A stretch of DNA of 38,156 bases from Deltaproteobacteria bacterium (GTDB taxonomy: Bacteria > Myxococcota_A > UBA9042 > DTJE01), in contig VGRB01000005.1 in the NCBI GenBank assembly GCA_016875475.1, forward strand, positions 1 to 38,156, read 5' to 3'. Position 1 is the first letter of the stretch, and every line of letters starts with the position of its first letter. The position numbers were made by a program, and so were the translations under genes. Below, one piece after another: positions 1 through 38,156 of this stretch. Below the pieces are notes generated by a model. The model was not told where the DNA came from. It worked only from the letters and a program-made list of their open reading frames with translations, and ran no database searches.

Positions 1-2
1 TT

Positions 3-638
3 TTGCACGAGTACACGACCTGCGCGAACATCTACTGCAACCTCGTCTCGGCCGTGTCGCGCGCCGCGGTCGAGGTGCTCGGGATGTCCGGGCTCGTCGT
101 GCTGCTCGACGAGGCGGAGGTCGCGGGCAGCGTGCTCTACCGGTACCAGGCGCTTCGCGGCATGAACTTCTTCCGCGGGCTCGTGCTGACCGCGAACGAC
201 GACCCGGTGCTGCTGGAGGAGTCGCTCGACCGGACCGAGACGGTCACGGGCGTGCTGTCCGGGCTGGTCTACTCCGGCCACAACACGGTGCGCTACACGG
301 CCGGGATCCCTGCGCACCTGAAGATCGCGTTCGCGCTGACGCCCGGGTCGCTCCAGGACGCGTTCAGGAAGGCGCGCGAGTCGATCCGGACGGTGCAGCT
401 CGACGTGCTGTCCGCGGACCAGCTCCGCGATCTGTTCGGCCGGATCTGCGACCGCTTCCAGTCCGTGACCGGGATCCGCGTGTCGCCGCGAGACCGCGAG
501 AGCCTGTACCGCCTGATATCGACCGCGGACCGCGTCTCGTCCACGCGCGGGTTCATCAAGGCCGCGATCGAGGCGCTCGACTACGTCCGCTTCTACCCCG
601 AGGGCGACGTGGCCGGCATGATCTCGGGGACGGGCTGA
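3..638 (+). CDS. BrxD/DUF2791-like ATP-binding protein, 3' end only
   Basis: Only the C-terminal 211 residues are in the window. The reading frame is open to the left edge, so the TTG used by the ORF track is probably internal. A hydrophobic strand ending in acidic residues (LVVLLDEAEVAG) looks like the Walker B of the BREX BrxC/BrxD ATPase families. It is followed by a sensor-like LTANDDPVL strand and a helical C-terminus. In BREX type 2-like loci and in some stand-alone defence pairs, such ATPases sit directly before an Lhr-like helicase. The same order is seen here, with a 2-nt gap to the helicase. The family assignment rests on this context plus the Walker B region; the Walker A half is outside the window. 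It could instead be another STAND/AAA ATPase paired with a helicase. Confidence 0.6.
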   Translation: MHEYTTCANIYCNLVSAVSRAAVEVLGMSGLVVLLDEAEVAGSVLYRYQALRGMNFFRGLVLTANDDPVLLEESLDRTETVTGVLSGLVYSGHNTVRYTAGIPAHLKIAFALTPGSLQDAFRKARESIRTVQLDVLSADQLRDLFGRICDRFQSVTGIRVSPRDRESLYRLISTADRVSSTRGFIKAAIEALDYVRFYPEGDVAGMISGTG

Positions 639-640
639 CG

Positions 641-2320
641 ATGCCTCCCCCCCCGCCCGGCGCGACGTTCGACCGGAACGAGGCGCGCACCGCGATGCCG
701 CGCGCGTTCGCCGCGTTCCTGGGGGCGTACCCCCGGATCACCCCGATCCAGGCGGCGGCCTTCCCGGTGCTCGCGTCGGGCCGCGACGCGGTCCTGGTCG
801 CGCCCGCGGCGTCCGGCAAGACCGAGGCCGCGCTCGTGCCGCTGTGCGAGCGGCTGCTGCACCTGCCGTCCCGCGCGGGCGCCGGGATCCTGTACGTCGT
901 GCCGACCCGGGCGCTCGCGAACGACATCGAGGTGCGGTGCCGGGGACCGGCCGCCTCCCTCCGGCTCGACCTCGTGATCCGCACCGGCGACCGGCCGACG
1001 GCCGTGGCCGACCGGGACGTGGGCGTCCTCGTGACCACGCCGGAGTCGTTCGACTCGCTGCTCTGCCGCGCGCCGCGCCTGTTCTCGGCACTCGGCGCCG
1101 CGGTGGTGGACGAGGCCCACCTGATGGACGGCACCTACCGGGGGGATCAGCTCCGCATCCTGTTCCGGCGCCTGCTGCGCGGCCTGAAGAGGCGGCCGCA
1201 GCTCGTGGCGATGTCGGCCACGATCGCGGACCCGGCCGCGGTCGGCCGCCGCCTGTTCGACGCGGACGCCGTCGTCGTGCGCGCGGGCGCGGACCGGCCG
1301 GTCCGGATCGACTCGGCCCCGGACGCGCCGTCCGCGATCCGGGCGCTGCGCGCGGCCGGGGTGACCAAGGCGCTCGTCTTCTGCAACAGCCGCCGCCGCG
1401 TGGAGGAGGTCTCGTTCGCGATCGCGGCGGCCGGCATCTGGCCGCGCGAGCGCGTGATGGTGCACCACGCGAGCCTGCCGCGCCGCGAGCGCGAGGACGT
1501 GGAGCGCGCGTTCCGCCGGTGGGAGGCGGGCATCCTGGTCGCGACGACCACGCTCGAGCTGGGCGTGGACATCGGCGACGTGGAACCGGTCGTGCTGGTC
1601 GGCGCGCCCGAGACGTCCGCCGCGTTCCGGCAGCGGGTGGGCCGGGGCTGCCGCCGCAAGGCGGGCATGGTCGCGATCTGCGTGCCCGAGGACGACGCTG
1701 ACCGCGAGGCGTTCGACGGGATCCGCGCCGCGCTGGACGGCGGCGATCTGCCCCCCATGCCGTACGTGCCGGACCTGTCGGTCGCGGTCCAGCAGGCGTT
1801 CTCGACCCTGTTCGGCGCGCCGCGCGGCCTCCGCCGCGCCGATCTGCTCGCGCTCCTCGCGCCGCTCGGCACGCGGGGCGACCTCTCCGGGATCCTCGAC
1901 CACCTCGTGTCCGAGGGCCACCTCGAGTCCGCGTCCGGGGACCGGCTGGTCGCCTCGACCGCGGTGATGGACATGGGCGAGCGCGGGCGGATCCACGGCA
2001 ACATCCCGGACGGCCGCACGGTGAAGGTCGTGGATTCCGCGACCGGCCGCGTGGTCGGCGAGGTCTCGGCCGCGGGCCTGGGCGCGCGGGCGGGCGCCGC
2101 GGACGACGGCACGCTCGCGCTCGGCGGCCGGTCGTGGCGCGTCACCGGGTCCTCCGGCGGGACCGGGCCCGGCGCGTTCGGTCGGGGCGCCGACCACATC
2201 CGCGTCTCGTCGGCCGGGGGGGTGGGAGCGCCCGGCGTGGCGCCGCTGTTCGCCCGCCGCGCCGAGGTCGGCGCGTTCCACCGCTACCTGCCCGAGCGGC
2301 TGCGGAGGCGCGTGCGCTGA
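641..2320 (+). CDS. Lhr/BrxHI-like DEAH-box helicase
   Basis: This 559-residue superfamily 2 helicase should be an ATP-driven nucleic-acid translocase. Motif I is APAASGKT (residues 54-61), motif II is DEAH (157-160), motif III is MSAT, and motif VI is RQRVGRGCRR (from residue 330). After the RecA pair comes a C-terminal region with a beta-rich segment (RIHGNIPDGRTVKVVD...RSWRV) like the part of Lhr-family proteins after the core. The protein is shorter than full-length Lhr, close to a core-only BrxHI-like form. The ATG lies 2 nt after the stop of the ATPase gene, so the two are probably translated from one message. Codons 2-5 contain a run of eight C (647-654), a possible slippage site. An ATPase-helicase pair of this type is associated with BREX and tellurite-resistance-linked defence loci. 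No other BREX gene is visible in this window. Confidence 0.8.
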   Translation: MPPPPPGATFDRNEARTAMPRAFAAFLGAYPRITPIQAAAFPVLASGRDAVLVAPAASGKTEAALVPLCERLLHLPSRAGAGILYVVPTRALANDIEVRCRGPAASLRLDLVIRTGDRPTAVADRDVGVLVTTPESFDSLLCRAPRLFSALGAAVVDEAHLMDGTYRGDQLRILFRRLLRGLKRRPQLVAMSATIADPAAVGRRLFDADAVVVRAGADRPVRIDSAPDAPSAIRALRAAGVTKALVFCNSRRRVEEVSFAIAAAGIWPRERVMVHHASLPRREREDVERAFRRWEAGILVATTTLELGVDIGDVEPVVLVGAPETSAAFRQRVGRGCRRKAGMVAICVPEDDADREAFDGIRAALDGGDLPPMPYVPDLSVAVQQAFSTLFGAPRGLRRADLLALLAPLGTRGDLSGILDHLVSEGHLESASGDRLVASTAVMDMGERGRIHGNIPDGRTVKVVDSATGRVVGEVSAAGLGARAGAADDGTLALGGRSWRVTGSSGGTGPGAFGRGADHIRVSSAGGVGAPGVAPLFARRAEVGAFHRYLPERLRRRVR

Positions 2321-2405
2321 TCCGCGGCATGCGGGGGGGGCATTGACCAGCGGGTGTTCCGACCGCCGGCGAAGCGCCCGCGGCCGGACGACTCCGAGGG
2401 CCTCG

Positions 2406-2519
2406 CTACGGCAGCTCGCGCAGTTCGTCCGGCGAGATGCCCATGTCGTCGAGGATGCCGCTCAGGGTCTTCGGCTTGACGTCCTTGCCGGCGTGGACGG
2501 GGATCACGACCCTGGCGCC
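2406..2519 (-). pseudogene. hicA 3' remnant (mRNA interferase fragment)
   Basis: Read on the minus strand, the last 37 codons of an ORF encode RVVIPVHAGKDVKPKTLSGI and then a helix ending in DELRELP. This matches the C-terminal half of HicA/YcfA toxins (VVIPxHxxKxxKxGTLxxIL). The N-terminal half, with the double-stranded-RNA-binding fold start and the GSH-type catalytic histidine region, is absent. The fragment instead runs into the 3' end of hicB in another frame, as expected from an internal deletion joining the two genes. It is therefore predicted to be non-functional. Confidence 0.7.
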
Positions 2520-2683
2520 GCCTTGAGGTCGTCCAGGTAGACCTCGATGGCCTCGCGGATGTTGGCAGGCGCCTCGTCGAGGGTGTCTCCCAGGGTGTGA
2601 CATCCCCTGAGCGCCGGGCAGAACGCGTGAAGGCCGCCGTCCTTCTCGCGCTCCAGGATCACCGTGAGATGGCGCGCTTCCAT
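2504..2683 (-). CDS. hicB: HicB-family antitoxin, 59 aa, 3' end altered
   Basis: The product starts MEARHLTVILEREKDGG, followed by a FCPALRGCHTLGDTLDEA segment and an IREAIEVYLDDL helix. This is the classic partial-RNase-H fold of short HicB antitoxins, which bind and neutralise HicA. I chose the internal ATG at 2683 because the fold begins there; the upstream extension in the ORF track has no family similarity. Normal short HicB proteins run a little further after this helix. Here the frame ends KAAPGS and stops inside hicA-like sequence, so the C-terminus was probably replaced by a deletion junction. It may persist as an orphan antitoxin fragment. Confidence 0.75.
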   Translation of the reverse strand: MEARHLTVILEREKDGGLHAFCPALRGCHTLGDTLDEAPANIREAIEVYLDDLKAAPGS

Positions 2684-2715
2684 GCACCTGACCTTGCTTC
2701 TCCCGTTGGGTCCCG

Positions 2716-2874
2716 TCAACCCGCAGGACACCCGCAGGAACCCGCCGAACCCGCCAGCGGTTCCCACGGGTCGCGACCGCCGCAACCGCGCTCGATCAGG
2801 CGCTCCAGCAGTTTCTGCGTGTCGGCGTCCGCGCTCACGACCACCAGTTCGTAGGGCGGGTCGCGGACGATCAC
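2716..2874 (-). pseudogene. Truncated partner gene of the AAA ATPase
   Basis: A 52-codon frame begins with GTG at 2874, overlapping the ATPase stop by 4 nt (GTGA). Its start, YELVVVSADADTQKLLERL, looks like a beta-strand plus helix opening a larger globular domain. It recalls the short second genes that follow RecF-like AAA ATPases in several defence pairs (ATPase plus TOPRIM- or nuclease-like partner). After about 30 residues the sequence degenerates into AGSAGSCGCPAG, encoded by a short tandem repeat, and stops. I infer that the gene lost most of its 3' portion. The original function cannot be told. A genuine 52-aa microprotein is possible but less likely. Confidence 0.5.
2720..2758. repeat. 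Degenerate 10-11 bp tandem microrepeat
   Basis: Four consecutive copies of a CCCGC-led unit occur: CCCGCAGGA twice, then CCCGCCGAA and CCCGCCAGC, at 9-11 bp spacing. They lie at the truncated 3' end of the ATPase partner gene, just before hicB. The arms GGAACC and GGTTCC around 2738-2764 could also pair as a hairpin. The repeat may mark the deletion scar. Confidence 0.55.
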
Positions 2875-4112
2875 GACAGGACCCCCATCACGAGCAGGTC
2901 CGCGAGGCTTGCGCCGCCGCTCCACCGGTCCAACTCCGGGACCTCGGGTCCGCGTCGGACGAGCGCCGAGCCGTCGTCCCGGCGGCGGAACACCAGCGCG
3001 TCGTCCAGGGTCACGTGCGCGAGGAACACGGGCGAGTGCGTGGCACAAAGCCACTGCACTCCGGCGCCCGGCTGGGCGATGGCCTGGAACGCGGCCTGGA
3101 TCGCGAGCGGGTTCAGTCCGTTCTCGGGCTCCTCGACCAGGTATACGACCCTCCGGTCCGGCCGGGCCGAGTAGGAGAGCACGGAGAGGGCCATCAGGCG
3201 CAGGGTCCCGTCGGAGAGCAGCCAGGAGGGTACGGGGTTGCCGTGCTCCCCGGCGAACCGCGCCGAGAGCACGAGGTGACGGTCCTCTTCGCGGACGGAG
3301 ACGCCGATGTCCTCGAGTCCCGGCACGGCCGTCGCCACGTGCTTCTTCCACTGGTCGAACAGGAGCGGGTCACGCTCCGAGAGGTCCTTGACGACGTTCG
3401 GGAGTCCCGAGCCGTCCAGTCCCAGCACCGGTTTGCCGCCGGGCGGCGAGGACGCTTGCAGGCGTCGCGGCTCGAGGGCCAGCCGCCGCACCCCCTCCCT
3501 CAGCAACTCCTTGGCGCGAAGGGAGAGCGGGAACCGCTCCGGGTCCTCGGGGAGGCTGCCGAATGCCGACCGGTCCTCGCCGAAGCGGAACATGCTGTTC
3601 CACTCCGTCTTCTCGTCGCGGAAGTAGTCACGCCCTTCCGGGGTCTTTCCGACGATCTTCCGCCAGCCGCGGGGCTGGGCCGGGTGGACCACGGGCCCGA
3701 GGTGCTCGGGTCCGAACAGGCTCGGCTCCACGACATCGGGACCCCGGACCCATGTCGAGAAGAACAGGTTCTCCCGAAGGATCCGCAGGCCGCCGCTGCC
3801 GCCAATCCCGATCTCCATCTCGTGCCGGAGCGCGGCTCGAGGTCCGTCGCTCGCGTCGCCGTTCGCCGCGTCGACTTCCACGGCGAAGGCGATGGGCCGA
3901 TCCGCGTCGTAGCACAGGTCGTAGAACGAAGGCGTGCGGCGCGCAACGGCCTCGCCGACGCCGAGGCTGAGCACGTCCGTGACGAACTGGAGCGCGTCGA
4001 GGAAGGTGGTCTTCCCGGCGGCGTTCGGCCCCACGAGGACCTGGAACGGCGTCAGTGAGACCCGGTTCGCGCGCAGCATCCGGAAGTTCCTGACTTCGAG
4101 CGACCTGATCAC
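2871..4112 (-). CDS. RecF/SMC-like AAA ATPase (AAA15/AAA21 type)
   Basis: The predicted protein has 413 residues when started at GTG 4112, where the family-typical opening VIRSLEVRNFRML begins. A good ribosome site (GGGAGG, about 6 nt upstream) supports this start; the upstream extension in the track has no such support. Walker A is GPNAAGKTT (28-36). An ABC-signature-like LLSDGTLRLMAL and a Walker B YLVEEPENGLNP follow, then the H-loop ATHSPVFLAH. The ending LADLLVMGVLS is also seen in stand-alone defence ATPases of this group. Such proteins couple ATP-dependent dimerisation to a partner effector. Here the overlapping downstream gene is truncated, so the pair may be inactive. Relation to the methylation-associated (MAD3-like) ATPases is possible but not shown. 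Confidence 0.8.
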   Translation of the reverse strand: MIRSLEVRNFRMLRANRVSLTPFQVLVGPNAAGKTTFLDALQFVTDVLSLGVGEAVARRTPSFYDLCYDADRPIAFAVEVDAANGDASDGPRAALRHEMEIGIGGSGGLRILRENLFFSTWVRGPDVVEPSLFGPEHLGPVVHPAQPRGWRKIVGKTPEGRDYFRDEKTEWNSMFRFGEDRSAFGSLPEDPERFPLSLRAKELLREGVRRLALEPRRLQASSPPGGKPVLGLDGSGLPNVVKDLSERDPLLFDQWKKHVATAVPGLEDIGVSVREEDRHLVLSARFAGEHGNPVPSWLLSDGTLRLMALSVLSYSARPDRRVVYLVEEPENGLNPLAIQAAFQAIAQPGAGVQWLCATHSPVFLAHVTLDDALVFRRRDDGSALVRRGPEVPELDRWSGGASLADLLVMGVLS

Positions 4113-4156
4113 CTCGGACCTCCCGGGGGCGAGCGAACTCCGAGCAGCCGGGAGGA

Positions 4157-4162
4157 ATTCTA
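4157..4162 (-). promoter_or_regulatory. -10 element of the AAA ATPase gene
   Basis: On the minus strand GGTGTAGAATTC lies about 44 nt before the GTG start. TAGAAT is a good -10 hexamer in otherwise very GC-rich DNA. The string GGTGTAGAAT recurs before the SNF2/PLD gene at 27581. No convincing -35 is visible. The rest of the 4113-4340 gap shows nothing I can name. Confidence 0.45.
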
Positions 4163-4340
4163 CACCCGGCAGGTCCGGGCGATGGGTGCGGGTCGCCGAG
4201 CCCCGAGCACCGGCCCGTGGTCCTGCCACAACCGGCGCGGCTGCTGTGGCCGACCGGAGCGACCGCGGCGCGAGGGAGGTGGGTCACCCACACGACGAAT
4301 CGTCCATCGCCGAACAGGATCGCGGGGGCGATCCCCGCGT

Positions 4341-4595
4341 TCAGGCCGAGCGGTCGGCCGACGCGGAGCGGATCCGCTCGTACAGGGCGTCCGGCGCGAT
4401 GTCCACGCCGTTCGGCCAGCACGGGGCACCCCATTCCGCGAGCCGCACGCGCGCGAAGAACGCCGGATCCTTGAGCGGCTCGAAGACGGGCCCGTTCATC
4501 CTGCCTGCGAGGTCGTCCTCTCCTTCTGTCCCGTCGTCGAAGCGGACGAAGAGCCGGTATGGGTGCCGCGCCTCGAGGTACACGATGCGTTCCAT
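4341..4595 (-). CDS. DUF2442 domain protein
   Basis: This 84-residue protein begins MERIVYLEARHPYRLFVRFD, followed by a short acidic turn and GPVFEPLKDPAFFARVRL, and closes with the WGAPCWPNGVDIAPDALYE block. That last block (W...WPNGxDIAPDxLY) is the hallmark of DUF2442. I use the ATG at 4595 because the domain starts there. It begins 2 nt after the stop of the DUF4160 gene, within one minus-strand operon. DUF4160-DUF2442 pairs are common in accessory regions and have been proposed as toxin-antitoxin-like modules. The biochemical role is unknown, and DNA binding by DUF2442 is only a suggestion. Confidence 0.85.
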   Translation of the reverse strand: MERIVYLEARHPYRLFVRFDDGTEGEDDLAGRMNGPVFEPLKDPAFFARVRLAEWGAPCWPNGVDIAPDALYERIRSASADRSA

Positions 4596-4597
4596 GG

Positions 4598-4858
4598 CTA
4601 CTCCAGTGGCTCGATTGCTCGAAGCGGCCGGCCCTCCTCGGCGAGCCGCCAGTCGTCGCGCAATTCCTCGCGGTGCACGAGTGCCCACTCGGCCACGAGG
4701 GCCAGAGCCCGCCGCGGAAGGGTGCCCCGCGAGACCTCGATCGTGTCGATCCGGATGACCGCCCGGTGCTCCGCGTACTCCACGTGGAAGTGCGGCGGCG
4801 GGTGCTCGTCGTAGAACATCCGCACGACGATCCCGAAGAACCGGCTGATCTCGGGCAC
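4598..4858 (-). CDS. DUF4160 domain protein
   Basis: This 86-residue protein opens MPEISRFFGIVVRMFYDEH and continues with PPPHFHVEYAEHRAVIRID. The PPHFHVxYxEHxA signature defines DUF4160. The C-terminal helix pair (ALALVAEWALVHREELRDDW) matches the usual length and layout. It is the first gene of a two-gene minus-strand operon with DUF2442. A perfect TATAAT lies 34 nt upstream. The HFH cluster could coordinate a metal, but no reaction is established. Pairing with DUF2442 suggests a small stress or toxin-antitoxin-type unit. Confidence 0.88.
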   Translation of the reverse strand: MPEISRFFGIVVRMFYDEHPPPHFHVEYAEHRAVIRIDTIEVSRGTLPRRALALVAEWALVHREELRDDWRLAEEGRPLRAIEPLE

Positions 4859-4891
4859 GGCCGCGGCCTCGCCTCTTGCGCCGATGGCCCG

Positions 4892-4897
4892 ATTATA
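4892..4897 (-). promoter_or_regulatory. Consensus -10 (TATAAT) of the DUF4160-DUF2442 operon
   Basis: The minus strand reads GGTCGTATAATCGGGCC. The exact TATAAT sits 34 nt before the DUF4160 ATG and stands out in GC-rich DNA. It overlaps the TAA stop of the small upstream minus-strand ORF. No matching -35 was found at 16-18 bp. Confidence 0.55.
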
Positions 4898-5093
4898 CGA
4901 CCCGCGGCGGGCAACTGCATGAGGGCATTGCCTGCCGCCGCAACGGACGTCGCGGGTCGCACCACGCGCCGTAGTGCACGCAGCGGCCGTCCGTGGTCAC
5001 GTGGTGGCACTCCTTGTGGAGCCCGTCGGACGGGTCGAGCAGGCAGGGGCGGTCGTCGAGGTCCGCGCGGCCCCGCACCAGGCGCACGAGCAT
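4893..5093 (-). CDS. Putative small Cys/His-rich protein (66 aa)
   Basis: This ORF fills most of the 355-bp gap between DUF4160 and the methyltransferase. From ATG 5093 the minus-strand codons up to GAWCDP end almost without exception in G or C, the pattern of true genes here, while the last 20 codons lose that bias. The product has regularly placed Cys and His (RPC, then KECHHVTTDGRCVHYGAWC), suggesting a small metal-binding knuckle. No clear ribosome site precedes the ATG, and the bias continues weakly upstream without a standard start. It may therefore be the 3' remnant of a larger gene. I do not recognise the family. Confidence 0.4.
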   Translation of the reverse strand: MLVRLVRGRADLDDRPCLLDPSDGLHKECHHVTTDGRCVHYGAWCDPRRPLRRQAMPSCSCPPRVV

Positions 5094-5122
5094 GCGCAGT
5101 GGCCGTCCGTGTCGCAGGACCC

Positions 5123-5131
5123 TGGTATACT
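5123..5131 (+). promoter_or_regulatory. Extended -10 (TGGTATACT) for the mod-ATPase-res operon
   Basis: TG-n-TATACT is an extended -10 element about 80 nt before the methyltransferase ATG. Similar TG-n-TAnnnT strings precede the SNF2 gene (16784) and galK (37658). No -35 is evident. Confidence 0.45.
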
Positions 5132-5213
5132 CGCGCTCGTTGCGGACGGGCGGAACGGGCTCGGTCGGCTTGCGCGACCGTGGCGACGGCCCGGGACGAG
5201 GAGGCCGCTGGCG

Positions 5214-8093
5214 ATGGCTGGAGGCGAGGCGGCGAAGCCGCGCGGGTCCCGACCCAGGTCGGGAGGGGCGGGACCGAAGACCGGCGGGGCCGAGGCGCGG
5301 ACCTACACCCATCCGGAGGCCGACAGCCCGCTCAGGCCCGAGGTCGGCACGCAGGCTCAGTTCCGCAAGAAGCTGCCCCCCGTCCGCTGCCTGTTCGACT
5401 CGTCCCTGTCGCCGGCCCTGGACTGGGACGGCCGGAACGCCGCACGCGAAACCGGCGAGTGGCTGATCGCGCGGATCGAGGAGGCCGCGGCCCTGCCGCC
5501 ACCCCACCTGTTCGACCGCCCCCGCGAGTTGTCCGACCCGGACGGCCGCGTACGGCTCGCCGCGTGCGGGTTGGCCGACGCGGTGGAGCACCTGAAGCGA
5601 ATGAGCGCACCGTTCCTGGATTGGGCCGGCAAGGCCGAGCGGCAGTCGTTCGACGTGCCCACGCTGCCGCTGTTCGTCCACGAACGGCTGTCCACACGGG
5701 GGATCATCGAGACGCTGAAAGGGCACCGGCGCGACCCGGCGGACCAGCTCGGACTGTTTTCCGACCCTGCCCACCCCGTGGTGGACCAGGTCCTGAAGGC
5801 GTACGAGTACCGGGACCGATGGGTGAACCGGCTCGTGCTCGGCGACTCCCTTGTCGTGATGAACTCCCTGCTGCGCTACGAGGGACTGGGCGGGCAGGTC
5901 CAGTGCATCTACATGGACCCGCCGTACGGGGTGAAGTTCGGGTCGAACTTCCAGCCGTTCGTGCGGAAGCGGACGGTCGAGCACAACAACGACCTGGACA
6001 TGACCCGCGAGCCCGAGATGGTGAAGGCCTACCGGGACACGTGGGAGCTGGGTCTCCATTCGTACCTGACCTACCTCCGCGATCGCCTGCTCCTGTGCCG
6101 AGACCTGCTTTCGCCGAGCGGCAGCATCTTCGTCCAGATCAGCGACGACAACGTCCACCACGTGCGCGAGGTGATGGACGAGGTGTTCGGGGATGAGAAC
6201 CGCGTCAACCAGATATCGTTTGTCCGCGGCGGCCAGCAGACGAAAGGGCTGGGACTCGCCACCACGGCGGACTACATTCTGTGGTACGCACGGGACAAGG
6301 ACAGGGCGCGCATCACCCCCCTCCTCCTCGACGACGGAGGGTGGGCCGCGCGATCCCTCGACCTGCGGATGGAAATGCCAGATGGACAGCGCAGGCGCTA
6401 CGATCCCGCCCAGGCTCTGCCCGAAGAAGCGCGTCTCTTCACTCACCGGGCAATGGAATCCGCCCGCGAGACGGGGAGCACCCTGAATCGGTTCCCCATC
6501 GAGTTCGAGGGCAGGACATTCCGGCCCAGGCGCGGATGGTCCACCACTCCGGAAGGGGCGGAGAGATTGAAGTCCGCCCGGCGCCTGCTTTCCACGGAGA
6601 ATTCGCTCCGATTCCTCGTCTATCTCGACGACTTCCCCTACTCGGTTCTTACCGCGAACTGGACCGACACCGGCACCGGGAGTTTCACCGAGGCCAAGTC
6701 GTACGTCGTGCAGACGTCGGTCAAGGTAATCCAGCGCTGCCTCCTCATGACCACCCAGCCCGGGGACCTCGTGCTGGACCCGACCTGCGGGTCGGGAACC
6801 ACCCCGTTCGTCGCGGAGCAGTGGGGTCGCCGGTGGATCGCGATCGACACGAGCCGGGTGCCGCTTGCGCTCGCGCGCCAGCGGCTGCTGACAGCGACCT
6901 ACCCGTACTACCAGCTCCAGGACGAGGGCCGCGGCCCGGGCGGCGGCTTCGTGTACAAGCGGCGGCGGAACAGCCGCGGCGAGGAGGACGGCGGCATCGT
7001 GCCGCACGTGACCCTGAAGTCGATCGCGAACGACGAGCCTCCCGAGGAGGAGGTCCTCGTGGACCGGCCCGAGGTCCGAGGCGGGGTCACCCGCGTTTCC
7101 GGGCCGTTCGTGGTGGAGGCCACGATCCCGGCGCCGATGGACTGGGAAGGCGACGGCGTGCCGGACACCGGCGCGGAGGCGTCCGCGGAGTACGTGTCGT
7201 TCTCCGCGCGGATGCTCGAGGTCCTGCGGAGGTCGCCCGTGCTCCACCTGGGCGGCGGCGCGACGGTGAGGCTTCGCGGCATCCGCCCCCCTGCGAAGAC
7301 CCTGTGCCTGTCCGCCGAGGCCCTGATCGACGCGCCCTCGCCGGAAGCGGCGGCAGGGGGGCAGGGTGGCCAGGGCCTGGCCGAGCCCGCGCGGGACTAC
7401 CCGTCGCAGGGCCGCGAGGGCCGGCAGGGCGTCGCGATCGTGTTCGGGCCCGAGAACGGGGCGGTCAGCGAGAAGCTGGTCTACGAGGCCGCGCGCGAGG
7501 GCTACGCGAAGGGCTACCGGCACCTCTACGTGATCGGGTTCGCGATCCAGCCCGGTGCCCGCGAACTGGTCGATTCGTGTGACCGCGCGGTGGGACTCCC
7601 CGCGACGTACGTTCAAGCGACCACGGACCTGATGATGGGCGACCTGCTGAAGAACCTCCGCAGCAGCCAGATCTTCAGCGTGTGCGGGCTCCCCGATGTG
7701 GTGCTGCGCCGCGCCGGGGCGCCTTCGACCGGCGAAGTGGGCTCGCGCGGGACCCGCTACGAGGTGGAGTTGAAGGGCCTCGACGTCTTCGACCCGTCCA
7801 CGATGGAGGTCGTCCACCGGCGCGGGGACGACGTGCCCGCGTGGCTCCTCGACACGGACTACAACGGGCTCTGCTTCCACGTGAACCAGGCGTTCTTCCC
7901 GCGCACCTCCGCCTGGGAGAACCTGAAGCGCGCGCTGAAGGCGTCCTACGACGAGTCGGTCTGGGACCACCTCGCCGGTACGATCAGCGCGGCGTTCGAG
8001 GCCGGCGATCACCGGCGGATCGCGGTCAAGGTGATCGACGACCGCGGCAACGAGTTGATGGTGATCAAGGACCTGTCCGAGGCGGGCCGATGA
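5214..8093 (+). CDS. Type III-like adenine-specific DNA methyltransferase (Mod), locus 1
   Basis: This 959-residue protein should transfer methyl groups to adenine in a specific site and provide target specificity for the nuclease two genes downstream. The catalytic motif DPPY is at 235-238 and the AdoMet motif DPTCGSG at 522-528. DPPY before the AdoMet motif marks the beta class. The roughly 280 residues between them hold the target-recognition domain, whose DNA is clearly lower in GC than the flanks. A long C-terminal extension (600-959, with VAIVFGPENGAVSEKLVYEA) is typical of methyltransferases paired with BPTD_3080-type nucleases. I start at ATG 5214, preceded by GAGGAGG at about 9 nt; the ORF track begins upstream without support. 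The stop overlaps the next ATG (ATGA), so the three genes form one operon. Confidence 0.9.
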   Translation: MAGGEAAKPRGSRPRSGGAGPKTGGAEARTYTHPEADSPLRPEVGTQAQFRKKLPPVRCLFDSSLSPALDWDGRNAARETGEWLIARIEEAAALPPPHLFDRPRELSDPDGRVRLAACGLADAVEHLKRMSAPFLDWAGKAERQSFDVPTLPLFVHERLSTRGIIETLKGHRRDPADQLGLFSDPAHPVVDQVLKAYEYRDRWVNRLVLGDSLVVMNSLLRYEGLGGQVQCIYMDPPYGVKFGSNFQPFVRKRTVEHNNDLDMTREPEMVKAYRDTWELGLHSYLTYLRDRLLLCRDLLSPSGSIFVQISDDNVHHVREVMDEVFGDENRVNQISFVRGGQQTKGLGLATTADYILWYARDKDRARITPLLLDDGGWAARSLDLRMEMPDGQRRRYDPAQALPEEARLFTHRAMESARETGSTLNRFPIEFEGRTFRPRRGWSTTPEGAERLKSARRLLSTENSLRFLVYLDDFPYSVLTANWTDTGTGSFTEAKSYVVQTSVKVIQRCLLMTTQPGDLVLDPTCGSGTTPFVAEQWGRRWIAIDTSRVPLALARQRLLTATYPYYQLQDEGRGPGGGFVYKRRRNSRGEEDGGIVPHVTLKSIANDEPPEEEVLVDRPEVRGGVTRVSGPFVVEATIPAPMDWEGDGVPDTGAEASAEYVSFSARMLEVLRRSPVLHLGGGATVRLRGIRPPAKTLCLSAEALIDAPSPEAAAGGQGGQGLAEPARDYPSQGREGRQGVAIVFGPENGAVSEKLVYEAAREGYAKGYRHLYVIGFAIQPGARELVDSCDRAVGLPATYVQATTDLMMGDLLKNLRSSQIFSVCGLPDVVLRRAGAPSTGEVGSRGTRYEVELKGLDVFDPSTMEVVHRRGDDVPAWLLDTDYNGLCFHVNQAFFPRTSAWENLKRALKASYDESVWDHLAGTISAAFEAGDHRRIAVKVIDDRGNELMVIKDLSEAGR

Positions 8094-9772
8094 TCTCGAA
8101 GGTCGTGCTCAGGCGGTTCAAGCGGTTCGCGGAGGCGACGTTCGACGTCGGCGGCCACGTGGTGCTCGCCGGGCCGAACAACAGCGGCAAGACCACGCTT
8201 CTGCAGGCGATTGCCGCGTGGGCCCTGGCGCTCGGGCGCTGGAGGGGCCTCAACGACTTCAACCGGCGCCGTGGCGGGTTCGCGAAGGCGCCCGTGGCTC
8301 GACGGGACTTCTCCGCGGTGCCGCTCCGCGCCTTCGGCCATCTGTGGAACGACCTGAAATACCGGGGGGCGATCGAGATCGAGGTGACCGGGGAGCGCGG
8401 CTGGGCGATCCCGATGGAGTTCCTGCCGAACACCACGGAGCAGGTCTTCGTCCGGCCCTGTCCGAAGGTCGCGGACCTGAAGACCATCAAGGCGCACCTG
8501 AAGGATCCGTCGATCCTCCCGGTCGTGTTCATCCCCCCCATGACCGGCCTCGGCACCGAGGAGCCGGTCTATACGCGACCCAAGATCGACCAGCTCCTTG
8601 GCCAGGCCCGGACCGGGGAGGTGCTCCGGAACCTGCTCGTGGAGGCCCACGCGACCGAGGACGCGTGGCAGCGCCTGCAAGACTCGGTCGGCCGGCTCTT
8701 CCGGTACGAGATGGCACCGCCTGATCCTCGCGGCGCCAACATCGTTGCCGAATACCGGACGCGGCCGGGCGGGCCGCTGCTCGACGTCGCGAGCGCCGGG
8801 AGCGGCTTCCAGCAGGTCCTGATGCTGCTCGCGTTCCTGCACACGCGCCGGGGCGCGGTCCTCCTGCTGGACGAGCCGGACGCGCACCTCCACGTCATCC
8901 TCCAGGACGCGATCTACAACGAGTTGCGGGGCGTCGCGCAGTGCTACGGGTCCCAGCTCGTCATCGCGACGCACTCCGAGGTCATCGTCAACGCGGTCGA
9001 GCCGCGCATGATCTGCGCGCTCCTCGACAAGCCGGTGCGCCTGGCGTGTCAGGACGATCGCAACCGCCTGATCCTTTCGCTCAAGGTGCTGACCAACGAG
9101 GACGTCCTCCTGGCGATGAACGCGAGGGGGGTCCTCTACCTCGAGGACCGCACGGACTTCGAGATCCTGCGGGCCTGGGCGAAGACGCTCCGCCACCCGG
9201 CGTACGAGTTGTTGACCACGCGCCTCATGTGGAAGAAGACAGTCATCCAGGCCCGCGACGACGCGAAGGGCATGCAGTCGAGAGACCATTTCGCCGCGCT
9301 CCGGCTCGTGCACGACGGCTTCCGCGGAGTCGAGCTGGTCGACGGTGACGGTCACCCCGATCTCGCGACCAGCGACGTGGGCGACGGGCCGATGACGCGC
9401 CTCCGGTGGCGCCGGTACGAGATCGAGAGCTACCTGCTCCATCCTGCCGCGCTCGAGCGGTTCGTGAGACTCATGGTGGGCGAGGGAGCGGCGGCGCTCG
9501 CGATCGAGGAGATGCGGGTCGCGCTCCGACGGGAGTTCCGCGAGGCCGTCGATGCCCTTGGCGCTCCGGAGGACCGCCATCCGCTTCTCGAGGCACTGCT
9601 TCAGATGAAGAAGGCCCGGACCTCGCTGCTTCCGCCCATCCTCGAGGCGGCCGGCATTGTCGGGTTCGACTACACGCGGTATTTCGAGATTGCGGAGGGA
9701 ATGCTTCCCGAGGAGATCCACCCCGAGGTGATCGAGAAGCTCGACGCCATCGTGAAGGCGTTCCCGCCATGA
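8090..9772 (+). CDS. OLD-like AAA ATPase with TOPRIM-like C-terminus
   Basis: The protein has 560 residues from the ATG that overlaps the mod stop by 4 nt. The N-terminal ABC-type ATPase half starts MISKVVLRRFKRFAEATFDV, with Walker A GPNNSGKTT (28-36). A signature-like GSGFQQVLMLLAF precedes Walker B LLLDEPDAHLH (D261-E262) and the H-loop ATHSE (about 295). The C-terminal half has a TOPRIM-like YLEDRTDFEILRAWA (about 350) and an acidic DGDGHPD strand (about 418), as in OLD-family nucleases. It is sandwiched between a methyltransferase and a restriction helicase with overlaps on both sides. I infer that it works in or regulates the restriction complex, perhaps adding a second nicking activity. 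Whether the TOPRIM acidic residues are complete cannot be settled by eye. Confidence 0.8.
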   Translation: MISKVVLRRFKRFAEATFDVGGHVVLAGPNNSGKTTLLQAIAAWALALGRWRGLNDFNRRRGGFAKAPVARRDFSAVPLRAFGHLWNDLKYRGAIEIEVTGERGWAIPMEFLPNTTEQVFVRPCPKVADLKTIKAHLKDPSILPVVFIPPMTGLGTEEPVYTRPKIDQLLGQARTGEVLRNLLVEAHATEDAWQRLQDSVGRLFRYEMAPPDPRGANIVAEYRTRPGGPLLDVASAGSGFQQVLMLLAFLHTRRGAVLLLDEPDAHLHVILQDAIYNELRGVAQCYGSQLVIATHSEVIVNAVEPRMICALLDKPVRLACQDDRNRLILSLKVLTNEDVLLAMNARGVLYLEDRTDFEILRAWAKTLRHPAYELLTTRLMWKKTVIQARDDAKGMQSRDHFAALRLVHDGFRGVELVDGDGHPDLATSDVGDGPMTRLRWRRYEIESYLLHPAALERFVRLMVGEGAAALAIEEMRVALRREFREAVDALGAPEDRHPLLEALLQMKKARTSLLPPILEAAGIVGFDYTRYFEIAEGMLPEEIHPEVIEKLDAIVKAFPP

Positions 9773-12700
9773 TCGACTTCGAGGTCCCGCAGCCGATCCT
9801 GAACTCGCCGTTCGGCGAGCCGCGGCACTACTGGCGCATCGTCGAGGGGCGGAGCCCGGAGCGCGTGGAAGGGCGCCGTCCTCCCATCTACTTCTACCGG
9901 CCTCCGGGCCGCGACGCATCCGCCGGGAGGGGGGGCTCGACCGGCACCGCGATCGAGATGAAGCTGGTCTCGCGGATCCGCGCGCGGCTCGCGGCCTGGC
10001 GCGAGGAAGGCTACCCGGGAGTCAGCCGCACCACGCTGGAGCTGCTCCGCTACTGGCGGCGCGAGGGACGCGAGTTCCGCCTGTTCTTCGCGCAGCTCGA
10101 GGCTGCCGAGGCGGTTCTGTTCCTGACCGAGGCGCGGTCCGACTTCCTGCAAGGGGTGGAAGTCCCCCCCGACATGCCCCCCGACGGGCACGAGCCGGGG
10201 ACCGCGGGGTTCCGGCGGTACGCGTGCAAGATGGCCACCGGCAGCGGCAAGACGATGGTCATGGGGATGCTTGCGGCGTGGAGCATCCTGAACAAGGTCA
10301 ACGATCGCGCGGACGCGAGGTTCTCGGACGTCGTGCTCGTGGTGTGCCCGAACGTCACGATCCGCAACCGGCTCCAGGAGTTGCGCCCGGAGACCGGGGA
10401 AGCGAGCCTGTACCGGCGTCGGGACCTTGTCCCCCCTCACCTGATGCCCGACCTGAACAGGGGACGGGTGCTGGTGACCAACTGGCACGTTTTCGAGCCG
10501 CAGCCGGTGCAGGTGGGGGGCGTTGCCGCGAAGGTGGCGAAGGCCGGCGTCGAGAGGCGGCAGCGCGAGGTCATCACGATCGGGCCGAAGACGACGACCG
10601 CACGCGGGCGGAGGTACCTCACCGTCGAGGACTTCGAACGGCAGGTCGCCGCGGGCATGCTCGCGGTGGTCGACGAGGAGCGGGACGTCGCGGGGAGCCT
10701 GCACCGGGTCACGGTCGACTCGGTCCGCTACGTGGAGAGCGATGCCTCGGTCGTTGCCCGGGTCCTCGGTCGGGAGGTGGGCGGCAAACAGAACGTCCTC
10801 GTGTTCAACGACGAGGCGCACCACGCGTACCGGATCCGCCGGGACGAGCCGGAAGGGCCGGACGAGGCCGACCTGTTCGGGGACGAGGGCGAGACGGCCG
10901 ATTTCGTGGCCGAAGCCACGGTCTGGGTGGACGGCCTCGATCGGATCCACCGGCTCCGCGGGATCAACTTCTGCGTCGACCTGTCCGCGACACCGTACTA
11001 CCTTGCCCGGGTCGGACAGGACACGAACCGGACGTTCCCATGGGTCGTCAGCGATTTCGGCCTGATCGACGCCATCGAGTCCGGGCTCGTGAAGATCCCG
11101 CAACTCGCGGTCAGGGACACGACCGGCGCGCAGATCCCGGGCTACTTCAACATCTGGCGGTGGATCCTCCCGCAGTTGTCGCCCGCGGAGCGCGGCGGCA
11201 CGAAGAGCGGCGCGAAACCCGAGGCCGTCCTGAAGTGGGCTGCCACTCCGATCGCGATGCTCGGCGGGTTGTGGGACGAGTTGCGGGCGCACTGGGCGGC
11301 GACGCGAAGCGAGGGCGGCACGCCGCCGGTCTTCATCCTGGTCTGCAAGGACACGCGTCTGGCGAGCGTCGTCTTCGACTGGCTCGCCAACGACCAGCCG
11401 CCGCACGGGATCCCCCGGTCCGGCCTCGACGAGCTGAAGAACACGAACGGGAGCGTCCGCACGATCCGCGTGGACTCGAAGGTGGTGTCGGAGACGGACA
11501 CGGAACAGGCGAAGAGCGACGAGACGGCCTGGATGCGCACCACCCTCGACACGGTGGGGCGCGCGAAATGGCCCACGGACCTGCTGGACCGGCCGATCCG
11601 TCCGGACGGCTTCGAGGCGCTCGCCGCCCGGCTCGATCGGCCTCTGCATCCGCCGGGCCGGGACATCCGCTGCATCGTCAGCGTCGGCATGCTGACGGAG
11701 GGCTGGGACTGCAACACCGTGACGCACATCGTCGGGCTCAGGCCGTTCATGTCGCAGTTGCTCTGCGAACAGGTCGTCGGAAGGGGCCTTCGGCGCACCT
11801 CGTACGAGGTCGGCGCGGACGGCCTTCTGACGGAGGAGGTCGCGAAGGTCTTCGGCGTCCCGTTCGAGGTGATCCCGTTCAAGGAGAACCCTCACGGCAA
11901 GGCCCCGCCGCCCGAACTGCGCCACCACGTGCGCGCGCTTCCCGAGCGCGCCGGGCTCCGGATCGACTTCCCTCGCGTCGAGGGCTACCGGCAGGCGATC
12001 CGCGACCGCGTTGTGGTGGACTGGGACGCGATCGCGCCGGTGACACTCGACCCGTTCCGGATCCCCCCCGAGGTCGAGATGAAGGCGGGGCTGCCGACGA
12101 ACCAGGGCCGCCACGGCCTGACCGGCCCCGGCCGCCTGGAACGGGTGGACCTCAGTCCGTATCGCGCCGGCCGCCGCGTGCAGGAACTCGAGTTCGAGCT
12201 TGCCCGCGACCTGACCGCCCAGTTCGCGACGAGGACTGGCTGCCAGGTGCCCCGGCACCGGCTGTTCCCGCAGATGCGCACGGTCGTGCACCGGTTCCTG
12301 GGCGAGTGCGTGCGGCCGATCGAGCCGGCCTGCACGCTCGATGCGTTCCTGTCACCGTACTACGGATGGGTGATGGAGCGACTGGTCGAGGCCATCCGGC
12401 CGGACACGAATGCGGGCGAGGCGCCCGAGCTGCCGCGCTACGAGACGCACCGGCCTTCCGGCTCGACGGCCGACGTCAGCTTCTGGACGACCCGGGACGT
12501 GCGCGAGGTCGTGCACAGCCATCTGAATTGCGCGGTGATGGACACGACCCGCTGGGAACAGAGCGCGTCCTACCTGATCGACTCGAGCCCGCTCGTGGAA
12601 TCCTTCGCGAAGAACGCCGGACTCGGTCTCGCGATCCCGTACCTTCACGACGACCAGTCGCACGACTACGTGCCGGACTTCATCGTCCGGCTTCGCGGCG

Positions 12701-12891
12701 ACCCGCAGGTCCACCTGATCCTCGAGACCAAGGGCTACGACCAGCGCGCCGAGATCAAGGAACAGGCGGCGAAGCGCTGGGTCCGGGCGGTGAACGCCGA
12801 CGGCCAGTACGGGACCTGGAGGTACGCTGTCGCCCGGCGGATCGGGGACATCCCCGTGCTGCTCCGCGAAGCGAGCAGCGCCCCCGTCTGA
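9769..12891 (+). CDS. BPTD_3080-family restriction endonuclease (helicase-nuclease)
   Basis: This 1040-residue protein has the layout of the Res subunit of type III-like systems. An N-terminal domain opening MIDFEVPQPILNSPFGEP is typical of the BPTD_3080 family. Helicase motif I is MATGSGKT (155-162), motif II is DEAH (348-351), and DLSATPYY is motif III. GMLTEGWDCN and QVVGRGLRR (from 668) are motifs V and VI. The C-terminus carries a PD-(D/E)xK nuclease: VPD (D970), then LETKG (E986, K988). It should translocate on and cut DNA lacking the partner methylation. The start ATG overlaps the ATPase stop by 4 nt. No clear terminator is seen in the 165 nt that follow. Confidence 0.9.
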   Translation: MIDFEVPQPILNSPFGEPRHYWRIVEGRSPERVEGRRPPIYFYRPPGRDASAGRGGSTGTAIEMKLVSRIRARLAAWREEGYPGVSRTTLELLRYWRREGREFRLFFAQLEAAEAVLFLTEARSDFLQGVEVPPDMPPDGHEPGTAGFRRYACKMATGSGKTMVMGMLAAWSILNKVNDRADARFSDVVLVVCPNVTIRNRLQELRPETGEASLYRRRDLVPPHLMPDLNRGRVLVTNWHVFEPQPVQVGGVAAKVAKAGVERRQREVITIGPKTTTARGRRYLTVEDFERQVAAGMLAVVDEERDVAGSLHRVTVDSVRYVESDASVVARVLGREVGGKQNVLVFNDEAHHAYRIRRDEPEGPDEADLFGDEGETADFVAEATVWVDGLDRIHRLRGINFCVDLSATPYYLARVGQDTNRTFPWVVSDFGLIDAIESGLVKIPQLAVRDTTGAQIPGYFNIWRWILPQLSPAERGGTKSGAKPEAVLKWAATPIAMLGGLWDELRAHWAATRSEGGTPPVFILVCKDTRLASVVFDWLANDQPPHGIPRSGLDELKNTNGSVRTIRVDSKVVSETDTEQAKSDETAWMRTTLDTVGRAKWPTDLLDRPIRPDGFEALAARLDRPLHPPGRDIRCIVSVGMLTEGWDCNTVTHIVGLRPFMSQLLCEQVVGRGLRRTSYEVGADGLLTEEVAKVFGVPFEVIPFKENPHGKAPPPELRHHVRALPERAGLRIDFPRVEGYRQAIRDRVVVDWDAIAPVTLDPFRIPPEVEMKAGLPTNQGRHGLTGPGRLERVDLSPYRAGRRVQELEFELARDLTAQFATRTGCQVPRHRLFPQMRTVVHRFLGECVRPIEPACTLDAFLSPYYGWVMERLVEAIRPDTNAGEAPELPRYETHRPSGSTADVSFWTTRDVREVVHSHLNCAVMDTTRWEQSASYLIDSSPLVESFAKNAGLGLAIPYLHDDQSHDYVPDFIVRLRGDPQVHLILETKGYDQRAEIKEQAAKRWVRAVNADGQYGTWRYAVARRIGDIPVLLREASSAPV

Positions 12892-13056
12892 TCTGCTTCC
12901 GCGTCGTTCCTTCGCGCCGCGCGACGGATATCATGCGGCCTCCCGAAGGATCTGCTTGAGGGTGGCTGACCGCAGGGCGAAGAGGGCCGCGGTGATCTCA
13001 TTGGGTTGACGCGACGGCGCAGAGGGCGCACACGGAGACCGGGCGCAGGACGGTCC

Positions 13057-16000
13057 TCACGGCTGCGGGACGAGGTCGAAATCGATCGTCGGCGGCGCCA
13101 GCACGGACACGGCGCCGGGGCCGCCGAGCACACCGGCCCGCGGGTCGGCCGTGCCGCCGACCACGAGGACGGTGTCGTCCGGGAGCAGGACCGCGGCGTG
13201 CCCCACCCGGACCAGGTCCGGGGCCGCGATCGGGATCTCCACCTGCGCGGCCGGGGCCGGGTCGAAGTCCAGCGCGCACGCGGTCGCGACGCCGCCGGCG
13301 AAGTCGGTGAGCCCGCCCACCAGCGTGACCGAATGGCCTTCCCCCCCGGCGGTCGCGGTGTGCAGGACGCGGGCGGCGCACGGGGCATCGACCGGCGCCA
13401 TCTCGGCCTCGAGGGCCAGGTAGGCCATCCTCAGCGCCTTGCCTGCCGGGGGATCGAGCTTCCAGCCCCCGAGTCCGGATCCGGCGGCGAGTCCCGATCC
13501 GCCCGCGATCAGCACGCGGGACGCGCCCACGTCCGTCGCGGTCGCGAAGTAGCGCGTCGCCCCGAGGCTTCCCTCCGCGAACGCGCCGAGCACGCCTTGC
13601 GCCTGGCGGGACGACTGCCGGAACACGTCGTAGGTCCCGGCCCTGTCGCCTCCCACAAGCACGACCTGGGACAGGCCGAGCGAGGCCGGCGCGACCGCCG
13701 CCCAGGCCGGCGCCACCCGCTGGAAGGACAGGTAAGGTCCCTCCGGGAGCAGGCCGCCCGCGCCCTCGTTCGCCCACGGCGCCCACAGATCGCACCTCCG
13801 GTAGCCCGCGTCCGGGTCCACGGGCAGGGTACCGCCGCCCGCGACCAGCACGGACCCGTCCGCGAGCGGGATCGCGGACGCGAACGCGCGCCCGAGCCGC
13901 ATCGCGTCGGGCTCGCCGTCCGTCCGGGCCGGCGCGGCGAACGTCGCCGTGGCCACGTCGAAGACCTCGTACGACGCGATCGAGTCCGCGCCGTCCCAGG
14001 CGAGCGGGAAGGCCCCGTCCTTCAGGAACCGGACGGATCGCGAGCCGCCGAACAGGAGGACCCGGCCGCCGCCCGGACCCGGGACGAACACGGCCGCGTG
14101 CGCCGCGCGGCCCTCGGCCATGCGGGACTCCACGGGGACGAACGCCCGGGTCACGGGGTCGTAGAGGAACGCGGCATCCGACGGGTGGTCCCACACGTTC
14201 GCGGGATCGCCGGGCGTGGCGGCCGTGAAGCCGCCCGTGACCAGGACCCTTCCGTCCCCGAGCCGGACCGCGGACGGGAACGCCCGGCCGGTCAGCTCCG
14301 CCGGGGGGGGGATCGGCGTGGAAGTCCCGACCCGCCAGAGCGTCAGGTCGAGCGGCGTGGTCCCGCGGGGGACGGCGAGGTCGCGCCTCCGCGCGATCCA
14401 CTTCGGCGTCGGGCTGTCCGTGGTCCGGCCGAGCACCGTGACCGTGACGTCGGGCCGCGCCGGGACGCCAGGGAGGTCGAGTTCGTCGCACGCCTGTTCC
14501 TCGCGCCGGGCGACCTCCTCGTGGTACCCGGTCAGCGGCCGGGGCGCGGTCGCGACGGCGGTGCAGACCTCGGGCCCCGCCTCCTCCCCGAGCCGGTGCA
14601 GCCGGATGGACAGGGTGCCGGTCGCCCTGGTCGCGACCGACGGGGTCGCGGGGCAGATCCCGACCCGCTCGCCGGCCTGGAGGGCGCGCGAAAGCCGGAT
14701 CGCGTTCTCCAGGTGGAGCCCCGTGGTGAGCGCCGCCGGGCACCCCGGGTCCTCGATCAGGTCGTAGTCCCCCGCGGTCCCGTCCGTCCCCCCCGCGGCC
14801 ATCGCGTGCCAGAGGCCGTCGGTCCCGACGCGGTAGACGCGCAGGCCCCGGTCGGGCCAGAGCGTGCCGGGCACGCAGGCGGACGGGCCGGACGCGGCGG
14901 CGGCGGCGCGCGCCAGGTCGACCGCCCCGGCCGTGAGGGGGCCGTCCCCGCAGATGTTGCCGGTGCGCCCGTTCGGGCCGAACGCGCGGGCCACCTCCAT
15001 GTAGCGCGCCCCGAGGTCGGCCTTGCCGCGCTCGCTCGCGCAGACGTAGGTCAGCGGCGAGTAGGCGGTGGGCTGCGGGAGACACTTGCAGTCCCGGAAG
15101 CGCCGGCGGACCCGGTCCTCCTCGCCCGCGGGCACGGGTGACGTCGGGGTCCCGGCGACCGCGTCCCCCATGGTCGCGGCATACAGGACCCGCGCCGGGT
15201 CGGGCTTGAGCGTCTTCAGCCGGTTCGCCGCCTCGCCGGTCGGGACGAGCGGCCCGGGCGCCTTCCCGCACGTGCCGTCCGACAGGCAGCCGTCGTGGTC
15301 CGCGAGGCAGCCGCACGTGCCGTACTGCTCGGCCTTGACCGCCCCGTCCGTGGACGAGCAGTCCTCGCCGTCCGACACGAGCACCACGAGCAGGGTCGCG
15401 TCCGGCCGGTGGAACTCCCGCGCCTGCCCGGCGTTCTCGCCGGCCGGGTCGAGCGCCATCCAGGCGGCCCGCAGTCCCTGGTAGTGGCCGCCGCACGGGC
15501 TCCAGTGCGCGCCCACCATCTCCATGCAGGAGAACAGGCGTTCGGCCACCCGGCGCCGGAGGGCGTCGTCATCCAGGCCGCTCCACCGCGGGTCCCCGGC
15601 CCAGGAGCCCTCTTTCCATTTCCCGACCCACGTCGCCACGGCCTCGGCGTCGAGGACCTTCGGGCCCTCCTCGGCGGGGGGGCAGGAGGCGGTCGGAGGA
15701 GGGAGAAGGCAGCCGGCGTGGGAGTAGTCGCCGCCCTTGTAGAGGCAGCGGTAGGACGGCTTCCCCTGGTCCGCGATGCACACGTCCCCGCAGCGGGGGG
15801 CCGGGTCGCAGACGAGCGTGCACAGGAAGTCCTGCCTCGGGAAGTTCGCGCCGGCGTATCCCTTCGCCGGGTCGCCAGGGTACGTGCAAGTCGGGTGGCA
15901 CTCGGACGCCGAGCACACGCGGCCGCACCGCTCCTCGTCGAACAGGTAGTCGCGGCAGCGCGCGAGGCAGTCTCCGGGGGGCTCGCACCCGTCGGGGCAG

Positions 16001-16677
16001 CCGTCCGCCGGGACGCCGAACACGCGGGCGCAGGCGGCGGGTGCGGCGGCCTTGTCGCACTTGTAGCGGCATTGCGAGTTCACCACGAACAGGACGTCGC
16101 CCTCGTACGGATCGTCGCCATGGACGGCCGGTTTGTCGCAGGAGTACAGGAACTTCGCCGGCTTGTCCTCGCAGACCCAGTTCTGCGGGTCCAGGCCCGC
16201 CAGCTCGGGCCGGTCGGCGCAGTCGTCCGTCCCGTCGGTGCGCTTCACGCACGGGAGCACGCGCTTCTCCACGCATTTCGGGGAGATGTCGTTGTCCATC
16301 AAGGGCGAATACACGAACTTGCCGCGCACGTGCGGCTTGTCCTTCGGGCACACATCCTGGGTCGTGATCGCGAGGCGCAGGTCCACCGGCCCGGCCTCCT
16401 CGATCGCGGACAGGAAGCCGGGGAACTCGGCCGCGAGCTGGTGCCGTTCCGGGCACATCGATGTGGATGCGTCCACCATCCAGAGGACGTCGAGCTTGAA
16501 CGGCCGCGGCTCGGGGTCCGCCGGCACGCACGCGGGATCGGGGGGGCCGTCGAGGACGCCCGGCGTGCCGCCGCCGTCGGGCGCGTCCGCCCCGCCGGAC
16601 GAGCACCCTGCAACCGCCCGGATCGCCGCCAGGATCGCCGCCAGGATCGCGACCGCAGGAACCCGGATCCGCCGCAT
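13057..16677 (-). CDS. Exported vWA / Cys-rich / Kelch-repeat lipoprotein
   Basis: This 1206-residue protein has a signal peptide ending in the lipobox VAGC (Cys25), so it is probably lipid-anchored outside the cytoplasm. A von Willebrand A fold starts at LDVLWMVDASTSM, with MIDAS residues D69-x-S71-x-S73, and resumes later with VLVVLVSDGEDC. A Cys-dense insertion of roughly 200 residues (CDKAAAPAACARVFG, CGRVCSASECHPTC and similar) splits the vWA domain. The C-terminal 450 residues hold Kelch/galactose-oxidase-like blades: VLVTGGF, VLLFGGS, VLVAGGG, VVLVGGD, VLIAGGS, VTLVGGL, VLVVGGT. Such lipoproteins are abundant in Myxococcota; the function is unknown, perhaps adhesion or surface scaffolding. 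GGAGG precedes the ATG. It is divergent from the SNF2 gene. Confidence 0.85.
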   Translation of the reverse strand: MRRIRVPAVAILAAILAAIRAVAGCSSGGADAPDGGGTPGVLDGPPDPACVPADPEPRPFKLDVLWMVDASTSMCPERHQLAAEFPGFLSAIEEAGPVDLRLAITTQDVCPKDKPHVRGKFVYSPLMDNDISPKCVEKRVLPCVKRTDGTDDCADRPELAGLDPQNWVCEDKPAKFLYSCDKPAVHGDDPYEGDVLFVVNSQCRYKCDKAAAPAACARVFGVPADGCPDGCEPPGDCLARCRDYLFDEERCGRVCSASECHPTCTYPGDPAKGYAGANFPRQDFLCTLVCDPAPRCGDVCIADQGKPSYRCLYKGGDYSHAGCLLPPPTASCPPAEEGPKVLDAEAVATWVGKWKEGSWAGDPRWSGLDDDALRRRVAERLFSCMEMVGAHWSPCGGHYQGLRAAWMALDPAGENAGQAREFHRPDATLLVVLVSDGEDCSSTDGAVKAEQYGTCGCLADHDGCLSDGTCGKAPGPLVPTGEAANRLKTLKPDPARVLYAATMGDAVAGTPTSPVPAGEEDRVRRRFRDCKCLPQPTAYSPLTYVCASERGKADLGARYMEVARAFGPNGRTGNICGDGPLTAGAVDLARAAAAASGPSACVPGTLWPDRGLRVYRVGTDGLWHAMAAGGTDGTAGDYDLIEDPGCPAALTTGLHLENAIRLSRALQAGERVGICPATPSVATRATGTLSIRLHRLGEEAGPEVCTAVATAPRPLTGYHEEVARREEQACDELDLPGVPARPDVTVTVLGRTTDSPTPKWIARRRDLAVPRGTTPLDLTLWRVGTSTPIPPPAELTGRAFPSAVRLGDGRVLVTGGFTAATPGDPANVWDHPSDAAFLYDPVTRAFVPVESRMAEGRAAHAAVFVPGPGGGRVLLFGGSRSVRFLKDGAFPLAWDGADSIASYEVFDVATATFAAPARTDGEPDAMRLGRAFASAIPLADGSVLVAGGGTLPVDPDAGYRRCDLWAPWANEGAGGLLPEGPYLSFQRVAPAWAAVAPASLGLSQVVLVGGDRAGTYDVFRQSSRQAQGVLGAFAEGSLGATRYFATATDVGASRVLIAGGSGLAAGSGLGGWKLDPPAGKALRMAYLALEAEMAPVDAPCAARVLHTATAGGEGHSVTLVGGLTDFAGGVATACALDFDPAPAAQVEIPIAAPDLVRVGHAAVLLPDDTVLVVGGTADPRAGVLGGPGAVSVLAPPTIDFDLVPQP
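16621..16650. repeat. 12-bp tandem repeat in the signal-peptide region
   Basis: GATCGCCGCCAG is repeated exactly twice with a partial third copy. Read on the minus strand it encodes the repeated AILAAILAAI of the lipoprotein signal peptide. Because the unit is 12 bp, copy changes would keep the frame and lengthen or shorten the hydrophobic core. Confidence 0.75.
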
Positions 16678-16703
16678 GGCGCCCTCCAGTTCTGCCCCCC
16701 GCC

Positions 16704-16720
16704 GGGAACCCGATGTTCCC
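16704..16720. promoter_or_regulatory. Perfect inverted repeat GGGAAC-N5-GTTCCC
   Basis: It lies in the 123-bp intergenic space between the divergent lipoprotein and SNF2 genes, 27 bp upstream of the lipoprotein ATG. Six perfect base pairs with a 5-bp spacer suit a dimeric repressor operator or a 5'-leader hairpin of the lipoprotein mRNA. The spacing does not match the common LexA box. Confidence 0.4.
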
Positions 16721-16783
16721 CCGTCCCCCCCGTCCCGTCAACCGGGGCAGCCTGGGGGAGCGCGAGCGCCTTCTCGGCCGTTG

Positions 16784-16792
16784 TGGTACGGT
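16784..16792 (+). promoter_or_regulatory. Extended -10 (TGGTACGGT) before the SNF2 gene
   Basis: TG-n-TACGGT ends only 8 nt before the ATG. If used, the transcript would be leaderless or nearly so. No ribosome-site motif lies between it and the start, which fits leaderless initiation. Confidence 0.35.
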
Positions 16793-16800
16793 TCGCGCCC

Positions 16801-19524
16801 ATGGACGCCACGTCACGCGTCGAGATCGTGCTCACGCCCGGCGGTCGCCTCGTGCTGTCGCCCTCGGAGGACGGCGTCCCGCTGGACCCCGCGACGGCCG
16901 GTCCGCTCCTCGCCGCGTTCGCCGACGGCACGGGCCCGGGCCTGCTCAGGCTCGGCGCGGGCGAGGTCGGCACGGCCCTGCCCGCGGTGCTCTCGTACTG
17001 GCGGGAGTTCGCGGCGCGGTACGTGACCGCGGTGTGCTCGGCGCCGGAGGCGGCGGACGGCGGGGAACGCGGGGGGGGGATCCGCGTGCCCGCGCCCGCG
17101 GCGGACGACCTCGCACCGCTCGCGCTCGCCGCGCCGCCGATGCGGGGCGCCGAGTACGTGACCCCCGACCTGCTCGCCGCGCTCTGGCGGCAGATCGACG
17201 GCGCGTTCATGGCCGCGCTCGCGGACTCCGGCAGGAGCGTCACCGAGCTGCTCAAGACCTTCCACCCGGCCTGGAACCTGGTCGGGCGCGTTCACTTCCA
17301 CCTCGCGGAGAACCGGAAGGATCCGGACCGGCCGTTCGCGTTCATGGCGACCTACACGACGCGCCTGTCCGCCCACGCGCGTGCGCAGCACCTGCCGCTC
17401 GGCCAGGCCCTCCGCGAGTACGCGGGCGCGGCGAGCCGCGGGAAGCTCCTGTCGCTGCTGGTGCCGGTCAACAACGCGGCGGAGTCGTGCCCCTGGGTCC
17501 GCGCCATGGTCGAGTCGAACGAGGTCTTCCACCCGCTCCGCTGGACCCCGCGCGAGGCGGTCCGGATGCTCCGGGACGCACCAGCGCTCGAGGCCGCGGG
17601 AGTGGTCGTGCGGATGCCTGCGACGTGGCGCGCGGGCAGGCCGTCGAAGGCGGTCGCGAAGGCCACGATCGGCGGCAATCGGCCGTCGAAGCTGGGCACG
17701 GACGGGGTGCTGGACTTCCATCTCGACGTCGCGATCGACGGCGAGCCGCTGACGGAGGCGGAGGTGCGCGACCTGCTCCGGGCGACGGACGGGCTCGCGC
17801 TCGTCCGCGGCGGTTGGGTCGAGGTCGATCCGGACCGCCTGCAGCGTGCGATCGACCGCCTCCGCGAGGTCGAGCGCGTGGCTCGTGCCGAGGGCCTGAG
17901 CTTCGCGGACGCCATGCGCCTGCTCGCCGGCGCGGGTCCGGACGCCGGGGGGGAGGAGGACGAGGACGGGACCGGGCGGTGGGCCGAGGTCGCGGCCGGG
18001 CCGTGGCTCCGGGAGACGCTCGCCGGGCTCCGCACCCCCGAGGGGCTCTCCGCGGTCGATCCGGGGGCGGCGCTTCGCGGCACGCTCCGGCCGTACCAGC
18101 AGGTCGGCGTCCGGTGGCTCCACCTCGTGTCGCGGCTCGGGCTCGGCGCGTGCCTCGCGGACGACATGGGCCTCGGCAAGACGATCCAGGTGCTCTCGCT
18201 GCTGCTGGTCCGCAAGGCCCGCGGCGAGACCGGCGGCCGCCCGAGCCTGCTCGTCGCGCCCGCCTCGCTGCTCGCGAACTGGGTCGCCGAGGCGGGTCGG
18301 TTCGCCCCGGACCTCCGCTGCCTCGTGGCGCACCCGTCCGCGATGCCGGCCGCGGACCTGAAGTCGCCCAGGGACGGCGTGCTGTCCGGGGCGGACCTCG
18401 TGATCACCTCCTACGGCGCGCTGCTCCGCGTGCCGTGGCTCGCGAGCACGGGCTGGGACCTGATCGCGGCCGACGAGGCCCAGGCGGTCAAGAACCCCGA
18501 TGCGAAGCAGACCCGGGCGCTGAAGAAGCTGTCGGGCCGCGCCCGCCTCGCGCTCACCGGCACGCCGGTCGAGAACCGGCTGTCCGACCTGTGGTCCCTC
18601 TTCGACTTCATCAACCCGGGCCTGCTCGGGTCGGCGCGCGAGTTCACCGCGTTCTCGAAGCGCCTCGCCGACCGGAAGCACAACGCCTACGCGCCGTTGC
18701 GTGACCTCGTGCGGCCGTACGTGCTGCGCCGGATGAAGACGGACAAGGCGGTGATATCCGACCTGCCGGACAAGACCGAGGTCAAGGCCTTCTGCCCGCT
18801 GACGCGCCGCCAGGCCGTGCTGTACGAGCAGGCCGTGCGCGAGCTGGCCGAGCAGCTCGACGGCGCGGACGGCATCCGTCGCAAGGGCGTGGTGCTGGCG
18901 GCCCTGATGCGGTTCAAGCAGGTCTGCAACCACCCGTCCCAGTGGCTCGGGGACGGGGCGTGGGCCGAGGCGGACAGCGGCAAGCTCGCGCGCCTGCGCG
19001 AGATCGCGGAGGTCGTCGCGTCGCGCCAGGAGAAGGTGCTCCTGTTCACGCAGTTCCGGGAGGCCACGGCGCCGCTCGCGGCGTTCCTGGGGGGGGTGTT
19101 CGGGCGGCCGGGGCTCGTGCTGCACGGCGAGACCGCGGTCTCGAAGCGGGCGGACCTCGTGCGCCGGTTCCAGGAGGACGAGTCGGTCCCGTTCTTCGTG
19201 CTGTCGCTGAAGGCGGGCGGGTCCGGCCTGAACCTGACGGCCGCGTCCCACGTGGTCCACTTCGACCGGTGGTGGAACCCCGCGGTCGAGAACCAGGCCA
19301 CCGACCGGGCGTTCCGCATCGGCCAGACCCGCAACGTGCTGGTCCACAAGTTCGTCTGCCGGGGCACGGTCGAGGAGAAGATCGACGCGCTGATCGAGTC
19401 GAAGCGGCAGCTCTCCCGCGACGTGCTGGAGGGTGGGGGCGAGGCGATGCTGACCGAGATGTCCGACGACGAGCTGATGCGGCTGGTCGCGCTCGACGTG
19501 CGGACCGCGATGCAGGAGGCGTGA
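16801..19524 (+). CDS. SNF2-family DEAD/DEAH helicase
   Basis: This 907-residue double-stranded-DNA translocase starts at ATG 16801. The first 400 residues carry the SNF2 helicase-associated region (VVVRMPATWRAGRPSKAVAK and following) found in bacterial SNF2 proteins. The motor has motif I DDMGLGKT (K460), motif II DEAQ (558-561), motif III LTGTPVENR, motif IV LLFTQFRE and motif V/VI GSGLNLTAASHVVH...ATDRAFRIGQ (about 825). The gene is followed 1 nt later by the SWIM zinc-finger gene, a partnership known in bacteria. Together they may remodel or process nucleoprotein complexes; a role in DNA repair or defence is possible but not shown. A G9 run (17071-17079) lies in frame within the linker of the N-terminal region. 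Confidence 0.92.
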   Translation: MDATSRVEIVLTPGGRLVLSPSEDGVPLDPATAGPLLAAFADGTGPGLLRLGAGEVGTALPAVLSYWREFAARYVTAVCSAPEAADGGERGGGIRVPAPAADDLAPLALAAPPMRGAEYVTPDLLAALWRQIDGAFMAALADSGRSVTELLKTFHPAWNLVGRVHFHLAENRKDPDRPFAFMATYTTRLSAHARAQHLPLGQALREYAGAASRGKLLSLLVPVNNAAESCPWVRAMVESNEVFHPLRWTPREAVRMLRDAPALEAAGVVVRMPATWRAGRPSKAVAKATIGGNRPSKLGTDGVLDFHLDVAIDGEPLTEAEVRDLLRATDGLALVRGGWVEVDPDRLQRAIDRLREVERVARAEGLSFADAMRLLAGAGPDAGGEEDEDGTGRWAEVAAGPWLRETLAGLRTPEGLSAVDPGAALRGTLRPYQQVGVRWLHLVSRLGLGACLADDMGLGKTIQVLSLLLVRKARGETGGRPSLLVAPASLLANWVAEAGRFAPDLRCLVAHPSAMPAADLKSPRDGVLSGADLVITSYGALLRVPWLASTGWDLIAADEAQAVKNPDAKQTRALKKLSGRARLALTGTPVENRLSDLWSLFDFINPGLLGSAREFTAFSKRLADRKHNAYAPLRDLVRPYVLRRMKTDKAVISDLPDKTEVKAFCPLTRRQAVLYEQAVRELAEQLDGADGIRRKGVVLAALMRFKQVCNHPSQWLGDGAWAEADSGKLARLREIAEVVASRQEKVLLFTQFREATAPLAAFLGGVFGRPGLVLHGETAVSKRADLVRRFQEDESVPFFVLSLKAGGSGLNLTAASHVVHFDRWWNPAVENQATDRAFRIGQTRNVLVHKFVCRGTVEEKIDALIESKRQLSRDVLEGGGEAMLTEMSDDELMRLVALDVRTAMQEA

Positions 19525-19525
19525 C

Positions 19526-20845
19526 GTGGGACGGTGGGGACGGTACGGACGGGACCGGTACGGGCGGGGGAGCGGCTACGGCGGGTTCGCGCCGTACGTA
19601 CCCGTGGCCGTGCGGCGCGCGAACGCGGCGAAGGAGATGGCGAAGCTCGCGAAGAAGGGCGTCCACGTCTCGCCGGTCGTGATCGAGGGGCGGGCGATCG
19701 CGAGCACCTTCTGGGGCAAGGCGTGGTGCGACAACCTCGAGCGCTACAGCGACTTCGAGAACCGGCTGCCCCGGGGCCGGGCCTACGTGCGCAACGGGTC
19801 GGTGGTCGATCTCCAGATCGGAAAGGGGGTGGTCGGCGCCACGGTCAGCGGGTCGGCTCTGTACACCGTGAAGGTCTCGGTGAAGCCGGTCCCGGCGGCC
19901 CGCTGGAAGGCCCTGTGCGAGGACTGCGGCGGCGCGATCGACTCGGTGATCGAGCTGCTCCGGGGCCGCTTCTCGAAGGCGGTCATGGAGCGCATCTGCC
20001 GGCAGGGCACCGGGCTGTTCCCGTCGCCGTCCGAGATCGAGATGCACTGCTCGTGCCCGGACTGGGCGACGATGTGCAAGCACGTGGCCGCGGTCCTGTA
20101 CGGGATCGGGGCTCGCCTGGATGAAAGCCCGGATCTGCTGTTCCGGCTGCGCGACGTGGACCCGGCGGACCTGATCGCGAACGCGGGCAAGGGCCTGACC
20201 GGCGCGACCGCGGCGCCCGCCTCCGGGAAGGTGCTTGGAGAAGGCGACCTGTCCGCGATCTTCGGCGTCGAGATGGCGGAGGCCGCGCGGCCCTCCCCGG
20301 CGAAGCGCGCCCGCCCGAGCAAACCCGTGCCCGTGCCCCTGCCCGAGCCCGAACCCGAGCCCAGGCCCGCTGCCCGTGCCCGCCCGCCCCGGCAGCCGCC
20401 CCGGATCGACAGGAAGCCGGCCGCGGCAGCGCCCGCAGCGGCCACTCCGGTCGCGCTTCCCAAGCGCACGCCGGTCCGGATGCTCGCCGGGATCCACGCC
20501 GGCCGGACCGGGTTCGTGTCCTGGGCGAACGCCGACGGGAGCGTCCATACCGTGTCCTTCGACGACGGACAGGGGAAGGCCGCGACGCAGGTACGGTCAT
20601 CGAGCTTCGGGGTGAAGTGGGAGCTCGCGCGGAGCGCGGGACCGGCCTCCCCGCTCGCGAAGGGGACCGAGGTGAGGATGACCGCGGGGATCTACCTCGG
20701 CTACTCCGGGCGGGTCGCGTCCGTGACCAACGCCAGGTCGGGCAGGGACGCGCTCTACACGCTCGCGCTCACGGGCCCCGACGGCCGCAAGGCGCGGACC
20801 ACCGTGAAGCACGGCTCCCTCGGACGGGTGTGGACGGTCGCCTGA
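19526..20845 (+). CDS. SWIM zinc-finger protein with C-terminal KOW-like repeats
   Basis: This 439-residue protein starts with GTG, with AGGAGG about 7 nt before it and only 1 nt after the SNF2 stop. The N-terminus is Gly/Arg/Tyr-rich (MGRWGRYGRDRYGRGSGYGG). A conserved SFWGKAWCDNLE-type block is here as TFWGKAWCDNLERYSDF. The SWIM finger is CSC-x6-CKH (C175, C177, C184, H186) and should bind zinc and DNA or protein. A Pro-rich linker (about 260-310) leads to two similar segments, VRMLAGIHAGRTGFVSW and VRMTAGIYLGYSGRVASV, that resemble KOW motifs. That C-terminal pair is unusual for this family. The protein probably guides the SNF2 motor to its substrate. Confidence 0.88.
   Translation: MGRWGRYGRDRYGRGSGYGGFAPYVPVAVRRANAAKEMAKLAKKGVHVSPVVIEGRAIASTFWGKAWCDNLERYSDFENRLPRGRAYVRNGSVVDLQIGKGVVGATVSGSALYTVKVSVKPVPAARWKALCEDCGGAIDSVIELLRGRFSKAVMERICRQGTGLFPSPSEIEMHCSCPDWATMCKHVAAVLYGIGARLDESPDLLFRLRDVDPADLIANAGKGLTGATAAPASGKVLGEGDLSAIFGVEMAEAARPSPAKRARPSKPVPVPLPEPEPEPRPAARARPPRQPPRIDRKPAAAAPAAATPVALPKRTPVRMLAGIHAGRTGFVSWANADGSVHTVSFDDGQGKAATQVRSSSFGVKWELARSAGPASPLAKGTEVRMTAGIYLGYSGRVASVTNARSGRDALYTLALTGPDGRKARTTVKHGSLGRVWTVA
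20324..20390 (+). repeat. Hexanucleotide CCCGNN microsatellite
   Basis: CCCGTG CCCGTG CCCCTG CCCGAG CCCGAA and further degenerate copies encode the PVPVPLPEPEPEP linker of the SWIM protein. The 6-bp period keeps frame, so the linker length may vary between strains. Confidence 0.75.
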
Positions 20846-20951
20846 CGCCCCGGGCGACGCTGCCGCCATCCGTCCGAACCCCCCATACCCGCTTTCCCTT
20901 TTCGGCGATCCAAGGTACAGGATCCGCGGTGTGGTCGCGCGGGAGGACGCC

Positions 20952-23696
20952 ATGCGTGGACGCGGCTTCGTGGCATGGGCGCTCGCCGCGGCGGTGGGGG
21001 CCGGCGCGGCGGGGGCGGCGGGTTGCGCGGACCCGGGCAGGCCGGAGGCGGTGCCGCTCACGCGGCCCGTCACGGACCGGACGTACCTGCGGGACGGGCA
21101 CGGGCGGTACCTGACGGTGCACGGGGTCAACCTGGGCGGAAGCACCAAGGTCCCGATGACCGTGGACGGGCGGCCGATCGGCCCGGGCCAGATGGCCGAG
21201 GTCAACGCGACCGGCGTGCCGAGCTACCTGGGGCGTCCGTTCGTGCTGGCGCGCACCTGCGGCGCGGGCGAGACGGGCACGGCGGACGACCCGTGCTGCC
21301 CCACCGGGCCGGACGGCAAGGCGGACGACGCGTGCGTCCATGCCGCCGCGGACCGCGAGATGAAGGACATCGCGGACGCGGGGTTCAACGTGGTCCGCAT
21401 GCTGGTCAACTGGGAGGGCGCGGAGCCGACCGGCCGCGGGAAGTACGACGACGCGTACATCGCGAGCGTGCGCAAGGCGGTCGAGGCCGCGAACCGGCAC
21501 GGGGTCTATGTCCTCGTCGACATGCACCAGGACAGCTTCTCGCGCCACCTGGTCAGCCAGTACAACGAGTACCCGGAGGCCGCGTGGCCGGGGGCGCAGG
21601 ACGACGCGATCGCGCGCACGATCCTGTCGCTGCTGCCGGGGCCGGACGGGAAGTACACCGACGCGGTCCGCGGCGAGGGCGCGCCGCGGTGGATCGTGGA
21701 GCAGTGCCTCCAGGAGAAGGACCTCGACTCGCCGCACTGGGGCAGGCCGCGGCTGCTGTCCGGGCTGTCGAAGACCGACCCGGGCACGGCGGACTTCCTG
21801 GTCAAGCTCGGAAACCTGCTCGGGAAGCTCCTCGGCGGGGGCGGCGGCGCCCCGGCCATCCCGCCGTGGGTCGCGTACCTGCTCGACCACCTGCCCGAGG
21901 GGAGCCCCCCCGTGTGGGAGACCGTGGACCCGCTCCCGTTCACCAACTGGGGCCTGATGTCGATGACGTCGGTCGACACGGCGCGCGCGTTCGGCTGCCT
22001 GATGGCGCTCGACCCGGTGAGGAAGCTGAACCCGGGCTGGCCGCGGATGAGGGCGCTGGAGTGCCGCGACGGCAGGCACCGGCCGACCGACTTCCGGCGC
22101 TGCGACGCCGGGAAGGTCGAGGTGGTGAAGAAGTGTGACGACCCGGGCGCGTCGGACGCGTACCCCTACAAGCTCGACGGGTGCGCGAAGGTTCGCGAGA
22201 TCAGCGCGACCGAGTGGGTGCAGGACGCCTACGCGACCATGTGGAACCGCGTCGCGCGCGAGGTCGCGGACCTGCCGAACGTGATCGGGTACGACATCAT
22301 CAACGAGCCGAACGGGAACTTCATCGTCCTGACCGCGGACGCGGCCGTGCACGCGCTCGGCGTCGTCGATGCCGCGAAGACCACGCTCCACGACCTGCTC
22401 GGCGCGGAGAACGGCGACCTCGTGTTCGAGCTGCTGACCACGCTCCGCCTGATCCCGGACTTCGCGCCGCCGGTCGGCCCGGACTCGCCGGACCCGTGCG
22501 GCCGCATGGACAAGGCCGCGCGGGTCGCGAAGTGCAAGGCCCCCCCCGCGCTCGGCACGGACTGCGACTCGCTCGACGACGCGGCGCTGCTCAAGCGCTG
22601 CATCGCGATCGACTGGGGCCTCGACAAGCTCGACTTCATGGCGGTCGCCGGGTTCAACGTCGGGTTCGACAGGAACTTCCTGAAGCCCTTCTACGAGAAG
22701 GTCGGCGGCGCGATCCTGGCCGCGGACGCGGACGCGGTGCTCTGGCTCGAGCCGACCATGAACATCTCGATGCTGATCGGCGGCATCGGCGGCATGTGGG
22801 ACGTCGGCATGACGCGGCCCGAGAACCTGCCGCACGTCGTCTGGGCGCCGCACTTCTACGCGGACATCTACCCGTTCCCGGGCTTCAACGTGCGCATGCG
22901 CGACTTCGCGGTCGAGGAGGTCCGCTACCGCGACTACGACGCGGGCCTCGCGGGCGCGGCCACGCTCGCGACATGGAACCTCGGCAACCCCCCCGTCGTG
23001 TTCGGCGAGTTCGGCACGTACTACAGCTTCGGCGGCCACGAGAAGTCCGCCGCGGCCGGGTACGCGGTGTCCCAGCACATCCTGGACAACTACTACGAGG
23101 CGCTCGACCGGCTCGGGCTCGGGCGGATCGTGTGGTGCTACACGTCGGACAACGACGCGCACTACGGGGACCTGTGGAACAAGGAGGACTTCTCGATCCG
23201 CGGGCCCGCGATCCGCGCCGCGAACGGGAGGCTCGTGGACCCGGGGCCCTGGCGCGCCGAGCGCGGGTGGGCGCGGCCGAACGCGCGCGCGGTCGCGGGC
23301 AAGCCGATCTCCCAGCGGTACTGGTCGCCGCTGCACTGGTTCGATCCGTCGTCGGGCCAGGTGCCGCCGGCCGGCGAGTACGAGCTGACCTACGAGCGCA
23401 AGGAGACCGGCGCGCCGACCGAGATCGGCATCCCGTCGCCCCGGAACGGCGAGCGCGTCACGGACGCGGGCGGCGTGCACGTGCCGGCGTGGGAGCCGTA
23501 CCCGGACGGCTTCTACGTGTGGCTGTCCGACGGGTGGGCCGCGTACGACCCGGACCGCCGCATCCTCTACCACTGGCCGAGCGAGGACGAGCCCGGGACG
23601 CTCCACACGGTCCGCATCCGGCCGCCGCTCCCGCGCGACGAGGCGACCGGGTGGCGGTACTTCTTCAAGGGCGGCCACGTCGTGGTGGGAGGGTGA
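20952..23696 (+). CDS. GH5 endoglycoceramidase-like lipoprotein
   Basis: This 914-residue protein starts at ATG 20952, preceded by GGGAGG. A signal peptide ends in the lipobox AAGC (Cys25). GH5 hallmarks are FNVVRMLVNWEGAEP, the YVLVDMHQDSFSR strand, the acid/base region GYDIINEPNG (E452) and the nucleophile region VVFGEFGTYY (E686). The VDMHQD and WEGxEP motifs are typical of the endoglycoceramidase-related GH5 group, which cleaves glycans from lipids. About 234 residues separate the two glutamates, far more than usual, because of a Cys-containing insertion (DPCGRMDKAARVAKC... and following). Another Cys-rich insertion lies near residue 100. A small beta domain (AGEYELTYERKETG) closes the protein. 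It heads the operon with an outer-membrane barrel and a symporter. The exact substrate is unknown. Confidence 0.85.
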   Translation: MRGRGFVAWALAAAVGAGAAGAAGCADPGRPEAVPLTRPVTDRTYLRDGHGRYLTVHGVNLGGSTKVPMTVDGRPIGPGQMAEVNATGVPSYLGRPFVLARTCGAGETGTADDPCCPTGPDGKADDACVHAAADREMKDIADAGFNVVRMLVNWEGAEPTGRGKYDDAYIASVRKAVEAANRHGVYVLVDMHQDSFSRHLVSQYNEYPEAAWPGAQDDAIARTILSLLPGPDGKYTDAVRGEGAPRWIVEQCLQEKDLDSPHWGRPRLLSGLSKTDPGTADFLVKLGNLLGKLLGGGGGAPAIPPWVAYLLDHLPEGSPPVWETVDPLPFTNWGLMSMTSVDTARAFGCLMALDPVRKLNPGWPRMRALECRDGRHRPTDFRRCDAGKVEVVKKCDDPGASDAYPYKLDGCAKVREISATEWVQDAYATMWNRVAREVADLPNVIGYDIINEPNGNFIVLTADAAVHALGVVDAAKTTLHDLLGAENGDLVFELLTTLRLIPDFAPPVGPDSPDPCGRMDKAARVAKCKAPPALGTDCDSLDDAALLKRCIAIDWGLDKLDFMAVAGFNVGFDRNFLKPFYEKVGGAILAADADAVLWLEPTMNISMLIGGIGGMWDVGMTRPENLPHVVWAPHFYADIYPFPGFNVRMRDFAVEEVRYRDYDAGLAGAATLATWNLGNPPVVFGEFGTYYSFGGHEKSAAAGYAVSQHILDNYYEALDRLGLGRIVWCYTSDNDAHYGDLWNKEDFSIRGPAIRAANGRLVDPGPWRAERGWARPNARAVAGKPISQRYWSPLHWFDPSSGQVPPAGEYELTYERKETGAPTEIGIPSPRNGERVTDAGGVHVPAWEPYPDGFYVWLSDGWAAYDPDRRILYHWPSEDEPGTLHTVRIRPPLPRDEATGWRYFFKGGHVVVGG

Positions 23697-23697
23697 C

Positions 23698-25131
23698 ATG
23701 AAGACGCGCATCCTCGCGCCCCTCCTCGGCTCCCTGCTGCTGCTCGCGGCGCCCGCGGCCGCGGACGACCTCGCGACCCCGTTCGCGCCCGGCGGCGTCG
23801 ACCCGGTGACCGGCCGGGTGTCGCCCCCCCCGCCGCCTCTCCCCGGCCACCGCCTGGAGTTCCACGCGGACTTCCAGACGGTCGGGTTGTGGCGGAGCGA
23901 CCGCGACTTCACCCGCGAGGCTCCGTACTACGACCACGGCCAGTCCGCGGGCGCGATCGCGACGATCCTGACCCCGCGCCTGACCCTCCACGTCGGCGGC
24001 GCCTTCCGCGTGTACTGGGAGGCGGAGGTCGGCCTGAACTACTGGAGCCGCAACAGTCCCGACGAGCAGGACCCGACCGCGGCCGACGTCTTCGTCCTGA
24101 AGCAGCGCGAGATATTCGGCGAGGGCACGCTCGCCGGCGGGCGCTTCGGCTTCAAGGTCGGCTACCAGCGGTTCCTGGACACGACCGGGCTGTTCGTGAA
24201 CCACTGGCTCGGGGCGGCCCAGGCATGGTGGAACTTCGGCGACGCGGCGCGCGTGTCCGCGTTCTTCGCGCAGGTGCCGGACAACAACTGGGAAGGCATC
24301 ACGATCCACGACAACAACTTCGACTCCGACATCTTCCTGTTCGGCGCGCGGGCGGACGTACGGCTCGCGCCGGACCTGAGGCTGTCCATCGCGCTGCACG
24401 ACCTGTGGGACAGCCACGTCGAGGGCAAGCGGCTGTGGGTGGTGGCGCCGAACGCGCGTCTCGCGGGGCGCTTCGGGTTCGTGACCGCCTGGATCGACGG
24501 GGTGCTCCAGTACGGGAAGCGGGAGGGCGCGGCCGTCGCGCCGGGCGGGGGGCTCGACGACCAGACGCTGCTCGCGTGGGCGTGGCAGGCGCACGCGGCG
24601 TTCGACCTCGCGCCGGTCGTGCTCACGCTCAACGTGTTCGCGACCTCGCCGGACGACCGGGAGCCGGGCAACGAGCGCGACGGCACGTTCCTCTACTCCG
24701 GGAAGAACGCCTCCGCGACCTCGTACCTGACCGAGGACGAGGTGCGCGACTGGTACGACAACCTGGACGAGCGGCTGGCCGCGCCCGGGGGGGAGGCGAC
24801 GGTGCCCCGCTTCCCGTTCTACCTGGGGCGCGCGGGCCTGCTGGTCGGCGACGCGCGCGTGGCATGGACGGTCGCGCCGTGGTTCCGGCCCGCGCTGACG
24901 ATCGGCGTCGCGAGCGCGCTCAAGGCCGCGAACGCGCTCGGGAACCGCTATCTCGGGACCGAAGGCGTCCTCTCGCTCGAGTTCCGCGCGGGCGAGCACC
25001 TGGTCGCGCACGTCGTCGGGGGGGTGTTCGTCCCGGGCAAGGCCGCGTCCGTGCTGAACCGCGTGGACCCGGCCGCGCTCGCCACGGACACCGCGTGGTG
25101 GACCGAGGCGTCGTTGATGCTGCGGTACTGA
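23698..25131 (+). CDS. Outer-membrane beta-barrel protein (porin-like)
   Basis: This 477-residue protein starts 1 nt after the glycosidase stop. A cleavable signal peptide (LLGSLLLLAAPAAA) is followed by a Pro-rich stretch and then alternating amphipathic strands rich in aromatic girdle residues. The last residues, SLMLRY, end in an aromatic amino acid as outer-membrane barrels do for BAM recognition. Segments such as GGRFGFKVGYQRFLDTTG and ARLAGRFGFVTAWIDG resemble alginate-export or porin-like barrels. I infer that it lets the glycan released by the neighbouring GH5 enzyme cross the outer membrane. No specific family can be named with certainty. Confidence 0.65.
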   Translation: MKTRILAPLLGSLLLLAAPAAADDLATPFAPGGVDPVTGRVSPPPPPLPGHRLEFHADFQTVGLWRSDRDFTREAPYYDHGQSAGAIATILTPRLTLHVGGAFRVYWEAEVGLNYWSRNSPDEQDPTAADVFVLKQREIFGEGTLAGGRFGFKVGYQRFLDTTGLFVNHWLGAAQAWWNFGDAARVSAFFAQVPDNNWEGITIHDNNFDSDIFLFGARADVRLAPDLRLSIALHDLWDSHVEGKRLWVVAPNARLAGRFGFVTAWIDGVLQYGKREGAAVAPGGGLDDQTLLAWAWQAHAAFDLAPVVLTLNVFATSPDDREPGNERDGTFLYSGKNASATSYLTEDEVRDWYDNLDERLAAPGGEATVPRFPFYLGRAGLLVGDARVAWTVAPWFRPALTIGVASALKAANALGNRYLGTEGVLSLEFRAGEHLVAHVVGGVFVPGKAASVLNRVDPAALATDTAWWTEASLMLRY

Positions 25132-25150
25132 GCCGTCTTCGGAGGAAGTG

Positions 25151-26827
25151 ATGAGCACGATTTCGCTCTCGCCGGTGGACTGGGTCGTCGTCGCCGTGTA
25201 CTTCGTCGCGATCATCGGGATCGGCCTGTACCTGAAGGGCTACACGAAGTCCGGGGATGACTTCTTCCTCGCGGGGCGACGCAACTCGTCATGGGTCGCG
25301 GGGCTCGCCTTCCTGTCGGCGAACCTCGGCGCGCTCGAGATCCTCGGGTGGACCGGCGGGACCATGAAGTACGGGATGTTCGTCAGCCACTTCTACTGGG
25401 TCGGCGCCATCCCGGCGATGCTGTTCCTCGGCCTCTACATGATGCCGTTCTACTACTCGTCGAGGATCCACTCGATCCCGGGCTACCTGAAGCTCCGCTA
25501 CGACGAGAAGACCCGCGTGCTGAACGCGATCTCGTTCGCGGTCATGACCCTGCTGATGTCCGGCATCAACCTCTACCTGATGGCGCTCGTGTTCAAGGTC
25601 CTGCTCGGGTGGGACTGGCACGTGTCCATGTGGGTGTCGGCCGCGGCGATCGGCGTCTACATCACGCTCGGCGGCCTGATGAGCGCGATCTTCACCGAGA
25701 TCGTCCAGTTCTTCCTGATCTGGGCGGGGCTGTTCCTGGTGTCGATCCTGGGCATCATGGAGCTGGGCGGGGTGGACAAGGTGTTCGCGGGCCTGCCCGA
25801 GACCATGACCCATCTGTGGGCCACGACCGGGGACCCGTCGCAGAACGAGATGGGCATCACGTGGCTCGGGCTCGCGATGGGGCTCGGGTTCGTGCTGTCC
25901 TTCGGCTACTGGACGACCGACTTCCTGGTCGTGCAGCGCGCGTTCTCGTCAAAGGACCTGCGCTCGGCCCGCCTGACGCCGATCACGGCGTCGTTCTTCA
26001 AGATGGCGCTGCCGTTCATCGTGGTGGTCGCGGGGCTCGTGGCCTTCAAGCTCCGCGCTGCCGGGGAACTGGTCATCCCCGACGACCCGCTGAACCCGGG
26101 CAAGACGTGGAACGACGCGGCCTTGCCGATGCTCATCCTGCGCTACTACCCGACCGGGCTCGTCGGCCTCGGAATCACGGCGCTGCTCGCGGGCTTCATG
26201 GCCGGGCAGGCGGGCAACGTGTCCGCGTTCAACACCGTGTGGACCTACGACATCTACAAGGCGGTCATCCGGAAGGACGCGTCCGACGCGCACCTCCTGT
26301 GGATGGGCCGCGTCACGACCATCGTCGGCATCGTGCTCTCGGTCGCGACCGCGTACGCGGCCATGCAGTTCAACACGATCATGGACTACATCCAGGCGAT
26401 CTTCAGTTGGGTGAACGCGCCGCTGTTCGCGACCATGCTGCTCGGCATGTTCTGGCGGCGGACCACGAGCGCGGGCGCCTTCTTCGGCCTGGTCGCGGGG
26501 ATGCTGGTGTCGTTCTCGATCTTCCTCGCCTACAAGCTCGGCGCGATGCCGCAGGCGCTGTCCCAGGCGCTGACGTTCACCGAGAACCCGTCCGACATGA
26601 GCCGCAACCTGTGGCAGGCCACGTGGGCGTGGGTCGTGTGCTTCGTGCTGACCGTTGCCATCAGCCTCGTGACGAAGCCCAAGCCCGATTCGGAGCTGGT
26701 CGGGCTGGTCAAGGGGCTGACCCCGGCGGACGCGACCGCGGCCGCGGTGCCGTGGTACGGGCGGCCGGGGACGTGGGCGATCGCGGCGTGCGTGGTGCTC
26801 GTGGCGCTGAACGTCTATTTCTGGTGA
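25151..26827 (+). CDS. Sodium:solute symporter (SSS family)
   Basis: This 558-residue integral membrane protein with about 13-14 hydrophobic segments starts at ATG 25151 behind GGAGGAAG; the track start at GTG 25148 overlaps the ribosome site. Family marks are the FFLAGRRNSSWVAGLAFLSA entry, TLGGLMSAIFTEIVQFFLIW (sodium-site region), and LLAGFMAGQAGNVSAFNTVW followed by TYDIYK. It resembles the SGLT-like sugar symporters rather than proline carriers. It follows the porin-like gene by 19 nt. Galactokinase lies 10 kb downstream on the same strand, so galactose or a related sugar is a reasonable substrate guess. The substrate is inference. Confidence 0.88.
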   Translation: MSTISLSPVDWVVVAVYFVAIIGIGLYLKGYTKSGDDFFLAGRRNSSWVAGLAFLSANLGALEILGWTGGTMKYGMFVSHFYWVGAIPAMLFLGLYMMPFYYSSRIHSIPGYLKLRYDEKTRVLNAISFAVMTLLMSGINLYLMALVFKVLLGWDWHVSMWVSAAAIGVYITLGGLMSAIFTEIVQFFLIWAGLFLVSILGIMELGGVDKVFAGLPETMTHLWATTGDPSQNEMGITWLGLAMGLGFVLSFGYWTTDFLVVQRAFSSKDLRSARLTPITASFFKMALPFIVVVAGLVAFKLRAAGELVIPDDPLNPGKTWNDAALPMLILRYYPTGLVGLGITALLAGFMAGQAGNVSAFNTVWTYDIYKAVIRKDASDAHLLWMGRVTTIVGIVLSVATAYAAMQFNTIMDYIQAIFSWVNAPLFATMLLGMFWRRTTSAGAFFGLVAGMLVSFSIFLAYKLGAMPQALSQALTFTENPSDMSRNLWQATWAWVVCFVLTVAISLVTKPKPDSELVGLVKGLTPADATAAAVPWYGRPGTWAIAACVVLVALNVYFW

Positions 26828-26835
26828 GGTGGGAG

Positions 26836-27063
26836 ATGGACACCAGGGAACCGCTTCCGATCTGGTTCTTCGTGGGTCTCGTGCTCGGCGTGTACGGTCT
26901 GATCGTCCTCGGGGCCGGCCTCCTTGGCGGGCCCGCGGACACGGCGCTGTCGCGGAAGCTGCCGGGCGACTGGTTCGCCGCGAACCCCGGCATCTGGTGG
27001 GGCGGGCTGATGACGGTCGCGGGCGCGGTCTTCACGGCCATCGGCATGAGGAGGCCCGGATGA
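26836..27063 (+). CDS. Small two-TM membrane protein
   Basis: This 75-residue protein is not called separately in the ORF track, where it is the tail of a longer shadow ORF. ATG 26836 follows GAGGTGGG and lies 8 nt after the symporter stop. Two hydrophobic helices (IWFFVGLVLGVYGLIVLGAG and WWGGLMTVAGAVFTAIGM) flank a short soluble loop with WFAANPGIWWGG. Its stop overlaps the cupin ATG. Position and size suggest an accessory subunit of the symporter. I do not recognise a named family. Confidence 0.8.
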   Translation: MDTREPLPIWFFVGLVLGVYGLIVLGAGLLGGPADTALSRKLPGDWFAANPGIWWGGLMTVAGAVFTAIGMRRPG

Positions 27064-27458
27064 GGCGCGTCGAGACACGTCCCCCCTCGTTCCCGGGAGT
27101 CGGACCCGACGCGGTCACGCCCTGGAAGGACGCCGAGCGCTGGCAGGTCCTCTGCGGCGACACCGGCCACTGGCGCGTGGGCGTCTATGCTCCGGAGCAC
27201 GGCTCCGCGGCCGACGTCCGCGAGCTGGAGCGCCACGACTGCCCCGAGCTGTTCGTGCTGCTCTCCGGCCGCGTCACGCTGGTGCTGTCCGACGGCGCGG
27301 GCGGCACGCGCGAGGTCCCGCTGGAAGACCGCCGCCCCCTGCTGGTCACGTCGCCGCACACGGGCTACTGCCCGGACGGCCCCCACACGGGGATCGCCCT
27401 CGTGGTCGAGCGCGATTCCTTCGACACCGAGTACCGGCCGATCGGCGAGTGGCGGTAG
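27060..27458 (+). CDS. Small cupin-fold protein
   Basis: This 132-residue protein starts with the ATG that overlaps the preceding stop (ATGA). The strand pattern ELFVLLSGRVTLVLSDG followed by REVPLEDRRPLLVTSPHTGY is that of a single cupin barrel. The first cupin metal motif is weak (RHDCPELFV), so enzymatic activity is uncertain. As last gene of the sugar operon it may bind or isomerise the imported sugar or act as a sensor. The family assignment rests on the fold pattern only. Confidence 0.65.
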   Translation: MRRVETRPPSFPGVGPDAVTPWKDAERWQVLCGDTGHWRVGVYAPEHGSAADVRELERHDCPELFVLLSGRVTLVLSDGAGGTREVPLEDRRPLLVTSPHTGYCPDGPHTGIALVVERDSFDTEYRPIGEWR

Positions 27459-27480
27459 CGGCGGCACCTCCGGCGGTGTC

Positions 27481-27514
27481 GGCTCCGGCGGTTGTCGCCC
27501 CTGAGGGCGGAGCC
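27481..27514 (+). terminator. Hairpin at the end of the sugar operon
   Basis: GGCTC pairs with GAGCC as an outer stem, and CGCCC-CTGA-GGGCG forms an inner stem with a tetraloop, 22 nt after the cupin stop. No T-run follows, so it would be an atypical or Rho-assisted terminator. Confidence 0.4.
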
Positions 27515-27529
27515 GGGGGAGGGGGCGCC

Positions 27530-27546
27530 CCCCGCATGCTGCGGGG
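27530..27546. repeat. Perfect 7-bp hairpin CCCCGCA-TGC-TGCGGGG
   Basis: A perfect inverted repeat with a 3-nt loop lies between the sugar-operon hairpin and the promoter of the SNF2/PLD gene. It may be a second terminator arm or an operator; it has no T-run. Confidence 0.45.
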
Positions 27547-27583
27547 CCGTGCGCCGGATCCAGCCCGACCCGCTCCGCCGGTG

Positions 27584-27589
27584 TAGAAT
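27584..27589 (+). promoter_or_regulatory. -10 element (TAGAAT) of the right restriction locus
   Basis: GGTGTAGAATC is 51 nt before the ATG of the SNF2/PLD gene and repeats the string seen before the AAA ATPase gene (4157-4162, minus strand). No -35 is evident. Confidence 0.45.
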
Positions 27590-27639
27590 CGCCCCGTCCG
27601 CGGGTCGGGCTCGGGGCGTATGTCGGCGGCGGGGGTCGC

Positions 27640-30600
27640 ATGAGGCTGATCAGGAACGGCGGGTCCGAGCGCGTCGTGGACGACCTGAGGCGCGCCATCG
27701 GCCCCGACGCGTCGCTGGACGTCGCGACGCCCGCGTTCTCGCTCCACGCGTTCGCCGAGGTACGCGACCTGCTCTCGCTGGTGTCCGCGGCCCGGCTGAT
27801 TTTCCCGCCGGGCGACCGGCTTCGCGATTCCCTGATGGGGGGGGAGCGCGACCGTGTGTTCCGCAACCGCCTGCTCGGCCCCTGGCTCGCCCGCGAGTGC
27901 TCCGCCTGGGCGGCTCGGAAGGTCGAAGTCCGCTCGACCGCCGCCGCGATCCCCCAATCCGTGCTGATCGCCCGGGACGCCTCCTCCGGGCGCGGCGGCG
28001 CCGTGGTCGGCGACTGCCCGTTCACAACGGAAGGGCTCGGGATCACGCCGGGAAACCCGCTCGCCCTCGTGCACGGGTCCGCGGTCCCGGAGGACGTCGC
28101 CGGGCTCGTTGCGTGGTTCGACGAGCAGTGGCGCCGGCTCCCGGACGGGGTTGCGGCGAAGGAGGCGTTCCTCGCGGCGCTCGCGGACTTCTCGGCCCCC
28201 CGCGCGCCTTCGCTCCTCTACCACCTCGTGCTGTTCCACCTGCTCGGCGGCGCGGGCGACGGCCTGGACGAGGACCGCGTGGTGGACGCGGCGACCGGCA
28301 TCCGGAACACTGTCGTCTGGCGGAAGCTGTACCGATTCCAGCGGGACGGGGTCGTCGGCGCGATCGACAAGCTCGCGCATCACGGCGGCTGCATCATCGC
28401 GGACAGCGTGGGCCTGGGGAAGACATTCGAGGCCCTCGCGGTCATCAAGTACCACGAGCTGCGCAACGACCGTGTCCTGGTCCTCTGCCCGAAGCGCTTG
28501 CGGGACAACTGGACGCTGTACCGCTCCAACGACCGGCGAAACGTCCTGGCCGCGGACCGGTTCCACTACGACGTCCTGAACCACACCGACCTGTCCCGGG
28601 GCGACGGCCTGTCCGGCGACATCGACCTCGCCCACGTGAACTGGGGCAACTACGACCTCCTCGTGATCGACGAGTCCCACAACTTCCGGAACAAGGCGAC
28701 GCGGCGCGACCGCGAGACGCGCTACGACCGGCTGATGCGCGACGTCATCCGCCAGGGCGTGAAGACGCGAGTCCTGATGCTGTCCGCGACCCCGGTCAAC
28801 AACCGGCTCGCGGACCTGAAGAACCAGATCGCGTTCGCCACCGAGGGTGACGACGCGGCCCTCCGGGGGCACGGCATCGGAAGCGTCGAGGCCACGGTGC
28901 GGCAGGCGCAGGCCCAGTTCAACCGCTGGCTGACCCTGCCGGATTCGGAGCGCAAGCCCCCGCGCCTGCTCGACATGCTGGGGTTCGACTACTTCCGGCT
29001 GCTCGACCTCGTGACGATCGCGCGCTCCCGCAAGCACCTGGTCAAGTACTACGGCACGGTGGAGACGGGCCGGTTCCCGGAGCGGTTGAAGCCCGTCAAC
29101 CTCAAGGCCGACGTGGACCTCGCGGGGGAGTTCCCGGCCATCCGGGTCATCAACGACGAGATCCGGCGGTTGAGCCTCGCGGCCTACGCCCCTCTGAAAT
29201 ACGTCCTGCCGCACCGGCAGGCGGCCTACGAGGCGGCCTACAACATCCCCGTGAAGGGGGGCGGCTCGGTCTTCCGGCAGGCGGATCGCGAGGAGAGCCT
29301 GGTCCAGCTCATGCGCGTCAACCTCCTGAAGCGCATGGAGAGTTCGGTCGTCTCGTTCGCGCTCACGCTCGAGCGCCAGCTCGCGGACGTGGACGCGATG
29401 ATCGCCCGGCTCGACGCGCCCGGCGAGTCGTTCGAGGACCTGGACATCTCGGACGTGGACATCGACGACCCCGCGTTCGAGCCGCTCCTGCTCGGCCGCA
29501 AGGTCAAGGTCCTGGTGCGTGACGTGGACCGGCGCCGGTGGCGCCAGGACCTGACGCTCGACCGGAACCGGCTCGCGACCCTGCAGTCCGCGGCTTCGGC
29601 GGTCGACCCCGGCCGCGACGCGAAGCTCTCGGCGTTGCGCGAGGTGATCCGCGAGAAGTGCCGCGACCCCATCAACCCGGGCAACCGCAAGCTCCTGGTG
29701 TTCACGGCGTTCGCGGACACGGCCGAGTACCTGTTCCGCGAGCTGTCGGGCCGGGCCGTCGCCGACCTCGGCCTGCACTGCGCCATCGTGACGGGCACGG
29801 GCGCGAACCGGACGACGCTGCCCGGCCTCGCGACGGACCTCGGCGCGATCCTGACCGCGTTCTCGCCCCGGTCCAAGGAGCGGCCGGCCGACCTCGCGGG
29901 CGAGGGCGAGATCGACCTGCTCGTCGCGACCGACTGCATCTCCGAGGGCCAGAACCTCCAGGACTGCGACTGCCTGGTGAACTACGACATCCACTGGAAC
30001 CCGGTCCGCATCATCCAGCGCTTCGGCCGCATCGACCGCATCGGGTCGCCGAACGAGCGCGTCCGCCTGGTCAACTTCTGGCCCAACATGGAGATGGAGG
30101 AGTACATCAACCTCGAACAGCGCGTCAGCGGCAAGATGGTCCTGCTCGACATCTCGGCCACGGGCGAGGAGAACCTGATCGAGCACCAGTCCGGCGACCG
30201 GATGAACGACCTGGAGTACCGCCGCAAGCAGCTCCTGAAGCTCCAGGAGGCCGTCATCGACCTCGAGGACCTGTCGAGCGGCGTGTCCATCGCGGACCTG
30301 ACCTTCAACGACTTCCGGATGGACCTGTCCTCCTTCGCGAAGGAGCACCCCGACGCGCTTCCGCGCCTCCCTCTCGGCTCGTTCGCGGTCATGACCGCGA
30401 ACGCCGCGGGCGCTTGGGACGCGGCCATACCGCCCGGCGTCGTGTTCTGCCTGCGCGCCGAGGAGCCGGCGGGGGGGCGGGATCCGATCGACCCAGGCTA
30501 TCCCCTGGCCCCCCACTTCCTCGTCCACGTCGGCGACGACGGCGCCGTGGTTCTGCCCTACACCCAGGCCAAGCCGATCCTCGACCGCCTGCGGCGCACC

Positions 30601-30894
30601 TGTCTCGGGCGCGACCTCCCCGACCTGTCCGCCTGCGAGCGGCTCGACCGCGCGACGCGGGGCGGAATGGACATGGCGCGCGTCCAGGCCCTGCTCGCCC
30701 GGGCCGTGGCGTCCGTCGCGGGGAAGGCGGAGGAGCGCGCGACCGCGAGCCTCTTCTCCCCGGGCGGCACGACCGGGCGGCCTGGCGAGTTCCGCGGCAT
30801 GGACGCGTTCGAGGTGGTCGCCTTCCTGGTCGTGCTTCCCGAGGCCGCGACGGGACCGTCGCCGGAGCCCCCCCGGGAGCGGCCGCCGTCATGA
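27640..30894 (+). CDS. SNF2-type helicase with degenerate PLD-like N-terminus
   Basis: This is a 1084-residue protein. Residues 1-180 have the layout of a phospholipase D-like domain (SLDVATPAFSLHAFAEVRDL, then AVVGDCPFTTEGLG and a FDEQWRRL helix), as in several helicases of defence islands. The HxK motif is missing: the expected position reads IPQSVLIARD, and the usual GSSNFT is GDCPFT. Nuclease activity is therefore unlikely. The motor has motif I DSVGLGKT (K261), DESH (344-347), MLSATPVNN, TDCISEGQNLQDCD and QRFGRIDRIGS (from 793). It heads a five-gene operon with DUF4391, Mod, RhuM and Res. I infer that it is a remodeller or translocase accessory to the type III system. A DrmD-like comparison is possible, but no other DISARM gene is present. 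Confidence 0.85.
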   Translation: MRLIRNGGSERVVDDLRRAIGPDASLDVATPAFSLHAFAEVRDLLSLVSAARLIFPPGDRLRDSLMGGERDRVFRNRLLGPWLARECSAWAARKVEVRSTAAAIPQSVLIARDASSGRGGAVVGDCPFTTEGLGITPGNPLALVHGSAVPEDVAGLVAWFDEQWRRLPDGVAAKEAFLAALADFSAPRAPSLLYHLVLFHLLGGAGDGLDEDRVVDAATGIRNTVVWRKLYRFQRDGVVGAIDKLAHHGGCIIADSVGLGKTFEALAVIKYHELRNDRVLVLCPKRLRDNWTLYRSNDRRNVLAADRFHYDVLNHTDLSRGDGLSGDIDLAHVNWGNYDLLVIDESHNFRNKATRRDRETRYDRLMRDVIRQGVKTRVLMLSATPVNNRLADLKNQIAFATEGDDAALRGHGIGSVEATVRQAQAQFNRWLTLPDSERKPPRLLDMLGFDYFRLLDLVTIARSRKHLVKYYGTVETGRFPERLKPVNLKADVDLAGEFPAIRVINDEIRRLSLAAYAPLKYVLPHRQAAYEAAYNIPVKGGGSVFRQADREESLVQLMRVNLLKRMESSVVSFALTLERQLADVDAMIARLDAPGESFEDLDISDVDIDDPAFEPLLLGRKVKVLVRDVDRRRWRQDLTLDRNRLATLQSAASAVDPGRDAKLSALREVIREKCRDPINPGNRKLLVFTAFADTAEYLFRELSGRAVADLGLHCAIVTGTGANRTTLPGLATDLGAILTAFSPRSKERPADLAGEGEIDLLVATDCISEGQNLQDCDCLVNYDIHWNPVRIIQRFGRIDRIGSPNERVRLVNFWPNMEMEEYINLEQRVSGKMVLLDISATGEENLIEHQSGDRMNDLEYRRKQLLKLQEAVIDLEDLSSGVSIADLTFNDFRMDLSSFAKEHPDALPRLPLGSFAVMTANAAGAWDAAIPPGVVFCLRAEEPAGGRDPIDPGYPLAPHFLVHVGDDGAVVLPYTQAKPILDRLRRTCLGRDLPDLSACERLDRATRGGMDMARVQALLARAVASVAGKAEERATASLFSPGGTTGRPGEFRGMDAFEVVAFLVVLPEAATGPSPEPPRERPPS

Positions 30895-31679
30895 GCATCG
30901 CCGCCGTCATCGCAGCCCTGGGCCTGCCCGATCGCGCCCGGGTGGACCGCCGGGTCCCGAAGAAGACGCTGCTCGAGCAGGCCCTCCCCGGACCCGCGGA
31001 CCGCCGCCTGCTGGGCGACGCGATCGCGGACCTGCTCTGGGTCGCCTCGCTCAAGCCCGAGACGATCGGCCTCCCCGCCTTCCGCGACACGGAGCGCGAG
31101 TACGCCGAGATCGCCGTGGTCGCCGCGACGCTCCGCGCGGCGCGCCGCGCCGTCCGCGTCGCGGAGCTGCTCCACCGCGCGATTCCGTATCCCGTGCTGC
31201 TCGTCGCGACCGCCGCGGACAGCGCGCGCGTGTCGATCGCCCACAAGCGTACCTCCCGGGGGGAGGACGGGCGCTTCGTCGCGGACGAGGTCCGCACGAC
31301 CGCCCCGTTCGACCCCGCCACCCCCGACCCGGCCGCTTGCGCATTCCTGCGCAGCCTCGCGCTCGCGTCCGCCGCCGCGTACGCCCGCGACCTGTTCGAG
31401 CTGTACGACGCCTGGGCCGCGCGGATCGACGCCCTGGCGGCGGCTGCGATCTCGGGCGAGTTCCGGGTCCCGCCGCCGAGCCCGACCGGCGGGGCCGCCG
31501 GGACCCGCGAGGCCGTTGCTTCCTGGGACGAGGCGACCCGGGAGCTGGCGAGCCTGCGGTCCCGGGCCGGGCGCGAGCCCGGGATCGCCCGCCGGATCGA
31601 GCTGAACCTCGCAATCCAGCGCCTCGAGGCGAGGCGCTGCGCGCTCTCGGAAGCCCTTCGGACAGAGGAGCCCCGATGA
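30891..31679 (+). CDS. DUF4391 domain protein
   Basis: This 262-residue protein begins at the ATG overlapping the helicase stop (ATGA). The family signature is clear: VDRRVPKKTLLEQ near the N-terminus, then WVASLKPETIGLPAF, EYAEIAVVAATLR, LLHRAIPYPVLLV and VSIAHKR. DUF4391 genes are repeatedly found between a helicase and the Mod gene of type III-like restriction loci. The activity is unknown. The C-terminal 60 residues form a predicted helix pair (EATRELASLRSRAGREPGI). It is probably a structural or assembly subunit, given its conserved place and strict coupling. Confidence 0.85.
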   Translation: MSIAAVIAALGLPDRARVDRRVPKKTLLEQALPGPADRRLLGDAIADLLWVASLKPETIGLPAFRDTEREYAEIAVVAATLRAARRAVRVAELLHRAIPYPVLLVATAADSARVSIAHKRTSRGEDGRFVADEVRTTAPFDPATPDPAACAFLRSLALASAAAYARDLFELYDAWAARIDALAAAAISGEFRVPPPSPTGGAAGTREAVASWDEATRELASLRSRAGREPGIARRIELNLAIQRLEARRCALSEALRTEEPR

Positions 31680-33541
31680 ACCCGATTTCGCCCGGCGACC
31701 CAGAAACCCGCAGCCCCGACGGGGTGGCCGACAACGTCGCGCGCCTGAAGGATCTGTTCTCCGAAGCGTTCACCGAGGGCCGCATCGACTTCGACGTGCT
31801 GCGCCAGCTCCTGGGCGCCGCCGTGGACGAGAGGGAGGAGAAGTACGGGCTCAACTGGCACGGCAAGCGGCGCGCCCGCCAGCTCGCGCTGACGCCTTCG
31901 ACCGGCACCCTGCGCCCGTGTCCCGGCGAGAGCGTGGACTGGGACACCACGCAGAACCTCGTGATCGAGGGCGACAACCTCGAGGTGCTGAAGCTCCTCC
32001 AGAAGTCGTACGCCGGGAAGGTGAAGCTCATCTACATCGACCCCCCGTACAACACCGGGAAGGACTTCGTCTATCCCGACGACTTCCGGGACAACATCGG
32101 CAACTACCTCGCGCTGACGGGGCAGGTTGACGGCTCGGGGAGGAAGCTCACGTCCAACACCGAGGCGTCCGGCCGCTTCCACACGGACTGGCTGAACATG
32201 ATGTACCCCCGGCTGAAGCTGGCGCGGACGCTGCTCCGGCAGGATGGGGTGGTCTTCGTGAGCATCGATGATGGGGAGTTGGCCAGCCTGCAAGCGATCA
32301 TGAACGAGGTCTTCGGGGAGGAGAACCGCTATTGCGTCGTCGCATGGCAGAAGAAGGACACGCCCTCGAACGATGCCCAGGGGGTTTCGACGACGCATGA
32401 GTACGTCGTCGCATACTCACGAGGTACGGAGTTCGTGCGTCGTCTGATCCCGCGAAGCGATGAGCAGCTCTCGGTCTACAAGAACCCCGACAACGACCCT
32501 CGCGGGGAGTGGACGCGCGGGGCACTGACACGCAAGGAGTATGTCGAGAAAGACTACTACCCCATCAGGAATCCAAGTGGGCGCGAAGTTCTTCCTCCCC
32601 CGGGGACGAGCTGGCGCGTGTCCCGCGCGACCCTCGATCGGCTGATCGCGGAAGACCGCCTCTGGTGGGGACGTGACGCTGACGGCGACATGCCGTTCGT
32701 GAAGAGATTCCTGTCCGAGGTCCAGGAGGGGGTCGTGCCGGTGTCCTGGTGGGGATACGAGTTCGCGGGGTCGAACAGAAACGCCAAGATGGAGATGCGC
32801 TCCCTGTTCGACGACCAGGCACCTTTCGACACCCCTAAGCCCACGAAGCTGATCGCCCGGATCTTGTCGATCGCCTCGACCGCCGACGACCTCGTCCTCG
32901 ACTTCTTCGCCGGCTCGGGCACGACCGGCCATGCGGTCATGGCGCAGAACGCCGCGGACGGCGGGAAGCGTCGCTTCATTCTCGTGCAACTACCCGAGCC
33001 GACGAGACAATCCGGCTACGCGACCATCGCCGACATCACCAAGGAACGCCTCCGGCGCGCGGGTCGCAAGGTCCGCGACGACAACCCCATGTTCTCCGGC
33101 GACCTCGGGTTCCGGGTCTTCAAGCTCGCCTCCTCCAACATCCGCGCGTGGGAGCCGGACCGGGCGCGGGAGGACGTGGTCCGGACGCTGGAGGACTCGA
33201 TCGACCACCTGAAGTCGGACCGGACGGAGCAGGACATCCTCTACGAGCTGCTCCTGAAGCTCGGCGTGGACCTGTGCGTGCCGATCGTGACCCGCTCCAT
33301 CGGGGGCATGGACGTGCACGCGGTCGGCGGGGGCGTGCTGATGGCGTGCCTCGCGACCCGCATCGGGCGGGAGGACGTGGAGGCGCTGGCGCTCGGCGTC
33401 GTGGCGTGGCACCGGGAGCTTGCGCCCGCGGGCGAGGTCTGCTGCGTGTTCCGCGACGCCGCGTTCGCGGACGACGTGGCGAAGACGAACCTCGCGGCGA
33501 TCCTGGATCAGCACGGGTTGAAGACCGTGCGGAGCCTGTAG
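31676..33541 (+). CDS. Type III DNA methyltransferase (Mod), locus 2
   Basis: This 621-residue beta-class adenine methyltransferase has DPPYNTGKDF (D122-Y125) before the AdoMet motif DFFAGSGTT (from 409). The N-terminal YGLNWHGKRRARQLA and WDTTQNLVIEGDNLEVLKLL strings are classic for type III Mod. Residues about 200-400 form the target-recognition domain, and their DNA is near 60% GC by hand count, against nearly 80% nearby. It starts at the ATG overlapping the DUF4391 stop. It should modify one strand of an asymmetric site and recruit the Res subunit encoded 1.1 kb downstream. Normally mod and res are adjacent; here a RhuM gene separates them. Confidence 0.93.
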   Translation: MNPISPGDPETRSPDGVADNVARLKDLFSEAFTEGRIDFDVLRQLLGAAVDEREEKYGLNWHGKRRARQLALTPSTGTLRPCPGESVDWDTTQNLVIEGDNLEVLKLLQKSYAGKVKLIYIDPPYNTGKDFVYPDDFRDNIGNYLALTGQVDGSGRKLTSNTEASGRFHTDWLNMMYPRLKLARTLLRQDGVVFVSIDDGELASLQAIMNEVFGEENRYCVVAWQKKDTPSNDAQGVSTTHEYVVAYSRGTEFVRRLIPRSDEQLSVYKNPDNDPRGEWTRGALTRKEYVEKDYYPIRNPSGREVLPPPGTSWRVSRATLDRLIAEDRLWWGRDADGDMPFVKRFLSEVQEGVVPVSWWGYEFAGSNRNAKMEMRSLFDDQAPFDTPKPTKLIARILSIASTADDLVLDFFAGSGTTGHAVMAQNAADGGKRRFILVQLPEPTRQSGYATIADITKERLRRAGRKVRDDNPMFSGDLGFRVFKLASSNIRAWEPDRAREDVVRTLEDSIDHLKSDRTEQDILYELLLKLGVDLCVPIVTRSIGGMDVHAVGGGVLMACLATRIGREDVEALALGVVAWHRELAPAGEVCCVFRDAAFADDVAKTNLAAILDQHGLKTVRSL

Positions 33542-33555
33542 CTCGGGGGGGACGG

Positions 33556-34594
33556 ATGGGGGACGGCAGGGAAGGCGGGACGGCGGGCACCGGGACCAAA
33601 GGGAGCGAGGCGACCGGCCGGTTCCTGGTCTATCGCGCCGAGGACGGCCGCACGCGCATCGACGTGCGGCTGGAAGACCGCACGGTCTGGCTCAGCCAGA
33701 AGCAGCTCACCGCGCTCTTCGGCAAGGCCAAGGGCACGGTCAGCGAGCACATCCGGCACGTCTTCGAGGACGGGGAGCTGGTCCGCGAGGCAACTGTTCG
33801 GCGTTTCCGAACAGTTCAAGTCGAGGGCGGTCGCGAGGTCGAGCGCGAGGTCGAGCACTACAACCTCGACGTGGTCCTGGCGGTCGGGTTCCGCGTGCGC
33901 AGCCCCGCGGGCGTGCGGTTCCGGCAGTGGGCCGCGGACAGGCTCAAGGAATACCTGGTCAAGGGCTTCGTGCTGGACGACGAGCGGCTGAAGGACCCGC
34001 GCGCCGGCGACTACTTCGACGAGCTGTCCCGGCGCATCCAGGACATCCGCACGAGCGAGCGGAGGTTCTACCAGAAGATCACGGACATCTACGCGACCAG
34101 CATCGACTACGACCCGGCCGACCCGCTGACCGCGCAGTTCTTCGCCACGGTCCAGAACAAGGTCCACTACGCAATCCACGGCCGGACCGCGGCGGAGGTG
34201 ATCCTGGACCGCGCGGACGCGGGGAAGCCGAACATGGGCCTGACCGCATGGCAGGGCGCGCGCATCCGGAAGTCGGACGTCGGCGTGGCGAAGAACTACC
34301 TCGCTGAGGACGAGCTTCGGGCGCTCAACAACCTCGTGGAGCAGTACCTTCGCGGAGGGACAGGCGGAGCGCCGCATCCCCATGACCATGCGGGACTGGA
34401 TCGAGAAGCTCCACGGCTTCCTGGCGCTCAACGACCGGGAGATCCCGGCGAACGCGGGCAGGGTCTCGGCCGAACTGGTCCGGGAGCACGCGGAGCGCGA
34501 GTTCGCCCGCTTCCGCGCCGCGGAGGACCGGGCGTTCGAGTCGGACTTCGACCGGGCGGTGAAGCAGTTGCCGCCGCGCAAGGACGGGCGGTGA
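33556..34594 (+). pseudogene. rhuM: RhuM-family protein gene, frameshifted near 34348
   Basis: From ATG 33556 the frame gives a clear RhuM (PF13310) protein: LEDRTVWLSQKQLTALFGKA (KilA-N-like DNA-binding start), HIRHVFEDGEL, HYNLDVVLAVGFRVRS and ALNNLVEQYL. At about 34348-34351 the conserved continuation FAEGQAERRIPMTMRDW switches to the +1 frame. A 2-nt loss (YLLFAEG-type original) explains this. The restored product is about 346 residues and ends ...AVKQLPPRKDGR at 34594. Without correction the ribosome reads about 80 unrelated residues and stops at 34626, oddly also after AVKQLPPRKDGR. It may be inactivated, recoded, or a sequencing error. RhuM proteins are linked to type I and III restriction loci; their role is unknown. 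Confidence 0.8.
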
Positions 34595-34654
34595 AGCAGT
34601 TGCCGCCGCGCAAGGACGGGCGATGAAGCGGTCGCAACCGCGCAGGAACGGGCG
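34559..34654 (+). repeat. Three 32-bp tandem units forming a stop-start ladder before res
   Basis: Units lie at 34559-34590, 34591-34622 and 34623-34654. The first two are identical over 32 bp; the third has diverged. Each begins GTGAAG or ATGAAG and encodes an 11-codon frame (VKQLPPRKDGR, VKQLPPRKDGR, MKRSQPRRNGR) whose TGA overlaps the start of the next unit. The last TGA overlaps the ATG of res (34655). AAGGA or AGGAA sits 6-7 nt before each next start, so every unit also supplies a ribosome site. The first unit is the 3' end of rhuM. Confidence 0.9.
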
Positions 34655-37636
34655 ATGAAGCTGCACTTCGAGCCGGACCTCGACTACCAGCTCCAGGCGA
34701 TCGAGGCGGTCTGCGACCTGTTCCGCGGGCAGGAGACGTGCCGCACCGAGTTCACCGTGACCTACGGCCGCGCGGCGGGGGCCGGAGGGGATCACCTCGC
34801 GGGCCTGGAGACCGGCCTCGGGATCGGGAACCGGCTGTGCCTGCTCGACGACGAGCTGCTCCGCAATCTGGACGACGTCCAGCTCCGCAACGGTCTCGAG
34901 CCGGCCGTGACGCTCGCCTCGCGCGACTTCACGGTCGAGATGGAGACCGGCACCGGCAAGACCTACGTGTACCTGCGCACGGTGTTCGAGCTGAACCGGC
35001 GGTTCGGGTTCACGAAGTTCGTCGTGGTGGTCCCGTCGGTCGCGATCAAGGAGGGCGTCTATCGCACGCTCGAGATCACGCAGGACCACTTCCGGAGCCT
35101 GTACGCGAACGTGCCGTTCGAGTACTTCCTCTACGACTCGACGAAGCTCGGCCAGGTCCGCAACTTCGCGACCAGCCCGCATCTCCAGGTCATGGTCGTG
35201 ACCGTCGGGGCCATCAACAAGAAGGACGTGAACAACCTCTACAAGGACCAGGAGAAGACGGGGGGCGAGCGGCCGATCGACCTGATCCGCGCGACGCGGC
35301 CGGTCGTGATCGTGGACGAGCCGCAGAGCGTGGATGGGGGGCTGTCGGGGGCCGGCCGGGACGCTCTCGGCAAGATGGACCCGCTTTGCACGCTGCGGTA
35401 CTCGGCGACGCACGTGGACAAGCACCACATGGTCTACCGTCTCGACGCGGTGGACGCGTACGAGCGGAGGCTGGTCAAGCAGATCGAGGTCGCGTCCGCC
35501 ACGGTCGAGGCCGGGCACAACAAGCCGTACGTGCGCCTGGTGTCCGTCGAGAACCGCAGGGGCGCGATCACGGCGCTCGTGGAGGTGGACGTCGCCGAGG
35601 TGCTCGGGGTCCGGCGCGTGGTCAAGACCGTCCAGGACGGCGAGCGCCTGAGGGACGTCACGAATCGCGAACTCTACGAGGACTGCCGCGTCGGCGAGAT
35701 CCGGGTCGAGAAGGGGAACGAGTACATGGAGCTTCGCGTGCCGGGCGGCGAGCACTTCCTGCGCCCGGGCGAGGCGTGGGGGGACGTGGACGCCACGGCG
35801 GTCCGGCGCGAGATGATCCGGCGCACGATCCGCGAGCACCTGGACAAGGAGAAGCGCCTGAGGCCGCTCGGCATCAAGGTGCTCTCGCTCTTCTTCATCG
35901 ACGCAGTCGACAAGTACCGGCGCTACGACGAGGACGGCCGGCCGGTCAAGGGCGAGTACGCGGTCGCGTTCGAGGAGGAGTACCGGCGGCTCGCGCGGCA
36001 CCCGGACTACCAGACGCTCTTCCACGAGGTGGACCTCGCGCGCGACGCGGCCGAGGTGCACGACGGCTACTTCTCGATCGACCGGAAGGGTCGCTGGCAG
36101 GACACGGACGAGTGCAACGAGTCCGGGCGCGAGGCCGCCCAGCGCGCCTACAACCTGATCATGAAGAGGAAGGAGGACCTGCTCTCGTTCGTAACACCGC
36201 TGAAGTTCATCTTCTCGCACTCGGCGCTGCGCGAGGGGTGGGACAACCCGAACGTGTTCCAGATCTGCTCGCTCCGCGACATCCGGACGGAGCTGGCGCG
36301 GCGGCAGACGCTCGGCCGCGGCCTGCGCCTGTGCGTGAACCAGGCCGGGGAGCGGCAGCGCGGGTTCGAGGTCAACACGCTGACCGTGATCGCGTCCGAG
36401 AGCTACCAGCAGTTCGCGGACAACCTCCAGAAGGAGATCGAGGCCGACACGGGCATCCGGTTCGGCGTGGTCGAGCCGCAGCAGTTCGCGGCGATCCCCG
36501 TCTCCTGCCCTGGCGGCGCCCGGAAGGCCCTGGGCTGGGAGGCGTCCAAGGCGCTGTGGGACCACCTGCGCGCGGCCGGTTACATCGACGGCAAGGGCAG
36601 GGTGCAGGACGCGCTCCGGCGCGCGCTCCGCGACGAGACGCTCGCGGTGCCCGAGGCGTACGCGCCGCAGCGAGTGGGCATCCGCGAGGTCTTGCGCAAG
36701 GTCGCGGGCCGGCTGGAGATCCGCGACGCCGGGGAGCGCCGGCCCGTGCGCCCGCGCGAGGCCGTACTCCACGGGTCCGACTTCAAGGCCCTCTGGGATC
36801 GCATCCGGGACCGGACCACATATCGCGTGCACTTCGATAACGAGCGGCTGGTCGGGGACTGCACGACCGCGCTCCGGGACGCGCCGCCAATCCCGAGGAC
36901 GCGGCTGCAGTGGCGCAAGGCCGACATCGCGATCGGCCCCGGGGGGGTCGAGGCGACGGAGCGCGCCGGGGCCGCAATCGTGGCCCTGGACGAGCCGGAC
37001 GTGGAGCTGCCGGACCTCCTGACCGACCTTCAGGACCGTACGGGGCTTACGCGGCGGACCCTGTTCCGGATCCTGACCTGGAGCGGGCGCCTGTCGGACT
37101 TCGCCCGGAACCCGCAGCGCTTCATCCAGGTCGCCGCGGAAGCGATCAACACCCGCAAGCGCCTCGCGCTCGTGGACGGGATCAAGTACCAGCGGGTCGG
37201 GGACGACGCGTTCTACGCGCAGGAACTGTTCGAGAAGGAGGAGCTGACCGGCTACCTCCGGAACATGATCGTGGACGCGAAGAAGTCGGTGTTCGACCAC
37301 GTGGTGTACGACTCCGGCACCGAGGCCGCGTTCGCGGACCAGATGGAGAAGAACGACGCGGTCAAGGTCTACGCGAAGCTGCCCGGGTGGTTCCGGGTCC
37401 CGACTCCGCTCGGCACGTACAACCCGGACTGGGCGGTGGTCGCCGAGACGGACGGCGCGGAGCGCCTGTTCCTTGTCGTCGAAACCAAGGGTGCGCTGCT
37501 GGCGGACGCGCTGCGGGAGACCGAGAAGGGGAAGATCGACTGCGGGCGCGCCCACTTCGCGGCGCTGGACGGGGTCCGCGAGAACCCCGTGCGCTACACG
37601 GTCGCGACCACCCTCGAAGACGCGCTGGCCACCTGA
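34655..37636 (+). CDS. Type III restriction enzyme, Res subunit
   Basis: This 993-residue helicase-nuclease has motif I METGTGKT (96-103), the type III-typical DEPQ box (221-224), RYSATH as motif III, and REGWDNPNVFQICSLRD with RQTLGRGLRL (from 550) as motifs V-VI. The C-terminal endonuclease is NPDWAVV (D925), then VVETKG (E943, K945). It uses ATP to move or switch on DNA after Mod finds its site and cuts when two unmodified sites meet. The ATG at 34655 overlaps the TGA of the last unit of the upstream 32-bp ladder, so its translation may depend on reinitiation. Length and motif spacing look intact. Confidence 0.95.
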   Translation: MKLHFEPDLDYQLQAIEAVCDLFRGQETCRTEFTVTYGRAAGAGGDHLAGLETGLGIGNRLCLLDDELLRNLDDVQLRNGLEPAVTLASRDFTVEMETGTGKTYVYLRTVFELNRRFGFTKFVVVVPSVAIKEGVYRTLEITQDHFRSLYANVPFEYFLYDSTKLGQVRNFATSPHLQVMVVTVGAINKKDVNNLYKDQEKTGGERPIDLIRATRPVVIVDEPQSVDGGLSGAGRDALGKMDPLCTLRYSATHVDKHHMVYRLDAVDAYERRLVKQIEVASATVEAGHNKPYVRLVSVENRRGAITALVEVDVAEVLGVRRVVKTVQDGERLRDVTNRELYEDCRVGEIRVEKGNEYMELRVPGGEHFLRPGEAWGDVDATAVRREMIRRTIREHLDKEKRLRPLGIKVLSLFFIDAVDKYRRYDEDGRPVKGEYAVAFEEEYRRLARHPDYQTLFHEVDLARDAAEVHDGYFSIDRKGRWQDTDECNESGREAAQRAYNLIMKRKEDLLSFVTPLKFIFSHSALREGWDNPNVFQICSLRDIRTELARRQTLGRGLRLCVNQAGERQRGFEVNTLTVIASESYQQFADNLQKEIEADTGIRFGVVEPQQFAAIPVSCPGGARKALGWEASKALWDHLRAAGYIDGKGRVQDALRRALRDETLAVPEAYAPQRVGIREVLRKVAGRLEIRDAGERRPVRPREAVLHGSDFKALWDRIRDRTTYRVHFDNERLVGDCTTALRDAPPIPRTRLQWRKADIAIGPGGVEATERAGAAIVALDEPDVELPDLLTDLQDRTGLTRRTLFRILTWSGRLSDFARNPQRFIQVAAEAINTRKRLALVDGIKYQRVGDDAFYAQELFEKEELTGYLRNMIVDAKKSVFDHVVYDSGTEAAFADQMEKNDAVKVYAKLPGWFRVPTPLGTYNPDWAVVAETDGAERLFLVVETKGALLADALRETEKGKIDCGRAHFAALDGVRENPVRYTVATTLEDALAT

Positions 37637-37657
37637 GGGCCGCACCCCCCGCGAGCG

Positions 37658-37666
37658 TGCTACCAT
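37658..37666 (+). promoter_or_regulatory. Extended -10 (TGCTACCAT) before galK
   Basis: TG-n-TACCAT lies 30 nt before the galK ATG in the 60-nt gap after res. No -35 or terminator is visible in this gap. Confidence 0.35.
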
Positions 37667-37696
37667 CCATCGCGGACCCGCGGAGCGACGGCGAGC

Positions 37697-38156
37697 ATGG
37701 CCGCGGAGCACGAGTTCAAGTCGGTCTTCGGACGCCCGGCGACGCACGTCGCGGACGCGGGGGGGCGCGTCAACCTGATCGGCGAGCACACGGACTACCA
37801 CGACGGGTTCGTGTTCCCGGCCGCGCTCGACCTTCGCACGCGCGTGGCCGCGGCGCCCCGCGACGACGGCGAGGTGCGCGTGTGGTCCGCGAACCTGCGT
37901 CGTTTCGCGGGCGGGGCGTTGACCGCGCTGTCGCCCCCGGACACCCTCGACTGGTCGGCCTACGTGCTCGGGCCGTTCTGGGCGCTCCGCGAGTCGGGTC
38001 GGCCGGTCCGCGGCGCGGACGTGTGGCTGCACGGCGAGGTCCCGCTCGGCGGCGGGCTGTCGTCGTCCGCCTCGATCGAGGTCGCGCTCGTGGGGGTCGC
38101 CGCGGCGATCGCGGGGGGGGAGATCGCGCCGATGGACGCGGCGATGGCGGCGAAGG
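37697..38156 (+). CDS. galK: Galactokinase, 5' part (runs off the window)
   Basis: The 153 visible residues start at ATG 37697. The galactokinase signature GGRVNLIGEHTDYHDGFVFP and the GHMP ATP-binding loop VPLGGGLSSSASIEVA are present. The usual APGR opening reads AGGR. The enzyme phosphorylates galactose at C1 in the Leloir pathway in the cytoplasm. It follows res by 60 nt with its own putative -10 and probably belongs functionally to the sugar genes at 21-27 kb rather than to the restriction locus. A G8 run (38113-38120) lies in its coding sequence. It was not listed in the ORF track because the frame is open at the right edge. Confidence 0.92.
   Translation, partial: MAAEHEFKSVFGRPATHVADAGGRVNLIGEHTDYHDGFVFPAALDLRTRVAAAPRDDGEVRVWSANLRRFAGGALTALSPPDTLDWSAYVLGPFWALRESGRPVRGADVWLHGEVPLGGGLSSSASIEVALVGVAAAIAGGEIAPMDAAMAAK

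Follow-up and report, generated by a model that had tools for sequence, protein, structure and literature searches.

A 32-bp tandem array spans the junction between rhuM and res in a type III restriction operon, and we consider it likely that this array is a slippage insertion that was tolerated at the junction and is passed by ribosomes through ordinary reinitiation. In the window (the whole stretch of DNA analysed, 38,156 nt), the array had the highest TRF score, 162, the next-best array reaching 67, and 30 first-order Markov shuffles of the window gave scores of at most 79. The array is real and stands well above chance expectation.

Gene order and structure of the array

The genes of the run and the parts of the array are as follows; the break in rhuM was left unmended and coordinates are as assembled.

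27640..30894, + strand: SNF2/DEAD-type helicase gene, first gene of the run
30891..31679, + strand: DUF4391 gene (PF14335), upstream of mod; its own ATG shares 4 nt with the helicase stop
31676..33541, + strand: mod, type III methyltransferase; its ATG at 31676 shares 4 nt with the stop of the DUF4391 gene
33556..34626, + strand: rhuM (PF13310, PADLOC PDC-S05), frameshifted near 34350 as assembled
34553..34661, + strand: tandem array, 32-bp unit, 3.4 copies, spanning the rhuM-res junction
34553..34584, + strand: unit 1, native 3' coding sequence of rhuM (Arg-Ala-Val-Lys-Gln-Leu-Pro-Pro-Arg-Lys) and no start rung, as judged from alignment to RhuM relatives and a weak SD
34585..34616, + strand: unit 2, exact copy of unit 1, carrying the TGA (34592-34594) of the homology-supported rhuM frame within GTGA
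34591..34626, + strand: mini-ORF 1, 11 codons, GTG start, terminating in ATGA
34617..34648, + strand: unit 3, diverged copy, carrying the stop (34624-34626) of the rhuM frame as assembled
34623..34658, + strand: mini-ORF 2, 11 codons, ATG start, terminating in the ATGA of the res start
34655..37636, + strand: res, type III restriction subunit of 993 aa (PADLOC REase_III, 1298 bits; Pfam ResIII, RE_endonuc)

The run encodes, in one operon, a Mod with an N6/N4 methylase domain and a Res with helicase and endonuclease domains, which defines a type III restriction-modification system. Both the helicase-DUF4391 (30891) and the DUF4391-mod (31676) junctions are 4-nt ATGA overlaps. The original prediction spoke of a nuclease:methylase ratio; the gene directly before res is not the methylase but rhuM, which lies between mod and res. 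RhuM may act as a toxin in multi-level defence, a role put forward on the basis of its gene neighbourhoods (PMC3710099). At 15295-19524 and 4974-8093 the same window also codes for another SNF2 helicase with DUF3670 and for another N6/N4 methylase, a defence-island-like setting.

The predicted tandem units before res were recovered as three full units with exact coordinates, followed by a partial fourth unit of 13 bp that extends into the res start. Unit 2 matches unit 1 at every position, and unit 3 departs from both at 7 of the 32. The successive 4-nt stop-start overlaps with a change of frame at each unit were likewise confirmed: RTGA overlaps were located at 34559, 34591, 34623 and 34655, and 11-codon frames run exactly over 34559-34594, 34591-34626 and 34623-34658, after which res begins. 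Because the array straddles a -4 overlap, its period is necessarily 2 mod 3 (32 mod 3 = 2, as is necessarily the spacing from the in-frame rhuM GTG AAG to the res ATGA), and the ladder therefore follows by arithmetic with both proteins unchanged. The TGA within the res start is inherent to Met-Lys and was found in 76 of the 84 Res starts retrieved, whatever sequence precedes.

Homology to RhuM follows one frame until about 34350 and then another until the stop at 34592-34594 in unit 2, the second-frame part ending ...ESDFDRAVKQLPPRKDGR. Unit 1 aligns as the native RhuM C-terminus, including the conserved (E)SDFDKxVKxI motif; its GTG AAG at 34559 encodes the Val-Lys of DFDRAVKQ, where relatives have DFDKEVKR and DFDKAVKQ, and the DFDKxVK motif of two of these relatives (L025 and L057) aligns onto this GTG AAG. 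A ribosome site had been assigned to every unit; AGGA-type sites do precede three of the four starts, but none is clear ahead of the unit 1 GTG. Since this GTG lies in the RhuM coding frame and lacks a clear ribosome site, only two mini-ORFs were newly added, and the three-rung ladder first described is reduced to two added rungs.

The frame change in rhuM falls in 34320-34380, where the sequence has about 5 nt fewer than all RhuM relatives compared, so that rhuM is frameshifted as assembled; the assembled open frame, 33148-34626, closes in the unit-3 ATGA. In the homology-supported frame, by contrast, rhuM already stops in the first of the added units and keeps its last residues, and for this reason neither the RhuM C-terminus nor Res is affected by any number of units. 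A phase-variable restriction locus was considered and rejected, as a change in repeat number toggles no protein's frame when the homology-supported frame is used. A second, intact rhuM was found in the same genome (L094, G000:C235:6720-7718), with a 367-aa open frame and 61% identity to the L014 query.

The unit was confined to this locus, with no further match in the genome at 3 or fewer mismatches, and the exact 32-mer was absent from the viral contigs searched. RNA folding around the array was not in excess (z = 0.09). Each codon that differs between the two mini-ORFs alters its residue; judged from these differences, the peptide is under no apparent constraint, as expected of drift.

Junctions in relatives and proposed origin

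Nine distinct relatives with a rhuM-res junction were compared, and the repeat was absent from all of them. Seven (L007, L014, L022, L025, L081, L085 and L090) have a single -4 overlap, whereas L080 has a -1 overlap and L057 a gap of +109 nt. A comparable array was also looked for before the other Res starts tested, and none was found. As the junctions of relatives lack the repeat, the extra DNA is best explained by an insertion that arose in this lineage. Genomes of the same family gave no Res matches (the class has 52 genomes).

Other ladder-like arrays in about 1 Mb of related loci amounted to only about two copies of 17-20 bp. The array in L026 is situated where mod ends and is not directly followed by a gene start; in this locus (1190-1245 and 2607-2666) the mod stop region is doubled as two 20-bp GTGA units, and rhuM ends in a GTGA that overlaps an apparent second res start, the full res, at 4501, being present as well. 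In L005/L007 (G017), res is split in two matches that meet near codon 240 and looks broken as assembled. L014, L088 and L089, from genomes that belong to two families (G332, G358), have RhuM proteins and rhuM-res junctions identical to one another, which suggests recent transfer or contamination.

We infer that the ancestral rhuM-res junction had one ATGA overlap and gained 64 bp in two successive rounds of slippage duplication, between 13-bp near-repeats spaced by 32 bp. The candidate near-repeats are CGGGCGGTGAAGC inside rhuM and CGGGCGATGAAGC at the junction, which match at 12 of 13 positions at the repeat period and form a natural place for slippage. The first and older copy would be the present unit 3, since diverged, and the second and more recent one unit 2, which is identical to unit 1. 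Unit 2 has GTGA, as in rhuM's own codons, and unit 3 has ATGA, as at the junction, in agreement with what two-step slippage predicts. A 12/13 match 32 bp apart is unlikely by chance, and the array boundaries may therefore have been homogenised later. As the copied segment would cover the -4 overlap, the insertion would become a series of 11-codon mini-ORFs in which every stop codon overlaps the start of the following frame, and it would have been tolerated, nearly neutrally, because the RhuM C-terminus and the Res protein stay unaltered.

Probable initiation across the array and alternative readings

A 4-nt overlap is a recognised context for termination-reinitiation (PMC6728339, PMC12548453); among tested gene pairs with -4 overlaps, 13 of 14 showed strict coupling (PMC6728339), and a short ORF just upstream is able to supply the following gene with ribosomes (PMC12548453, section 11). 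Under the tolerated-insertion reading, ribosomes leaving rhuM would probably restart at 34591, 34623 and 34655 in turn by ordinary termination-reinitiation, and the AAGGA/AGGA sites may assist reinitiation or allow fresh initiation. Pairing energies were computed with a generic anti-SD, as the draft genome yielded no 16S: the predicted pairing is -3.2 kcal/mol before the unit 1 GTG (34559), which is background level, -7.0 kcal/mol at units 2 and 3, which is only among the best 15% of background positions, and -4.3 kcal/mol at res, which is not above background (mean -4.1). Res could also start independently from its own AGGA, though the predicted pairing there matches background. The influence of the array on Res level is probably modest.

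The original prediction inferred that a change in copy number could tune the nuclease:methylase ratio; in such a regulatory ladder a fraction of the ribosomes would be lost at each rung, and the unit number, variable by slippage, would set the amount of Res relative to Mod. Identical tandem units are indeed liable to copy-number change, the identity of units 1 and 2 marks the last expansion as recent, and -4 overlaps couple translation (PMC6728339, PMC12548453). Nevertheless, mod and res are separated by rhuM, relatives manage without the array, the region has no unusual RNA structure and the mini-ORF peptide shows no constraint. In addition, the rung sites outpair the res site with the anti-SD (-7.0 versus -4.3 kcal/mol), so that rungs could recruit ribosomes as well as lose them, and in the type II PvuII system, where an overlap before the endonuclease gene was tested, translation of C and R was not coupled and the overlap was not regulatory (PMC2997769). 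We therefore regard a regulatory ladder as unlikely.

A different role would be a frame-independent rescue, with a stop-start site for every reading frame inside 64 bp: ribosomes leaving even a frameshifted rhuM would stay coupled to res, and the array would be kept because rhuM is broken. The first stops met by the three incoming frames are those at 34560 (GTGA), 34592 (GTGA) and 34624 (ATGA), the assembled rhuM frame, once past its break near 34350, stops precisely on the unit-3 ATGA, and no equally compact three-frame site exists elsewhere in the window. This property, however, is automatic for any three-copy array with a period of 2 mod 3 and needs no selection. The frameshift may precede or follow the duplications, and may stem from faulty assembly or be a variant within the population. 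We regard retention for rescue as very unlikely. If the three-frame RTGA property does work, a frameshifted rhuM could remain coupled to res. A broader proposal, that the mini-cistron array is a copy-number-adjustable, frame-independent coupler that holds translation of the nuclease gene at a set level whatever the rhuM exit frame, the frameshifted rhuM included, is improbable. Also very unlikely is a wrong unit number or rhuM frameshift in the draft genome (721 contigs, 89% completeness), for which the identity of units 1 and 2 could speak, since the 109-bp array is short enough for ordinary short reads, the 7 differences in unit 3 mean that at least one extra copy is no stutter, and the rhuM break is a lack of about 5 nt relative to relatives rather than a single-base homopolymer slip.

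Comparison with known systems

If the tolerated slippage insertion holds, the locus shows that two slippage steps can turn an ordinary gene junction into a chain of overlapping mini-genes with both proteins unharmed. It would also mean that a MIRU-like arrangement can be reached locally, and would serve as a simple, naturally occurring test of the number of successive terminations and restarts open to a ribosome.

The nearest counterparts are the mycobacterial interspersed repetitive units (MIRUs), which are short, hold a mini-ORF and have -4 overlaps (PMC12548453, section 11). At senX3-regX3 of mycobacteria they occur as 77-bp and 53-bp units whose make-up is strain-dependent (PMC4213456). 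As at senX3-regX3, the present array consists of tandem short units between co-directional genes, each containing a mini-ORF with a -4 overlap to the following gene; the neighbouring proteins are unaltered in both, and the periods of 77, 53 and 32 are all 2 mod 3. Tandem MIRU copies are linked to one another by the same -4 overlap, and both mini-ORFs of the present array have -4 overlaps at each end, as in MIRU. In contrast to MIRUs, which are genome-wide repeats thought to be mobile, the present units are 32 bp long, lie within a restriction operon and are copies of the local rhuM end at one locus. A true MIRU was accordingly rejected as an identity for the array, a copy of local sequence at a single locus rather than a dispersed element (3 or fewer mismatches).

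Ordinary -4 (ATGA) coupled pairs share the same overlap with an SD-like site inside the upstream gene, and this single-overlap state is seen in the relatives, whereas here the junction itself has been copied to give three overlaps in succession. Translation delivered by minigenes or uORFs, such as the axe-txe minigenes and bicistronic expression designs (PMC8708949, PMC12548453), resembles the present mini-ORFs in that a short ORF just upstream can deliver ribosomes, but these systems do not form a chain of tandem, overlapping copies at the junction of two genes. Several relatives in GTDB genomes are type III restriction-modification operons that likewise place rhuM between mod and res; they share gene content and order with the present locus, which differs from all relatives examined in carrying the repeat.
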